54,793 nucleotides of DNA from Collinsella sp. (GTDB lineage: Bacteria; Actinomycetota; Coriobacteriia; Coriobacteriales; Coriobacteriaceae), in the NCBI GenBank assembly GCA_029264355.1, contig JARIBW010000053.1, forward strand, positions 1 through 54,793, read 5' to 3'. Of the stretch, positions 1 to 54,793 are shown in pieces (within the stretch, counting starts at the first letter, position 1; the number at the start of each line of letters is the position of its first letter). The position numbers and the translations under genes are program-made. The notes under the pieces are model-generated. The model worked only from the letters and a program-made list of their open reading frames with translations. It was not told the DNA's origin and did no database searches.

Positions 1-42
1 CGCGCGGCGCCCCCTTGAACAACCGAAGCCCAACGTGCGCGG

Positions 43-1839
43 CTACTCCAAGCGGAGGCCGACCTCCCTGAGCTGAGCCGCCCCAACCTCGGACGGCGCG
101 GAGGACATGAGGTCCGAACCGCTGCTCGTCTTGGGGAACGCCATGACGTCGCGTATGGAGTCGGTACCGGCGAGCAGCATGCACACGCGGTCGAGGCCGA
201 GCGCGAAACCGCCCATCGGCGGGGCGCCGAACTCGAGCGCCTCCATGAGGAAGCCGAACTGGGCGCGGGCGCGCTCCTCGGAAAAGCCCATGAACTCGAG
301 CATCTTGAGCTGGAGCCCGGCATCGTGGATACGCATGCCGCCGCCGCCGGCCTCAAAGCCGTCCATGACGAAGTCGTAGGTGCAAGACCCCATCTTGAGG
401 GGATCCTCGTCGAGCAGATGGAGCTCGTCGACGTGCGGCAAGGTGAAGGGCTGATGCTCGGCCTCGTAACGCTGGCCCTCCTCATCCCAATGGAACAGCG
501 GGAAGTCCACGACCCAGAGGAACTCGTGGCCCTCGCGCGGGACATCGAGGGCATCGGCCATATGAGAGCGCATGCCGCCGAGAATCTCATCGGCCTCCAG
601 ACGCGGGCCGGCGGCGAACATGACGAGGTCACCGGGCTCGACGCCCATGCGCTCGCGCAGCAGGTCCATCTCACCGTCGGCGAAGAATTTGACAATCGGG
701 CTGTTCACGGAGCCGTCCTCGCGGAAGGCGATCCATGCGAGGCCCTTGGCGCCAAAAGTCGCGGCGACCTTGGCGAGCTTGTCGATCTGAGCGCGCGGCC
801 AAGCGCCGGCGCCCTTTGCGTTGATGGCCTTCACCACATGGCCCTCGGTGGTCGCGGCGGAGGCGAACACCTTGAAGGAGGAATCGGGGAACACGTCGGT
901 CAGATCGACGAGCTCCATGCCGTAGCGGGTGTCGGGCTTGTCGGAGCCATAGGTGTCCATGGCGTCCCAGTAGGAGATGCGGCGCAGCGGCGTGGGCATC
1001 TCCACGCCGACGCGGGCGAAGGCATCGGACAAGACGTCCTCGATCTGGGACATGACGTCGTCCTGCTCGACGAAGCTCATCTCGATATCGACCTGGGTGA
1101 ACTCGGGCTGGCGGTCGGCGCGCAGGTCCTCATCGCGGAAGCACTTGGCAACCTGGTAGTAGCGCTCAACGCCACCGACCATGAGAAGCTGCTTGAGCAG
1201 CTGCGGGGACTGCGGCAGGGCGTAGAAGCTGCCGGGCTGCAGGCGGCTCGGCACCACGAAGTCGCGCGCCCCCTCCGGCGTGGACTTGAAGAGCGCGGGC
1301 GTCTCGACCTCGGTGAAGGCTCGGTCGTGGAGCGCGGAGCGGATGGCGAAGGTGAAATCGGAGCGCAGGCGCAGGCGCGCGGCCATCTCCGGACGGCGCA
1401 GGTCCAGGTAGCGGTAACGCAGGCGCGTGTCCTCGGCTGTCTCGATGCCGTCCTCGATCTGGAACGGCGGGGTCTTGGAGCGGTTGAGCACGGTGGCATG
1501 GTCGATGAGGACCTCGATCTCGCCGGTGGCGAGCTTGGGGTTCACCGCATCCTCGCCGCGGTAGCGCACGACGCCATGCACGCAGATGGGCCACTCGGGG
1601 CGCATGGTCTCGGCGATCTTGAAGGCATCGCCATCGGAATGCTCGGGGTCGAAGTTGATCTGCGTGATGCCCTCGCGATCGCGCAGGTCGCAGAAAATCA
1701 GACCGCCGTGATCGCGGCGGCGGCTCACCCAACCGGTGAGGGTGACTTCCTCGCCGATGTTGGCGGCGCGAAGCTCGCCGCACGTGTGGGTGTGCATGCA
1801 ATGCATGTTGGCGGGGTTGGTGGCAGGCGTCTCGGCCAT
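43..1839 (-). CDS. aspS: Aspartyl-tRNA synthetase (bacterial type)
   Basis: Class II aminoacyl-tRNA synthetase that charges tRNA-Asp in the cytoplasm. The 598-residue product has an N-terminal OB-fold anticodon-binding domain (about 20-125), catalytic signatures such as RYLDLRRPEM, TPEGARDFVVPSR, FRDEDLRADRQPEFTQ and the C-terminal GLDR motif, and a GAD insertion domain between them, as expected for the long bacterial form. GAGGAGGG lies just upstream of this ATG and supports the start; a later ATG at codon 15 is possible. Residue His44 in RRRDHGG sits where E. coli AspRS has Leu; His there is associated with non-discriminating enzymes that also charge tRNA-Asn, so GatCAB-dependent Asn-tRNA synthesis is possible (inference). 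It stands alone on the minus strand downstream of ppc. Confidence 0.97.
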   Translation of the reverse strand: MAETPATNPANMHCMHTHTCGELRAANIGEEVTLTGWVSRRRDHGGLIFCDLRDREGITQINFDPEHSDGDAFKIAETMRPEWPICVHGVVRYRGEDAVNPKLATGEIEVLIDHATVLNRSKTPPFQIEDGIETAEDTRLRYRYLDLRRPEMAARLRLRSDFTFAIRSALHDRAFTEVETPALFKSTPEGARDFVVPSRLQPGSFYALPQSPQLLKQLLMVGGVERYYQVAKCFRDEDLRADRQPEFTQVDIEMSFVEQDDVMSQIEDVLSDAFARVGVEMPTPLRRISYWDAMDTYGSDKPDTRYGMELVDLTDVFPDSSFKVFASAATTEGHVVKAINAKGAGAWPRAQIDKLAKVAATFGAKGLAWIAFREDGSVNSPIVKFFADGEMDLLRERMGVEPGDLVMFAAGPRLEADEILGGMRSHMADALDVPREGHEFLWVVDFPLFHWDEEGQRYEAEHQPFTLPHVDELHLLDEDPLKMGSCTYDFVMDGFEAGGGGMRIHDAGLQLKMLEFMGFSEERARAQFGFLMEALEFGAPPMGGFALGLDRVCMLLAGTDSIRDVMAFPKTSSGSDLMSSAPSEVGAAQLREVGLRLE

Positions 1840-2046
1840 AAGCCCTCCTCATGATCTGCGCCGCCCCGTGCCGTGAACGGGCGGCTGATGTACAGACTGC
1901 CGGGGCGCGTAGACAGCGCGGCCCGGCATATCGCAACGCGTCGGCGGGATCGGGCCGATCAGCCCGCCCGCACCTCCTGGGCCCGCGGCGGGAAACACCC
2001 CACCGCGTACGGCCATCACGTGCGACAGCTCACTAGGATAGCGGAA

Positions 2047-2080
2047 AGCCCGGCACTTTATCACAGAAGAGTGCCGGGCT
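2047..2080 (-). terminator. Probable transcription terminator downstream of ppc
   Basis: A perfect 11-bp inverted repeat (AGCCCGGCACT / AGTGCCGGGCT) with a 12-nt loop, followed on the minus strand by a short T run (TTTCC). It lies between the end of ppc and the aspS start, so it may end ppc transcription. The T tract is weak. Confidence 0.55.
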
Positions 2081-2144
2081 CACGCCGTCTTAACAGGTTC
2101 GCAACTCAAGGCCCGGGCCAAATTGCCCATGGGCCAAACAACAC

Positions 2145-2198
2145 TGCCTATGAAAATATGCCGTTCAGGTGATCCCAAACGGCATGTTTCCATAGGCA
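2145..2198. repeat. Long hairpin repeat of the TTGCCTATGG family (copy 1)
   Basis: Two 21-nt arms (2145-2165 and 2178-2198) are inverted copies with only two differences, both of which would be G-U pairs in one RNA strand, around a 12-nt loop. The arm starts TGCCTATG and ends ATGCCGTT. A hairpin with the same arm ends recurs at 9762-9818, so this is a dispersed repeat rather than a one-off terminator. No T run follows. The rest of 1840-2277 shows no coding potential I can support. Confidence 0.7.
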
Positions 2199-2277
2199 AT
2201 TGCCGAGTCGTGAGCGAGAGCGGAGCCGCGGCCGCCGACGCGGGCCGCGGGTCGCGGGTCGCGGGTCACGGGGCGAT

Positions 2278-5103
2278 TTACCCTGTGTTCTGGAGTCCCG
2301 CCGAGACGCCGGTGACGGTTTCCAGCACCAGGCTCATGAACTCGACCTTGGCCTCCTCGGACAACTCGTCCTGGTTGGCGCGGACCTCGCGCAACGCGCG
2401 GACCTGGGCGAGCGACAGCGCATCGACGAACGGGTTGCGCATGCGCACGGCCTGGCCGAGCACGCGACGATGCTCGAGCGGCCACGCGTCGCCCACGATG
2501 CGAAGCACCCAGGAGCGCGTGAGCATCATCTCGTCGAACACCTTGTCCGCCAGATCGGTGCGATCGCCGAGCGCCAGATACATCTTGGCGATGCGATTGT
2601 CCGTCTTGGCGATCGACATCTCGATGTTGTCGATGAAGGTGCTGAACAGGGGCCACTCACGGTAGGCGCGCCGCAACAACTCCAAATCGCCCAGCTTCTC
2701 GCAGGCAGTGCCCAATCCATACCAGGCGGCCAGATTGATGCGCGCCTGGCTCCAGGAGAACACCCAGGGAATCGTGCGCAGGTCGTCGAGCGACTTGGCG
2801 CCCAGGCCGCGCTTGGCCGGACGGCTGCCGATGGGCAGCAGGCCCACCTCGGTGAGCGGCGTCACGGTGGAGAACCACGGCGTGAAATCCTCCGTGTTCA
2901 GAAGGTCGAGATAGCGCTCGTGGCTGGCCTCGTTGAGAACGGCGGCCATGCCGGCGTAACGGGCGGTCATCTCGGTGTTCACGCGCTCGACGGACGGCGC
3001 GGAGCTGAGCAGCGTGGCCGCGGCGACGGACTCCACGTGGCGCTGGGCGAGCGCCGGGTTGCCGTAGCGGGCGAAGATGACCTCTCCCTGCTCCGTCACC
3101 TTGAAGAAGCAGTTGACCGAACCCGCCGGCTGGGCGAGCACCGCGCGATTGGCGGGACCGCCGCCGCGGCCGACGGCACCGCCGCGGCCGTGCATGAGCA
3201 CGAGGTCGATATCGTGCCTCTCGGCCCACGCGACGATGCGCTCCTCGGCCGAATGCAGTGCGAGGGTGGCGGTGGTGGGGCCGGCGTCCTTGGAGGAGTC
3301 GGAGTAGCCGAGCATGATCTCCATGCGCCGGCCGGACTCGGTCAGGCGCTTTTGCACCGCGGGGATGGCGAGCATCTCCTCGAGGACGTCGACGCATCCC
3401 TCCAGGTCCTCGAGTTGCTCGAACAGCGGAATCACGTCGAGCGTGGGAACGTCCTCGGCGTGGGCGAACGCAAGGTTGGCCAGCTCGTAAACATCGGCCA
3501 CATGCCCGGCGCTCTTCGTGAAGGAGATGATGTAGCGGCGGGCCATCTTCTGGCCGAAGCGCTTCTGGATGGACCCGATGGCGCGGAAGGTGTCGAGCAC
3601 CTCGCGCGTCATGGGCGCGAGGTCGCCGTGGACGCCGTGCTCGCGAATATCGGCCAGGGCGCGGCTGTGAACCACGGAATGCTGGCGGAACTCCATCTCC
3701 ACCATGTGGAATCCGAAGGTCTCGACCTGCCAGATGAGCGTCTGCACGGGGCCGTAGGCGGCACGGCGGGCGCCGGCGGCGGCGAGCGAGCGCTGGACGA
3801 TGCGCAGGTCCTCGAGGAACTCCTCGGCCGTGTGGTACATGGTGTCGGCGTTGCGCGTCACGGTGGCATCCAGGCGAGCGGCCATGACGAGCATGACGGC
3901 GCGATGCGGCTCGGCGTGCGAGATCTCGCGAGCACGGGCGGTGAGGACCTCGCTCATCTCGACCTGATGGCTCCAAAGATTGCGCAACTCGTCGGAGGGA
4001 CTCGTGTAGGTGGCCTCGAGCGTGAGGTTGCGGCCCACGCGACGGCACTTGTCCGCGAGCTTGGAGATCATGTGCGTGGCGTACTTGGCGGCGACCTGGC
4101 GACTCACCTTGGCGGTGACATTGGGGTTTCCATCGCGGTCGGAACCGATCCAGCTGCCGGGATGGAAGAACGCCGGGCACGCGGGCGGGACCGTGCCCGC
4201 GGCCTCCCCCAAGACCCAGTCGTCGAAGCGGCGGTAGATCACCGGAATGGTGTCGAACAACGTCCTATCGAAGATGTCGATGATGGTCTCGGCCTCTTCG
4301 ACCGGCGTGGGCTTTTTGAGCGCGATGGGGCTCGTGCGCACCAGGGCGTCGATCTCCTGCAGCATGTGGCGCTCGTTTTCCACGAGGTCGGAACCGCCCA
4401 TGTGCGGACGCTCCTCCAACAGCCGGGCGATGCGGCGGATCTTGCCCTCGACGGCCTTGCGACGCGCCTCGGTGGGGTGCGCGGTGAAGACGGGATGGAA
4501 CTCCAGGCGGGACAGCAAATCGGTCGCCTTGGAGGTGCCGACCTCCTCCGTGAGTCGATGGAACGCCACGGTGAGGGCGTTCACCGGATCGACCGCGTCC
4601 TCGGTGGGCACGTCGCGCTCGCGCTCACGCAGCTTGACCACGCGGTAATTCTCCTCGGACAGGTTTGCGAGGTGGAAGAATGCGGTGAACGCGCGGACGA
4701 TGACCTGGGCCTGATCCATGGGCAGGGAATCGATGAGCGCCACGGCGTCGCGGAAGGCGCGCGCGGAGGGCGTGTCGCTCGCGGGCATCCCCTGGGCATC
4801 CACGGCCTCGCCATCGGCCTCCGCTCCGGGGTCGCCGGCGTTGGCACGGACCACGTTCATCATGAGCTCGTCGAAGACGTCGAGCACCTTCGCGTCATAC
4901 TCGCGCAAGACGCGGCGCTCGAGACGCAGGAACAGCGCGAGGTTGTCGCGAAGCTCGGCGGGGATGTCGATATCGGATAGGACCTCGACGGCCGCCGCCA
5001 GGTCGGTCAGGTCGATGCGGCGGGTGCCGGACATCACGTCGGCGACCATGTCGCCGGTGATGAGGTCTCCGAGCTGCCGCCCTGCAGACGTATTCTCTGC
5101 CAC
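2278..5103 (-). CDS. ppc: Phosphoenolpyruvate carboxylase
   Basis: Carboxylates phosphoenolpyruvate with bicarbonate to oxaloacetate, an anaplerotic cytoplasmic step. The 941-residue product has the full set of family signatures: FTAHPTEA with catalytic His209, GSWIGSDRDGNPNVT, LGYSDSSKDAG, the glycine-rich HGRGGAVGRGGGP, and the C-terminal QNTG that closes the active site. Length is typical for bacterial Ppc, with a short acidic insert near residues 90-110. It starts at GTG, four bases after AAGGAGG. A promoter-like pair lies about 100 bp upstream. Gene order with aspS and hisS is co-directional, but hairpins and repeats separate them, so it is probably its own transcription unit. Confidence 0.97.
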   Translation of the reverse strand: MAENTSAGRQLGDLITGDMVADVMSGTRRIDLTDLAAAVEVLSDIDIPAELRDNLALFLRLERRVLREYDAKVLDVFDELMMNVVRANAGDPGAEADGEAVDAQGMPASDTPSARAFRDAVALIDSLPMDQAQVIVRAFTAFFHLANLSEENYRVVKLRERERDVPTEDAVDPVNALTVAFHRLTEEVGTSKATDLLSRLEFHPVFTAHPTEARRKAVEGKIRRIARLLEERPHMGGSDLVENERHMLQEIDALVRTSPIALKKPTPVEEAETIIDIFDRTLFDTIPVIYRRFDDWVLGEAAGTVPPACPAFFHPGSWIGSDRDGNPNVTAKVSRQVAAKYATHMISKLADKCRRVGRNLTLEATYTSPSDELRNLWSHQVEMSEVLTARAREISHAEPHRAVMLVMAARLDATVTRNADTMYHTAEEFLEDLRIVQRSLAAAGARRAAYGPVQTLIWQVETFGFHMVEMEFRQHSVVHSRALADIREHGVHGDLAPMTREVLDTFRAIGSIQKRFGQKMARRYIISFTKSAGHVADVYELANLAFAHAEDVPTLDVIPLFEQLEDLEGCVDVLEEMLAIPAVQKRLTESGRRMEIMLGYSDSSKDAGPTTATLALHSAEERIVAWAERHDIDLVLMHGRGGAVGRGGGPANRAVLAQPAGSVNCFFKVTEQGEVIFARYGNPALAQRHVESVAAATLLSSAPSVERVNTEMTARYAGMAAVLNEASHERYLDLLNTEDFTPWFSTVTPLTEVGLLPIGSRPAKRGLGAKSLDDLRTIPWVFSWSQARINLAAWYGLGTACEKLGDLELLRRAYREWPLFSTFIDNIEMSIAKTDNRIAKMYLALGDRTDLADKVFDEMMLTRSWVLRIVGDAWPLEHRRVLGQAVRMRNPFVDALSLAQVRALREVRANQDELSEEAKVEFMSLVLETVTGVSAGLQNTG

Positions 5104-5198
5104 GCTACCTCCTTATATGCAGGCACGGACGCTCCAAGGGACTCCGTGCGACCGCACTATTATAGGCGGGCAATGCGTCACCCACCAACTACTTTAGT

Positions 5199-5226
5199 CT
5201 GATAGAGTACCTCTCCCGCTTTTCAA
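5199..5226 (-). promoter_or_regulatory. Candidate ppc promoter
   Basis: On the minus strand TTGAAA (5226-5221) and TATCAG (5204-5199) are separated by 16 bp, a reasonable -35/-10 pair about 100 bp before the ppc GTG. No operator is evident. Confidence 0.4.
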
Positions 5227-5262
5227 CAAATAATCGGCGAGCGGCGCGGAGATCCCGACGGA

Positions 5263-5401
5263 TGGCCGCGCCCGCACCGAACGCGCCCACGCTGGCCGCG
5301 CCCGCACCGAACGCGCCCACGCTGGCCGCGCCCGCGCCGAACGCGCCCGCGCTGGCCGCGCCCGCGCCGAACGCGCCCACGCTGGCCGCGCCCGCGCCGA
5401 A
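5263..5401. repeat. 30-bp GC-rich tandem repeat, about 4.6 copies
   Basis: Copies begin at 5263, 5293, 5323, 5353 and 5383 (partial). The unit reads TGGCCGCGCCCGCACCGAAC followed by GCGCCCACGC, with a few A/G and A/C substitutions. It fills the gap between the hisS stop and the ppc promoter. The 30-bp period keeps frames open on both strands (A/P/N-rich or G/A-rich decapeptides), but no start with a ribosome site supports translation. Confidence 0.9.
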
Positions 5402-5449
5402 GATGCGGCGGGACCATTCTCCCCGCCGCGACCACGGGATTCGGCCCCC

Positions 5450-6760
5450 CTACAGCCCCGCGATGACCTCGGCGGCGTCGGAGCGCTCGATCAGCCTCTC
5501 CTCGTGGGTGGCCATGTCGCGCAGCTTGACCTTGCCGGCAGCCAGCTCGTCGCCGCCGATGATCACGATATGCGAGGCGTTGAGCTTGTCGGCGAGCTTG
5601 AATTGGGCCTTGAGCGACTTGCCCTGATAGTCGCACTCGGTGCGGACCCCCCGACCGCGCAGCTCGAGCGCGAGCGCGAAGACCTCGTCCCTCAAATCGG
5701 CGCCGGCGTTGGCGACGAACACGCAGCGGTCGACGACGCGATCCATCTCCTTGCCGAACGCCTCGAGCGCGAGCGCGACGCGCTCGAAACCGACTGCGAA
5801 GCCGACGCCCGGCGTGGGCTTGCCGCCCTCGAGCTCGACCAGGCCATCGTAGCGACCGCCGCCGCCGATGGACCCGACGCCCGCGCCGGGGGCCTCGACC
5901 TCGAACACGGTGCGGGTGTAATAGTCCAAGCCGCGGACGAGCGTGGGGTCCTCGATGTAGGCGATACCCGCCGCGTCCAGGTACCGCTTGACCTTTGCAT
6001 AGTGCTCACGGCACTCGTCGCACAGGGAATCCGGCATCAGCGGGGCGCCCTGCATGATCTCGCGGCAATGCGGGTTCTTGCAGTCGAAGGCGCGCAGCGG
6101 GTTGAGCTCCGCGCGCTCGCGGCACTCGTCGCACATCTCGTCCTCATGGTCGAGGATGAACCGGCGCACGGACTCGCGATATGCGGGACGGCACGCCGGG
6201 TCGCCCATGGAGTTGATCAGCAGGCGAAGCTGGGAGAGATCGAATCCAAGGCGCTCGTAGAAACGCATGAGCATGATGATGCACTCGGCGTCGGCGGACG
6301 CGTCGGGCGCGCCCAGCCACTCGATGCCGACCTGATGGAACTGGCGCAGACGCCCCTTCTGGGGACGCTCGCCTCGAAACATCGCCTCGGCGTACCATGC
6401 CTTGAACGGGGCCGAACCCTGTGGCACCAGGTTATTCTCCACCACCGCGCGAACAACGCCGGCCGTTCCCTCGGGGCGCAGGGCGAGGCGCTGCTTGGCC
6501 TTGAGCTTCGCATCGGTGCCCTCCGCGAGGACGCGCTCGAAATTGGCGCCGGAAAAAACGCGGAACATCTCCTTGCGGACCACATCGGTGGACTGGCCGA
6601 TACCGTGCACGAACACGTCGAGCTGCTCGATCGCCGGGGTCTCGATGGGGTCGAACCCAAACGGCCCGAACACCTCGGCCGCGACCTCCTGCATCTTCTG
6701 CCAAGCGCGCATATCGCGCCCGATGAGGTCCTTGGTACCCTCTGCTCGCTGTGCCTGCAT
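5450..6760 (-). CDS. hisS: Histidyl-tRNA synthetase
   Basis: Class II synthetase charging tRNA-His. The 436-residue product shows motif 2 (FRGERPQKGRLRQFHQVG), the HisRS-specific histidine-binding segment LVRGLDYYTRTVFE, the glycine-rich GGGGRYDGLVE, the terminal motif GVGFAVGFERV, and a C-terminal anticodon-binding domain from about residue 330. A four-cysteine-rich stretch (CDECRE...CKNPHC...CDEC) in the insertion domain may bind zinc; this is common in Gram-positive-type HisRS. The start chosen (MQAQRAEGTKDLIG) follows AAGGAGAGG by about five bases; the frame stays open upstream, but that extension has no family support. A TATAAT box lies about 60 bp upstream. Confidence 0.96.
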   Translation of the reverse strand: MQAQRAEGTKDLIGRDMRAWQKMQEVAAEVFGPFGFDPIETPAIEQLDVFVHGIGQSTDVVRKEMFRVFSGANFERVLAEGTDAKLKAKQRLALRPEGTAGVVRAVVENNLVPQGSAPFKAWYAEAMFRGERPQKGRLRQFHQVGIEWLGAPDASADAECIIMLMRFYERLGFDLSQLRLLINSMGDPACRPAYRESVRRFILDHEDEMCDECRERAELNPLRAFDCKNPHCREIMQGAPLMPDSLCDECREHYAKVKRYLDAAGIAYIEDPTLVRGLDYYTRTVFEVEAPGAGVGSIGGGGRYDGLVELEGGKPTPGVGFAVGFERVALALEAFGKEMDRVVDRCVFVANAGADLRDEVFALALELRGRGVRTECDYQGKSLKAQFKLADKLNASHIVIIGGDELAAGKVKLRDMATHEERLIERSDAAEVIAGL

Positions 6761-6820
6761 GTGGCCTCTCCTTCGCATATCCCCCCGGCGTCCCCCGGGC
6801 GGTACATAGTCAATCTCCTC

Positions 6821-6826
6821 ATTATA
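6821..6826 (-). promoter_or_regulatory. Candidate -10 box for hisS
   Basis: A perfect TATAAT on the minus strand about 60 bp before the hisS ATG. I see no good -35 hexamer at the usual spacing, so this is only suggestive. The intergenic region is divergent with the aldolase-like gene. Confidence 0.3.
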
Positions 6827-6956
6827 GGGGCAGATGCGGATGAGCCCCGGCATTTTCCACGCGTTATACTTCGTTTTGGCAGCGTGCGTCGCCGAACCTC
6901 GCCGCGACCCGCATGCCGCCCTACGCCCAACTCCCGTACACATGAAGGGGCAGGAC

Positions 6957-8024
6957 ATGCACCAGTTCCGAAACGACTACTCCGAGGGCGCCGCACCCGA
7001 GATGCTCGACGCGCTCATCCGCACGAACGGCGAACAGGCGCCCGGATACGGCGTCGACCCGTATTGCGAGCATGCCGCCGACCTGATTCGCGAGGCATGC
7101 GCCCAACCCGATGCCTTCGTGCAGTTCATCCCCGGCGGCACCGCGGCCAACGCCGTGTGCATCTCCGCCTTCACAGAGGACTTCGAGGGACCCATCCTCG
7201 CCGCCGACGCGCACCCCACCGCGCACGAGACCGGCGCTATCGAGGCCTGCGGCCGCCGCATCCTCGCCACGCGCGATGCCCTCGGCATCCTCACCCCTGC
7301 CGAGGTGGAGCGCATGCACCGCGACTCCATCGCAGGCGGGTGCCACTGCACGCGCCCCGCGATGCTCTACTTCTCCAACACGTCCGAGTTCGGGCATGTC
7401 TATACGCGCGCGGAGTTCGACGCGCTGTGCGATGTGGCGGAGAGGCTCGATTTGGCCGTGTACGTCGACGGCGCGCGCATGGCCAGCGCGCTCGCCGCGC
7501 CCGGCGGCGATCTCACGCTCGAGCATGTGACCGAGCGCGCCGACGCGTTCACGCTCGGCGGCACCAAGGCGGGCATGCTCTTCGGCGAGGCGCTTGTGGT
7601 GAACCCGCGGTCCAAGCGCGGCCGGCGCGCCATCGAGCGCATCCCCTACCTCGTCAAGCGAGGTGGGCATATGACCGCCAAGGGGCGCCTCATGGGCGTG
7701 CAGTACGGCGCGGCGTTCACGCGCGCCGCGGACGGCTCGCTCCCCTACCTCTCCCACGCCGCGCGCGCGAACGAGTGCGCCTGCCTGCTCGCCCGCGGCC
7801 TCGAGGACGCCGGATTCGAACCGTACGTGCACACGAACGGCAACCAGCAGTTCTTCTGGTTCGAACCCGACGACGCCGCGCGCATCACCGAGGCATGCGG
7901 CGCCGAAGTCACGCCCGCGCTCGATCCCGCGGGCCGCGGGCGCGTCCTGCTGCGCTTTGTGACGAGCTGGACCTGCCGTCCCGAGCATGTCGAGGAGCTG
8001 ATGGGGTTCATCGCCGCGCTGTAA
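6957..8024 (+). CDS. PLP-dependent beta-eliminating lyase / threonine-aldolase family protein
   Basis: Fold-type I PLP enzyme of the low-specificity L-threonine aldolase / aromatic amino acid beta-lyase group, 355 residues. Visible features are the N-terminal FRNDYSEGA, FIPGGTAANA, the cofactor-contacting VYVDGARM with the Asp that pairs with the pyridine nitrogen, and TLGGTKAGM, whose Lys is the probable Schiff-base residue. The start ATG follows AAGGGGCAGG; a second ATG 15 bases upstream is in frame. The likely reaction is cleavage of threonine or allo-threonine to glycine and acetaldehyde, but substrate cannot be fixed from sequence. It is monocistronic and ends at a bidirectional terminator. 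Confidence 0.85.
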   Translation: MHQFRNDYSEGAAPEMLDALIRTNGEQAPGYGVDPYCEHAADLIREACAQPDAFVQFIPGGTAANAVCISAFTEDFEGPILAADAHPTAHETGAIEACGRRILATRDALGILTPAEVERMHRDSIAGGCHCTRPAMLYFSNTSEFGHVYTRAEFDALCDVAERLDLAVYVDGARMASALAAPGGDLTLEHVTERADAFTLGGTKAGMLFGEALVVNPRSKRGRRAIERIPYLVKRGGHMTAKGRLMGVQYGAAFTRAADGSLPYLSHAARANECACLLARGLEDAGFEPYVHTNGNQQFFWFEPDDAARITEACGAEVTPALDPAGRGRVLLRFVTSWTCRPEHVEELMGFIAAL

Positions 8025-8160
8025 AGGGCCCGGGCACGCGGGCGCGCGTCGCGGGCTCGCGTCGCACGCGCGGCGCGCACATGTCCTACGCGCCGCCGCA
8101 CGGCGCGGGTGCGCATAGCCCGCACGGCGCCCGTGCCGCCGATCTCGCACAGCGTAAAGC

Positions 8161-8187
8161 AAAGGCGCCCGAGGACGGGCGCCTTTT
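8161..8187. terminator. Bidirectional terminator between convergent genes
   Basis: A perfect 10-bp stem (AAGGCGCCCG / CGGGCGCCTT) with a four-base loop, flanked by an A-rich side and TTTT. It lies between the aldolase-like gene and the convergent EamA gene and could stop both. Confidence 0.8.
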
Positions 8188-8192
8188 CACAT

Positions 8193-9371
8193 CTACTTCT
8201 TGGGGAACCACTTTCGCAGGAAGCTGAAATGGGTCTCGGATAGCACGATCGACAGGAAGATCAGCGCGAAGCCGAAGATCAGCTTGCCGGTGAGCACCTC
8301 TCCCGCCATGAGGACGGAGAACAGGACGCCCGAGGGGCTCTCCAGCGACAGCAGCAACGAGCCGGTCGCCGGCGGCACATGGGAGAGCGCCTGGTTCTGC
8401 AAAAGCAGGCCGATGGTGGTGCACACCACGGCGAGGAAGACGAGTTGGCCGACGATCTCGGGCGTCCACTGCTCGGCGGGGACGCGGGGCTCGAAGGCGA
8501 TCGTCGCGGCCAGCGAGAACAGGCCGACGAACAGGAACATCCAAGAGGTCAGGACGCTGACGTCGCGCGTGCGGCCGATGTGGCCCACGACCGCCATGTC
8601 CACGGCGAAGAACACGGCGCCCACGAGCGTCATGAGGTCGCCCATCTGGATGCTGAAGTTATCGAGGGCGACGAATCCCACACCCACCAGGCACAGCAGC
8701 GCCGAGGAGATGTGCCACTTGGTGATACGCTCCCGGAACAGGATGAGCGCGATGAACGGCACCAGGATGCAATAGGTTCCGGTGAGGAACGCGTTCTTGC
8801 CCGGAGTGGTGTCCACCAGGCCGAGCGTCTGCGCGGCGTACGCGGACCAAATCACGCACCCCATGAGAACGCCGAACCCAAGGTACTCGCGGTTGAGGTG
8901 AGCTTTGATGCGCTTGCGGAAGATGACGAACATGATGACGGCCGACAGGAGAAACCGGCAGGAGAGCAACATGAACGTGGGGACCGTGTCGAGCACGGTC
9001 TTCATGGTCAGGAAGGAATAACCCCAGATGAGCGCCATGGCGACGAGCATGAACTTCCAGAACAACGGCGAACGTGCGCCGGCGCCGCGGAGCCTGCCCG
9101 GGGCGCGGTCCTCGGGCGGAACGGGCACGCTGTCCTTGCTTGCGAACGGATCGTTCTCCTCGACATCTGCGGCGGCCTGCGCCACCTGCTCCTCAATCAC
9201 GGTCTTCAATTGAGCCCACGCCTCGCTTTCTCCCTCATATCGCACACCGGACCTGCAGGCACAGGCGTATTTCCAGGTGCCACCCTTATGCGCGCGCTTC
9301 ATCGCGCGCACGTCCTCTATGGTTTTGACGGTGGTGATGTCATCCCCACGCTCGCGATCGACGCTGGTCAT
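8193..9371 (-). CDS. EamA/DMT-superfamily transporter with cytosolic N-terminal extension
   Basis: Integral membrane protein of the drug/metabolite transporter superfamily, 392 residues with the start chosen at MTSVDRERGDD, which is preceded by GAGGGGG. From about residue 103 there are ten hydrophobic segments in two EamA repeats (first helix FWKFMLVAMALIWGYSF; second repeat begins near MGDLMTLVGAVFFAVDM). Substrate is unknown; the family exports amino acids and other small metabolites. Unusual is the roughly 100-residue hydrophilic N-terminus containing WKYACACRSG and an acidic region, absent from ordinary ~300-residue EamA proteins. It may be a small regulatory or binding module. Confidence 0.85.
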   Translation of the reverse strand: MTSVDRERGDDITTVKTIEDVRAMKRAHKGGTWKYACACRSGVRYEGESEAWAQLKTVIEEQVAQAAADVEENDPFASKDSVPVPPEDRAPGRLRGAGARSPLFWKFMLVAMALIWGYSFLTMKTVLDTVPTFMLLSCRFLLSAVIMFVIFRKRIKAHLNREYLGFGVLMGCVIWSAYAAQTLGLVDTTPGKNAFLTGTYCILVPFIALILFRERITKWHISSALLCLVGVGFVALDNFSIQMGDLMTLVGAVFFAVDMAVVGHIGRTRDVSVLTSWMFLFVGLFSLAATIAFEPRVPAEQWTPEIVGQLVFLAVVCTTIGLLLQNQALSHVPPATGSLLLSLESPSGVLFSVLMAGEVLTGKLIFGFALIFLSIVLSETHFSFLRKWFPKK

Positions 9372-9586
9372 CCCGGCCCCCTCGCGTACCCGAGCGTGGT
9401 GTCCGCACCCCATAGGCGCCACTCGGCATCACATAGTTCTAGCGTCGGCCCCCCGACTCGGAAAACATTACCACACGTTTTACCTGCAGCTCAACGCACC
9501 ACACTAAAGCGTTGGCTCGGCATATGTGAAAACAACGGGCCGCCGGGTGCGCCACCACCGTCGGTCGCGGCGGACGCCGCCGTCGC

Positions 9587-9692
9587 CGCCGTCGGTCTGC
9601 GCCGGGCACGTTGTCGCCGGTCGGCCCGCGCCGGCCGCCGTCGGCCTGCGCCGGGCACGCTGTCGCCGGTCGGCCCGCGCCGGCCGCCGTCG
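9587..9692. repeat. 49-bp GC-rich direct repeat, two copies plus fragment
   Basis: Copies at 9587-9635 and 9636-9684 are nearly identical, with a further 8 bp at 9685-9692. Each begins CGCCGTCGG and contains GCGCCGGGCACG. The period is not a multiple of three, which argues against translation. It lies in the 682-bp gene-free stretch between the EamA and GNAT genes. Confidence 0.85.
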
Positions 9693-9723
9693 ACATCCGC
9701 ATATCAATCCGCCGGGTCGAAAT

Positions 9724-10005
9724 TGTCTATGTCCACCTTGGATTTGCCTATGCCCTCGGCGTTTGCCTATGGATATCTGCCGTTTCACCTTGCCAAACGG
9801 AAGACATCCATAGGCAAAGTAACAAAACCGTAGGCAAATCCAGGACGCCCATAGTCAAACCGAACAAGCCCGTAGGCAAACCCAGGACGCCCATAGTCAA
9901 ACCAAACAAGCCCGTAGGCAAATCCAGGGTTGCCATAGGCAAACTCAGGGTGAGCGGAGGCAAACCGAAGGAGCCCGTAGGAAAATCCAACGGACCGCAA
10001 GGTAA
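9724..10005. repeat. 21-bp tandem repeat array with inverted arms (TTTGCCTATGG family)
   Basis: Rightward from 9809 a unit starting CATAGGCAAA or CGTAGGCAAA recurs at 9829, 9871, 9913, 9934, 9955 and 9976, with alternate units CATAGTCAAA between, giving about nine to ten 21-bp units (42 bp for the paired form). To the left, TTGTCTATG, TTTGCCTATG and TTTGCCTATGG occur in opposite orientation at about 20-21 bp spacing from 9724. The arms meet at the hairpin 9762-9818. Frames across it give seven-residue repeats on both strands, but no convincing start or ribosome site is present. Confidence 0.85.
9762..9818. repeat. Long hairpin repeat of the TTGCCTATGG family (copy 2)
   Basis: Left arm 9762-9784 and right arm 9795-9818 are imperfect inverted copies around a 10-nt loop. 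The arms begin TTTGCCTATGGAT and end TGCCGTTT, closely matching the hairpin at 2145-2198. It is the turning point of the 21-bp array. Confidence 0.7.
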
Positions 10006-10053
10006 TCTCGGCCTATTGGGCCTGGCGTCGTACGATGAAACGCAGGTCTGGGC

Positions 10054-10710
10054 TCAGCATCCCGCGCATATGGCAGACGACATGGAAAACGGCGTTGCCG
10101 GCAGGCCGACCTTCTTGGCAACCGGCGCCGCGCATGCGGCGGGCGTCTTGGAAAACGGCGTCGCCGGGGGCTGATCCGCACGATGCTCGCCGATCATCTT
10201 TTCCATCCAGACCATGTTGTACCAACGACCGCCCTTAAACCCGCATTGACGGAACTCCCCCACCAAGCGGTAGCCCATATGCTCGTGAAAATGTTGACTG
10301 TTGCGCGTCAGCGTCTCGTCGTCCGCGCCATCCGGGACGGCGATGCAGGCGTACATGTTGACAATCCCCTGCGCGCGCAGCGAGACCTCAAGCATGTCGT
10401 GCAGGGCACGGCCGATCCCCTCGCCCGCATGACCCTGCGCCACGTAAATCGAGGTCTCGACCGCCCAGTCGTAGGCGGGCCGGCCCTTGAAGGTCCCCGC
10501 ATAGGCATACCCCACCAAACAGCCGGAACGCTCCGCGACCAGATACGGGTAGAACTCCATCGTCTTACGCATGCGCTCGGCGAACTCCTCGACCGTGGGC
10601 GGTACGTATTCGAAGGTAATCGCCGTCTCGCGAACATAGGGCTCGTATATCGCCGCCAATGCGGCGGCATCCTCGATACACGCCGGCCTGACTCTCACGT
10701 CTGCGATCAT
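10054..10710 (-). CDS. GNAT-family N-acetyltransferase (phosphinothricin acetyltransferase-like)
   Basis: Acetyl-CoA-dependent N-acetyltransferase, 218 residues. The N-terminal 170 residues match the phosphinothricin/methionine-sulfoximine acetyltransferase branch: RPACIEDAAALAAIYEPYV, YAYAGTFKGRPAYDWAVETSIYV, the acetyl-CoA loop GHAGEGIGRALH, and the C-terminal GFKGGRWYNMVWM. The start at MIADVRV is preceded by AGAGGGG at six bases; an ATG two codons upstream is too close to it. The tail beyond residue 178 is unusual: PATPFS occurs twice, 22 residues apart, matching a 66-bp DNA duplication, so the C-terminus looks like read-through into repeated intergenic DNA. Confidence 0.85.
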   Translation of the reverse strand: MIADVRVRPACIEDAAALAAIYEPYVRETAITFEYVPPTVEEFAERMRKTMEFYPYLVAERSGCLVGYAYAGTFKGRPAYDWAVETSIYVAQGHAGEGIGRALHDMLEVSLRAQGIVNMYACIAVPDGADDETLTRNSQHFHEHMGYRLVGEFRQCGFKGGRWYNMVWMEKMIGEHRADQPPATPFSKTPAACAAPVAKKVGLPATPFSMSSAICAGC

Positions 10711-10870
10711 GTCCATCCCCTCTCAAAACGTTTGCGCCCATCTTATCCCAGGTCTCATGTCCCCGCCCCGCAGCCATTCACGACCCGCGCGGCGTGTTCA
10801 TGCAGAAGGGCCGACATGGAATCCATCGGTTTAGCCGCCCGCGGCGAATACGTCACGGCACGCCCATGCA

Positions 10871-10903
10871 GAAGGGCCGGCATGGAAACCACGCCGGCCC
10901 TTC
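10871..10903 (-). terminator. Hairpin downstream of the class II aldolase gene
   Basis: Eleven-base arms GAAGGGCCGGC and GCCGGCCCTTC with an 11-nt loop, 26 bp after the aldolase stop on the minus strand. No long T run follows. The segment CATGCAGAAGGGCCG also occurs as a direct repeat about 67 bp further left. Confidence 0.5.
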
Positions 10904-10928
10904 GATGGGAGCAAGTTGTTAGCGCGAA

Positions 10929-11777
10929 TTAGGCGCGACCGACCGAACCGAGGTTCTCCATGCGGATCTTGACGATCTTGGTGATCTCCTCGGCACCGGC
11001 CTTACCCGGATTCTTGGGATCGAAGTTGTTGGGGTTCTCGGCCATGTAGGCCATGTAGCCCTTGGTGTAGGCCTGGCGAAGCTCGGTGGCGTAGTTCACC
11101 TTGCAGATGCCGTTCTTGACGGCCTCGGCGACCTGCTCGTCCGGCACACCGGAGGTGCCGTGCAGAACCAGCGGCACGTCGACGGCGGCGGCGATGGCCT
11201 TGACGACGTCCTGCTCGATGTGCGGATCGGACGTGTAGACGCCGTGCGAGGTGCCCACGCCGATGGCGAGGGAGGTGCAGCCGGTGCGCTCGACGAACTC
11301 TTTGGCCTCGACCGGGTCGGTGTAGGGGGACTCGCCCTCGACCTCGACGTCGTCCTCCTTGCCGCCGACCTTGCCGAGCTCGGCCTCGACCGGCACGCCC
11401 ATGCAGGCGCCGGCGTCGGCCACGGACTTGGTGAGGGCGATGTTGTCCTCGAAGGACTCGTGGGAGCCGTCGATCATGACGGAGGTGTAGCCGGTGCGGA
11501 GGGCCTTCATGCAGCGATCGTAGCCGTCGCCGTGATCGAGGTGCAGGGCCACGGGCACGGAAGCGCGCTCAGCGGCGGCCTTGACCATGCCGTAGAAGTA
11601 ATCGAGACCGGTCTTCTTGATGGTGCCAGAGGTGGTCTGCATGATGACGGGGGACTTGGTCTCCTCGGCGGCGGCCAGGACGGCCATGACGAACTCGAGG
11701 TTCTCGACGTTGAAGGCGCCGACGGCGTAGTGATTCTTCTGCGCGTCGAGCAGCATCTCCTTGGTGGTTACGAGCAT
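10929..11777 (-). CDS. Class II tagatose/fructose-bisphosphate aldolase
   Basis: Zinc-dependent aldolase, 282 residues, the size of the GatY/KbaY/AgaY group and of short class II fructose-bisphosphate aldolases. Metal and catalytic features include HLDHGDGYDRC, GTSHGVY, VLHGTSG and the phosphate-binding KVNYATELR. In this locus, which supplies tagatose-6-P and a LacC-like kinase but no class I LacD aldolase, cleavage of tagatose-1,6-bisphosphate to DHAP and glyceraldehyde-3-P is the likely role (inference); ordinary glycolytic FBP aldolase is the alternative. The ATG follows AGGGAG and a perfect GAGCGATCGCTC palindrome that could hide the ribosome site. Transcribed divergently from a DeoR regulator. 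Confidence 0.88.
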   Translation of the reverse strand: MLVTTKEMLLDAQKNHYAVGAFNVENLEFVMAVLAAAEETKSPVIMQTTSGTIKKTGLDYFYGMVKAAAERASVPVALHLDHGDGYDRCMKALRTGYTSVMIDGSHESFEDNIALTKSVADAGACMGVPVEAELGKVGGKEDDVEVEGESPYTDPVEAKEFVERTGCTSLAIGVGTSHGVYTSDPHIEQDVVKAIAAAVDVPLVLHGTSGVPDEQVAEAVKNGICKVNYATELRQAYTKGYMAYMAENPNNFDPKNPGKAGAEEITKIVKIRMENLGSVGRA

Positions 11778-12084
11778 GAGCGATCGCTCCCTTCCTTCGC
11801 GCCGCAAGCGGGTGCGGCACGTGCCACCGCCGGCACCGTGCCGGCGTATTTGCCGAATTCATTGTATAAAAGCGGGCATTCACATGCTGCGCCATTCATG
11901 TCCGCACGACACGTCCCCACTCCCCCATCAGAAGAAATACGAAAGATTCGTCCATCGTCGTCCATTTCTCCATATTTGCGTTCATGAGGAAAAGAAAGAA
12001 AAGCAAACTCGTTTTGTTTCTCAAAAAGAAAATAATGCAAAATGGATTCATCACATTTTGCACACGATTCGATGAGGAGCCCCG
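11778..12084. other. Divergent intergenic region, aldolase / DeoR regulator
   Basis: 307 bp with no supportable gene. It is markedly AT-rich compared with its surroundings between 11985 and 12065, including a purine-rich run (AAAAGAAAGAAAAG). A TATACAAT-like -10 for the aldolase reads on the minus strand near 11861-11870. Operator sites for the adjacent DeoR protein are expected here, but I could not define a clear repeated motif. Confidence 0.4.
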
Positions 12085-12915
12085 ATGTCCGCACCCACAT
12101 CCCGCGCGTTTGCCGAGGAGCGGCGCGCGGCCATCATGAACATGCTCGAACACAACGCGTCCGTGCAGGTCGCAGATATCGCTCAGACCTTTGGCGTCTC
12201 GACCGTCACGGCGCGCGGCGACCTTGACGCGCTCGCCGCCGCGGGCAAACTCAGGCGCACGCACGGCGGCGCCGTCTCGTTGCACAAGACCCTGACCGTT
12301 TCGGTTCAGGACCAGCGAATCAATGTCAATGTGGACGCCAAGCAGGCAATCGCGCGCAGCGCCTTGGAGCTTGTGCGAGACGGAGACACCCTGTTCGTCG
12401 ATTCGGGCACCACGGCGCTCGAATTCGTCCGCATGCTGGATATGCGCTCCGACATCACCGTCATCACCGCAGATATCACCATCGCCGACTTCATCGACGA
12501 GAGCCTGCCTTCGGTCAACGTCATCATGCTCGGCGGAGAACTGCGCAAAGGCCATCGCTACCTTTTCGGCCCGCTCACCATGGCGGCCATCGCCACCATC
12601 CACGCCGATCTCGCCGTGATCTGCCCGGGCGCATTCGTCGCAGGACGCGGCTTCATGACCGACTTCCCCCAAATGGCCGAGATCAAGAAGGAGGCCATTC
12701 GCGCCGCGACGCGAACGGCCGTCCTCATGGATTCGAGCAAGCTGCACGCGCGCGGCATCTACTCATTCGCCCGTTTGGAAGACACGCAATTCGTGGTAAT
12801 GGACGAAGATCCCGACGGTGCCGTCACGCGGGCCATAGCCGAGGAATCGAGAAGGGGCGACGGGGCCCGCTCGGCGTCCGATCAGACAAGATGCCGCTTG
12901 ATCCTCGCCCATTAA
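12085..12915 (+). CDS. DeoR/GlpR-family sugar-phosphate-responsive repressor
   Basis: 276-residue regulator with an N-terminal winged helix (about 10-65, ADIAQTFGVSTVTARGDLDAL, then the family GKLRRTHGGA) and a C-terminal DeoR sensor domain (VDSGTTALEF, MLGGELRKGHRYLFGP, DSSKLHARGI), which in this family binds phosphorylated sugars. GAGGAG precedes the ATG by about six bases. Divergent from the class II aldolase, it most likely controls that gene and perhaps other tagatose-pathway genes. The tail past residue 250 is basic and lacks family similarity. One of three DeoR proteins in the locus. Confidence 0.9.
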   Translation: MSAPTSRAFAEERRAAIMNMLEHNASVQVADIAQTFGVSTVTARGDLDALAAAGKLRRTHGGAVSLHKTLTVSVQDQRINVNVDAKQAIARSALELVRDGDTLFVDSGTTALEFVRMLDMRSDITVITADITIADFIDESLPSVNVIMLGGELRKGHRYLFGPLTMAAIATIHADLAVICPGAFVAGRGFMTDFPQMAEIKKEAIRAATRTAVLMDSSKLHARGIYSFARLEDTQFVVMDEDPDGAVTRAIAEESRRGDGARSASDQTRCRLILAH

Positions 12916-12958
12916 AGTCCACCTTAAATACCGGCCCGGCTCCGCGGATGTCAAAACC

Positions 12959-15900
12959 CTATGACCTCCACGTCCTCCTGCGTGCGACGACGCCGGCCGT
13001 CAGAAGACCCGTCGAAATCAACGCGACGGCCGCCGTATCGGCTATCGGGTCACCGGTTTTGGGAAGAGCCCCGTCGGTCGCACCTGGCTTGCTCGGACCC
13101 CCATCGCCCTGTTGCCCATCTCCGGATTCGGGCTTCGGGGCCGGGTCGGGATCCGGCTGCGGTGCAGGGTCGGGCTTCGGAGCCGGGTCGGGATCCGGCT
13201 GCGGCGCAGGGTTCGGGGCCGGGTCGGGATCCGGCTGCGGGGCAGGGTCCGGCTTCGGGGTCGGGTCGGGGTCCGGCTGTGGGGAGGGCTCGGGCGCCGG
13301 GTCTATGGGGCCCACCGGGTCAACGGCCTTCTTATCGAACACCGCGATCACCGTCAAATCCTCCTTGGCGGCCTCGTTAAACGGGACTTCGAGGGAGTAA
13401 GCCCCTTCCCGACCGTCGATCTCGACCGGCTCGCCGGCAACGGCAACGGACCGGATGCGATACCCCTCTCGCGGCGTCACCGTGAAGCGCGCCGTGCCAC
13501 CTGTCGGACGCATGTAACCTGCAGGTTCGACGGTACCGCCCGTGCCCGCGAGCGACACGATGCCGAACTCAGCGAGCGAATCGGCCTTGAGTTTGATATC
13601 GAACTTGTCGAGACGCGGCGAGTTTTCAACCGGACCCGTGAACACGAGCGTGGACGAGCCGGGCTCTTTGACTTTAAAGGTGAATTTCACCGTCTTGAAC
13701 TCGCTTTGGTCAGTGCCCCCGGCACCGACCTCCCCGGGTTCCACGATCGCGCCACCGCTCAAGTCGGCATCGGGGCCAAGGGCTCGTTCTTCCCCATCGG
13801 CCTCGGACAAAGCGAGGCCCTCGCCCGTCGGCGCCGTTGCGACACCCCATGCGACCTTGTTGTCGTTCGATCCGCTCATGTAGCGCAGCGTCACCTCGTA
13901 TTCTCCGGCGCGCTCCACCGTAAATGGGATAGCCAGCGTATCTTTGTTGTTGAGGGAATTCACGACCTTGCCGCCGGAGGCGCCCGCGATCTCCTTTACC
14001 TCGGCGGGATACTTCGTCTCGCCGGCCCCGTTGCTCGAGGGGTCATCTACCAGCCCGCCCAACTCGGCCTCAATGGTTTGGGTCTCCCCCACGATACTCG
14101 GGAAGACGAATGGGTTCTCCTTCGTGTACGCCTCGGTGCGGACCGCGGGGTTGTCCATGGCCGCCTCGAGGGCCTTGATCGCATGGAAGCGCTGATCCAC
14201 GCCGGCAGACCCATCGGCGAGGATGGCACGGGCATTCACCAGGGCGGCCCGATACGCCTCGGCATCCGATCGGACATGGCTTCCCTCGTTCACCGGGGCG
14301 GCCTCCGCGCGCTTAAGGGCCTCTTCGAGCTTCTCCTTGGTGTAATTGGAATCGCGGTCGACGATGTTCACCGTGGTGACGCCCTGCGGGCCGATCACCA
14401 AATCGCCGGGTGAGACAACCGTCATGGAAACGGAAAACTGTGTGTTGACCGACGCGTTCGCCCCCGTGTTGTTGCGCTTGGTGCGCACCTGCACGGTCTT
14501 CTCGGTCTCGCCGTCGGCGAACTTCACACGGACCGGATCGGTGTGGAAGTCTCCTTGGACCGCCGTGCCGGGCTCGAAGTTCACCACGACCTCGAGCGGG
14601 CCGGAGGACCCACCCGTCCGTTTGATTCCCAGATCGTACGTGCTGTCCTCGTCCATGACGATGGATGCCTCGGAAAAATCGAGCATGCCGGCCCCGTTGT
14701 TGTTAAGGACGGCCGCGGCGTCGATCGCCACCGCCTTGTCCTGTTCGACGACCTCGATCTTCACGCTATGCTCTCCATGGGAGAGCGTGGGAGAGGCGAA
14801 AAGCACCTGACCGGTCTTGCGCTCTCCGGATGTGTTGACGACCTGCGCCTCGGAATCCCTGCCATCGATCGTGACCTTCATGGGGCCGTGACCGGGATCG
14901 ACGGTGCCGATGATGAGAAACTTGCTGCCCGTGAAGGAAAAGGTGGCAAAAGCGCCCTTTTTCTTGGAAAACATGTTCGTTCCGTCGATGAACTGCGATC
15001 CGCCGTTCTTGGTCCAGTCGGCCTCGTCGCCAAGCGTCATCTTGGCATTGTCGAGCGTCTCCATGCCCCCGGGGATCACCGAAGGAGCTTCGAGGGTGCG
15101 GCCCATCTTGAACAGGCCGACTTCGGATAGCTGAACCTTCTTGCCGTCGAGCGGGGTGAGCTCGATCTTCACCTCGGTAGCCGTGACCTTGGGGGCGCGC
15201 ACCAGGCGCCGCGCGCCGACGGTGCCGCCGGAACCGAACTCGGCCCAATTGCCGTCCGCGCCGTTGCGGTACATGACCTTGAAGCTCTCGATGCGCTGGC
15301 CGTTTTCGATGGCCTCCTCCATGGAGACGACGTCGAACTGCGTGGCGGCGGGCAGCTTGATGAGCACGGACTGCTCGCCGGCCTCGTCGGCCGACCAGTA
15401 CGTGTCATCTTGTCCGTCGAGCATCTTCGCCGGTCCGTATGACGCGCTGTTCTGATGCACAGATGTCACCTGGGCAGTGGCGCGGGCGCGGCCCTTCCCC
15501 TCATTTGCACGGGTGAGGTCATCGGAAAATCCCTCGCGGACGCTCGCGCCGAACTCCTCCACGCGGCCCTTGATCTCGGGCGTGATCTCGCCTTTGGTGT
15601 CGAGGGGAACATTGAGCAGCAACGGGGCGCCGCGGCCGACGGACATGAAGTACATCGTCCCCAATTCGGCGAGCGATTTGGGGGCCGCCTTGCTGGGGCC
15701 CCAGAACCAGCCGGAGGTGATGCGGGCATCGCACTCGGGCATGAGCCACTTCTCGCCATCGGGGCTGCCCACGATAACCGATTTGCCCGTGGAGGAATCA
15801 GTCGTCTTGTTCTGCTCGAACGGCTGGTTGTTCTTTGACTGGTCCCAGTCCTTGAGCATCTTCACGCGATTCCACGTAGTGTCATGCGCAACGCCGTCCT

Positions 15901-16744
15901 CGTTGCCCACCCAACGCGCCTCGCCCTGGCGGCCACATTGGAAGGCCAGGCACTCTTCGCCCTCGAGTCTCTTTATGACCTCATAATACTTGTCAAAATC
16001 GTACTCTTGGTAACCGCCCCCCGTGCCCTTGGCGCCGTCCATCCAGACTTCGACGAACTTCCCGTTGCGCCCGTACTTGGGGTTGCCCAAGATCTCCTCG
16101 AGCTGCCTGACATAGGACTGGTTGTAGTCGCCGTTATGGTCCTCCTTGCAATCGGGAGGGCAATCAGCCCGGCACTCTCCCCTGCCATAGGTGGGATCGT
16201 TGATGTCCCACGGGGAAAGATACAGGCCCATGTCGAGATTTTGCCTGGTGCACTCCTCGGAGATCTTCTCCAGCACGTCTATCTTTGAGGTAGTGGCGGC
16301 CATATCGTATTCGCTGGAGGCGCTATCCCACATGCGGAACCCGTCATGATGCTTGGCCGTCACGATAAGGCGCTTGAAACCCGCCTCCTTGATGGTCTTG
16401 ACATACTCGGCCGCATCGAACGATTCGAGCGCATCCATATACTCCGTCGCGGTTTTCCACGTCACACCGTCGTGTGTGGTGCCGTAATGCTCCCCCCATT
16501 CGATATTCGCCATGGTGTTGGGCCCAAAGTGGCAAAAGGCGGCAAGCTCCTCTTTGGCATAGGCGTATTGACAGGCATTGGGGACGACGTCGTCCTTTTC
16601 GGGGGCGACGACCGCACCCGAGCTCAGCTCCGCATCACCCACCCATGTCTCGACGGCAAAAGCAACCGCCGGCGTGAACGCCAGCGCCGATGCGATGGCC
16701 GCGGCAGCGGCCCAACGGGGAACTACTCGAATGGTATCGCGCAT
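12959..16744 (-). CDS. LPXTG cell-wall-anchored GH29 alpha-L-fucosidase, multidomain
   Basis: Extracellular fucosidase of 1261 residues. In order: Sec signal peptide (1-30, ending AVAFA); GH29 catalytic domain (about 55-410) with KHHDGF at 131-136 and probable nucleophile Asp236 in VEVWMDGAKG; F5/8 type C carbohydrate-binding domain (about 418-548); a beta-rich galactose-binding-like region (555-685); Calx-beta domain (about 688-796); helical FIVAR-like segment (800-870); CBM35-like domain (885-1053); an InlB-like beta repeat (1055-1137); a Pro/Asp spacer (1141-1206); and LPKTG at 1227-1231 with hydrophobic helix and RRR tail. It would release fucose from host glycans at the cell surface. The start is the ATG at the signal peptide, after a GGGGTGG site; the open frame upstream has no signal. 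Confidence 0.92.
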   Translation of the reverse strand: MRDTIRVVPRWAAAAAIASALAFTPAVAFAVETWVGDAELSSGAVVAPEKDDVVPNACQYAYAKEELAAFCHFGPNTMANIEWGEHYGTTHDGVTWKTATEYMDALESFDAAEYVKTIKEAGFKRLIVTAKHHDGFRMWDSASSEYDMAATTSKIDVLEKISEECTRQNLDMGLYLSPWDINDPTYGRGECRADCPPDCKEDHNGDYNQSYVRQLEEILGNPKYGRNGKFVEVWMDGAKGTGGGYQEYDFDKYYEVIKRLEGEECLAFQCGRQGEARWVGNEDGVAHDTTWNRVKMLKDWDQSKNNQPFEQNKTTDSSTGKSVIVGSPDGEKWLMPECDARITSGWFWGPSKAAPKSLAELGTMYFMSVGRGAPLLLNVPLDTKGEITPEIKGRVEEFGASVREGFSDDLTRANEGKGRARATAQVTSVHQNSASYGPAKMLDGQDDTYWSADEAGEQSVLIKLPAATQFDVVSMEEAIENGQRIESFKVMYRNGADGNWAEFGSGGTVGARRLVRAPKVTATEVKIELTPLDGKKVQLSEVGLFKMGRTLEAPSVIPGGMETLDNAKMTLGDEADWTKNGGSQFIDGTNMFSKKKGAFATFSFTGSKFLIIGTVDPGHGPMKVTIDGRDSEAQVVNTSGERKTGQVLFASPTLSHGEHSVKIEVVEQDKAVAIDAAAVLNNNGAGMLDFSEASIVMDEDSTYDLGIKRTGGSSGPLEVVVNFEPGTAVQGDFHTDPVRVKFADGETEKTVQVRTKRNNTGANASVNTQFSVSMTVVSPGDLVIGPQGVTTVNIVDRDSNYTKEKLEEALKRAEAAPVNEGSHVRSDAEAYRAALVNARAILADGSAGVDQRFHAIKALEAAMDNPAVRTEAYTKENPFVFPSIVGETQTIEAELGGLVDDPSSNGAGETKYPAEVKEIAGASGGKVVNSLNNKDTLAIPFTVERAGEYEVTLRYMSGSNDNKVAWGVATAPTGEGLALSEADGEERALGPDADLSGGAIVEPGEVGAGGTDQSEFKTVKFTFKVKEPGSSTLVFTGPVENSPRLDKFDIKLKADSLAEFGIVSLAGTGGTVEPAGYMRPTGGTARFTVTPREGYRIRSVAVAGEPVEIDGREGAYSLEVPFNEAAKEDLTVIAVFDKKAVDPVGPIDPAPEPSPQPDPDPTPKPDPAPQPDPDPAPNPAPQPDPDPAPKPDPAPQPDPDPAPKPESGDGQQGDGGPSKPGATDGALPKTGDPIADTAAVALISTGLLTAGVVARRRTWRS
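13130..13295 (-). repeat. Coding repeat: Pro/Asp wall-spanning spacer
   Basis: Short direct repeats (GGGTCGGGATCCGGCTGCGG and variants) encode QPDPDPAPKPDPAP-type units in the fucosidase, immediately before the sortase signal. Such segments typically span the peptidoglycan. Confidence 0.85.
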
Positions 16745-16866
16745 GCGCCACCCCAATTCCGAACGTGGATGCAGGATCAAGTTTTCAAAACACTTTGAAT
16801 CTATCCGAACACAATCGGACATATCACAATAGTTCGGTAAGTGGTCGCTTTTCCCATTTTAGCGAT

Positions 16867-16884
16867 AGGTAATATGTTTTACCT
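16867..16884. promoter_or_regulatory. Candidate operator upstream of the fucosidase gene
   Basis: Perfect 6-6-6 inverted repeat AGGTAA-TATGTT-TTACCT about 120 bp upstream of the fucosidase start. A second inverted repeat, CATCATG-N8-CATGATG, lies at 16913-16934. Both have the form of dimeric repressor sites; the binding protein is unknown. The rest of 16745-16990 shows nothing else clear. Confidence 0.35.
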
Positions 16885-16912
16885 GCCTATTTTGTTGTTC
16901 GGCTGCCCCATA

Positions 16913-16934
16913 CATCATGGAAATCCACATGATG
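16913..16934. promoter_or_regulatory. Second inverted repeat upstream of the fucosidase gene
   Basis: CATCATG-N8-CATGATG, perfect 7-bp arms in the same intergenic region as the AGGTAA repeat. Operator or hairpin; unassigned. Confidence 0.3.
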
Positions 16935-16987
16935 GGACCGACTCTTAAATCGAACAGAAATCAACATGAGCGGAGTCGGCCAACGTG

Positions 16988-17032
16988 AAAAGCCCCCTTT
17001 CCGAGATGGCGGGCCACATCGGAAAGGGGGCT
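16988..17032 (-). terminator. Terminator of the lacC-like gene
   Basis: 14-bp perfect stem (AGCCCCCTTTCCGA / TCGGAAAGGGGGCT) with a 14-nt loop, followed by TTTTC on the minus strand, about 75 bp after the kinase stop. Good intrinsic terminator geometry. Confidence 0.75.
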
Positions 17033-17107
17033 ATATGCACCCGATGCGAACGCCCTGCGGCGGCGATGGGTCGCAGTGACCGCAGGGCGCGACGTCGAGC
17101 CGTGAAG

Positions 17108-18043
17108 CTAAAGCTCGGTGACCTCGACGGCGTTGTAGACCTCGTCCCAGCGCTCGATGACCAGGTGGCCGGTCTGCGGGTCCATGGCGTTGAGCTTGCC
17201 GCAGGTGTTGGCCGTCTTGAGAACGGTCACGTCGTCGGCGCCGGCGGCGATGGCATGGGCGAACCCGGCGATGGTGGAGTCCCCGGAGCCGGTGGCGTTC
17301 ACGGCCGGGATCGGCGGGGTCACGGCGCGGTAGATCTTATCGCCGTGGAAGGCGAAGGAGCCGGCGGCGCCCATGGACACGACGACCCACGGGATACCGG
17401 CGAAACGCTCATCGGCCTTGAGGGCGGCGGCGAGCTCGGTGACCTGCTCGGGCGTGTAGGAGGTTCCCAGCAGCGCGTTGATCTCGGTCAGGTTGGGCTT
17501 CACCAGCGTGGGCTTGACCTCCGCCTCGAGCGCGGCGTCCAAAGAAGCGCCCGAGGTGTCGAGCAGCACCGGGACATCGTGCTTGGCGGCCTCGGCGACC
17601 ATGCCGGCGTAGAAATCCGCGGGCACGCCCTTGGGCAGGGAGCCGGAGATGGTCACGCAATCGGCCTTGGCCACGAGCTCGGCGAACTTGGCGGAGAAGG
17701 CGGCGAGTTCCTCGGCGGAGATCTCGGGGCCGCTCTCGAGCAGCTCGGTCTGGTTGCCCTCATGCAGGATGTTCAGGCAGATGCGGGTCTCGCCTGCGAT
17801 GGGCGTGAAGTCGTGGTCGATGCCATCCGCATCCATGAGGGAGCCCATGTAGGCGCCCATGTGGCCGCCGAGCAAGCCGGTGGCGACGACGTCATCGCCG
17901 AGCTGGCACAGCACGCGGCTCACGTTCAGGCCCTTGCCGCCGGCGGTCTTCTTCGGCGCGACGCGGTTCACGTCGTCGATGATCAGCTTGTCCAGCTGAT
18001 ACGCCGTATCGATGGCGGGATTCATGGTGACGGTCAGTATCAT
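17108..18043 (-). CDS. lacC: PfkB-family tagatose-6-phosphate / 1-phosphofructokinase
   Basis: Ribokinase-fold sugar kinase of 311 residues in the LacC/FruK group. It begins MILTVTMNPAID, typical of the group, and carries the N-terminal TAGGKGLNVSR signature, ISGSLPKGV, LVKPNLTEI and the C-terminal NATGSGDS motif with the catalytic Asp (usually GAGDS). Next to lacAB and a mutarotase, phosphorylation of tagatose-6-P to tagatose-1,6-bisphosphate is the likely role, though fructose-1-phosphate kinase cannot be excluded from sequence alone. The start follows AGGAGG by four bases. It lies 102 bp downstream of lacX and ends at a strong terminator. Confidence 0.85.
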   Translation of the reverse strand: MILTVTMNPAIDTAYQLDKLIIDDVNRVAPKKTAGGKGLNVSRVLCQLGDDVVATGLLGGHMGAYMGSLMDADGIDHDFTPIAGETRICLNILHEGNQTELLESGPEISAEELAAFSAKFAELVAKADCVTISGSLPKGVPADFYAGMVAEAAKHDVPVLLDTSGASLDAALEAEVKPTLVKPNLTEINALLGTSYTPEQVTELAAALKADERFAGIPWVVVSMGAAGSFAFHGDKIYRAVTPPIPAVNATGSGDSTIAGFAHAIAAGADDVTVLKTANTCGKLNAMDPQTGHLVIERWDEVYNAVEVTEL

Positions 18044-18145
18044 GGTTCCTCCTATTCTCGGGCCTCGGGACCCGGGGCCCGGTACAACACGATGAAGCCC
18101 GATTCGACGCGACGGCGGTATCGCCATCGCACGGGCACGCAGGCG

Positions 18146-19030
18146 CTAGAGTATCTCGATCGAGAACGAGCGAACGACGGTCTCACCGGGATTCGCGATC
18201 AGGCAGCCGCGCTTGTCCTCGAAGACATCCCCCTCATCGGAGCAGGTGGACAGACCGCCCCAAGGCTCGATGGCGACGAAATCGCCCTCCGGCTTGCTCC
18301 ACACGACCAGGTACGGGAAATCCGGGAAGGACACGCGCAGGCCCTTCTCCCCATCCTTCCTCACCAGATCGACCGTGCGGCTCTCCAAGACGTCGAAGAT
18401 CGTCTCGGCGAAGTCGAACAGCTCATGGGTGAGCGGCAGGGTGCGGCCGTCCATCGGGTTGGCGCTCCTGTTCTCAACGTCTATCAGGCCCGTCGAGGGA
18501 ACGGCCGTGCACAGGCTCTCGGCCTCGTCCGACTCGAACCGAAGCTCATAATCGGAATACGCCTCGCCCTCGCCGAGCGGGCAGGCGAAGCCGGGGTGGC
18601 CGCCTATGAAGAACGGCATGTCCTCGTCGCCCCTGTTCGTGACCGCGTAGCTCACATTGAGTGTGGGTCCGTCGAGCGTGTAGCGCGCGACCAGCGAGAA
18701 CGGGAAGGGGAACTGCTCGAGCAACTCGGGTCGGGCATCGCTTGAGAGCTCGAACGCCAGCGTGTCCTCGCCGCGATCGACGAGCTCCCACTCCTGCTTT
18801 CGGGCAAAGCCATGGCGGCCCAGCTTGATCTGCCTGCCCGAGCGGGTCTGGGCGGCATCTCCGCGCAGGCCACCGCAAATGGGGAAGCAGATGGGCGCCT
18901 GCCCGCTCCACACGGCCGGGTCCCCCTGCCAAAGATACTCGCGCCCTTGGGAAACCAGGGACGTGAAAGAACCCCCGGCGGTGGTGAAGCCCACGCGCAG
19001 GGTGCCGTTATCCAATGTAAAATCGGCCAT
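18146..19030 (-). CDS. lacX: Aldose 1-epimerase family protein (LacX-like)
   Basis: Galactose-mutarotase-fold protein of 294 residues. It shows the family pattern: FPICGGL, GRHGFARKQEWELV, IGGHPGFACPLGEGE with the conserved His, and the late VAIEPWGG with the conserved Glu. LacX-type epimerases of about 300 residues accompany lacABCD operons in lactic acid bacteria, which fits the neighbours here. It probably interconverts anomers of a sugar or sugar phosphate; exact substrate unknown. GGAGAAGG precedes the ATG. A strong terminator separates it from lacB upstream, so it and lacC may have their own promoter. Confidence 0.85.
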   Translation of the reverse strand: MADFTLDNGTLRVGFTTAGGSFTSLVSQGREYLWQGDPAVWSGQAPICFPICGGLRGDAAQTRSGRQIKLGRHGFARKQEWELVDRGEDTLAFELSSDARPELLEQFPFPFSLVARYTLDGPTLNVSYAVTNRGDEDMPFFIGGHPGFACPLGEGEAYSDYELRFESDEAESLCTAVPSTGLIDVENRSANPMDGRTLPLTHELFDFAETIFDVLESRTVDLVRKDGEKGLRVSFPDFPYLVVWSKPEGDFVAIEPWGGLSTCSDEGDVFEDKRGCLIANPGETVVRSFSIEIL

Positions 19031-19171
19031 CGCCTTCTCCTCTCCTCACGACGACATGCAAAGACGTGAAATCGCATGTGCACGTGACGTGTTGTGATTG
19101 TACCGCTCGCAAGCGGCGGCGAGATCTCGCCGCGCCGCGCAGGCCCAGATGGGAAGCGGATAAAGGAAACC

Positions 19172-19204
19172 AAAGAAAAGCCCGCGCCCCTTGGAGGCGC
19201 GGGC
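19172..19204 (-). terminator. Terminator of the lacAB transcript
   Basis: GC-rich 9-bp stem (GCCCGCGCC / GGCGCGGGC, 7-nt loop) followed by TTTTCTTT on the minus strand, about 70 bp after the lacB stop. A strong intrinsic terminator. Confidence 0.85.
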
Positions 19205-19271
19205 TTGGGGGCTACGCACGAATCGCATGCCTGTCGAGCGGACGACGGGCCTTTTCGCCTACGATGCCGGG

Positions 19272-19799
19272 TTAGTCGTGGTACTCGCCGCGATCCCACT
19301 TCTCGATGAACTCATCGAAGAAGTGCGGGTCGGCCTGAGCCTCGGCGTCGGCCTTGTTCACGGCGTCGATCTTTGCCACGAGGGCGTCGCGCTCCGGGGT
19401 CGGCTCGTACTCCGCCTCGAGGAAGGCGAGCATGATGTCGGCCATCAGGAACTCGCCGGTGATCTTGCCGCCGAAACCGACGATGTTGGCGTTGAGCTCG
19501 CGGCGGGCGTACAGGGCGCTCGTCATATCGCGGACGAGCGCGCAGCGGGCGCCGGGAACCTTGTTGACGGAGTTGGTGATGCCGATGCCGGTGCCGCACA
19601 AAACGACTCCCAGGTCCGCCTTACCAGACGCGACCGCCTCGCCGACGGCCTTGCCGTAAATCGGGTAATGGGTGCGGGTATGGCTGTACGTGCCGCAGTC
19701 CAGCACCTCGTAACCGGCCTCCTCGAGGCGGTCGTGCAGATAGGTCTTTTCATCGGTGACGATGTGGTCGCAGCCGAGGGCGACGATCTTCTTGGTCAT
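19272..19799 (-). CDS. lacB: Galactose-6-phosphate isomerase subunit LacB
   Basis: 175-residue RpiB/LacA/LacB-fold subunit; with LacA it converts galactose-6-phosphate to tagatose-6-phosphate. It is strikingly like LacB of streptococci and lactococci: [65 protein letters not shown] and the C-terminal [10 protein letters not shown]. The start follows GGGGGA. It is 12 bp downstream of lacA in one operon. Such close similarity to low-GC lactic acid bacteria suggests a shared or transferred tagatose pathway. Confidence 0.95.
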
Positions 19800-19811
19800 G
19801 GTGAGTCCCCC

Positions 19812-20240
19812 TTAGGCCATCTTGTTGAGCATGTCGACGCGGATCTGATGACGGCCGGCGGCGTAGTCGGCCTTCAGGAACTCGCGGGCGATCTTCTTCG
19901 CGACCTCGGTGCCGACGACGGTGGAACCCAGGCAGACGATGCGGGCGTTGTTGTGCTCGCGGGTCATGTAGGCGCTGCGCTCATCGGAGATATTGGCCGC
20001 GACCATCCCCTTCACGCGCGTGGCCGCCAGGTAGCTGCCCACGCCATACGCGTCGAAGCAAAGACCCTGCGACCCCTCGTTCTCGAGCAGGTCGGCTGCG
20101 ACGGCGCAGGCGGAATCCACAAAATCCGCCGCGGGGGTCTCGGACAGGTCCACGACCTCGTGGCCATCGGCGAGGAGCGTCTCCTTGACGACCTCCTTCA
20201 AGGGCATGCCCTCGGCGTCGGATGCGATTACGACTCTCAT
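19812..20240 (-). CDS. lacA: Galactose-6-phosphate isomerase subunit LacA
   Basis: 142-residue partner of LacB, the usual LacA length. RpiB-fold features include the start MRVVIASDAEGMPLKE, LCFDAYGVGSYLA in place of the CGTG loop, VKGMVAANISDERSAYMTREHNNARIVCLG and the KADYAAGRHQIRVDMLNKM end. AAGGAGG precedes the ATG by six bases. It is first in the lacA-lacB operon, behind a promoter overlapped by three decamer repeats. Confidence 0.93.
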   Translation of the reverse strand: MRVVIASDAEGMPLKEVVKETLLADGHEVVDLSETPAADFVDSACAVAADLLENEGSQGLCFDAYGVGSYLAATRVKGMVAANISDERSAYMTREHNNARIVCLGSTVVGTEVAKKIAREFLKADYAAGRHQIRVDMLNKMA

Positions 20241-20290
20241 TGGCCCTCCTTTTTGAGGCGATGCGCGCCGCTACATGCAAGCGCTAATTT

Positions 20291-20327
20291 ATAAACAAAT
20301 ATAAACATATATGAACATTTTTGTCGA
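20291..20327 (-). promoter_or_regulatory. lacAB promoter with overlapping decamer operator repeats
   Basis: On the minus strand TCGACA (20327-20322) and TTATAT (20304-20299) are 17 bp apart. Three exactly tandem decamers overlap the spacer and -10 (20320-20291), read as ATGTTCATAT, ATGTTTATAT, TTGTTTATAA. The pair ATGTTC-N4-ATGTTT recurs upstream of PTS 2. Position over the promoter fits repression, most likely by a DeoR protein of this locus (inference). Confidence 0.6.
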
Positions 20328-20382
20328 GAAGAAATGCCCTGATTCACAAGTTCGCAAGTCTTGTACACACTTTCGTACAAAT

Positions 20383-20408
20383 ATGCGCACATGTCACCAT
20401 GTGCGCAT
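20383..20408 (-). terminator. Hairpin between the TauE/SafE gene and lacA
   Basis: Perfect 11-bp inverted repeat ATGCGCACATG / CATGTGCGCAT with a 4-nt loop, about 40 bp after the exporter stop, followed by ATTTGT. Possible weak terminator; a palindromic operator is also possible. A smaller TTGTAC-N8-GTACAA repeat lies at 20361-20380. Confidence 0.45.
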
Positions 20409-20447
20409 ACGAATGATCGTGTCATTTTCCCGTCGGGCGATGGGGCG

Positions 20448-21230
20448 TCACCCGCAATAGCGGAAGACGTTGAAGCCGCTGATGAGGATGATGAGCACCA
20501 TGAGCCCGCAGAACAGCTTGTCGACCGCGGCGTCGTCTATATGCCTGTTCGCGGCGCGGCCCGCGATCCCGCCGAGGATGCCGCATGCCGCCATGCCGGC
20601 CAACAGCACGACGTCCAGATTGGAGACGCCGGCCACCAGCGCCGCGATCGTGCTCGCCGCCTGGGAGAACAAGATGATGTACAGGGAGCTTTGGGCCGCG
20701 CGCTTCGTGCTCATGGTGAAGAAGTAGAACAGCACCACCAGGTTGATGGGGCCTCCGCCGATGCCCAGGAACGACGATGATATGCCGAGCACCAGGCCGA
20801 TGGCCACGCACGCCGCCACGCCGGTCACCCGGTGCGTGGAGATCTTCTCCTTGTTCAGGGTGTAGACCAATGTCCCCACGGTGACGAGCATGAGCGTGCC
20901 CGCCTGCACCGCACCGGCCATATTGGCATCGCCGAAAAACGCCGCCACGGCGGAGAACATCTGACGCCCCGCCAAGCCGCCCAAGGCGGCGCCGACCGCC
21001 AGGGGCGTGTCGATGGCCGGGTCGATCTCGGAATCGCCCGACACCTTGGATTTGATCACCGAGTAGCACGTCATGGACAAGACGGTGCACCCGGAGAGGA
21101 AGTTGATGGTCGCCACATCGGTCGCGGCGACCGCGTCCATGACGGGCTTGATGATGATGCCGCCGCCGATGCCGCAGATGGCACCGATGGTCGAGGCGAA
21201 AAACGCGATTGCGAATACGATGATCAACAT
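20448..21230 (-). CDS. TauE/SafE-family anion exporter
   Basis: Eight-helix membrane protein of 260 residues in the TauE/SafE (4-toluene sulfonate uptake/sulfite exporter) family. Both half-repeats carry the family glycine motif: GAICGIGGGIIIKP near residue 20 and SSFLGIGGGPINL near residue 155. Members export sulfite, sulfoacetate or related anions. Being last in a run with two sulfatases and their activase, export of the sulfate or sulfite released by desulfation is the natural hypothesis (inference). It lies 24 bp downstream of the small membrane protein gene. The ribosome site is weak. Confidence 0.85.
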   Translation of the reverse strand: MLIIVFAIAFFASTIGAICGIGGGIIIKPVMDAVAATDVATINFLSGCTVLSMTCYSVIKSKVSGDSEIDPAIDTPLAVGAALGGLAGRQMFSAVAAFFGDANMAGAVQAGTLMLVTVGTLVYTLNKEKISTHRVTGVAACVAIGLVLGISSSFLGIGGGPINLVVLFYFFTMSTKRAAQSSLYIILFSQAASTIAALVAGVSNLDVVLLAGMAACGILGGIAGRAANRHIDDAAVDKLFCGLMVLIILISGFNVFRYCG

Positions 21231-21254
21231 ATGATCCGGTCAGATCCTTCCCTC

Positions 21255-21863
21255 TTACTTGGCGATGGCCGCGTCCATCAGACGCTCGGCGCGCTCGCGA
21301 TACGACTTGGAGCGCCCCTCGTCTCCCTTGTTTTCATACTGCACCGCCAGCATCTGGCACTGCAGGGCCTCTTCGAGACCGCTCATCCCGGAAAGCGCCC
21401 GCTCCATCTCGTCGATATAGGCGAAGGAGTGCTTGAGGAAGATCTCGTACGTGCGACGGTTCGCGCGCGCGGGCCCCTCATCCCCCCGGGCCTCCAGGTA
21501 CTCGAGCGCCTGGCGCGCATGCGGCTCGTCCTCGACCTCGACGTAGAAGGCGAACGCCTTGGCGGCGAGGGCGAGCTTTTGCTCCTCGTTCATCTTGAGG
21601 CCGCCCATCTCGGAGAGAAGCGCCGCGGTCCGGTCCGCGTCATCCAGGGCCAAAAACGCGTTCAGCCGCATGAACAGCACGTTGTATTTGGGATACAGCA
21701 CGCTGGTGAGCGGACGGTCGAGGACCTCCAGGTACTTCTCAAGATCGCCCTCGCGCAGATACGCCTCGAGCTTTGCGAACGTGGTGCGCTTCTGAACCTC
21801 CATATAAACGGTGAACAGCAGCGCGACCACCATGATGACGATGCCGATCGTCTTGATATCCAT
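21255..21863 (-). CDS. Membrane-anchored helical protein of unknown function in the sulfatase cluster
   Basis: 202 residues. One hydrophobic segment (about 5-20, IGIVIMVVALLFTVYM) is followed by a wholly helical, charged region that looks like degenerate tetratricopeptide units (for example LEAYLREGDLEKYLEVLD, then LNAFLALDDADRTAALLSEM). No catalytic motif. The N-terminal helix lacks a signal-peptidase site, so the protein is probably anchored with the helical part in the cytoplasm. AGGAGAGG precedes the start. It sits 15 bp after sulfatase 1 and 24 bp before the TauE/SafE exporter, so translation with both is likely. I do not recognise the family; a scaffold or regulator for the exporter is possible. 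Confidence 0.7.
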   Translation of the reverse strand: MDIKTIGIVIMVVALLFTVYMEVQKRTTFAKLEAYLREGDLEKYLEVLDRPLTSVLYPKYNVLFMRLNAFLALDDADRTAALLSEMGGLKMNEEQKLALAAKAFAFYVEVEDEPHARQALEYLEARGDEGPARANRRTYEIFLKHSFAYIDEMERALSGMSGLEEALQCQMLAVQYENKGDEGRSKSYRERAERLMDAAIAK

Positions 21864-21878
21864 GTTTGCCTACCTCTC

Positions 21879-23348
21879 CTACAGCGGCGTGTGCTCGAGC
21901 ATGACCGCGGGCGTGCGGCCCACCACCAGCTCCCCATCCTCGACATAGCCCTCCTCGCGGCCGTCGAGCTCCCCGATCAGGCATGCGCGCAGCTCGGCGA
22001 TGCGCTCGGCGCACTCGGGGCGGTCGATGAGGTCGGTGGTCTCATGCGGGTCGCGGGCCAAATCGAAATACCGCTCCACACCGGTCTGCGTGAACCAGAT
22101 GTACTTGTCACGGGAGGTGACGATCCACTGGTTGGCCTGCTCCCGAGTGCCGCTGTGCTCACCGTGCAGATACGGGCGATCGAGGGTCTCGGTTCCAGTC
22201 AACTCGCCCATGAGCGAGGACCCCTCGACGCCCTCGGGAACGGCGAGGCCGCACGCGTCGAGGATCGTGGGCATGATGTCCATGAGGTCCACGACGCTCG
22301 AGCTCGTCCCGCGCGCTCGATCGCCCCCGACAATCGCCACGTTCCTGCCCACATGCACGATGAGGGGAATGCGCGTCGCCCCCTCATAGGGCACGACCTT
22401 GCGGAACAGGCCGTGGTCGAACAGCATCTCCCCGTGATCGGAGCAGAACACGATCACCGTGTCATGGTAGGTCTCGTCATTCTCGAGCGCCGTGATGAGA
22501 CGGCCGATCTGGTGGTCCATATGCGTGATGCAGGCATAGTAACCGGCCATGGCCTCGCGCCGCAGCTCGGCGTCGCGGCAGCCGTGCACGCTGTCGAGGA
22601 CCATCCCGTCGCGCTCGGTGGCTTCGACGTCGTCCCAGTCGCCGACGGCGGGCGGGCGCAGGTCCATGTCCCGGTACAGGTCGAAGTAGGTTTGCGGCGC
22701 GTCGAAGGGCGGATGGGGCCGCACGAAACTCGTCATGAGGAAGAAGGGACGGGTCCGGTCCCGGGTCTCCAAGAAGCGGATGGACTCGTCCACCACCCAA
22801 TTGGTGGGGTGCAGGCGCTCCTCGTAGGCCCAGGGATGGGTGATCCAGGAGTTGTTCTCCACTCCCGATCCATTCACATCGGCGAACTCCCCCAGCTCGT
22901 TTTTGAGGAAGCGCATGTAGTCGTCGGAGACGTTTTGATGCATCCAGTAGGGCAGGTTGGCTCGACGGTAATGTCCGATATAGCCGTCATGCAGGCGCAT
23001 GTGCTCGAACCCGCAACCCAGACGCGGGGGATGCACGTGCATCTTGCCCACCTGCGCGGTCTGGTATCCGCCGAGACGCATCTCCTCGGCGAGCATGTGA
23101 TCGTACTCCCACGCGATTCCGTCTTGATACCCCACGCGGCCCGTTCCGGCGGGCGTCTTGCCGCAAAACAGCGAGGCGCGGGCGGGGATGCAGCTCGGGC
23201 AGGCGGAATAGGCGTTCTCGAAGAGCATACCGTCGGCGGCGAGCGTGTCGAGATAGGGGGTCTTCACGTCCGGATGGCCGGCGATGCCCAGGCAATCGCC
23301 TCGCATCTGATCGCACATGATGAGCAGGACGTTGGGTTGCTGGGACAT
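21879..23348 (-). CDS. Sulfatase 1 (type I, Cys-type, no signal peptide)
   Basis: Alkaline-phosphatase-superfamily sulfatase, 489 residues. Metal-site NVLLIMCDQMRGD at the N-terminus, formylglycine precursor Cys53 in the C-x-P-x-R motif CIPARASLFCG, and the late VIVFCSDHGEM metal motif are all present. The Cys form needs the anaerobic activase encoded just upstream. The ATG follows GGAG at six bases; the frame stays open upstream to a TTG without a ribosome site. It starts straight into the catalytic fold with no signal peptide or membrane helix, so it should act in the cytoplasm. Substrate unknown; sulfated amino sugar, galactose or a small disaccharide from the PTS is likely. Confidence 0.9.
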   Translation of the reverse strand: MSQQPNVLLIMCDQMRGDCLGIAGHPDVKTPYLDTLAADGMLFENAYSACPSCIPARASLFCGKTPAGTGRVGYQDGIAWEYDHMLAEEMRLGGYQTAQVGKMHVHPPRLGCGFEHMRLHDGYIGHYRRANLPYWMHQNVSDDYMRFLKNELGEFADVNGSGVENNSWITHPWAYEERLHPTNWVVDESIRFLETRDRTRPFFLMTSFVRPHPPFDAPQTYFDLYRDMDLRPPAVGDWDDVEATERDGMVLDSVHGCRDAELRREAMAGYYACITHMDHQIGRLITALENDETYHDTVIVFCSDHGEMLFDHGLFRKVVPYEGATRIPLIVHVGRNVAIVGGDRARGTSSSVVDLMDIMPTILDACGLAVPEGVEGSSLMGELTGTETLDRPYLHGEHSGTREQANQWIVTSRDKYIWFTQTGVERYFDLARDPHETTDLIDRPECAERIAELRACLIGELDGREEGYVEDGELVVGRTPAVMLEHTPL

Positions 23349-23444
23349 AAGGGGCTCCAAACTCGCGGGACGGGTGCGGGTGACGGGGATTCGCCGATGC
23401 CGCCTCTACCGGCGGCGACATGGGGGCGAGAACGGTCAGCGGGG

Positions 23445-24548
23445 TCAACGGCGGGCGAGAAGTCGCGCCACGTGCCTCAAACCCGGATAGGCGTACTCCA
23501 AAAACTCGCGCAGGCCGCAGTAATCCTCGCGGTAATACGCGATGTTCAGGCGCTTGCAGTTGCGATGGCACATTCCCTCGAAGGGGCAATCCGCGCAACG
23601 CGAACAGGGGCGGCGGGGCTCGCCCAAAAACGCTCGCATCGCCTCGCACGTGGCCATCTCCACCAAGTCATCGGTGCGGATGTCCCCCACGCGGTACTCG
23701 TCCAGGGCGTAGAAATCGCAGGGATACACCGACCCGTCGCTTTCGACCACGAATTGCGGGGCGCACCGACCGAGCATGCCGCATTGCGAGGGAAACTGCC
23801 CGAGCGCCATCTGCATGATGTTCTCGAACAGCCAGATGCTCACATAGCGGCCCTCGGCAAGCTCGCGTCGCCACACGTCGAACAATCGGCAATAAAAAGA
23901 GCAGAACGCGTGCGGATCGAGGGAAAACGCATCGGCGTCCTCATCGAGGCCCGGCAAGCAGGGAATGAACTGCATATGCGTGACCTCCTCCCTTTTGATG
24001 AACGAGAAGACGCGCTGCGGATGCGCGGCCATCTGGGAGGTCAGGACCGACAAGATGTTGACGTCGACGCCCGCCGCGCGCAGGAGGCGCACGCCGCGCA
24101 TGACGCGGGCATAGGTGGGGGCACCGTGCGCGTCCGGGCGCATCGAGTCGTGGAGCTCGCGATACGCGTCCACGGACACACCAACGAGAAACCCGTGCTC
24201 GGCGAAGAACGCCGCCCATTCGTCATCGATGAGATAGCCGTTGGTCTGCAGGGCCCAGCTCACCTGCTGCCGTTCGCGACGGCGCTCGACCCGCTCGACG
24301 AAGGAACGGAAGAAGTCCAGGCCCGCGAGCGTGGGCTCCCCTCCCTGGAACGCGAAGGAAACGTGCGCGTCGGGGGCGACGGCCAGGGCGCGGTCGATGA
24401 TGGCATCCGCCACATCCCAACCCATCACCCGTGCACGGCGCTCCTCGCGATGCGCGGCCACGTCGCAGTAAAAGCAGTACCTGCACCGCATGTTGCAGGC
24501 ACTGGACGCCGGTTTTATCAGAAAGCCGATATGCTTCGCCGCGCACAT
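23445..24548 (-). CDS. Anaerobic sulfatase-maturating enzyme (radical SAM, SPASM)
   Basis: 367-residue radical-SAM protein that oxidises the active-site Cys of sulfatases to formylglycine. The SAM-cluster motif CNMRCRYC is near residue 18, GGEP near 69, and a C-terminal SPASM domain supplies the remaining cysteines (CGMLGRC, VYPCDFY, RPCSRCADCPFEGMCHRNC) for two auxiliary clusters. The start MCAAKHIGF places the first cysteine motif where anSMEs have it; the longer open frame lacks a ribosome site. Located between its two probable substrates, which both carry Cys-type motifs. Requires strictly anaerobic conditions. Confidence 0.92.
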   Translation of the reverse strand: MCAAKHIGFLIKPASSACNMRCRYCFYCDVAAHREERRARVMGWDVADAIIDRALAVAPDAHVSFAFQGGEPTLAGLDFFRSFVERVERRRERQQVSWALQTNGYLIDDEWAAFFAEHGFLVGVSVDAYRELHDSMRPDAHGAPTYARVMRGVRLLRAAGVDVNILSVLTSQMAAHPQRVFSFIKREEVTHMQFIPCLPGLDEDADAFSLDPHAFCSFYCRLFDVWRRELAEGRYVSIWLFENIMQMALGQFPSQCGMLGRCAPQFVVESDGSVYPCDFYALDEYRVGDIRTDDLVEMATCEAMRAFLGEPRRPCSRCADCPFEGMCHRNCKRLNIAYYREDYCGLREFLEYAYPGLRHVARLLARR

Positions 24549-24651
24549 GACGCCAAGCCCCCCTTGCGTGGACAGCCCCATCCCCAAGGGCCGGATACCA
24601 CCACCTTACCCGAGGCGATGGCATCCGGCCCCCACAAAACGCATGAGAATC

Positions 24652-26148
24652 CTAGGCAAGGCCCAGGCGCTCCTTCTGCTCGGCGGGCGCCTCGTGCTCC
24701 TCCAGGCCGTGCAGCAGCAGGCCGATCATGCGCTCCTCTGCGGGATCGCCCGTGCCGACCAGGTTGTTCACCTGACCGTAGTCGTTCTCCAAATCGAAGA
24801 GCATGGTCTGCTCGACCTCCGCCAGGGGCGTGGCGCCCTCGATCTGGGCCGGCTTCTTGCACGGGATCTTGAACAGCGGGTACCTGGTGCGCTTGAAGTA
24901 GCGCCCGCACTCGATCTCCTCCGGGCAGTCCGATCCCATCTTCTTGCGAATGGTGTGCGGCAGCGCGGCGTACTCGAAGCAGGGCTGGTTGCCGGGCACC
25001 GGGGCGCGGAAGTACGTGTAGCGGCCATCGGTCACGTTCACCGTCATGGCATGGACGCCGTACAGGGCGTAATCGCGCGTGGGCGCCTCGGGGTCGCTCA
25101 TGAGCGGGACGAGGGAGACGCCGCAGACGTCAGAGGGGATCTCGCAGCCGTGGGCGTCGAGCACCGTGGGCATGATGTCGATCGCCTGCGTGAGCTGATG
25201 GGCGTGCTCGCCGGCGCGGGCGTTGCCCGGGAAGTGCACGATGAAGGGCAGGTGCGCGAGCTCGTTGTACAGGTGCATGTAGTTCTTGCCCATGTAGTCG
25301 CGCTCACCCAGGAAGTAGCCATGGTCGGTGGTCACCAGGACCATGGTGTCGTCCAACATGCCGTGCTCGTCGAGCTTGTCGATCAGCTTGCCGAACCAGC
25401 GGTCGGTCATGGTCACCAGGGCCTTGTAACGGCGCTGGAGGTAATCCTCGGCCCCGGCGTCGACATCGGTGGCGGAAACGCGCTTGTACTCGGGAATCTC
25501 GAAGTAATCGCGATCCAGGTCGCCCACGCCGCCGTACATCTCCATGTACTCGTCCGGCACGTCGAAGGGCTCATGCGGGTCGAACGCCTCGACCATCAGG
25601 AAGAAATCGTCCTTGCCCGCGTTGCCATCAACCCAATCGCAGGCGGACTGGAAGGTCTTGGGGCTCGGCATGTCCTCCTCGTTCGGCCACAGCTGCCGAT
25701 TCTTCTGATACTGCTCGCGCACGCGGCCGTAGAAAGTCTCGGGCATGTTGTCGGGCTCGTCGATGCGGCTGACCCACGGATCGCCCTCCTGGCCGCGGTA
25801 ATAATCCCAGGTGTTGAACTCCTGGAGATAGCCCTCGCCGCCGGTGCGCAGGTAGTGGCAGTGATCGGTGGTGATGTGGCAGAAGTTGCCATTCGCGCGC
25901 AGGCAGGCCGGCAGCGTGACGTCGAAGGGCTCGATGGGACCCCAGGGGCGCTCGAGGAAGTTGTAGCGACCGGTGAGGATGTCGCGGCGCGCGGGCATGC
26001 AGGGCGCCGATCCGATCCAATGGTTGTCGAACACGCAGGATCGCTCGGCGAACGCATCGAAGTTGGGCGTCTGGACGTCGGTCGCGGGGTTGTAACACGA
26101 CAGGACGTCACGGCGCAGGGTATCCATGAGCACGAGAACGGTTCTCAT
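24652..26148 (-). CDS. Sulfatase 2 (type I, Cys-type, no signal peptide)
   Basis: 498-residue sulfatase. It begins MRTVLVLMDTLRRDVLSCYNP, with the metal Asp of the D-T-L-R-R-D motif, and has formylglycine precursor Cys50 in CMPARRDILTGR and the late metal motif VLVTTDHGYFLGERD. It differs from sulfatase 1 in sequence and so probably in substrate position. The start ATG follows AAAGGA by five bases; there is no signal peptide, again implying cytoplasmic action. It follows PTS 2 IID by 155 bp with a terminator-like hairpin between, so its expression could be partly attenuated relative to the PTS. Confidence 0.9.
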   Translation of the reverse strand: MRTVLVLMDTLRRDVLSCYNPATDVQTPNFDAFAERSCVFDNHWIGSAPCMPARRDILTGRYNFLERPWGPIEPFDVTLPACLRANGNFCHITTDHCHYLRTGGEGYLQEFNTWDYYRGQEGDPWVSRIDEPDNMPETFYGRVREQYQKNRQLWPNEEDMPSPKTFQSACDWVDGNAGKDDFFLMVEAFDPHEPFDVPDEYMEMYGGVGDLDRDYFEIPEYKRVSATDVDAGAEDYLQRRYKALVTMTDRWFGKLIDKLDEHGMLDDTMVLVTTDHGYFLGERDYMGKNYMHLYNELAHLPFIVHFPGNARAGEHAHQLTQAIDIMPTVLDAHGCEIPSDVCGVSLVPLMSDPEAPTRDYALYGVHAMTVNVTDGRYTYFRAPVPGNQPCFEYAALPHTIRKKMGSDCPEEIECGRYFKRTRYPLFKIPCKKPAQIEGATPLAEVEQTMLFDLENDYGQVNNLVGTGDPAEERMIGLLLHGLEEHEAPAEQKERLGLA

Positions 26149-26239
26149 TGGCATCCTTTCATTTGGTCCATGCCCGACCTGGGCAAATCGGACATCAGGG
26201 GGACGGGCGCGTCGGCGGTCGGCGAGCCCGTTTTCGACG

Positions 26240-26273
26240 AAAAGGCCCGCGCCCGGCATACGGGGCGCGGGCC
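26240..26273 (-). terminator. Intrinsic terminator or attenuator between PTS 2 and sulfatase 2
   Basis: 11-bp GC-only stem (GGCCCGCGCCC / GGGCGCGGGCC) followed by TTTTCG on the minus strand, 30 bp after the IID stop. With genes continuing in the same direction it may act as a partial terminator. Confidence 0.7.
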
Positions 26274-26303
26274 TCGAACGATCAGCCTTGCGCAGGTTCG
26301 CAC

Positions 26304-27134
26304 TTAGGCGAAGATCTTAAACGCCGGGAAGTAGAAGCCGATGGCGGCGAACACGAGGGCGAACACGATCAGGCCGATGATGATCTGAGCGGAGTTCTTG
26401 CCCTGGCCCTTCTTGAGCAGGCGGTAGCAGATAAAGGTCAGCACGACGGGCAGCAGGAAGGGCAGCACCTTGTCGAGCTGGTCCTGCAGCACCAGCGGGT
26501 CGCCCTCGCCGAAGGCGAACTGCACGGCGAGCTTGAGCTTGACGGTCGTGGCGATGAGGCCGCCGGTGACCATGACGCCCAGCACGTTGGCGAGGTTGCC
26601 CAGTCGGTCGAAGACCTGGACGCCCGCCTTCTCGACGAGCTCCATGCCCATCTCGTAGCCCTTGTGCAGGCCGAAGTACTTCAGCGGCCAGTACAGAAGG
26701 TTGATGAGCAGGAACATCACGAGCGGGCCGACGATGGAGCCGTTATCGACGCACATGGAGGCGCCGATGGAGCCGGCGATGGGGAACCAGGTGAGGTTCA
26801 GCAGCGAGTCGCCCAGACCGGCGAAGGGGCCCATGAGGGAGGTCTTGATGCCGACGACGGTATCCTTCTGGTCCTCGTCCGTGGACTCCTCGAGCGCCGC
26901 GGTGATGCCCAGGATGAAGGGGATCGCCAGCGGGTGGGTGTTGAAGTACTCGAGGTGGCGCTTCATCGCGTTGACGCGCTCCTCTTTGGGGGCGTCCTTG
27001 TAGAGCTCCTCGAGGACGGGGGCGAAGCAGTAGGTCAGCGAAAGCGACTGCATGCGCTCGTAGTTGTGCGCGAACTGGCAACCCTGGGTGCGCAGCAGGA
27101 CCTTGTTCAGGGTCGACTTAGAGATCTTTCCCAT
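26304..27134 (-). CDS. PTS 2 mannose-family EIID
   Basis: Membrane component IID of a mannose/GalNAc-type phosphotransferase system, 276 residues. Family features are LNKVLLRTQGCQFAHNYERMQ at the N-terminus, the HPLAIPFILGITAALEE segment, GPFAGLGDSLLNLTWFPIAGSIGA, and C-terminal hydrophobic helices. Its ATG overlaps the IIC stop as TAATG, so translation is coupled. With IIC it forms the sugar channel. Substrate family likely GalNAc, galactosamine or a galactose derivative given the neighbours. Confidence 0.93.
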   Translation of the reverse strand: MGKISKSTLNKVLLRTQGCQFAHNYERMQSLSLTYCFAPVLEELYKDAPKEERVNAMKRHLEYFNTHPLAIPFILGITAALEESTDEDQKDTVVGIKTSLMGPFAGLGDSLLNLTWFPIAGSIGASMCVDNGSIVGPLVMFLLINLLYWPLKYFGLHKGYEMGMELVEKAGVQVFDRLGNLANVLGVMVTGGLIATTVKLKLAVQFAFGEGDPLVLQDQLDKVLPFLLPVVLTFICYRLLKKGQGKNSAQIIIGLIVFALVFAAIGFYFPAFKIFA

Positions 27135-27940
27135 TAGAGATCGTACTCCTCGTCATCATCGGAGCCGGCAGCGGCGGCAACCGGGGCGGGCTGGTTCTTC
27201 TGACCCTCCGTAATGACATCCCATACGCCGGCGGCGGCGCAGGCGGCGAGGGCGATGCCCACCGTCGGGACGTTGAGGAAGGCGGCCATGATGAATCCGG
27301 CGAGCAGGAAGATCCACATGTTCTTCTTCATCATCATGGTGAGGAGCATGGCCAGGCCGACGGCGGGCATCATGCCGCCTGCCGTGGAGAAGCCGGAGAG
27401 GACCCACGGAACCTGATTCTGCAGGAAGTTCATGATGTCCTCGATCACGAAGGAGCCGATGCCCGTCGCGATGAAGACCGGGATGGCGCGGGTCAGGAAG
27501 AAGCACAGGGCGCCGGTCCAGAAGTACTTGTTCACAGCGTTGAACTTACCGGACTCGATGGCCTTGTCCGCACCGTGGACGAGGGAGACGTTGGTGGTCA
27601 TGACCAGGATGTTCAGCTGCTGGACGAGGGTCGCGGTCGGGATGCCGATGGCGACGGCCAGAGCGATGGCGGAAGCGGTGTCGCCGCCGCCCATGATGCC
27701 CAGCGCGGCACCGACGATGGTGCCGGAGATGACATCCGGCGGAACATAGGCGCCGATGTTGTTGACGCCGAGCCACATGAGCTCCATGGTGGCGCCGATC
27801 ATGATGGCGGTCGTCATGTCGCCGAGGATGATTCCGACGCCGACAGATGCCAGCAGGGGCTTGCGGAAGCCCAGATGGGGACCGAACTGGTCCCAGGTGC
27901 ACAGACCCGCCCAGATGGCGAGCATAAGTGCCTGAAGCAT
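27134..27940 (-). CDS. PTS 2 mannose-family EIIC
   Basis: 268-residue membrane component IIC, with the family segments TTAIMIGATMELMWLGVNNIGAYVPPD and STAGGMMPAVGLAMLL, seven or more hydrophobic helices, and an acidic hydrophilic tail. The ATG at MLQALMLAIWAGL follows AAGGAGAGG. Co-translated with IID. The IIB gene lies 81 bp upstream. Confidence 0.93.
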   Translation of the reverse strand: MLQALMLAIWAGLCTWDQFGPHLGFRKPLLASVGVGIILGDMTTAIMIGATMELMWLGVNNIGAYVPPDVISGTIVGAALGIMGGGDTASAIALAVAIGIPTATLVQQLNILVMTTNVSLVHGADKAIESGKFNAVNKYFWTGALCFFLTRAIPVFIATGIGSFVIEDIMNFLQNQVPWVLSGFSTAGGMMPAVGLAMLLTMMMKKNMWIFLLAGFIMAAFLNVPTVGIALAACAAAGVWDVITEGQKNQPAPVAAAAGSDDDEEYDL

Positions 27941-28021
27941 AAGCCTCTCCTTCCCTATTCGTCCGCCGATCGCTTCCGGCGGGCGCACCCCGGGCCCATT
28001 TGCCCGGAGCCGGTTACCGAC

Positions 28022-28498
28022 TTAGTAGTTCTTGAGGAGCTCGGAGACCGGCTCCTTGGAATCGCGCGTGGTGGTCTGCATCCAGCACTCGACGCCCAGC
28101 CCGATGAGCTCCTCGAAGGCGGCCTTCTCCTCGGCGGTGACGGACATGTTCTTGTGCAGGCGGTGACGCTGGTCGTTGAAGCGCATGCCGGAGACGTTCA
28201 GGTAATCGAACGGAAGGCCGTTCTCATGGAGCTTGAGGGCGTCGATGGGGTTGGTGAACAGCACCATCGTGGCCTTCTTGAGCTCCGTCTTCTTGAGCAC
28301 GTCGATGAACTTCTCGACGCCGAAGACGCTGACCTTGATATCGGGGGCGGCGAGGCCGGCGACGGACTTCTGGACGGGGTCGTTGGCGACCTTGTCGGAA
28401 ACGATGATGGCGGACTCGATGCCGAAGTCCGGGATCCAGGTCGTGGCGACCTGCCCGTGAATCAGGCGGTCATCGATGTCAACGAGTTTGAGTGCCAT
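28022..28498 (-). CDS. PTS 2 mannose-family EIIB
   Basis: 158-residue cytoplasmic phosphocarrier. The motif IDDRLIHGQVATTW carries phosphorylated His14. AAAGGAG lies six bases before the ATG. Receives phosphate from IIA and passes it to the incoming sugar at the IIC/IID channel. Confidence 0.94.
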   Translation of the reverse strand: MALKLVDIDDRLIHGQVATTWIPDFGIESAIIVSDKVANDPVQKSVAGLAAPDIKVSVFGVEKFIDVLKKTELKKATMVLFTNPIDALKLHENGLPFDYLNVSGMRFNDQRHRLHKNMSVTAEEKAAFEELIGLGVECWMQTTTRDSKEPVSELLKNY

Positions 28499-28618
28499 GA
28501 TGTTCTCCTTTGTCGTTCGCACTTCGTTTCACTCTCGGCGATATGCCGCATAGCGGCCAGGGGCGCGGCCCCGCAAGGACTCGCCGCCCCTCGGGTACCG
28601 ATATCGGCCGGCAGTCGG

Positions 28619-29056
28619 TTAGAGGTCCAGGTCGTCCTCGTCCTCGGAGGCCGGCACCGGGGCGGTGATCTCCTGCTGGGCGGTCGCATGGGCGCCGACG
28701 AGCTGCTTGCGCACCGCATCGGCGGAATCGAGGCCGTCGCGGGTCAGCAGGAGCTCGACGGCGACGGGCATGGACAGGCCCGTGTAGGCGATCATGTCCA
28801 TGCCGTTGAGCAGGCAGCGCGTGGTCACGTTGAACGGGGTCCCACCGTAGATGTCGCACAGGGTCACGACAAGGTCGCACTCGGCCTTGAGGCCCTCATA
28901 GGCCTCGCGCATCTCGGCCTCGAAGGTCTCCAGGCTCTTTTCGGCGGTGAGGCCGAGGGCGACGACGTCGGGCTGCTTGCCCGCGATCATCTCGACGGCG
29001 CCCAATGCCGCCCGTGCAAACTCTCCGTGGCTCGCGAGGATGACTCCGATGCGCAT
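28619..29056 (-). CDS. PTS 2 mannose-family EIIA
   Basis: 145-residue PTS IIA of the mannose class. His10 in ILASHGEFA is the probable phosphorylation site; TLCDIYGGTPFN is the typical active-site loop. An acidic tail follows residue 130. AAAGGAC precedes the ATG. First gene of the PTS 2 operon, behind a divergent promoter region containing the ATGTTC-N4-ATGTTT motif. Confidence 0.93.
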   Translation of the reverse strand: MRIGVILASHGEFARAALGAVEMIAGKQPDVVALGLTAEKSLETFEAEMREAYEGLKAECDLVVTLCDIYGGTPFNVTTRCLLNGMDMIAYTGLSMPVAVELLLTRDGLDSADAVRKQLVGAHATAQQEITAPVPASEDEDDLDL

Positions 29057-29100
29057 CTGCTGTCCTTTCAAACTTGTGATTTTGTGCTCGTTCTGTTTAG

Positions 29101-29131
29101 TTATGTTCGTCTATGTTTGATTGTTGGTCAA
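29101..29131. promoter_or_regulatory. PTS 2 / DeoR divergent promoter with decamer operator
   Basis: ATGTTCGTCT followed by ATGTTTGATT (29103-29122) reproduces the ATGTTC-N4-ATGTTT spacing seen at the lacAB promoter. A TTGACC hexamer on the minus strand (29131-29126) could be the PTS 2 -35, putting the repeats in the spacer and -10 area. Further TTTATGTTG and CATAAACG half-like sites lie at 29253-29289 in front of the DeoR gene. Confidence 0.5.
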
Positions 29132-29311
29132 GGGATGTTTTTGCAACGAGCCTTTTTTATTCCATTTATCTGGGATTGTCCGATATATTTCCCGTGAACG
29201 TGCTGTTTTAGCCGGTGAAAGGTCATTGTGTTTCTGTGACCGATTTGCGTTTGTTTATGTTGTTCGTTTTAATGGAAACAGACATAAACGCTCGATAAGA
29301 AAGTTCAGGCC

Positions 29312-30076
29312 ATGAAATCCGAACGTCAGCAGGCCATCCTCGATCTGCTCGATCAGCGCCATTCCGCAACGGTCAACGAGATGTCCGATGCCCTGGGGGT
29401 CTCGGACATGACCGTCAGGCGCGATCTTTCCGAGCTCGCCGACAAGGGCCTCCTCATGCGCGTCCACGGAGGCGCGCAGCTTCCGCGCTCGGCGCGCGGA
29501 ACCTCGCTCTCCCGCGTGATCTCTCACGAGGAGAAGCAGCACTCCCACGTCGGCCAGAAGCGCGCCGCCGCCATGGCCGCCGCGCGCACCGTCGCCGCCG
29601 GCGACACGATCTTCCTCGGAGGCGGCTCGACCCTCGAGCTCATGTGCTCTTACCTGCCGAAAGAGGATATCCGCGTGGTCACCAACAGCCTTCCGGTCTT
29701 AAACCTGCTGGCAGACAACCCGCATGTCGACCTCTTCTTCGTGGGGGGCATGATGCGCCATGACACGCGCGTATTCACCATGCCCTACAACGGGCGTGAG
29801 CTCTACGGGCTCTCGGCGCCGAAGGCATACGTGTCGGCCACCGGCATCTTCGGCAACGAGGTCTTCGGATCGCGTCCCGACGCCACCATGGTCCTCTCAG
29901 ACGTCCTCGCGCGTGCGCGGGAGCGCTACCTCGTCGTGGACGCCGAGAAGGTCGGCAGGCGCGATTTCTGCCAATTCAGCACCTTGGAAAAAATGACCGC
30001 CGCATTCGTCAACGCCGACGCGGAGCCTCAGACCATCGAGGCGCTTCGCGCCTACACCTCCGTCATCACCGCATAA
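29312..30076 (+). CDS. DeoR-family transcriptional regulator (upstream of tandem pair)
   Basis: 254-residue repressor: N-terminal winged helix (2-60, with VNEMSDALGVSDMTVRRDLSEL and GLLMRVHGGA), then a sugar-phosphate sensor domain (FLGGGSTLELM, GGMMRHDTRVFTMP, DAEKVGRRDF). Divergent from the PTS 2 operon, so control of that operon is the likely role. The ribosome site is poor (AAGAAAG...AGG). It is followed after 16 bp by a second DeoR gene. Confidence 0.9.
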   Translation: MKSERQQAILDLLDQRHSATVNEMSDALGVSDMTVRRDLSELADKGLLMRVHGGAQLPRSARGTSLSRVISHEEKQHSHVGQKRAAAMAAARTVAAGDTIFLGGGSTLELMCSYLPKEDIRVVTNSLPVLNLLADNPHVDLFFVGGMMRHDTRVFTMPYNGRELYGLSAPKAYVSATGIFGNEVFGSRPDATMVLSDVLARARERYLVVDAEKVGRRDFCQFSTLEKMTAAFVNADAEPQTIEALRAYTSVITA

Positions 30077-30092
30077 CCCGATTGGCCCTCCC

Positions 30093-30854
30093 ATGCTCAA
30101 ATCAGAACGCCATGAACATCTGCTCGACCTTTGCACCCAGCGCGGGATGGTCACCGTCGCCCAGGCGGCGAAGATCTTCGGCATATCCGAGATGACCGCG
30201 AGAAGGGATTTCGACGAACTCGCGCAGAGCGGCGAGGTCGTGCGCGAACACGGGGGCATCCGCCTCTCCACCGGCTCCCCCACCGTCGGCGAAGTGCCCT
30301 TCTTCGAGAAGCTCTCGATTCGATCGGACGAAAAGGAGCGCATCGCCCGTCGCGCCACGGCCCTGATCGGCGATCACGACACCATCTTCTTGGGGCCCGG
30401 CTCGACCTGCGCGCTCATCGCCCGCGCGTTGCCGCCCGTGAGGCTGCGCGTCATCACCAACAGCATCATCGTGCTGAACATGCTCCAATCGCGTGGAGAC
30501 ATAGAGATCTGCGCCCTGGGCGGTCAATACCGGAAGCGCTCCGGATCATTCGTGGGCCCCGTGGCCGAAGATGCGCTGGCGCCCCTGGGCATAGACACGT
30601 GCTTCATCGGGACGAACGGCATCCTCGCCCAATCCATCTCATGCTCCAACCTCGAGGAGGGGCGCCTGCAGGCGCTCGCCTGCGATCGGGCCGCCAAGCG
30701 CTACCTCGTGTGCGACTCGAGCAAGATCGGCCAGATGGATTTCTTCGGCTTCTACAACCTCGATCAGATGGACGCCGTCGTGACCGATGCCAACATCACC
30801 GATCGCCAGCGCGCTATGGTCCTCGAGTCCACACGGGTCATAGTCGCCGACTAA
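30093..30854 (+). CDS. DeoR-family transcriptional regulator (downstream of tandem pair)
   Basis: 253 residues, same architecture as its neighbour (VAQAAKIFGISEMTARRDFDEL, then GEVVREHGG; sensor motifs FLGPGSTCALI, ALGGQYRKRSGSFVGP, DSSKIGQMDF) but clearly divergent in sequence, so this is an old duplication or independent acquisition. Co-transcribed with the first gene. It may read a different sugar phosphate or bind the same operators. Ends before a bidirectional hairpin shared with nagA. Confidence 0.9.
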   Translation: MLKSERHEHLLDLCTQRGMVTVAQAAKIFGISEMTARRDFDELAQSGEVVREHGGIRLSTGSPTVGEVPFFEKLSIRSDEKERIARRATALIGDHDTIFLGPGSTCALIARALPPVRLRVITNSIIVLNMLQSRGDIEICALGGQYRKRSGSFVGPVAEDALAPLGIDTCFIGTNGILAQSISCSNLEEGRLQALACDRAAKRYLVCDSSKIGQMDFFGFYNLDQMDAVVTDANITDRQRAMVLESTRVIVAD

Positions 30855-30891
30855 CCCGTCGGACTCCCCATCTGACGCCTCTCGATATGCC

Positions 30892-30927
30892 GAGCGCCCC
30901 GATCCGAAAAACCGGATCGGGGCGCTC
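30892..30927. terminator. Hairpin between convergent deoR pair and nagA
   Basis: 15-bp stem (GAGCGCCCCGATCCG / CGGATCGGGGCGCTC, both arms complete) with a small loop. Neither side has a long T run, but position between convergent genes suggests transcription termination. Confidence 0.6.
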
Positions 30928-30961
30928 TCGGTATATCGCCGTCTCTCATCGGCGATGGAGG

Positions 30962-32125
30962 CTACTTCTCGACGTAGACGCTCTCTCCGCCGAGATAGGT
31001 CTCGACGAGGGACAGGTCCGGATCGAGCACGACGAAGTCGGCGTGGCGACCCGGGCGGATGGAGCCGCACTCATCGGCGATGTCGTTGGCCTCGGCAGGG
31101 GCCTGCGTGGCCATGTAGACGGCCTCGGCCTTGGTGGCGATGCCCCACTCGAAGACGTTCTTGACGGCGTCCTTCATGTTCAGGATGGAACCGGCCAGGG
31201 AGCCGCCGTCCTTCAGGCGCGCGGTGCCACCTGCCACAACCACGGGCAGCTCACCCAGGAAGTAATCGCCGTCGGGCATGCCGCCGGCGCACATGCAGTC
31301 GGTGATGAGCGCGACATGCTCGTGGCCCTTGGCGTGCATCACGATGCCCGCGGAGATGGGGTTGACGTGGTGACCGTCGCAGATGAGCTCGGAGAAGGAC
31401 TTGTCCTGGCTGGAAAGGGCCGCGCCCACCATACCGGGCTCGCGGTGATGCAGGCCGCTCATGCCGTTGTACGTGTGCACGAAGACCTTGGCACCCGCGT
31501 CCAGGCAGGCCCGGGCCTGCTCGCAGGTGGCGGCGGAGTGGCCGAGGGCCACAACGACGCCGGACTTGACGGCCTCGGCGGTGAACTCGACGGCGCCGTC
31601 GTACTCGGGGGCGACCGCGATCTTCTTGACGAGGCCGTGCGCAGCGGCCTGCCAGGCGTTCAGCTTCTCCATGGTGGGGGCGGAGAGATAAGCCGGGTTC
31701 TGGGCGCCCTTGTACTTCTCGGTGAAGAAGGGGCCCTCGAGGAAGATGCCCTGGATGCGGGCGTGCGGGGTCTCGTCGCCGGACTCGACGTACTCGGCGA
31801 CGGATGCGCAGGCGCGCTCGAGCTGCTCGGTGCTCGCCGTGAGCGTGGTGGGCAGGTAGCTGGTCACGCCGTTGCGCAGGATGCCACGGGAGACGACGGC
31901 CACGCTCTCGGACTCGCAGTCCATGATGTCATGATCGTCGAAGCCGTGGATATGGGTGTCGACGTAGCCGGGGGCGATCTCATGACCGGAGTAGTCGCGA
32001 ATCTCGCAGTCGGGGGCCTCGGTCACGTACTCGCCGAAAACACCGTCCTCGACCATGAGGTAACCGCCCCGGGCGACACGGGTGGGCAGGTAGAAGGCGT
32101 CTGCCTTGATCGCATAAGTGCTCAT
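30962..32125 (-). CDS. nagA: N-acetylglucosamine/galactosamine-6-phosphate deacetylase
   Basis: Metal-dependent amidohydrolase, 387 residues. Metal and catalytic residues: His58 and His60 (THIHG), Glu130 (LEGPFF), His196, His217 and catalytic Asp276 (ITDCMCAGG). It removes acetyl from GlcNAc-6-P or GalNAc-6-P. Placed with agaS, lacC and the class II aldolase, GalNAc-6-P is the likelier substrate (AgaA role), but GlcNAc-6-P is possible since sequence does not separate them. AGGAG precedes the ATG by five bases. A CTGG...CCAG site for the GntR protein lies 32 bp upstream. Confidence 0.92.
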   Translation of the reverse strand: MSTYAIKADAFYLPTRVARGGYLMVEDGVFGEYVTEAPDCEIRDYSGHEIAPGYVDTHIHGFDDHDIMDCESESVAVVSRGILRNGVTSYLPTTLTASTEQLERACASVAEYVESGDETPHARIQGIFLEGPFFTEKYKGAQNPAYLSAPTMEKLNAWQAAAHGLVKKIAVAPEYDGAVEFTAEAVKSGVVVALGHSAATCEQARACLDAGAKVFVHTYNGMSGLHHREPGMVGAALSSQDKSFSELICDGHHVNPISAGIVMHAKGHEHVALITDCMCAGGMPDGDYFLGELPVVVAGGTARLKDGGSLAGSILNMKDAVKNVFEWGIATKAEAVYMATQAPAEANDIADECGSIRPGRHADFVVLDPDLSLVETYLGGESVYVEK

Positions 32126-32156
32126 GTGTTCTCCTAACACGAAATTGACGCACGCA

Positions 32157-32172
32157 CTGGTTTTGTACCCAG
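32157..32172. promoter_or_regulatory. Candidate GntR operator upstream of nagA
   Basis: CTGGTTTTGTACCCAG, an imperfect match to the palindrome CTGGTTATAACCAG found upstream of agaS. Confidence 0.4.
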
Positions 32173-32192
32173 AAAGCAAGGAACGAGCAGTA

Positions 32193-32231
32193 AGAAAAGC
32201 GCCCGCCCGTCCTTGCAGACCGGGCGGGCGC
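32193..32231 (-). terminator. Terminator downstream of agaS
   Basis: 11-bp GC stem (GCGCCCGCCCG / CGGGCGGGCGC) followed on the minus strand by TTTTCTTACT, about 100 bp after agaS. It separates agaS from nagA. Confidence 0.8.
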
Positions 32232-32252
32232 CACCTATTTGTTTCGGTGCAT

Positions 32253-32320
32253 TTGGGGACAGGTACGTTTTGCCCATTTCCGAGCCGAGCGCAATCTGCG
32301 CAATCTGCACCTGTCCCCAA
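32253..32320. repeat. REP/MITE-like inverted repeat with GGGGACAGGT ends
   Basis: Perfect 12-bp terminal inverted repeats (TTGGGGACAGGT / ACCTGTCCCCAA) enclose 44 bp that include a short GCGCAATCT direct repeat. Palindromes with GGGGACAGG ends are known from small dispersed elements in many bacteria. Only one copy is in this window. Confidence 0.55.
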
Positions 32321-32330
32321 TTGCGGGAGC

Positions 32331-33494
32331 CTAGGCCTCGAAGGGGTGGATGGTCACGCCCTTGACGACGCGGTTCACGGTGCCGGACGGAGACGGGGTG
32401 TCCGGGGTGTTGCCCACGCGCACGGAGTTCAACAGGGAGATGACCTGGGCGACCATGACGAACGGCAGGGCCAGGTAACCCTCGGGCAGGGCCTCGCCGG
32501 CGAGGGTGAACGACGTGCCCTCGAACTTGGTGGCGCCGTCCTGCTGGATGGCGATGGTCTTGGCGGCGATCTGGTCACCGTTGATCTCGTTCAGGATGTC
32601 GAGATCGTACTGACGGGTGTACTCGTCGTTGTTCATGTACACGAACACGATGGTCTTGTCATCGACGAAGGACTTCGGCCCGTGGCGGTAGCCCATGCAG
32701 GAGTCCCAAGAGGTGGCAACGAGACCGTGGGCGAGCTCGAGGATCTTGAGCTGAGCCTCCTGAGCCAGGCCGACGAAGGAGCCGGAACCAAGGTAGGTCA
32801 CGCGGTTGAAGTCCCCGGAGAGGAACTCGGCGATCTCGGACTCGCGGGCAACGACGTCCTCGCCCAGCTTGGCGGCAGCCTCGACCCAAGCGGTCTTCTG
32901 CTCGAGGGAGGCGGTGTCGAAGATGAGGGTGGAGAGCAGCGTCATGCAGCTGTAGGAGCCGGTCATGGCAAAGCCCTTATCGTTGGCGCGCGGGATGAGC
33001 AACGTGAGCTGATCGGCATCGCCCTCGGACTCGACGGCGAGCTTTCCCTCGGGGGCGCAGGTGATGTTGATGAACTTGACGTTCTTCACGAAGGTCTTGG
33101 CAACCTGGACGGCGGCCAGGGACTCGGGGCTGTTGCCGGAACGGGCGAAGGACACGACCACGGTGGGCTCATCGGGGTTCAGGAAGTCGCGGGGAGCGGA
33201 CACGATGTCGGTGGTCGCGATGGGCTTGAAATCGTAGAGCTTGGTATCGCCGGCGTGACGCAGGTAGGGAGCGCAGGTATCGCCGACGTAGTCGGAGGTG
33301 CCGGCACCGGTGAACACGACGGAGAGGCGACCCTCGCCCATGGCGCGAGCCTCGGCCAGGAAGGCCTCGATGGCCTCGATGTTCTCCTTGTAGATGTTCA
33401 GGGTGTCAAGCCACAGCTCGGGCTGCTGCTTGATCTCGGTGGTGGTGTTGAAGCCACCAATCTCGTTGAGCTGGTCGGTCGTCATTTCGAACAT
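32331..33494 (-). CDS. agaS: SIS-domain galactosamine-6-phosphate isomerase/deaminase
   Basis: Two-SIS-domain sugar isomerase of 387 residues, AgaS group. Visible are the first phosphosugar loop VFTGAGTSDYVGD, VVSFARSGNSPES, the second SIS domain TYLGSGSFVG, and GYRHGPKSF, typical of AgaS rather than GlmS. It converts galactosamine-6-P to tagatose-6-P with loss of ammonia. Start ATG follows AAAGGAG by eight bases. A CTGGTTATAACCAG palindrome lies 60 bp upstream, consistent with control by the adjacent GntR protein. Confidence 0.9.
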   Translation of the reverse strand: MFEMTTDQLNEIGGFNTTTEIKQQPELWLDTLNIYKENIEAIEAFLAEARAMGEGRLSVVFTGAGTSDYVGDTCAPYLRHAGDTKLYDFKPIATTDIVSAPRDFLNPDEPTVVVSFARSGNSPESLAAVQVAKTFVKNVKFINITCAPEGKLAVESEGDADQLTLLIPRANDKGFAMTGSYSCMTLLSTLIFDTASLEQKTAWVEAAAKLGEDVVARESEIAEFLSGDFNRVTYLGSGSFVGLAQEAQLKILELAHGLVATSWDSCMGYRHGPKSFVDDKTIVFVYMNNDEYTRQYDLDILNEINGDQIAAKTIAIQQDGATKFEGTSFTLAGEALPEGYLALPFVMVAQVISLLNSVRVGNTPDTPSPSGTVNRVVKGVTIHPFEA

Positions 33495-33553
33495 TGATAC
33501 CACTCCTTTTTGACTTGTGGTTTTACAAGCTCTTTTAATTATATGTTGGTAAT

Positions 33554-33567
33554 CTGGTTATAACCAG
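33554..33567. promoter_or_regulatory. GntR-type operator upstream of agaS
   Basis: Perfect 14-bp palindrome CTGGTTATAACCAG. HutC-subfamily GntR regulators bind TGGT...ACCA palindromes. Related half sites occur upstream of nagA and upstream of PTS 1. Confidence 0.6.
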
Positions 33568-33687
33568 TAGTTCTAGACTTCACGGGTTGGACACAATTGC
33601 TGGGGCATACCTGAGCAGTTGAGGACCCTGTCGGTGAACGAGGGGGATCTCACGCACCCGCAATCCCCTCAACTGCCCACGCTCGAG

Positions 33688-34419
33688 CTAGCTGCTCCGG
33701 CGATGCTGCACCCGATACTTGAACTGATCGGCACGGGCGACCGACAACGTGTACTCGACGATCTCGTTCGAGCTGTTGTAGGTGGTTCGAACCAAATCAA
33801 GCACGGGAGAGTCCTCGGGGATGTCCAAAAGATGGGCATCGGCGGGGCGCGCGATACTCGCGAAGAACTCCTCCTCGGCAACGCTGATCTTCTCGCGGTA
33901 GTCCTTCTCGATCACGTCGTAGAGGGGCTTGCACTCAAGCTGGGGGCGCTTCAGTGACAAGAACTTGCGAACGGGGAGGTACGAGCGTTCCACCATCATC
34001 GGCATTCCGTCGGCGGAACGCAGGCGCTTGAGCTTGAACAGCTTCTCGCCGAGGCGAACGCCCATGTGCTCGGAAAGATTCTTATCCGCCTCGACATCGC
34101 AGAATTCAAGGATGGTGGTCTCCGGATCGCGACCCAGCTCCCGCATCTGCTCGGTAAAGCTGTAGGACTGCATGAGGTTGGTGGCCTGGGCGGAACGATC
34201 GGCCACGAACGTGCCGCGCCCATGTTGGCGGACGATCAATCCCAGGCGCTCGAGCTCCTGGAGGGCGAGGCGGACCGTCGTACGGGACAGGCCGTAACGC
34301 TCGGAGAGCTCGCGCTCGGAGGAGATCATGTCGCCGGCATGATACTCATGTTCGATCTTGTCCGCGAGAATATCCACAAGCTGGTCGTACAAAGGCTGTT
34401 TGCGAGCCGTTGCCGCCAT
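33688..34419 (-). CDS. GntR-family (HutC subfamily) transcriptional regulator
   Basis: 243-residue regulator with an N-terminal winged helix (about 10-75, ISSERELSERYGLSRTTVRLALQELERLGLIVRQHGRGTFV) and a C-terminal UTRA ligand domain typical of NagR/DasR/AgaR-like amino-sugar regulators. GGAGGTGA precedes the ATG by about six bases. It lies between PTS 1 and agaS, all in the same direction, with a terminator before it. The likely effector is an amino-sugar phosphate (inference). Confidence 0.9.
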   Translation of the reverse strand: MAATARKQPLYDQLVDILADKIEHEYHAGDMISSERELSERYGLSRTTVRLALQELERLGLIVRQHGRGTFVADRSAQATNLMQSYSFTEQMRELGRDPETTILEFCDVEADKNLSEHMGVRLGEKLFKLKRLRSADGMPMMVERSYLPVRKFLSLKRPQLECKPLYDVIEKDYREKISVAEEEFFASIARPADAHLLDIPEDSPVLDLVRTTYNSSNEIVEYTLSVARADQFKYRVQHRRSS

Positions 34420-34504
34420 GAGAATCACCTCCGATACCAAGGGGGAATCGTCAAAGCGAAGGCAATGCGCTTGGCGAGACGATTGCAATCGACGAATTTG
34501 TTAG

Positions 34505-34540
34505 AAAAAACCCGGCGTGAGAACAAAGCCCACGCCGGGT
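34505..34540 (-). terminator. Terminator of the PTS 1 operon
   Basis: Perfect 10-bp stem (ACCCGGCGTG / CACGCCGGGT, 11-nt loop) followed by TTTTTT on the minus strand, 47 bp after the IID stop. Confidence 0.9.
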
Positions 34541-34586
34541 CTGCAGGCGCATCTGGGGGAGATGTCACCTCATCAGTCAGCTGGAA

Positions 34587-35681
34587 TTACCAGAGACCAG
34601 TCCACCAGGTGAGGCCGAGCCACTCGTTGAGCGGCAGGGCGCCGAGGATGCCGATGATCAGCATCAGAACGATACCCTTGATGGGGGTGAAGTTCTTCTT
34701 GGCGAACAGGAAGTAAAGCAGCATGACGAGCGCCAGGGGAACGAGCTTGGGCATGACGGTGTCAAGCGTGTCGGCCACGGAGAAGGAAACCGGGGTCTCG
34801 GTAACCTCAGCGTAGGTGACGGAGCTCATGCCATTGCCCAGGTCGACGATACCGGTCTCAACGGCGTTGCCATCAGCGTCGGCAGCCATGAGGGCGGAGC
34901 CGTCCTCAGCGGTCATGCCGAGGGCGCCGGGCTCGGCGGTCTCGGTATCGATGGCGAGGTCGAAGTTCTCGGCCTCCTCGTTGGAAACCACAACGGTGTG
35001 AGCGGCGAGACCACGGGTGGTGCCGTTCGGGATGTTGAGGTTGATCTGGGTGCCACCCATGTTGACCGTCAGGGCACCGACCACGAAGCAGCCCATGATG
35101 GCGGCAGCGCGGGTGAAGGCCTGCATGTTGGAGGTCAGGGAGTCGATGGCGGAGGTGCCCATCTTGTAAGCCCAGTTCATGAGGCCGAAGCGGCAGGCGA
35201 ACAGGGCGGCGTGGAAGACCACCAGGAAGATGAGCGGGGCGATGATGTTGCCCTCGATGGCCATGTTCGAGGTGATGCCGGCCGTGATCGGCACGAGCGT
35301 CAGCCAGAACAGGGCGTCACCGATGCCGCCCAGCGGGGAGGCAGCGGAAATACGCACGGAGCGGATGGTCTGGGTATCGACCTTGTTCTGCTCGAGGGAG
35401 AGAACGATACCCATGACGAAGGTGACCAGGAACGGGTGCGTGTTGATGAAGTCCAGGTTGTGGTACATCGACGCAGCGAGGTCGTTCTTGTTGGTGTGAA
35501 CCTTCTCGAGGCCGGGGACCATGGAGAACAGCCAGCCACCGGACTGCATGGTCTCGTAGTTGAACGAGGACTGGAGCCAGTAGGAGCGCCAGACCATGCG
35601 GTTGAGCGTCTTCTTATCGACGTTCGGCGCAGGAGTGAGATCCTCGTACTGCGCGGGGACGACAAACTCATTAGATGCCAT
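34587..35681 (-). CDS. PTS 1 mannose-family EIID with extra domain
   Basis: 364 residues, against 276 for the PTS 2 paralogue. The N-terminal part is a normal IID (MVWRSYWLQSSFNYETMQ, HPFLVTFVMGIVLSLEQ, SPLGGIGDALFWLTLVPITAGI). Between the helices near residues 210 and 306 it has about 95 residues, some 70 more than usual, rich in Asp, Glu, Thr and Ala; the C-terminus returns to family sequence. The insert probably faces outside or the cytoplasm as a loop domain. Its ATG lies within the end of the IIC gene (11-bp overlap). Confidence 0.9.
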   Translation of the reverse strand: MASNEFVVPAQYEDLTPAPNVDKKTLNRMVWRSYWLQSSFNYETMQSGGWLFSMVPGLEKVHTNKNDLAASMYHNLDFINTHPFLVTFVMGIVLSLEQNKVDTQTIRSVRISAASPLGGIGDALFWLTLVPITAGITSNMAIEGNIIAPLIFLVVFHAALFACRFGLMNWAYKMGTSAIDSLTSNMQAFTRAAAIMGCFVVGALTVNMGGTQINLNIPNGTTRGLAAHTVVVSNEEAENFDLAIDTETAEPGALGMTAEDGSALMAADADGNAVETGIVDLGNGMSSVTYAEVTETPVSFSVADTLDTVMPKLVPLALVMLLYFLFAKKNFTPIKGIVLMLIIGILGALPLNEWLGLTWWTGLW

Positions 35682-36468
35682 CGCTCATATCACCTCCGTC
35701 AAAAGAAGCGCCCTTGAGCTCGGTCTGCTGCTGGAAGTCCCAGAAAGCGATACCGAAGCCAATGATGGCCATGATCAGGAGCTCGGGCTTGGCGAGCGCG
35801 GGGATGCCGTGCACGATGGTGGTGAGACCAAAGCCGAGCAGGAAGAAGGCCCACATGTCGCGGGACATCATGATCTTCAGCAGGATCGCGAAGCCGACGA
35901 ACTTCATCATGCCACCAGCGGCGGACAGACCGGCGTTGAGCCATTTGGGGATGGCGGAGACAACAGCCTGGCCGGCGGTGAGGCCACCGACGAAGAACAG
36001 GGTGACGATCGCGGCGAAGATGAGGCCGAGGATAATCTCGGAGACGACGGTCAGCTTGGTGATGGCCTTGGTGTCAGCCTTCACAGCCGCGGCGCGGAAG
36101 GACTCCATCATCGGGGCACGAAGGGTGAAGAACAGGGTCACGCCATACTGGCCGAGCAGGGCGAACGGAATCGCGGTCGCAACGGCGACGTTGGGATCCA
36201 TGTCGAGGGTGCAGGCAAAGACGGCTGCCATAATGCCACCAATAACAGCGTTCGGCGGCTGAGCACCACCAATGGGCATGTTACCAATGGTCATGAGCTG
36301 GTAGGTACCACCAACCACGAGGCCGGTCTGCACATCGCCGAGGATGGCGCCGATGACCGGGCCGGTGACGATGGGCTGGTACAGGGACTCCGTAAAGTCG
36401 AACTGGTCGATAGCGGCAACGAAGGTCACCAGGAAGACCAGGGCGATCTGAAGGAAATTCACGTCCAT
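35671..36468 (-). CDS. PTS 1 mannose-family EIIC
   Basis: 265-residue membrane component with family segments DVQTGLVVGGTYQLMTIGNMPIGGAQPPN and LSAAGGMMKFVGFAILLKIMM and about eight hydrophobic helices. AAAGGAGGAGC precedes the ATG. Overlaps IID by 11 bp. Probable amino-sugar channel with IID; regulated with agaS and nagA if the GntR sites are real. Confidence 0.93.
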   Translation of the reverse strand: MDVNFLQIALVFLVTFVAAIDQFDFTESLYQPIVTGPVIGAILGDVQTGLVVGGTYQLMTIGNMPIGGAQPPNAVIGGIMAAVFACTLDMDPNVAVATAIPFALLGQYGVTLFFTLRAPMMESFRAAAVKADTKAITKLTVVSEIILGLIFAAIVTLFFVGGLTAGQAVVSAIPKWLNAGLSAAGGMMKFVGFAILLKIMMSRDMWAFFLLGFGLTTIVHGIPALAKPELLIMAIIGFGIAFWDFQQQTELKGASFDGGDMSDGI

Positions 36469-36566
36469 CTTTTGCTCCTCCTTTCAAATGTACTTTCTCG
36501 TACGAGATTAACGACCGGAATGATTTCATTCCGTATACGAACAAACTGGCTCGCTAAACCCCCAAA

Positions 36567-37049
36567 TTACGCGAACAGCTTGTTGGTATCCTCAACGGGC
36601 GTGCTGGGCACGCGCTGGATGGAGAGCTCGACGCCATGCTCCTGGAGCTTGCGGAAGCACTCCACGTCGTCGTCGTCGACGGCGACGGTGGTGGCGACCT
36701 GACGCTTGCCATCGGCCATGTGCATGTTGCCGATGTTGAGCTTCTTGATCGGCACGCCACCCTCGACGAGCTTGAGCGCGTCCTGAGGAGAGTCGAGCAC
36801 GATGAAGATCTTCTGGGCCGGGGAGGCCTTGTGGATCACGTCGATGGTCTTCTGGATGGAGAAGAAGCGGGTCTGGACACCGGTGGGAGCGGCCATCTTC
36901 ATGAGGTTCTGGCGCATGGTGTTCGTGGCGACCTCGTCATTGGCCACGAGGATGAGGTTGGAACCCAGGGTGGAGTTCCACTGGGTGGCAACCTGACCGT
37001 GGATCAGTCGATTGTCGATACGGGTGAGAAGGATATTGGGCTCTGCCAT
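36567..37049 (-). CDS. PTS 1 mannose-family EIIB
   Basis: 160-residue cytoplasmic phosphocarrier. IDNRLIHGQVATQW holds phosphorylated His17. GAAAGGACGG precedes the ATG. 98 bp upstream of IIC, 85 bp downstream of the YajC-like gene. Confidence 0.94.
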   Translation of the reverse strand: MAEPNILLTRIDNRLIHGQVATQWNSTLGSNLILVANDEVATNTMRQNLMKMAAPTGVQTRFFSIQKTIDVIHKASPAQKIFIVLDSPQDALKLVEGGVPIKKLNIGNMHMADGKRQVATTVAVDDDDVECFRKLQEHGVELSIQRVPSTPVEDTNKLFA

Positions 37050-37134
37050 TGCGATCCGTCCTTTCGTATTCGCGTACTGGCTTTTACTACCTAAGGGATC
37101 GGGCCTCACATCGGTGGGGCCGGGTCTCGTCAAG

Positions 37135-37419
37135 CTACTTGACGATCTCTTGGATCGCGTAGCGGGAGACGTCGAGCGTCGCGCCGGAGCGGACCTTGAC
37201 CTCGACGACGTCGCCGTTGACGCTCTTCACGTCGCCGAAGATGCCGCCGCCGAACATCACGCGCTGGCCGGGGGCCAAGTCGGTGTGGATGTGCTCGAAG
37301 TAATTGACCTTCTTCTTCATGTTGGCCTTGGACCAGATGAAGTAGACGACGCCCATGACCGCCATGATGAGCAGCAGGGCGATGGAGGAGGCGAGGACGT
37401 TCTGTCCGAAACCCTCCAT
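37135..37419 (-). CDS. YajC-like small membrane protein in a PTS operon
   Basis: 94 residues: one N-terminal membrane helix (about 10-29, ASSIALLLIMAVMGVVYFIW), then the YajC core with LAPGQRVMFGGGIFGDVKSVNGDVVEVKV. YajC is the small partner of SecDF in the translocon. A second YajC-like gene inside mannose-type PTS operons is also seen in streptococcal glycosaminoglycan loci, so a role tied to this PTS rather than general secretion is likely (inference). The ATG overlaps the IIA stop as TAATG. Confidence 0.88.
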   Translation of the reverse strand: MEGFGQNVLASSIALLLIMAVMGVVYFIWSKANMKKKVNYFEHIHTDLAPGQRVMFGGGIFGDVKSVNGDVVEVKVRSGATLDVSRYAIQEIVK

Positions 37420-37862
37420 TAGATGCCGTCCTCGGCGGTGTCCTCGTCAGCGGCGCCCATGACGGAAGCAAGGGACTGACGGGTGACGGCCTGCTGGCCC
37501 ACGGTGACGGCCTGCTCGGCGAGAGCGGTCACATCGGTGGCGCCGTTGCGGGCGAAGAGCAGCTCGATGATCATGGGAAGATTGGAGCCGGTGACGATCT
37601 CGAGCTTGTCGACATCGCTGGCGATCATCATGGACTGGTTGAAGGGGGTGCCGCCGAGCAGGTCGACGAAGACGATCACGCCCTCCTCGCACTCACCGCG
37701 CATCTTGGTGATGGCGGCGCGGAGGTCATCGCCATAGGTGGCAGCCTGGGAACCCTCGAAGGGAACGATCTCGAACGCCTCCTGATCGCCAGCGACCATA
37801 TCGAGCGCGCTCTTGATGCCATTGGCGAAGTTGCCATGACCAGTCAAAATAAAGCCGACCAT
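37419..37862 (-). CDS. PTS 1 mannose-family EIIA
   Basis: 147-residue IIA. His9 in ILTGHGNFA is the probable phosphorylation site, with VDLLGGTPFNQS the active-site loop. AAGGATTA lies directly before the ATG. First gene of the PTS 1 operon IIA-yajC-IIB-IIC-IID. A long upstream region carries GntR-like sites. Confidence 0.94.
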   Translation of the reverse strand: MVGFILTGHGNFANGIKSALDMVAGDQEAFEIVPFEGSQAATYGDDLRAAITKMRGECEEGVIVFVDLLGGTPFNQSMMIASDVDKLEIVTGSNLPMIIELLFARNGATDVTALAEQAVTVGQQAVTRQSLASVMGAADEDTAEDGI

Positions 37863-38323
37863 TAATCCTTCTTTCCTGCTTCCACCGCGTCTTCTGGTGC
37901 GGTACTGGTAGTAACCACGTAACAAGTCTTATTCACTATAGCAGTTGTGAATGTTCTGTTTCCGAAATTTCGATTTTTTCTGGTTTCGAGCCGTTCATCG
38001 GCAAGAACCGACCGTTCATCTTTTCCGGTTGTATTTAACTGCCCATTCGCTACCGCTCAGCTCCCCCTCAAGCGTTTGCGCAGGTTCTCTGCTTCCAGCC
38101 CGTCCACTCGCAAACCCGCTGGCCAAATGTGCCACTGGTTATACAATTATGAAGATTTGAACTGATTGGTATCTACTTTTTGGGTGCTGGTTTGACTCGT
38201 TTTAATACCAGTTGCGCCAATTGATTCATCCACCTGCGGTTCATGCGCCCAGGTGCTCGCAACCGCCGTGGGCGCGGCCCGAACGCCCACCACGTCAGCC
38301 CACTCATCACGAAAGGCCCGACC
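37863..38323. promoter_or_regulatory. Divergent control region, PTS 1 / flavodoxin, with GntR-like sites
   Basis: 461 bp without a supportable gene. Three TGGT-containing sites resemble the agaS operator: ACTGGTTATACA at 38134, GATTGGTATCTA at 38164 and, inverted, TAATACCAGT at 38203-38212. They are about 270-350 bp upstream of the PTS 1 IIA start, so either the PTS leader is long or the sites serve the flavodoxin gene. The region 37930-38110 is AT-rich relative to its surroundings. Confidence 0.45.
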
Positions 38324-39067
38324 ATGGATCCAAGAACGGTCATCCTCTACAGGTCAAAGCACCACGGCAACACCAAGAAGCTCGTCGACGCCCTGGTTAC
38401 CGCCCACCCCGAGATCGACACCATCGACGTGGCGACGCTCGGCAAGGAAGAGTATCCCGACCTCTCCCCCTATCACATCATCATCGTCGGCTCCGGCATT
38501 TATTACACCAAGTTCGACAAGGACGTCCTACGCGTGTGCGACCACTGCCTGCGCGACGGCGACAACGTGATCGGCCTCATGACCTACGGCGGTGCCGCCA
38601 AGTTCAACGGCGGCGACCTCGACGGCGTGTGCCGCATGAAGATGGCCACGCTCATGTGCACCTACGGCTGCCCGGGCTTCGACACCTTCGGTCCGTACAA
38701 ACTCGTGGGCGGCATGAACAAGGGCCGCCCCAACCAGGAAGACATCGATGGAGCCGTCGCGTTCTACGACAAGTTCCTCGCCGACTATGGCGAGATCTTG
38801 GTCGAGGAGCGCTTGAAGCGCGACAAGCGCGACGCTTTCAACGCCGCGCACCCCGCCGGGGGCCTTTTCACCAACCTCAAGCGCAGCGCCAAGAAGATCG
38901 CCAATCGCGTTAAGGGAGAGGGCGGCAAGGAGACCTCGGCGAAGACCGAGCCGGATACATCCGCCGTGGCGGCGTGCGAGTCTGTCGCGGCGGGCGAGTC
39001 TGTCGCGGCGGGCGGGGCGGATGAACCGAACGCTCCGATCAAATCCAACGCATCCGAAAACCAGTAA
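38324..39067 (+). CDS. Flavodoxin-domain protein
   Basis: 247 residues. The first 175 form a flavodoxin fold: the FMN phosphate loop appears as LYRSKHHGNTKK, followed by IIIVGSGIYYTKFDKDV and LMTYGGAAK. This resembles menaquinone-associated or protoporphyrinogen-oxidase-like flavodoxins more than classic electron carriers. The C-terminal 60 residues are basic, then low-complexity with a nearly perfect duplication (ESVAAGESVAAG). GAAAGG precedes the ATG. Probable cytoplasmic electron carrier; partner unknown. Confidence 0.8.
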   Translation: MDPRTVILYRSKHHGNTKKLVDALVTAHPEIDTIDVATLGKEEYPDLSPYHIIIVGSGIYYTKFDKDVLRVCDHCLRDGDNVIGLMTYGGAAKFNGGDLDGVCRMKMATLMCTYGCPGFDTFGPYKLVGGMNKGRPNQEDIDGAVAFYDKFLADYGEILVEERLKRDKRDAFNAAHPAGGLFTNLKRSAKKIANRVKGEGGKETSAKTEPDTSAVAACESVAAGESVAAGGADEPNAPIKSNASENQ

Positions 39068-39111
39068 GCGCAAAAAGGCTCAAAACCAACACCCCGTCGC
39101 AAATCACGGCC

Positions 39112-39158
39112 CGAACCGCTTCCCCTCTCTTGTGCGCACAAGATGGGAGGCGGTTCGT
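39112..39158. terminator. Nested hairpin between flavodoxin and amidohydrolase genes
   Basis: Outer arms CGAACCGC / GCGGTTCG enclose an inner palindrome CTTGTGCGCACAAG. No T run follows; may be a weak terminator or a palindromic site. Confidence 0.4.
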
Positions 39159-39268
39159 CTCCCGAGCCCATCCATATCGGCAACCCATTTTCGCATCTCA
39201 AGGAGTATGGTAGGAGGCAGCAGATAGGCGCGGGCGCCGAAGCGCCCCTCAAAAGCAAGGCGGACACC

Positions 39269-40726
39269 ATGCCCAAGACCAGAGCGCAGCAGATCATGGC
39301 CCACAAAGAGCATCGCGATGCCGAGCAGGTCACCGCGGCGATTCAAGACATCGCCGCCGAATTCGAACCCTACATCATCAAGCAACGCCGCCACTTCCAT
39401 AAGCACCCCGAGTTGAGTCTTCAGGAGGTGCGGACCACTTCCGATATCGCAGGACAGCTCGACGCCATGAACATCCCCTACGAACAGCCACTCGAAACCG
39501 GCCTCGTGGCGACCCTGCGCGGAACCGCCCCAGACGCCTATCGCGAGGACGGCACGCCGCGCCGACGCCTGCTCATGCGCGCCGACATCGACGCGCTGCC
39601 CGTCACCGAGCGCACCGACGACGAATTCGCAAGCGTCAACGAGGGCTGCATGCACGCCTGCGGTCACGATTGCCATATCGCCATGATGCTCGGCGCCCTG
39701 CAGATCCTTCGCCACATGACCGACGACCTCCACGGCGAAATCCGCGTGGTGTTCCAGCCCTCCGAGGAGAATGGCTCCGGTGGGCGCATGATGTGCGAGG
39801 CCGGGGTGTGCGAGGGTGTCGACGGCGCGTTTGCCATGCACGTCTGGAGCGAGGTCGATGCGGGCACCATCAGCTGCGAACCCGGCCCGCGCATGGCCAA
39901 CACCGACTGGTTCCGCGTGGACGTGCACGGCACGTCCTGCCACGGCGCCATGCCCCAACGCGGCAGCGATGCCGTGATGGTCGCCGCCGAGATCGTGAAT
40001 GCGCTGCAGACCATCGTGAGCCGCGAGCTCTCCCCCTATGAGCCCGCCGTGGTCACCGTGGGCAAGCTTCACGCGGGCAGCGCGCGCAATGTCATCGCGG
40101 GAGAAGCCCACATGGAGGGCACCGTACGCACCTATTCCACTGCGACGCACGAGCTCATGCCCGCGCTCATCGAGCGCATCGCGGTGCACATCGCGCAGGC
40201 CCATGGCGCCGAAGCCGAGCTCTCCGACTACACCATCGCCAACTACAAGGTCGAAAACGAGCCCACCTCAAGTGAGCGTTGCCGTCAGGCGGTCCTCAAG
40301 ACGCTCGGATCTGCAGGCGTTGGCAGCTACCGCGGCACCATGTCCGGAGAGGACTTCTCCGAGTACCTGCGCCGAGTTCCGGGCGTGCTGGCGTTCGTGG
40401 GCTGCCGCAACCCCCAAATCGGCGCGACGTTCGCCCAGCATTCGTGCTTCTTCAAAGTAGATGAGTCGGTTCTCGTCAAGGGCTCCACGGTCGCCGCCCA
40501 GTACGCCATCGACTTCCTGGCCGAACCCACGCAAGAGGAGTTGGACGGACCGCTCGTGACGCACGTGGCCGAAACGAACCCGCAGCTCGCCGAAACCCTG
40601 CGCGGCGCACGCAGCAAGACGATCGGCGCGCACAACGCCCTGCGCGATGCGCGCGAGGCCCGAGTCGCCGCCGCGCGCGAGATCCACGAAGCGCGCCGCG
40701 GACCTGACACACGCAACGGCAACTAG
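39269..40726 (+). CDS. M20-family amidohydrolase (M20D)
   Basis: Metal-dependent amidohydrolase/peptidase of 485 residues, longer than the usual 390-400. Metal motifs: MRADIDALPV, CMHACGHDCHIAMM and QPSEENGSGGRMM; MHVWSEVDAGT and MSGEDFSEYL follow the M20D pattern. Likely hydrolyses an N-acyl amino acid or aromatic acyl amide. The C-terminal 70 residues past the catalytic domain are helical and charged and may be lineage specific. AAGGCGG precedes the ATG; longer open frames upstream lack family sequence. Confidence 0.9.
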   Translation: MPKTRAQQIMAHKEHRDAEQVTAAIQDIAAEFEPYIIKQRRHFHKHPELSLQEVRTTSDIAGQLDAMNIPYEQPLETGLVATLRGTAPDAYREDGTPRRRLLMRADIDALPVTERTDDEFASVNEGCMHACGHDCHIAMMLGALQILRHMTDDLHGEIRVVFQPSEENGSGGRMMCEAGVCEGVDGAFAMHVWSEVDAGTISCEPGPRMANTDWFRVDVHGTSCHGAMPQRGSDAVMVAAEIVNALQTIVSRELSPYEPAVVTVGKLHAGSARNVIAGEAHMEGTVRTYSTATHELMPALIERIAVHIAQAHGAEAELSDYTIANYKVENEPTSSERCRQAVLKTLGSAGVGSYRGTMSGEDFSEYLRRVPGVLAFVGCRNPQIGATFAQHSCFFKVDESVLVKGSTVAAQYAIDFLAEPTQEELDGPLVTHVAETNPQLAETLRGARSKTIGAHNALRDAREARVAAAREIHEARRGPDTRNGN

Positions 40727-40773
40727 CGCAAACCAATCAGCGCAAACCAACGAACGTCGACGTGCGCACCAAG

Positions 40774-40802
40774 AAAAGGCCCCGGGAATCCCGGGGCCTT
40801 TT
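40774..40802. terminator. Bidirectional terminator
   Basis: Stem GGCCCCGGG / CCCGGGGCC with a three-base loop, A-rich on one side and TTTT on the other. Lies between the convergent amidohydrolase and ZIP genes. Confidence 0.85.
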
Positions 40803-40834
40803 CAATGAGCGGAATACCGCCATTTGCCAGTCGG

Positions 40835-41650
40835 CTAACCCAATGCGACGTCGAGCACCATCATGACCACGAAGCCCACGATGACCCCCAACGTGCCGAT
40901 GTTCGAATGCTCCCCGAGGTGCGCCTCGGGGATTAGCTCTTCAACGACGACGTAAATCATCGCTCCGGCGGCGAAGGCGAGCATCCAGGGCATGAACGGC
41001 GTGATCTGCGAGCTTACCAACACCACGAGAATGCCGAAGATCGGCTCGACGATGCCGGACAGGCTGCCCATCACGAACGCCTTACCCCGGCTCATCCCCT
41101 CGCGTCGCAACGGCAGGGAAATTGCCGCGCCCTCAGGGAAGTTCTGCAGGCCCATTCCGATGGCAAGCGCCACCGCCATACCGAGATACGCCGACTGCTC
41201 GGGACCCGAGCTCTGGCCCGCCATCGCGAACAACAAGCCCACACTCATTCCCTCGGGAATGTTGTGCAAGGTCACAGCCGAAACAAGCAACGTAGTGCGC
41301 CTCCAGCTCGTCTTCACGCCCTCGGGATGATCGCTCTCCATATGTAGGTGGGGCAGGAAGGTGTCGAGCGCCATGAGGAACGCCACCCCGAGCAAAAAGC
41401 CGCCGGCTGCTGGAATCCAACCGACCTGGCCAAGCTCTTCGGCGCGCTCGATGGCAGGGTTGAGCAACGACCACACGCTCGCGGCGATCATGACGCCCGC
41501 AGCGAAGCCGAGAAAGATGCGATGGGTGATGGCGCGGTCCTTGCGAAAGAAGAACACCACGGCCGATCCGGCCGTGGTCATGAGCCAGGTGAAACCACAG
41601 CCCATCGCGGCCCATACGAGAGATTGCATAAGATTGGCGTCGATTTGCAT
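40835..41650 (-). CDS. ZIP-family divalent metal transporter
   Basis: Membrane protein of 271 residues with eight helices. ZIP signatures VTLHNIPEGMSVG and GLQNFPEGAAI supply the metal-binding His, Asn and Glu in helices 4 and 5. Likely imports zinc or iron; GufA-like subgroup. AAGGAGG lies nine bases before the ATG; the second Met (codon 8) is an alternative start. Confidence 0.9.
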   Translation of the reverse strand: MQIDANLMQSLVWAAMGCGFTWLMTTAGSAVVFFFRKDRAITHRIFLGFAAGVMIAASVWSLLNPAIERAEELGQVGWIPAAGGFLLGVAFLMALDTFLPHLHMESDHPEGVKTSWRRTTLLVSAVTLHNIPEGMSVGLLFAMAGQSSGPEQSAYLGMAVALAIGMGLQNFPEGAAISLPLRREGMSRGKAFVMGSLSGIVEPIFGILVVLVSSQITPFMPWMLAFAAGAMIYVVVEELIPEAHLGEHSNIGTLGVIVGFVVMMVLDVALG

Positions 41651-41955
41651 ACGATTTCGCCTCCTTTTCGTACGTTTTCCAATTTCTGGTCAAAATACCC
41701 TAATTGTGCGCCGACCATGCAACTCGTTTATGGCAAACCCCTGGATTCGAGCGAATGGATACAAGCTCCGCGCAGAGACCGCCTCCACGCGCCGCACGCG
41801 TCGGAAGCACGCTCGTACACGACCTGCGGTTTTATATGATTGAAAACTATTCATGATTATTCTCTCGCCGCCATCCAGCGCACAATCGACCCTTTTTGAC
41901 CACTTCTTTCAAAACGCACCGATGGGTATAAGAAGTTACGTCAAAAGGAGAGGCT
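41651..41955. other. Gene-free region between ZIP and YbjQ genes
   Basis: 305 bp. Short open frames on the plus strand here are antisense spill-over without ribosome sites. A TTGACC and a TATAAG near 41899 and 41936 are too far apart for a normal promoter. I see no repeat or hairpin. Confidence 0.4.
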
Positions 41956-42279
41956 ATGCTCACCATCACCACCACTAACAACCTCGACGGCTACGAGGTG
42001 GTCGAATATCTCGGAATCGTCACCGGCGAAGCCGTAAGCGGCATCAACATGTTCCGCGACATCGGCGCCGGGCTGCGCAACGTATTCGGCGGGCGATCCG
42101 CGGGGTATGAAAGCGAGATGGCCCGGGCACGCGAGGAAGTCCTACGCGAGATGTCGCAACGTGCTGAGGAGCTTGGCGCCAACGCCATCATCGGCGCGAA
42201 CGTGGGATACGAGACCTTTGCCGAAATGATAATGACCACCGCATACGGCACTGCAGTTCATGTGCGTCGAACGGCATGA
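41956..42279 (+). CDS. YbjQ-family (DUF74) protein
   Basis: 107-residue member of the YbjQ family, the standard length. Family pattern: YEVVEYLGIVTGEAV, GRSAGYESEMARAREEVLREM and GANAIIGANVGYET. The proteins form pentameric rings; biochemical role is not established. AAAGGAGAGG precedes the ATG by two to three bases. Confidence 0.9.
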   Translation: MLTITTTNNLDGYEVVEYLGIVTGEAVSGINMFRDIGAGLRNVFGGRSAGYESEMARAREEVLREMSQRAEELGANAIIGANVGYETFAEMIMTTAYGTAVHVRRTA

Positions 42280-42339
42280 TCGGTCTACCCGATCTCGACG
42301 CAACGCCCACGAAGGGCGGCCGAGACCTGCATTGCAAAT

Positions 42340-42389
42340 AAAAAAACCCGGACCATCCAAAACCGTCATCGGTCGGATGGTCCGGGTTT
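42340..42389. terminator. Bidirectional terminator between ybjQ and deformylase-like gene
   Basis: 15-bp perfect stem (AAACCCGGACCATCC / GGATGGTCCGGGTTT); seven T follow on the minus strand, TTT on the plus strand. Confidence 0.9.
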
Positions 42390-42460
42390 AAGGCACGAGG
42401 CGCAAGCCGAAATCAAGACCGGGGCAAATCCACGTGGGGCAGCCCGCCTGATCAGGCAAC

Positions 42461-42880
42461 TTAAACCAGCTTGCCCTGGCAGTGGTCGCACATATGCTGG
42501 ATAAGCTCGGCAGGCCACTCGACAAAATCGCGCTTACGCGGCTTGAGCTCGCCGTCGACCAGCTCTTCGTAAGCGACCTTGATCTTGACGAAACGAGTCA
42601 CCCTGACGGACCCCTCATGGGTGAGACAGCTCTCTTCCGCCTTGAAGGCACCCATGCCGAACAGGACCTTGGGGTTGTACATCACGAGCGTGTTGCCCTC
42701 GTCGTCGGCCAGGGCGCAGATGGCCTTGGTCACACCGATCTGGTTGGCGGCCAGGCAGGCGGCATCCTCAATGGACAGCAGGGTATCCACCAGGTCCTGC
42801 GCGACATCCGCGTCGGCGGCGGAGGCGGGCTCACACGGAACGGAGAGGATGGCCTCGTCCTTCACGAGCTCCTTGATCAT
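42461..42880 (-). CDS. Peptide-deformylase-like protein with altered catalytic motif
   Basis: 139-residue deformylase-fold protein. Motif 1 reads CLAANQIG (normally G-x-G-x-A-A-x-Q), motif 2 EESCLTHEG retains the metal Cys, and motif 3 reads QHMCDHC, where active enzymes have H-E-x-x-H. The codons are CAT-ATG-TGC-GAC-CAC, so the general-base Glu is Met. Both metal His remain. The enzyme is therefore probably inactive or has changed chemistry, and the real Def should be elsewhere. AAAGGAG precedes the ATG. Short forms of 136-140 residues also occur in other Gram-positive bacteria. Confidence 0.8.
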   Translation of the reverse strand: MIKELVKDEAILSVPCEPASAADADVAQDLVDTLLSIEDAACLAANQIGVTKAICALADDEGNTLVMYNPKVLFGMGAFKAEESCLTHEGSVRVTRFVKIKVAYEELVDGELKPRKRDFVEWPAELIQHMCDHCQGKLV

Positions 42881-43052
42881 GGACGCTCCTTTCTTATGCG
42901 GGCGCAGCGAACCTCGCCCCTTCATTTCTTTCACCTGCGGAACTATACCAGATGCAACCAAGGCCCAAGCCGCAGCGCGACAGAACGGACTAAACTTATG
43001 AGAAGCAGATAAAGGCCGCATGTACTTGCGGGCAACGAGGAAGGAAGCCGCC

Positions 43053-43688
43053 ATGAGAGTCATGCTCGTCAACGGCAGCCCACATAAAAATGGCTGCACC
43101 CAACGCGCGCTCGTCGAAGTCTCCGCGGCACTCGAAAGGCATGGAGTCGAAAGCGAGATCTTCTGGATCGGCGCCAAGCCCGCCGCCGGCTGCATGGCGT
43201 GCGGACGCTGCCGCGAAACAGGCAGCTGCGTCTTCGACGATGCCGTGAATGAGTTCCGAATCCTTGCCGAGCAGTCGGACGGCTTCGTATTCGGCGCACC
43301 CGTCCACTACGCCCATGCCGCAAGCTCCCTCATGGGCTTCATGGATCGCCTGTTCTATTCAAACGGCAAGGCCGGTGCGCCCGATGTATTGAGCTTCAAG
43401 CCCGCAGCGGCCATCGCCTCCGCCCGCCGCGCCGGCACCACGGCCGCCCTCGACGACGTGCAGAAGTTCTTCACCATCTCCAACATGCCCATCGTGAGCT
43501 CTCGCTACTGGAACATGGTCCATGGGTGCACGCCCGAGGAGGTCGAACAAGACCAGGAGGGCCTATGGACGATGAGGCAGCTTGGACGCAACATGGCCTG
43601 GCTCCTCAAGTCCATCGAGGCGGGCCGCAAGGTCGGAATCGACCTGCCCCACCGGGAAGCCGGGACCTTCACGAGCTTCGTCCGATAA
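43053..43688 (+). CDS. NADPH-dependent FMN reductase / iron-sulfur flavoprotein family
   Basis: 211 residues with flavodoxin-like fold: FMN loop LVNGSPHKNGCTQRAL, then CMACGRCRETGSCVFDD, an iron-sulfur-type cysteine cluster, and FVFGAPVHYAHAASSLMGFMDRLFY. Reduces FMN or quinone-like substrates in many anaerobes. GAGGAAGGAAG precedes the ATG. Monocistronic, convergent with the M18 gene. Confidence 0.88.
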   Translation: MRVMLVNGSPHKNGCTQRALVEVSAALERHGVESEIFWIGAKPAAGCMACGRCRETGSCVFDDAVNEFRILAEQSDGFVFGAPVHYAHAASSLMGFMDRLFYSNGKAGAPDVLSFKPAAAIASARRAGTTAALDDVQKFFTISNMPIVSSRYWNMVHGCTPEEVEQDQEGLWTMRQLGRNMAWLLKSIEAGRKVGIDLPHREAGTFTSFVR

Positions 43689-43766
43689 GCCGACCGGAAA
43701 AGGACGGCGCTCCGCAGGGATGCGCCGCCCCATCTCAACATTCGCATCTGGCGAGGCGATGCCCAC

Positions 43767-45221
43767 CTAGCAGAGCTCGATCGAATCGGCGCCGTCGATG
43801 CGGATGTCGGTGTCGTAAAACGCCGTGAGCGCCTCAATGGCCAGGTCGACGTCGCGGGCACCGGCCGTCTCATTGCACGAATGCATGGAGAGCTGCGCGC
43901 AGCCGACGTCGACCCCATGCACGCTCACCTGCATGTTCGAGATGTTGCCGAGCGTGGAGCCTCCCGCCTTGTCGCTGCGATTCGCAAACGCCTGGTGCGG
44001 GACCTCGGCATCGTCGAGCACGGCGGTGAACGCCGCGCGGCTGAAGGCGTCGGTGCAGTAGTGCTGGTTGGCCGCCTCCTTCACCACGATGCCGCCGTTC
44101 ATCTGCGGGGCATGGAGGCCATCGGCGAGCTCGGGATGCGCGGGATGCTGCGCGTGTGCGTTGTCGCAGCTCACGAGCATGGAGGCGGAGAGCGCACGGA
44201 CGTAGTCCTCGGGGCCAAAGCCCAAGGCGGCGTTCACACGGGAAAGGGTGTCGGCTAAAAGCGTCGATGCGGCCCCCTGCTTGGTCTCCGAACCGACCTC
44301 CTCGTTGTCGAAACACGCATAGACCGAGACGGTGCGCTCGTTTCCCCCGTTCATAAAGGCGACAAGCGAAGTGTAAGCGCACATGAGGTCGTCGAGACGG
44401 GGCGAGGAGATGAACTCGCCGGTGACGCCCCACACGCGACCGCGCTCGCGATTGACCAGGAACAGGTCGCGCGCCACGATGTGGGAGGGTTCGATCTCAA
44501 GGGCATCGGCCACGATCATATCGAGCGAGCCGCTCGCCAAGTCGCCTGCGGAGAGCAGCGGAAACAAGTCGCTCGCGCGATTGGGGGCAAAGCCCTTGTT
44601 CACTCCGCCGTCCATATGGATCGCGAGGCTCGGGATGAGCGCCACATCCCGATTGAGGGCCACGAGGCGGCTCTCGATGCGCGCGCCCTCGCGCACCAGC
44701 ACGCGTCCGGCGAGCGAAAGCGGGCGGTCGAACCAGGTGTAGTCCATCATGCCGCCGTAGGCTTCGGTGTCCAGGCGCAAATAACCGGCAGGGCTTTCCA
44801 GCTCGCCGTTCGTCTTCACCTTGAAGCAGGGTGAATCGGAATGCGAAGCCGTGAGCTGGAAGTGGTAAGGGGCGCCGGGGGCGGGGTCGCTGGCGGCGGG
44901 GGCGGATCCAGATTGGGCGGCGCCGTCGACGCGAGTGGCGGATCCAACTTGGGCGGCACTATCGGGCCCGAAAGCCGGGAAGGCCACCCGCTCGCCCACG
45001 CGCCAGGCCACGATGCTCGAACCGTTGCGCTGCGTATAGTACGAGCCCCCCGGACGCACCTCCCATGCGGCGCCCTCGCTCAAATAGATGAAACCCGCCG
45101 CATCCAGGCGCGCACGGATGGCGGCGGCGCTGTGGAACATCGTGGGGCTCTCGGCGATAAAGTCGAGCAGGTCCTCGGCTGCCGTCGTGGATGAGGTTGC
45201 GGCTTTTGCGGCAAAAGACAT
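43767..45221 (-). CDS. M18-family aspartyl aminopeptidase
   Basis: Zinc aminopeptidase of 484 residues. M18 features: TASHSDSPCFKVK (first metal His), GGMMDYTWFDRPLSLAGRV, FISSPRLDDLM, FDNEEVGSETKQGA, and the terminal MHSCNETAG metal motif. Releases acidic N-terminal residues from peptides. Residues 88-117 form an Ala/Gly/Ser-rich insert encoded by short GGCGGATCC-type direct repeats, probably a surface loop. ACAGGAG precedes the ATG by five bases. Confidence 0.93.
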   Translation of the reverse strand: MSFAAKAATSSTTAAEDLLDFIAESPTMFHSAAAIRARLDAAGFIYLSEGAAWEVRPGGSYYTQRNGSSIVAWRVGERVAFPAFGPDSAAQVGSATRVDGAAQSGSAPAASDPAPGAPYHFQLTASHSDSPCFKVKTNGELESPAGYLRLDTEAYGGMMDYTWFDRPLSLAGRVLVREGARIESRLVALNRDVALIPSLAIHMDGGVNKGFAPNRASDLFPLLSAGDLASGSLDMIVADALEIEPSHIVARDLFLVNRERGRVWGVTGEFISSPRLDDLMCAYTSLVAFMNGGNERTVSVYACFDNEEVGSETKQGAASTLLADTLSRVNAALGFGPEDYVRALSASMLVSCDNAHAQHPAHPELADGLHAPQMNGGIVVKEAANQHYCTDAFSRAAFTAVLDDAEVPHQAFANRSDKAGGSTLGNISNMQVSVHGVDVGCAQLSMHSCNETAGARDVDLAIEALTAFYDTDIRIDGADSIELC

Positions 45222-45309
45222 GTGCGCTCCTGTTCGTGACACATTGTTTCACACGGCTCATTCAACAGAATCTTATCGCATGCGGATAGGGCACCGCGCA
45301 CCGTTTGTC

Positions 45310-45415
45310 CGCTACGCCCCGCTTGCCCGTTCCTCCGCTTGCCCGCTTGTCCGCTTGCCAGTTCGTCCGCTTGCCCGCCTACCAGTTCGTCCGCTTGCCA
45401 GTTTGTCCTTGCTAA
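45310..45415. repeat. Degenerate 16-bp tandem repeat upstream of the NADH-oxidase-like gene
   Basis: CGCTTGCC recurs about seven times, alternating with AGTTCGTC or CGTTCCTC, at about 16-bp spacing. It ends where the promoter begins. The region reads as decayed repeats, not coding. Confidence 0.75.
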
Positions 45416-45436
45416 CTGTTTTCTTTTTTGTATCAT
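45409..45436 (+). promoter_or_regulatory. Candidate promoter of the NADH-oxidase-like gene
   Basis: TTGCTA (45409-45414) and TATCAT (45431-45436) with a 16-bp spacer, 38 bp before the ATG. Confidence 0.5.
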
Positions 45437-45473
45437 TTCTGGTGCCGACACGTTTACCTCAAAAGGAGTCATC

Positions 45474-46877
45474 ATGACCACCGCCTCCACCCCCAAAACC
45501 GTTGCCGTCGTGGGTTGCACACATGCCGGCACGTTCGCCGCCCAGTCGATCCTCGCCGCGCACCCCGATTGGACCGTGCACGTCTTTGAGCGCAACGACA
45601 CCCTGTCGTTCCTCTCCTGCGGCATTGCGCTGTGGGTCGGCGGGCACGTGAGTGACCCCAACCGCATGTTCTACTCTTCCCCTGCATCCCTCGCCGAGCT
45701 CGGCGCGCAAATGCATATGCGGCACGACGTGATTTCCGTCGATGTGACCGACAAATCCCTCGTGGCGCGCGACCTCTCCAGCGGCGAGGAATCGACCTAC
45801 ATTTTTGACAAACTCGTCGTCACGACGGGGTCCAAACCCGTAATTCCATCCATCCCCGGCCTGGCCGAGGGTCTTGAGGATGGCCGCGTGATGCTGTGCA
45901 AGAACTGGGACCACGGCAAGGCAATCAAGGAAAACGCCATGCAGGCGGATTCCGTCGCCGTGATCGGCGCGGGATACATCGGCGCCGAGCTCGTCGAGCA
46001 GTTCAGCGAGGCCGGGGTGCACGCCACCCTCATCGACGGCCTCGACCGCGCACTCGCCAAGAACTTCGATGCGCCCATCACCGACCAGGTCGAAGCCGTG
46101 TACGCCGAACACGGTGTGACATTGGCGCTGGGCCAGATGGTCACCGAATTCCGTCTGAACGAGAGCGGTTCCGGCGTCACCGTCGTAACCACCGCCGGTG
46201 AGTATGATGTCGACTACGCCATCATGGGCGCCGGCTTCCTCCCGCGCACCGACCTGTTCGCGGGCCAGCTCGAAACCCTCCCAAACGGAGCGATCAAAAC
46301 AGACGAGTACATGCGCGCGTTCCCGGTCGGCGGCACCGAGGCGAGCTCCGATATCCTCGCCGCCGGCGACTCCTGCACCGTGCTCTACAACCCCACCGGC
46401 ACCTACGACTACATCCCGCTCGCAACAAACGCCGTGCGCCAGGCCCTGCTCGTGGCCGCGAATATCGAGCGGCCCGTGCAGAAATACATGGGCACGCAGG
46501 CGACCAGCGCCGTTCAGCTCTACGATTTGTCTCTCGCCGCGAGCGGCCTCACCCAAGCCGGCGCAGAAGCCCGTGGCGTGAACGCTCGCTCCACCACCAT
46601 CATCCAGGACTACCGCCCCGACTTCATGCTCACCACCACGCCGGTCACCGCGACCCTCACCTGGGACCCCGAGACTCGTCGCGTGCTCGGCGCCCAATTC
46701 CTGTGCCGACATGATGTGGCCGAGGCCGCCAATGCGATCTCCATCGCCATTCAGGCACGTTTCACCATCGATCAACTCGCCAACGTCGACCTGTTCTTCC
46801 AGCCGAACTTCTGTCAGCCGGTGAACTTCATCGGCGCCGTGGCCATGCAGGCCGTTGCCGAACAAGGCACCCTCTAA
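45474..46877 (+). CDS. FAD-dependent NADH oxidase / CoA-disulfide-reductase family
   Basis: 467-residue flavoprotein of the NADH oxidase/peroxidase group: FAD-binding N-terminus (VAVVGCTHAGTFAA), redox Cys49 in LSFLSCGIALWVGG, NAD-binding VAVIGAGYIGAELVEQF, and SSDILAAGDSCTV. Homologues reduce oxygen to water with NADH, useful to an anaerobe with oxygen-sensitive radical-SAM enzymes. AAAGGAG precedes the ATG by about six bases. Ends at an intrinsic terminator. Confidence 0.9.
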   Translation: MTTASTPKTVAVVGCTHAGTFAAQSILAAHPDWTVHVFERNDTLSFLSCGIALWVGGHVSDPNRMFYSSPASLAELGAQMHMRHDVISVDVTDKSLVARDLSSGEESTYIFDKLVVTTGSKPVIPSIPGLAEGLEDGRVMLCKNWDHGKAIKENAMQADSVAVIGAGYIGAELVEQFSEAGVHATLIDGLDRALAKNFDAPITDQVEAVYAEHGVTLALGQMVTEFRLNESGSGVTVVTTAGEYDVDYAIMGAGFLPRTDLFAGQLETLPNGAIKTDEYMRAFPVGGTEASSDILAAGDSCTVLYNPTGTYDYIPLATNAVRQALLVAANIERPVQKYMGTQATSAVQLYDLSLAASGLTQAGAEARGVNARSTTIIQDYRPDFMLTTTPVTATLTWDPETRRVLGAQFLCRHDVAEAANAISIAIQARFTIDQLANVDLFFQPNFCQPVNFIGAVAMQAVAEQGTL

Positions 46878-46915
46878 CTCACAATTCAACCTATTCGATT
46901 CAGCATTTCCTCTTT

Positions 46916-46948
46916 GGGGCGTCAATTGTCTTTGACGCCCCTTTTATT
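46916..46948 (+). terminator. Terminator of the NADH-oxidase-like gene
   Basis: 10-bp stem GGGGCGTCAA / TTGACGCCCC (6-nt loop) followed by TTTTATTTC, 38 bp after the stop. Confidence 0.9.
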
Positions 46949-47082
46949 TCTTTGGCGCCCTCTACTGGTATCGGCCGCCCTGCCGAAAACATACCACTTT
47001 GCATCCAATCCGGGCTCCCCTGTGCCTGCCGCGTCAGATTAACGCGATTTATGCACTGGCTCATCTTCTCAAATTTCAAATA

Positions 47083-47212
47083 ATCGACTTTTGGTAACTA
47101 GTTTCCAAATTCCGGGAATAGCCCGAGATTTTGATGCTCAAAATGCCTGCATACACTCCTCCGCACCTGCGTTGTATTTCATGGATTCGAAAACTAGTTA
47201 CCAAAAGTCGAT
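47083..47212. mobile_element. MITE-like element with 22-bp perfect terminal inverted repeats
   Basis: ATCGACTTTTGGTAACTAGTTT at 47083-47104 is exactly inverted at 47191-47212; imperfect pairing extends roughly 18 bp further inward. The 86-bp interior contains ATTTTGA-N3-TCAAAAT. The element is AT-rich in GC-rich surroundings and has no gene. No clear target duplication flanks it. A structured regulatory leader for the next gene is the alternative. The remaining bases of 46949-47291 show nothing. Confidence 0.55.
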
Positions 47213-47291
47213 GTATTGATTTCAAACTCCCTCGCGCATTCCATCCGCCCATTTGGGTACAAGCTTCCGCATCGAGGTGAGGGGGCATTCA

Positions 47292-48353
47292 ATGGAACAG
47301 GTGATCTGTGGTGCCAGCGCTTTTGAGCTCTATCGTATTCCGCCACAAGTAACACTGTTGTTTCCGCAATTCCCCTGCTTTTCGACGCGCCGACAACGAC
47401 GCGCCATTTCCCAATCGAACGATCTTGACCCCTGGTTGAAACTGCCGATACACACCCTGTGCAGTGACCCGTCGATCAGGACAAGATCTTCGGCGATCAG
47501 GGACCACGTCTGGAGTGGTGATCTTCCACGCGCGGCGATCTGGGAAAACAATGATATTGGAGTTCGATATACGTCGCCGCTCATGACCTTGCTCACCCTT
47601 GCACCGCTCATCCCGGCGCACCGTCTCACCATGGCCACCTACGAACTCTGCGGATCGTTCGCCGTCTACACGCCCTCCAAAGAAGTGCAGCACGAGCTCG
47701 ACAGCCTGCGCGACCAGCGCCTCACATGGGAGGGCGGATGGCGTCAGGTGTACGACCACGCAGGCAAAGCGACATCCCTTTGGCATCGAGAACCGCTCAT
47801 TACCCTTCACGAGCTGCGCAGATTCTGCGAAGCGAGCAAGGGGATGCGAGGTCATCGTCAACTTTCCCAGGCAGCACGCGCAATCACGGGCATAACGGCA
47901 TCTCCCCTCGAGGTGCAGGCATCCATGCTCTTAAGCCTTCCGCGGCGGCTCGGCGGTGAGGGGCTGGGGCCCATCCTTAACAACCATCCCATCCCGCTCA
48001 ATCGCGATGCCCGCATTCTCGCTGGTCGATCGACCTGCTACGCCGATATTCTCTTTCCTGAAAACAACACCCGCCCAGCAATCGACATCGAGCTCCAGGG
48101 TCACATGATCCACGACGGGGGCCGAGCGGGCGGAATAGATTCCAACCGCATGCTCGGCCTCAAACATATGGGTGTTGAAGTCATCATGGTGACGGCCGAG
48201 CAACTCTATGATCCGGCAAGGCTCCATCGCCTGTCGGCCCATCTGTCGTCGCTGCTGGGAATACGGCGAAAAGCGAAATCCCCTCGAATGGAAGCCGCCG
48301 AACGAAATTTAAGATGCGAGCTCTTCTCGGATTGGGGCCAATTGGCCCGCTGA
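47292..48353 (+). CDS. Orphan nuclease-like protein (DUF559/VSR-type fold)
   Basis: 353 residues. The last 110 fit the VSR/DUF559 branch of PD-(D/E)XK nucleases: CYADILFPENN supplies the Asp, AIDIELQG the second acidic pair (Gln where Asp is common), DSNRMLGLKHMG the following helix, and VEVIMVTAEQLYDP the last strand. The N-terminus (SAFELYRIPPQVTLLFP) resembles the AbiEi-like antitoxin/DUF559 fusions common in actinobacteria. GAGGGGG precedes the ATG. There is no methylase, helicase or partner toxin beside it. I infer DNA processing or defence, without a defined target. Confidence 0.6.
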   Translation: MEQVICGASAFELYRIPPQVTLLFPQFPCFSTRRQRRAISQSNDLDPWLKLPIHTLCSDPSIRTRSSAIRDHVWSGDLPRAAIWENNDIGVRYTSPLMTLLTLAPLIPAHRLTMATYELCGSFAVYTPSKEVQHELDSLRDQRLTWEGGWRQVYDHAGKATSLWHREPLITLHELRRFCEASKGMRGHRQLSQAARAITGITASPLEVQASMLLSLPRRLGGEGLGPILNNHPIPLNRDARILAGRSTCYADILFPENNTRPAIDIELQGHMIHDGGRAGGIDSNRMLGLKHMGVEVIMVTAEQLYDPARLHRLSAHLSSLLGIRRKAKSPRMEAAERNLRCELFSDWGQLAR

Positions 48354-48361
48354 CTCCCCCG

Positions 48362-49207
48362 TCAAACCGCCATGCATTCCAGCTTGCGCTCCGCCCGGTT
48401 GTTGACCTCGGCAAAGACGCGATCGAAAAACGCCTCGTCGAGCAGGCGGTACGAGGCTCCGGCAACTGGGTGGTTGGTGCGCACGGTCTCGTGGGCGATG
48501 GCGCAAGTCGCAGCGACCGAAGCCGCGTCGATCTCGTACTGCGGAAACGCCGCCGCGACGTCGATGAGCTGCGGCGTGAGACGCGGCATGAGGTCGAGCG
48601 CGAGCGACTTGCCGAACAGGTCGAAATCACCCTGCTTCTTGATGCGGAAGTCCCGACTGGGCCTCTCACCACGAGTTTCCAGCAAATCACTCACGGCCTG
48701 GTTCCACGTGCAGTCGGCGAGCAGGTGCACCCATGCGCCGAGCACCATGTCGAACAGGGACCGACGCAACTCCACGGGACTCAATGCGCGCCCGGCGGCC
48801 CCGAACGCGTCGCGTTGACGCGCGGCGGTGCCGCGAACATCGAACTCCCACTCGAAAGACGGTGCATGCGCGGGAGAAACGTGCTCGACCTCGGCCGACA
48901 GGGACGCCGCCTCGAACCAGGGGGCCTCATCGCCGGGGCCGGCCGTACCCGCCTCACGGGCAAACGGCGACACGTACGCATCGAAGAACTCCCCGGCGCG
49001 AGGCTTGGGGATGTGCTCTGGCTTGGCAAAATGCGTCACGCGATACGGGACGGGCCGTGCCACACCGGGGACCATGTACCCGACGTAAATGTCCGGGACC
49101 AGGTTCCCGAAGAGAAACGCATTGCGGTCGCGCACGGCGCGCGCAACGGAGCCGCTGCCTTTGAGCAGCCGCTCCGCGTGCGCGATATGTATGTTCCAGC
49201 TGGGCAC
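48362..49207 (-). CDS. Zinc-dependent phospholipase C-like protein
   Basis: 281-residue protein of the bacterial zinc-dependent phospholipase C (PF00882) group. It has the early IHIAHAERLL, GNLVPD and VTHF metal-type segments, then LGAWVHLLADCTWN, consistent with the His/Asp ligands of this fold. No signal peptide, so not an exported toxin; many such intracellular proteins are uncharacterised. The GTG start overlaps the pheT stop as TAGTG, so it is translationally coupled to pheT and shares the T-box-controlled transcript. Confidence 0.75.
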   Translation of the reverse strand: MPSWNIHIAHAERLLKGSGSVARAVRDRNAFLFGNLVPDIYVGYMVPGVARPVPYRVTHFAKPEHIPKPRAGEFFDAYVSPFAREAGTAGPGDEAPWFEAASLSAEVEHVSPAHAPSFEWEFDVRGTAARQRDAFGAAGRALSPVELRRSLFDMVLGAWVHLLADCTWNQAVSDLLETRGERPSRDFRIKKQGDFDLFGKSLALDLMPRLTPQLIDVAAAFPQYEIDAASVAATCAIAHETVRTNHPVAGASYRLLDEAFFDRVFAEVNNRAERKLECMAV

Positions 49208-51681
49208 TAGCTGCGAACCTCGCCGCCAGTGGCCTTGCACACCTTCGTCACCAACTTGGAATGGGCGCGCTCGACCTCCTCACTCGTCAGCGTATGGTCG
49301 TCGGCACGGTAGGTGAGCGCGAAGGCCATGGACTTCTTACCCGCGCCCACGCGGACCGGGTCGCGGTACACGTCGAACAAGCGCACGCCCACGAGCAGCT
49401 TGCCACCGGCGGAACGCAGGCGGCGCTCCAGATCCTCGCACGTGACGTCGTCGCCGACCACGATCGCGAGGTCGTGCTCGACACTTGGGAACTGGGAAAA
49501 CTCGCGATAGGCCTCCTGGGCGCCGGCACCCTTGAGAAGGGCCTCGAGGTTCAACTCGAACGCGACCACGGGGATATCGATCCCGTAGACGTCGCGCGCA
49601 TCGGGGTGTATCTCGCCGACCCAACCGAGCACGGTGCCCCCGGAAAGGACCTCGGCGCCGCGGCCGGGCTGCAAAAAGCCGTACCCGTCACCATCGGTGG
49701 GACGGAAGCGGACCTTGGGGATGCGCAGCTGATCGAGCAGCTCCTCGACGATGCCCTTGCCGTCGAAGAAGCGCAGCGGCATGGGCTTGCGATTCCAGGT
49801 CACATCGCCCATGGAGCCGGAGAGCACACCCGCGACGGATTCGCGCTCCTTGGGGGCGCTGGCATTCTCGCGACCGAAGAACAAGGTTCCGATCTCATAC
49901 AACTGCACGTTCGCGGTGCTGTGCTTGATGTTGTACTCGACGGACTGCAGAAGCCCTGGGATGAGCGAGCGGCGCATCTCGGTCTGCTCGGCGATGAGCG
50001 GGTTCATGATCTCCACGGGGCAACCGCGGCCCTCGTCGGACATGCCGATACGGGAAATGTCGCCGGGGGCGGCGAATGAGAAGTTCATCGTCTCGTTGAG
50101 GCCGCAGGCGCGCAGCACCCGGCCGACCTTGCGGACGAGCCGCTGCTCACGGGTGAGCCCACCGATGTGGTTCTTGGCCGCCGGGATGGTGGCCTCGACG
50201 CGATCCATGCCCCACAGGCGCAAAACCTCTTCGATGAGGTCGATCTCGCGCGAGAGGTCGGGACGGAACGTCGCGGGAACGACCTCGAACACGCGCGCAT
50301 CGCCCTCGCCCGACACCTCGACGGAGCACCCGAGGCGCGAAAGGGAGCTCTCGACGAATGCGGGGTCGATCTTGGCCCCGCACAACTCATGCACGCGGGA
50401 AAGACGCAACTCGATGGGGGCGAACTGCTTGGGCGCGGGGTACACGTCCACGCAGCCCGGAGCCACCTGGCCGCCGGCGAGCTGCTCGATGAGAGCGCAG
50501 GCGATATCCGCGACCTCGGCGCATCCGGTCTCGTCGACTTGGCGTTCGAAGCGGATGGAGGCATCGGAGATCAGCGCGAGATCGCGACTGGTGTGGGAAG
50601 TGCGCCCCGCGTTGAAGCAGGCACTTTCCACCAAGACGTCGACCGTGGCATCGGTGACCTCGGAATCCATGCCCCCCATGACGCCGGCGAGCGCGACCGG
50701 GACGGCGCCCGCCTCGCCCGTGGCGATAAGCCCCATCCCTGCGGAAAGCACGCGCTCGACATCGTCCAGGGTGCGGAAGAGCTCCCCTTCGCGCGCGGGA
50801 CGGACGACCACGGAGCGCTTGCCGTCGAGCTCCTCGAAGGCGGCCAGGTCGAAGGCGTGCAGGGGCTGACCGGTGAGCATCATCACATAGTTGGTGATGT
50901 CCACGATATTGTTGTGCGTGCGGATGCCGCAGGAATCGAGGCGCTGGACGAGCCACTCGGGCGAGGGGCCGACCTTCACTCCGCGCACCACGCGGGCAAC
51001 GTAGCGGTCGCACAGCCCCCCGTCGGTGAGCTCGACGGATACGGTATCGGGGGCGGCGGGGCCCGATTCGGCGGCGATGGCGGGCAGGTCCACATGGAAA
51101 TCGCGGTCGTAGATCGCCCCGACCTCGCGGGCGATGCCGATCATGGACAGGCAATCGGCTCGGTTCGGGGTGATCTCGCAGTCGAGCACGACGTCGGAGG
51201 TGCCCAGGTACTGGGAGAAGGGCATGCCGACGGGGGTTCCCTCGGGCAGGATCATGATGCCCGCATGATCGGCGGAAAGGCCGAGTTCGCGGGCCGAGCA
51301 GTTCATGCCCATGGAAACGACGCCGCGGAGCTTGCCCTTCTTGATCTTGACGTCGCCGGGAAGCTGGGCGCCGATCATGGCGGTCACGATGTGGTCGCCC
51401 TCGTTGAAATTCTGAGCGCCGCACACGATCTGCAGCGGAGCCGGATTCCCCTCGTCATCGACGTTGTTGTCGCCAACGTCGACCAAGGTGACCCAAAGGT
51501 GGTCGGAATCGGGGTGGGCCTCTTTGGAAACCACCTTGGCCGTCACGATATGGTCGAAGGACTCGCCCACGGTCTCGATGGCCTCGACCTCGGTGCCGGT
51601 GCGGATGAACTCGCGCGCGAGCTCGGACGGATCGTCCGGCAGCTCGACCATGCTCGAAAGCCAGTCGTAGGAAACTCTCAT
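49207..51681 (-). CDS. pheT: Phenylalanyl-tRNA synthetase beta subunit
   Basis: 824 residues. N-terminal tRNA-binding (EMAP-like) domain (about 40-150), B3/B4 editing domain (about 210-390, MMLTGQPLHAFDL), B5 domain (about 400-480), the catalytic-like core and the C-terminal ferredoxin-fold anticodon-binding domain (FDVYRDPVRVGAGKKSMAF). Pairs with PheS as an alpha2-beta2 enzyme. Starts 13 bp after pheS in the same operon, with AGAGG before the ATG. Confidence 0.96.
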   Translation of the reverse strand: MRVSYDWLSSMVELPDDPSELAREFIRTGTEVEAIETVGESFDHIVTAKVVSKEAHPDSDHLWVTLVDVGDNNVDDEGNPAPLQIVCGAQNFNEGDHIVTAMIGAQLPGDVKIKKGKLRGVVSMGMNCSARELGLSADHAGIMILPEGTPVGMPFSQYLGTSDVVLDCEITPNRADCLSMIGIAREVGAIYDRDFHVDLPAIAAESGPAAPDTVSVELTDGGLCDRYVARVVRGVKVGPSPEWLVQRLDSCGIRTHNNIVDITNYVMMLTGQPLHAFDLAAFEELDGKRSVVVRPAREGELFRTLDDVERVLSAGMGLIATGEAGAVPVALAGVMGGMDSEVTDATVDVLVESACFNAGRTSHTSRDLALISDASIRFERQVDETGCAEVADIACALIEQLAGGQVAPGCVDVYPAPKQFAPIELRLSRVHELCGAKIDPAFVESSLSRLGCSVEVSGEGDARVFEVVPATFRPDLSREIDLIEEVLRLWGMDRVEATIPAAKNHIGGLTREQRLVRKVGRVLRACGLNETMNFSFAAPGDISRIGMSDEGRGCPVEIMNPLIAEQTEMRRSLIPGLLQSVEYNIKHSTANVQLYEIGTLFFGRENASAPKERESVAGVLSGSMGDVTWNRKPMPLRFFDGKGIVEELLDQLRIPKVRFRPTDGDGYGFLQPGRGAEVLSGGTVLGWVGEIHPDARDVYGIDIPVVAFELNLEALLKGAGAQEAYREFSQFPSVEHDLAIVVGDDVTCEDLERRLRSAGGKLLVGVRLFDVYRDPVRVGAGKKSMAFALTYRADDHTLTSEEVERAHSKLVTKVCKATGGEVRS

Positions 51682-51694
51682 CTCAAACCTCTTC

Positions 51695-52771
51695 TTAGAA
51701 CTGATTCAGGAAACGCATGTCGCCGGTGACGAGCGTGCGCAGATCGGGCAGGTCATATCGAAGCGCCGCGATGCGCTCCACGCCGGCGCCGAACGCGAAA
51801 CCGGAATAAACCTCGGGATCGATGCCGCAGTTGCGCAGCACGTTGGGGTCGACCATGCCGCATCCCAAGATCTCGATCCAGCCGGAATGCTTGCAGAAGG
51901 GGCATCCCTCGCCGCCGCACACGCCGCAGCTCACGTCGACCTCGCAGGAGGGCTCGGTGAACGGGAAGAAGTGAGGGCGGTAGCGCGTCGCGCGATCCTC
52001 GCCGAACATGCACTTCACAAAATAGTCGAGCGTGCCCTTGAGGTCGCCGAACGTGATGCCCTTGTCCACGACGAGACCCTCGATCTGGTGGAACTGCGGA
52101 AGATGGCAGGCATCGGCCGTGTCGGGTCGGTACACGCGGCCCGGGGCGATCATGTAGATGGGCGGCTCCCCGGCCTCCATGGTGTGCACCTGCACGCCGG
52201 AGGTCTGGGTGCGCAGCAGCACATCGGACTCGCCATGCGCGTGCTCCTCGGGATGCGCCGCGGTGCCGGGGGCGTTGTCCCTCACATAAAAGGTATCGCG
52301 CGCGGAGCGGCTCGGATGGTCGAGGGGGGCGTTCAGCGCGGTGAAGTTGTACCAGCTGGATTCCACCTGGGGACCGGTCTCGACGGTATAGCCGATGCCG
52401 CAAAAGACGTCCTCGATCTCCTCGATGATCTGGTTGATGAGGTGCGCGTGGCCGATCTGCGGGCGCGACCCCGGCAGGGTGATATCGACCGCCTCGGTGG
52501 CCATGAGCTCGCGCACCGCCGCGCGCTTGAGGTCCTTCATGCGCCCCTCGATCAGGGTCTCGGCCATGCGGCGCATCTCATTCGCGCGCTTGCCGAGCAC
52601 CGGTCGCTCCTCGGGATCGATCTTGCCCATCATGCGCATGAGCCCGGTGATCTCGCCCTTGCGGCCCATGAGCGCCACACGGGCGGCCTCGAGCCTCTCG
52701 GTCGTCTCAGCGCTCTCGATCATCTGCCGGGCGCGTTGCTCAAGCTCCTCGAGCTCGTCGATCAAACTCAT
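51695..52771 (-). CDS. pheS: Phenylalanyl-tRNA synthetase alpha subunit
   Basis: 358-residue catalytic subunit of class II PheRS. N-terminal coiled coil (about 1-90), motif 2 LLRTQTSGVQVHTM, FHQIEGLVVDKGITFGDLKG, and motif 3 GFAFGAGVERIAALRY. A CGVCGGEGCPFCKHSGW zinc-type insertion is present at about 290. GAGAGGGG precedes the ATG. First gene after the T-box leader. Confidence 0.96.
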   Translation of the reverse strand: MSLIDELEELEQRARQMIESAETTERLEAARVALMGRKGEITGLMRMMGKIDPEERPVLGKRANEMRRMAETLIEGRMKDLKRAAVRELMATEAVDITLPGSRPQIGHAHLINQIIEEIEDVFCGIGYTVETGPQVESSWYNFTALNAPLDHPSRSARDTFYVRDNAPGTAAHPEEHAHGESDVLLRTQTSGVQVHTMEAGEPPIYMIAPGRVYRPDTADACHLPQFHQIEGLVVDKGITFGDLKGTLDYFVKCMFGEDRATRYRPHFFPFTEPSCEVDVSCGVCGGEGCPFCKHSGWIEILGCGMVDPNVLRNCGIDPEVYSGFAFGAGVERIAALRYDLPDLRTLVTGDMRFLNQF

Positions 52772-52789
52772 CTGTTCCCCTCTCGTAAC

Positions 52790-53100
52790 AAAAAAATCCG
52801 TCCTCGGACATGCCTTCGCATTCCCAAGGACGGATGAGATTCCGCGGTACCACCTTGATTGGCCGCCGGCTTTCTGCCCGGCGAACCCTCTTTTGCCCGA
52901 TATCGCACGGGCGGGCGGCTCCCCTACTCAGCTTGCATGATCGAGGCGTGCATATATCGCACGCCGCGCCCGTGCGCCGTTCAGGTCGCAGCTCGGGAGT
53001 GAACTCGGGGCTCATCGTCGCAGGCGGGCTCCCAGCCGATGGCCCTCCCTCTCTTGGCGGCGATGCGGCGAGACCCGACCTCTCCGTCAACGCAGTGGTG
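52790..53100 (-). ncRNA. T-box leader, phenylalanine specific
   Basis: The leader of pheST has T-box structure. The antiterminator bulge GGTGGTACCGCGG is at 52854-52842; its UGGU pairs with the ACCA end of tRNA-Phe. The terminator hairpin (ATCCGTCC / GGACGGAT) ends in seven T at 52796-52790. The likely specifier codon is UUC (53003-53001) in GAGUUCAC. Uncharged tRNA-Phe would favour the antiterminator and read-through into pheS. Confidence 0.92.
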
Positions 53101-53102
53101 AA

Positions 53103-53134
53103 ATGATAGCATATGCCGAGGTTGGACGATGCAA
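53103..53134 (-). promoter_or_regulatory. Candidate promoter of the pheST T-box transcript
   Basis: On the minus strand TTGCAT (53134-53129) and TATCAT (53108-53103), spacer 20 bp, somewhat long. TATGCT overlaps as an alternative -10 at 15 bp. Confidence 0.35.
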
Positions 53135-53265
53135 AAGGCCGCAACGCCACTGAAATGCACGGAAAACCTGAAAGGTGACGAAATCACGGGCAATTACCCG
53201 CCCGCTCGGTTAAACTGCAGGGAACCGCACGCACGCCGACCACCCCGACCGCAAAGGATGGCCCC

Positions 53266-53928
53266 GTGACTTATATGGCGACGTTCCTCGAGGGAATCAT
53301 CACCTTCATCTCCCCCTGCCTGCTGCCCATGCTCCCCATTCACATGGCATATTTCGCCGGCGGCGGAAAACATGGGAGGCGCGGCGCGCTGCGCAACGCC
53401 CTGGGCTTCATCTTGGGATTCACCCTCGTGTTCGTCGCCATGGGCGCGATGGCGGGGACGATCGGCGGCCTGTTGCGCGAACATCGAACGGCCGTCGACC
53501 TGTTGAGCGGGTCCGTCGTCATTCTCCTCGGTCTCGACTTCCTGGGCGTCGTCAGGCTCGGCGTCTTTCGGGGAAACCAGAGGGGCCGGGCCATGGGGGA
53601 GCCGACATTTCCCTCATCGGTCGCACTCGGCATCGCTTTCTCGCTCGGTTGGACCCCCTGCGTCGGGGCGTTCCTGGGTTCGGCGCTCATGCTGGCCGGG
53701 CAACAGGCGCATGCCGTCGAGGGCATGCTGCTGCTCTTGACCTACTCAGCCGGTCTGGGCATTCCCTTCCTCATCAGCGCGTTGCTCATCGACCGACTCA
53801 AGGGTGCGATGGACGCCATCAAAAGACACTACGAACTCGTCAACATGGTCTGCGGCGTCATGCTCGTCCTCCTCGGCCTGCTCATGGCCAGCGGGGCGAT
53901 GACGGGCATCGTCGGCGCCCTTTCGTAA
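53266..53928 (+). CDS. CcdA-family membrane thiol-disulfide transporter
   Basis: 220 residues with six hydrophobic helices. Redox cysteines lie in FISPCLLPMLPIH near residue 18 and GWTPCVGAF near residue 129, the CcdA/DsbD core pattern. It passes electrons from cytoplasmic thioredoxin to extracellular thioredoxin-like proteins. GTG start, seven bases after AAAGGA; an ATG three codons on is an alternative. Next to a TlpA-like gene in one operon. Confidence 0.9.
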   Translation: MTYMATFLEGIITFISPCLLPMLPIHMAYFAGGGKHGRRGALRNALGFILGFTLVFVAMGAMAGTIGGLLREHRTAVDLLSGSVVILLGLDFLGVVRLGVFRGNQRGRAMGEPTFPSSVALGIAFSLGWTPCVGAFLGSALMLAGQQAHAVEGMLLLLTYSAGLGIPFLISALLIDRLKGAMDAIKRHYELVNMVCGVMLVLLGLLMASGAMTGIVGALS

Positions 53929-53995
53929 ACGATCTGGCCGGCAAGCGCGCTGATCTCGTGCGGCGCCCTTCCCCATCTTGAAAGGAGAAAACTCC

Positions 53996-54562
53996 GTGAA
54001 CGATAAGAAGATGCTCATCGTCGGATCGCTCGCACTCGCCCTCGTCGTCGGCGGCGCGGGGGCCCTCTACTCATCCATGGGCGGCACGATCGCCACGCCC
54101 TCGATGAGCTCATCCGAAGACTCAGCGCAAGGCGCCGATGCGCCGGCACCTGAGGCCGCGCCGGACTTCACGGTGATCGACACCGACGGCAACGAGGTCC
54201 GCCTCTCCGACCTTCGCGGTAAACCCGTGGTCTTGAGTTTTTGGGCGAGCTGGTGCGGCATATGCAAGCAGGGTATGCCCGACTTCGATGCCGCGTACGC
54301 CAAGTACGGAGACGACGTCCACTTCATGATGGTCAACCTGACCGCGGGTACCGAGACTCGCGATGTCGCCGCCGCATATATCGAAGAGAACGGTTACGAC
54401 TTCCCCGTTTACTACGACACCGAGATGTCGGCCGCGAGCGCCTACGGCGTCAACGCCGTACCCGTCACCCATCTTATCGACGCACAGGGGAACCACGTCG
54501 CCTACGGCCAAGGGCGCATCGGACTCGAAGGCATAGAAAACGGCATCGAAATGGCGAAATGA
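53996..54562 (+). CDS. Membrane-anchored TlpA/ResA-like thioredoxin
   Basis: 188 residues: an N-terminal helix (about 6-27, anchor), an Ala/Ser-rich linker, and a TlpA/ResA-like thioredoxin domain from about 55. The active site is WCGIC with Cys87 and Cys90; the cis-Pro segment AVPVTHLID is present. Acts outside the membrane, probably reduced by the CcdA partner. GTG start, eight bases after AAAGGAG. No cytochrome c maturation genes are visible nearby, so general extracytoplasmic thiol reduction is likely. Confidence 0.9.
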   Translation: MNDKKMLIVGSLALALVVGGAGALYSSMGGTIATPSMSSSEDSAQGADAPAPEAAPDFTVIDTDGNEVRLSDLRGKPVVLSFWASWCGICKQGMPDFDAAYAKYGDDVHFMMVNLTAGTETRDVAAAYIEENGYDFPVYYDTEMSAASAYGVNAVPVTHLIDAQGNHVAYGQGRIGLEGIENGIEMAK

Positions 54563-54563
54563 A

Positions 54564-54598
54564 CGCGGGCCGCATCGATCTGCTCAACACGGCCCGCG
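54564..54598. terminator. Hairpin between tlpA-like gene and GH1 gene
   Basis: Nine-base arms CGCGGGCCG / CGGCCCGCG with a 17-nt loop between convergent genes. No clear T run; probable weak terminator. Confidence 0.4.
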
Positions 54599-54675
54599 AT
54601 GCCTACCTCTTGATATCGAAGGCGAAGCGCGTCCCGCCGGTAAGGTAATCGAGCAGAACGTGCTCACGCGCGGGA

Positions 54676-54793
<118 letters not shown>

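Follow-up and report, generated by a model that had tools for sequence, protein, structure and literature searches.

Sulfation protects colonic mucin, and work on desulfation has dealt mostly with exported Bacteroides sulfatases. In a contig of Collinsella sp. (JARIBW010000053.1; the whole stretch of 54,793 nucleotides analysed here is called the window), two sulfatase genes lie downstream of a PTS (PTS 2), and the question is which sulfated sugar such an operon might handle, on which side of the membrane, and how the released sulfate might leave the cell.

Profile searches and gene coordinates recovered the complete gene set of an earlier, sequence-only reading of this DNA, with its shared direction, its position after PTS 2 and an activase between the sulfatases. 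The genes all lie on the minus strand, in the order mannose-family PTS IIA-IIB-IIC-IID (29071-26304), SulfA, activase, SulfB, helical protein and TauE/SafE permease, with gaps from EIIA to TauE of 96, 33, -1, 155, 64, 99, 15 and 24 bases. The PTS has separate subunits, each above its Pfam cut-off: EIIA (28619-29071; PF03610, 67.6 bits; AgaF-like, under cut-off), EIIB (28022-28522; PF03830, 138.6 bits), EIIC (27134-27988; PF03609, 220 bits) and EIID (26304-27134; PF03613, 277.8 bits).

By domain and motifs, SulfA (24652-26148, minus strand) and SulfB (21879-23360, minus strand) are FGly-type S1 sulfatases of the Cys type, with hydrolysis of sulfate esters as their putative activity. PF00884 was matched with 117 and 158 bits, respectively (gathering score 25); the C/S-x-P-x-R activation motif reads CMPAR at position 50 of SulfA and CIPAR at position 57 of SulfB, and the D-H-G metal site is found as DHG at 275 and 308. 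The start of SulfA is the ATG at 26148, preceded by an AAAGG ribosome site, and that of SulfB is either the ATG at 23348 or the TTG at 23360. The maximal 11-residue hydropathy over the first 60 residues was 1.29 for SulfA and 1.05 for SulfB, compared with 2.08 for an exported fucosidase of the same window, and by hydropathy neither sulfatase has a signal peptide, whichever plausible start is taken, as the sequence-only reading had claimed. A signal peptide hidden at an earlier start was ruled out, since the in-frame extension upstream of SulfA (to 26259) contains no hydrophobic stretch. The relatives of SulfA are likewise signal-less, their frames opening straight into the catalytic fold, mostly with M-R-T-(V/I)-LVLMDTLRR. 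The genome has just three PF00884 genes, which rules out that SulfA and SulfB are a minor part of a large exported sulfatase set; the third is read from a frame of 822 aa and, as nearly all relatives have long members of this kind, probably encodes a lipoteichoic-acid-synthase-like enzyme.

The gene between the sulfatases (23445-24587, minus strand) encodes a radical SAM/SPASM sulfatase activase. Its best match in the profile library is the anSME equivalog TIGR03942, with 333.2 bits just below the cut-off of 349.45, and it is therefore called anSME-like here. PF04055 and PF13186 were also matched, the radical SAM CX3CX2C and the SPASM domain are present, and PDB 4k37, an anSME, was matched with 278.6 bits.

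Comparison with relatives found clear synteny, which the sequence-only reading had proposed as a check. The order EII-SulfA-activase-SulfB-helical protein-TauE is kept in Collinsella intestinalis (DSM 13280, locus L023) and in Thermophilibacter/Olsenella, by locus in L023 to L028, L030 and L031; it is rearranged in an Erysipelotrichaceae genome and, by locus, in L037, L064, L073 and L074. Of 67 family genomes, 11 carry SulfA; the activase is found in exactly these 11, and TauE in all of them (Fisher 3e-9, shared ancestry ignored). Across 397 genomes of the order, 21 of the 34 activase carriers have TauE (Fisher 1e-14, shared ancestry ignored), in 19 of the 21 within 2.5 kb, and the co-occurrence persists outside the own family (Fisher 1e-6, shared ancestry ignored). 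In genome G123, 48 bases separate the activase from a tandem TauE pair, and in genome G127 the distance to TauE is 0.6 kb. Conservation and co-occurrence are thus far beyond chance. TauE as a strict sulfatase marker was ruled out, as 22 of the 43 TauE carriers of the order have no activase.

A likely substrate is suggested by an operator of three TGTTY units at 10-base steps, which was found before the PTS-sulfatase operon (29094-29118, plus strand) and before lacAB (20293-20317, minus strand), where it overlaps a predicted sigma-70 promoter (20327-20298). These are exactly the two matches in the whole 1.56-Mb genome, with none in the control, and all six matches in 0.98 Mb of relatives' loci lie before lacA or EIIA. 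Of the galactose-6-phosphate isomerase subunits, lacA (19812-20240, minus strand) scores 185.1 bits with TIGR01118 (cut-off 181.1) and is also over PRK08621, and lacB (19272-19799, minus strand) scores 273.3 bits with PRK08622 (cut-off 234) and is under TIGR01119 and PRK12615. Further along the minus strand are a lacC-like tagatose-6-phosphate kinase gene (17108-18127; TIGR01231 361.8 bits, below the cut-off of 409.6; hexose kinase TIGR03168 over cut-off) and a class II ketose-bisphosphate aldolase gene (10929-11807; TIGR00167 310 bits, cut-off 215.6) whose best match is tagatose-bisphosphate aldolase (PRK09195 343 bits, cut-off 384). Two DeoR-family regulator genes on the plus strand were found by profile search, one divergent from the operon (29312-30076; AgaR/UlaR-like, under cut-offs) and a second at 30093-30854; a DeoR gene holds the same place beside the operon in relatives. 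An operator common to the PTS-sulfatase operon and lacAB suggests a galactose-type sugar, and points to sulfated galactose that would be phosphorylated at C6 and then desulfated. The sharing of this operator with lacAB is absent from the sequence-only reading.

The same route might instead serve a sulfated N-acetylhexosamine, for example GalNAc 4-sulfate: PTS 2 would take it up and, after desulfation, NagA would remove the acetyl group and AgaS would isomerise the sugar. The genes for NagA (30962-32320) and AgaS (32331-33503) are just upstream of the operon, past the DeoR genes; among named subunits, the PTS 2 IIA and IIC are nearest to the GalNAc types AgaF and AgaW, though under cut-off; and SulfB resembles a 3S-GlcNAc sulfatase. 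However, the operator precedes lacAB and not the aga genes, and past AgaS and a GntR gene there is a separate GalNAc-type PTS, whose EIIB scores over cut-off. C. intestinalis shares the NagA neighbourhood, which is missing from the operon-keeping Thermophilibacter/Olsenella loci; by contrast, 9 of the 12 loci holding EII and SulfA have lacA or lacB nearby. We therefore regard an N-acetylhexosamine as an unlikely substrate.

The sulfatases themselves could also act on something other than sugar sulfates. In PDB sequence comparison SulfA has no close solved relative (best match only 97 bits) and is equally close to phosphonate monoester hydrolases and sulfatases; a fold search likewise gave only general matches to S1 sulfatases and phosphonate hydrolases. 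Its structure model has a mean pLDDT of 69.6, with the motif region below 50, and therefore no substrate specificity was read from it. SulfB scores above the arylsulfatase model PRK13759 (588.9 bits, cut-off 481), and its nearest solved relatives are BT1918 (S1_46) and, as the best, the E. faecium arylsulfatase 9koq (EfAS), which is promiscuous (PMC12421950). With carbohydrate-sulfatase specificities taken from open reviews, BT1918 is the nearest carbohydrate sulfatase to SulfB, and its substrate is 3S-GlcNAc, not galactose (PMC10154620). That SulfA and SulfB are formylglycine-dependent hydrolases of, for example, aryl sulfates or phosphonate or phosphate esters is nevertheless improbable, as the operon is shared with a sugar PTS, PTS-sulfatase pairs recur with diverged paralogs, and the operator is common with lacAB.

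The run ends, as had been read from the sequence, with a TauE/SafE-family permease (20448-21230, minus strand; PF01925 88.4 bits, cut-off 32.6) after an anchored helical protein (21255-21863, minus strand). The permease is the sole PF01925 member of the genome and has several membrane helices by hydropathy. The helical protein has one hydrophobic N-terminal helix and no family match in profile search; its model is all-helical with a pLDDT of 92, weak HMM and fold matches suggest that it is TPR-like, and it probably faces the cytoplasm. The PAPS/sulfate-reduction family PF01507 is absent from the genome, all 14 control families having been matched in the same search, and therefore released sulfate would be waste.

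The permease may, however, move another anion such as acetate, sulfite or an organosulfonate, or may import, its place in the operon reflecting general waste-anion handling. TauE/SafE proteins are known for sulfite, sulfoacetate and 3-sulfolactate (PMC10413263). Close TauE orthologs occur with the helical protein in GalNAc clusters of Atopobiaceae genomes having neither activase nor an ordinary small S1 sulfatase, and TauE adjoins NagA, which releases acetate, in several Lachnospiraceae; close orthologs also neighbour NagA where the genome lacks ordinary sulfatases. For such TauE-only loci, naive longest-ORF annotation was set aside as unreliable in GC-rich DNA. Against this, TauE is tightly linked to the activase across many genera; in the TauE tree the sulfatase-free copies sit on very short branches within the sulfatase-linked Atopobiaceae clade, consistent with the sulfatases having been lost recently; and without sulfate reduction, sulfite is not an expected product. 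Another transported anion is thus possible but rather doubtful. Sulfate export by TauE, suggested already in the sequence-only reading, gains from the activase linkage and the absent sulfate reduction and loses from the orthologs in sulfatase-free GalNAc clusters; we infer it still.

Taken together, we lean, with a little more than even confidence, towards PTS-coupled desulfation of a sulfated galactose. The mannose-family PTS would import a sulfated monosaccharide with a free C6 hydroxyl, most likely galactose sulfated at C3 or C4, and would phosphorylate it at C6. SulfA and SulfB, their motif cysteine turned into formylglycine by the activase, would then take the sulfate off the phosphorylated sugar in the cytoplasm. 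The resulting galactose 6-phosphate would pass through LacAB, the LacC-like kinase and the class II aldolase, while sulfate, having no evident use in a cell lacking sulfate reduction, would exit through TauE; the TPR-like anchored protein may serve as a tether at the membrane. A single DeoR-type repressor may switch both the PTS-sulfatase and the lacAB operon. PTS import and internal desulfation, as put forward in the sequence-only reading, thus stand as the best reading in view of the missing signal peptides and the synteny, whereas expulsion of the anion keeps its conjectural status. If the route is true, Collinsella and its relatives could feed, by a route of their own, on sulfated sugars freed by others, and free sulfate, usable by sulfate reducers, would be discharged into the gut.

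A bolder form, which we hold only tentatively, is that SulfA, SulfB or both are dedicated to a PTS-made 6-phospho-sulfo-sugar, such as 3-sulfo-galactose 6-phosphate, and that TauE/SafE, tethered by the TPR-like protein on the cytoplasmic side, truly exports sulfate; a search of the available literature turned up no sulfatase acting on a PTS-phosphorylated substrate and no TauE protein demonstrated to export sulfate. Several observations count against the best explanation: TauE with the helical protein in activase-free GalNAc clusters, TauE beside NagA, the nearness of SulfA to phosphonate hydrolases, and the 3S-GlcNAc substrate of BT1918.

Among known systems, the Bifidobacterium breve ats clusters reportedly act on GlcNAc 6-sulfate in another Gram-positive gut actinobacterium, also with a cytoplasmic sulfatase and anSME but without a PTS; a sugar sulfated at C6 would be unusable by a PTS phosphorylating C6. 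BT1918 and BT1636 (S1_20) of Bacteroides are also S1 sulfatases, but they are located in the periplasm or at the cell surface, BT1636 carrying an SPI signal peptide, and have no PTS (PMC10154620, PMC10154612, PMC13383068). The acesulfame sulfatase cluster likewise joins a TauE-family protein to a cytoplasmic sulfatase, and removal of the released anion was inferred there too; its sulfatase is a metallo-beta-lactamase, however, import is by ABC transport and the proposed anion is sulfamate (PMC10413263).

The precedent, absent from the sequence-only reading, is S. pneumoniae SPH1922-1930, which like the Collinsella run unites a PTS, a sulfatase, a modifying enzyme and TauE, and for which sulfated-sugar uptake, desulfation and anion export were proposed in 2012; its PTS mutant had no phenotype in the carbohydrate assays, and sulfated sugars are its putative substrates (PMC3302838, PMC3283741). 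A search of the available literature found no test of the PTS-desulfation-export route for any organism. The pneumococcal operon has a lactose-family PTS with two EIIC, one sulfatase, a ROK regulator and a phosphosulfolactate-synthase-like gene, whereas that of Collinsella has a mannose-family PTS, two sulfatases, DeoR regulators, an operator shared with lacAB and a TPR-like anchored protein. Its PTS family and regulators set it apart from the pneumococcal operon, although by analogy it may work like it. What is new relative to the 2012 precedent is the other PTS family, the two sulfatases, the tagatose-pathway regulon and the triple TGTTY operator.

The window is a single contig of a 1.56 Mb Collinsella genome with 97.6% completeness, and the closest named relative in the searches was Collinsella intestinalis DSM 13280 (identity 92% for TauE and 93% for SulfA). 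The minus strand carries, between 29071 and 20448 and in this order, a mannose-family PTS (EIIA, EIIB, EIIC and EIID), SulfA (24652-26148), the activase (23445-24587), SulfB (21879-23360), an unknown protein of 202 residues (the helical protein, 21255-21863) and the TauE/SafE permease (20448-21230), with intergenic gaps of at most 155 bases, the majority below 100. This order agrees with the sequence-only reading, which had placed both sulfatases co-directional with and downstream of the PTS, the activase between them, and the permease last after an anchored helical protein. Genes lacA and lacB begin 207 bases after tauE and have a strong terminator-like hairpin (19206-19178) at their 3′ end, beyond which lie an aldose epimerase and then a lacC-like kinase; the top match of a class II aldolase (10929-11807) was tagatose-bisphosphate aldolase. 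A perfect 12-base inverted repeat, TATGCGCACATG/CATGTGCGCATA, is present between tauE and lacA (20382-20409) and is possibly a site for another regulator.

Hydropathy analysis revealed no signal peptide in SulfA or SulfB, in contrast to the clear one of a large fucosidase-like protein in the same window (12959-16822). SulfA starts at ATG 26148, preceded by AAAGG, and its only longer frame, to 26259, contains no hydrophobic segment, so that a hidden upstream signal peptide was rejected; SulfB starts at 23348 or 23360. The claim that both sulfatases are signal-less was thus upheld by hydropathy. All relatives in the SulfA alignment start directly at the catalytic fold, with its first strand, and the 44 sulfatase frames in related loci gave no convincing case of a conserved signal peptide. 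SulfA and SulfB, the only ordinary-size sulfatases of the genome, both carry Cys motifs, consistent with the activase situated between them. The exported fucosidase-like protein, downstream of lacC, also has a C-terminal LPKTG anchor and may be part of one region for mucin foraging together with the operon.

Relatives' loci were gathered with TauE as bait, blind to sulfatases. The complete order from EIIABCD to TauE was found in eight loci, bearing out the expected synteny: L023 (C. intestinalis), and L024-L028, L030 and L031 (Thermophilibacter, Olsenella, Atopobiaceae), with SulfB split over two frames in L028. Rearranged versions occur in L064, L073, L074 and L037, the last from Ca. Merdibacter (Bacillota) with a PTS-SulfA-activase set at 12244-17915. 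Between Ca. Merdibacter and this Collinsella (Actinomycetota) the identity of EIIB is 88%, which suggests horizontal transfer.

Among 67 family genomes, SulfA and the activase have an identical distribution (11 genomes); TauE accompanies them in each of these and occurs in 5 further genomes. In the 397 order genomes, TauE was present in 43, the activase in 34 and both in 21, against about 3.7 expected (Fisher p 1e-14, or 1e-6 excluding the own family, values which ignore common descent). Each activase with at least 49% identity was accompanied by TauE in these genomes. By coordinates, no more than 2.5 kb separates activase and TauE in 19 of the 21 pairs, with variable strand and gene order, and a sulfatase adjoins the pair in G123 and G127. 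In G123 a tandem TauE pair immediately adjoins an anSME-like gene (C1:1733097-1734692 and 1734740-1735843). In genome G044, which retains sulfatases, an anSME-like gene (C1:551269-552357) contains an in-frame TAG; this activase may be broken, or the assembly may be wrong at this point.

PF01507 (CysH/CysD) is absent from this genome, the control being detected in 14 of 14 test genomes; sulfate freed in the cytoplasm would therefore be waste. TauE is the sole PF01925 protein of the genome. Its anion range may be wider than sulfate, as close TauE orthologs lie inside GalNAc clusters of Atopobiaceae (L029, L032, L049, L054) in whose genomes the activase was not found, but recent sulfatase loss accounts equally well for these copies, which form very short branches among sulfatase-linked copies of Atopobiaceae, in a clade that again has sulfatase-linked TauE as its nearest neighbours. 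The clusters are of AgaS-NagA-SIS type (L032:3996-10786), and the helical protein accompanies TauE in three of the four. Genomes G200, G205, G206, G210 and G211, paired with these loci by TauE matches, carry long PF00884 proteins, and G200 also one shorter partial frame. In several Lachnospiraceae TauE adjoins NagA (L042:4993-11797; L039, L047, L055); by eye, the L042 sugar cluster also holds an ABC transporter and kinase-like, TIM-barrel, lactate-racemase-like and second TauE-like genes.

The helical protein combines a single membrane helix at its N terminus with a domain of helical repeats (pLDDT of the model, 92). Positive charges follow the membrane helix, which suggests that the repeat domain faces the cytoplasm. 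Its relatives gave weak matches to TPR models, and fold search matched TPR proteins such as MamA, LapB and BamD, none of them reaching E 0.001. Diverged homologs occur among PTS genes of the GalNAc clusters L032, L049 and L054. Our guess is that it may tether EII, sulfatase or TauE.

Three TGTTY units in 10-base steps precede EIIA (29094-29118, plus strand) and again lacA (20293-20317, minus strand), where they overlap a predicted promoter. The pattern was derived from both sites, making its chance estimate within the window partly circular; the independent tests were the whole genome, where only the two known sites matched with at most one mismatch (reversed control 0), and the relatives' loci (0.98 Mb), whose six matches all stood before lacA or EIIA (those of L025, L026 and L030 assigned to lacA by gene coordinates). 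A DeoR gene is divergent to EIIA in relatives. Taken together, a DeoR-type repressor probably controls the EIIA operon and lacAB, and little else.

LacAB acts on galactose 6-phosphate (PMC3755991), which is therefore most likely the desulfated product. No glycosidase was found within the operon, favouring a monosaccharide as the imported sugar. Mannose-family PTS phosphorylate hexoses at C6, so the sulfate should not be at C6, leaving C3 or C4. 3-O-sulfogalactose is a mucin sugar, and BT1636 acts on it (PMC10154620). Among solved structures, SulfB is closest to E. faecium EfAS (378 bits) and to BT1918 (S1_46, 321 bits), a 3-O-sulfatase for GlcNAc (PMC10154620), a likeness that fits O3 chemistry but not a galactose substrate. 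For SulfA, PDB sequence search found no close solved relative.

A co-directional EIIC or EIID lies within 2.5 kb of 19 of the 44 sulfatase frames, a proportion that is no background rate, as the loci were chosen by TauE. Extra mannose-family PTS sets with diverged sulfatases were found in these same genomes, at L024:11923-16021, L026:11805-15913, L027:12166-20631, L063:1-3321 and L073:11678-15080; these paralogs have about 52% identity to SulfA, and about 24% or 63% to SulfB. This would fit a multiplication of PTS-sulfatase cassettes to serve different sulfated sugars.

The same logic of import, desulfation and anion export was proposed in 2012 for a S. pneumoniae operon of PTS, sulfatase, modifying enzyme and TauE (PMC3302838, PMC3283741), and a TauE-like exporter was also proposed beside a cytoplasmic sulfatase in acesulfame degraders (PMC10413263). 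The four pneumococcal components are common to the Collinsella operon. It differs from earlier systems in its PTS family, sulfatase pair, helical protein and operator shared with lacAB, and its group in the recurrent PTS-sulfatase pairs with diverged paralogs. Given this precedent and these differences, the Collinsella operon is therefore best regarded as a putative variation on the already proposed PTS-desulfation-export logic.
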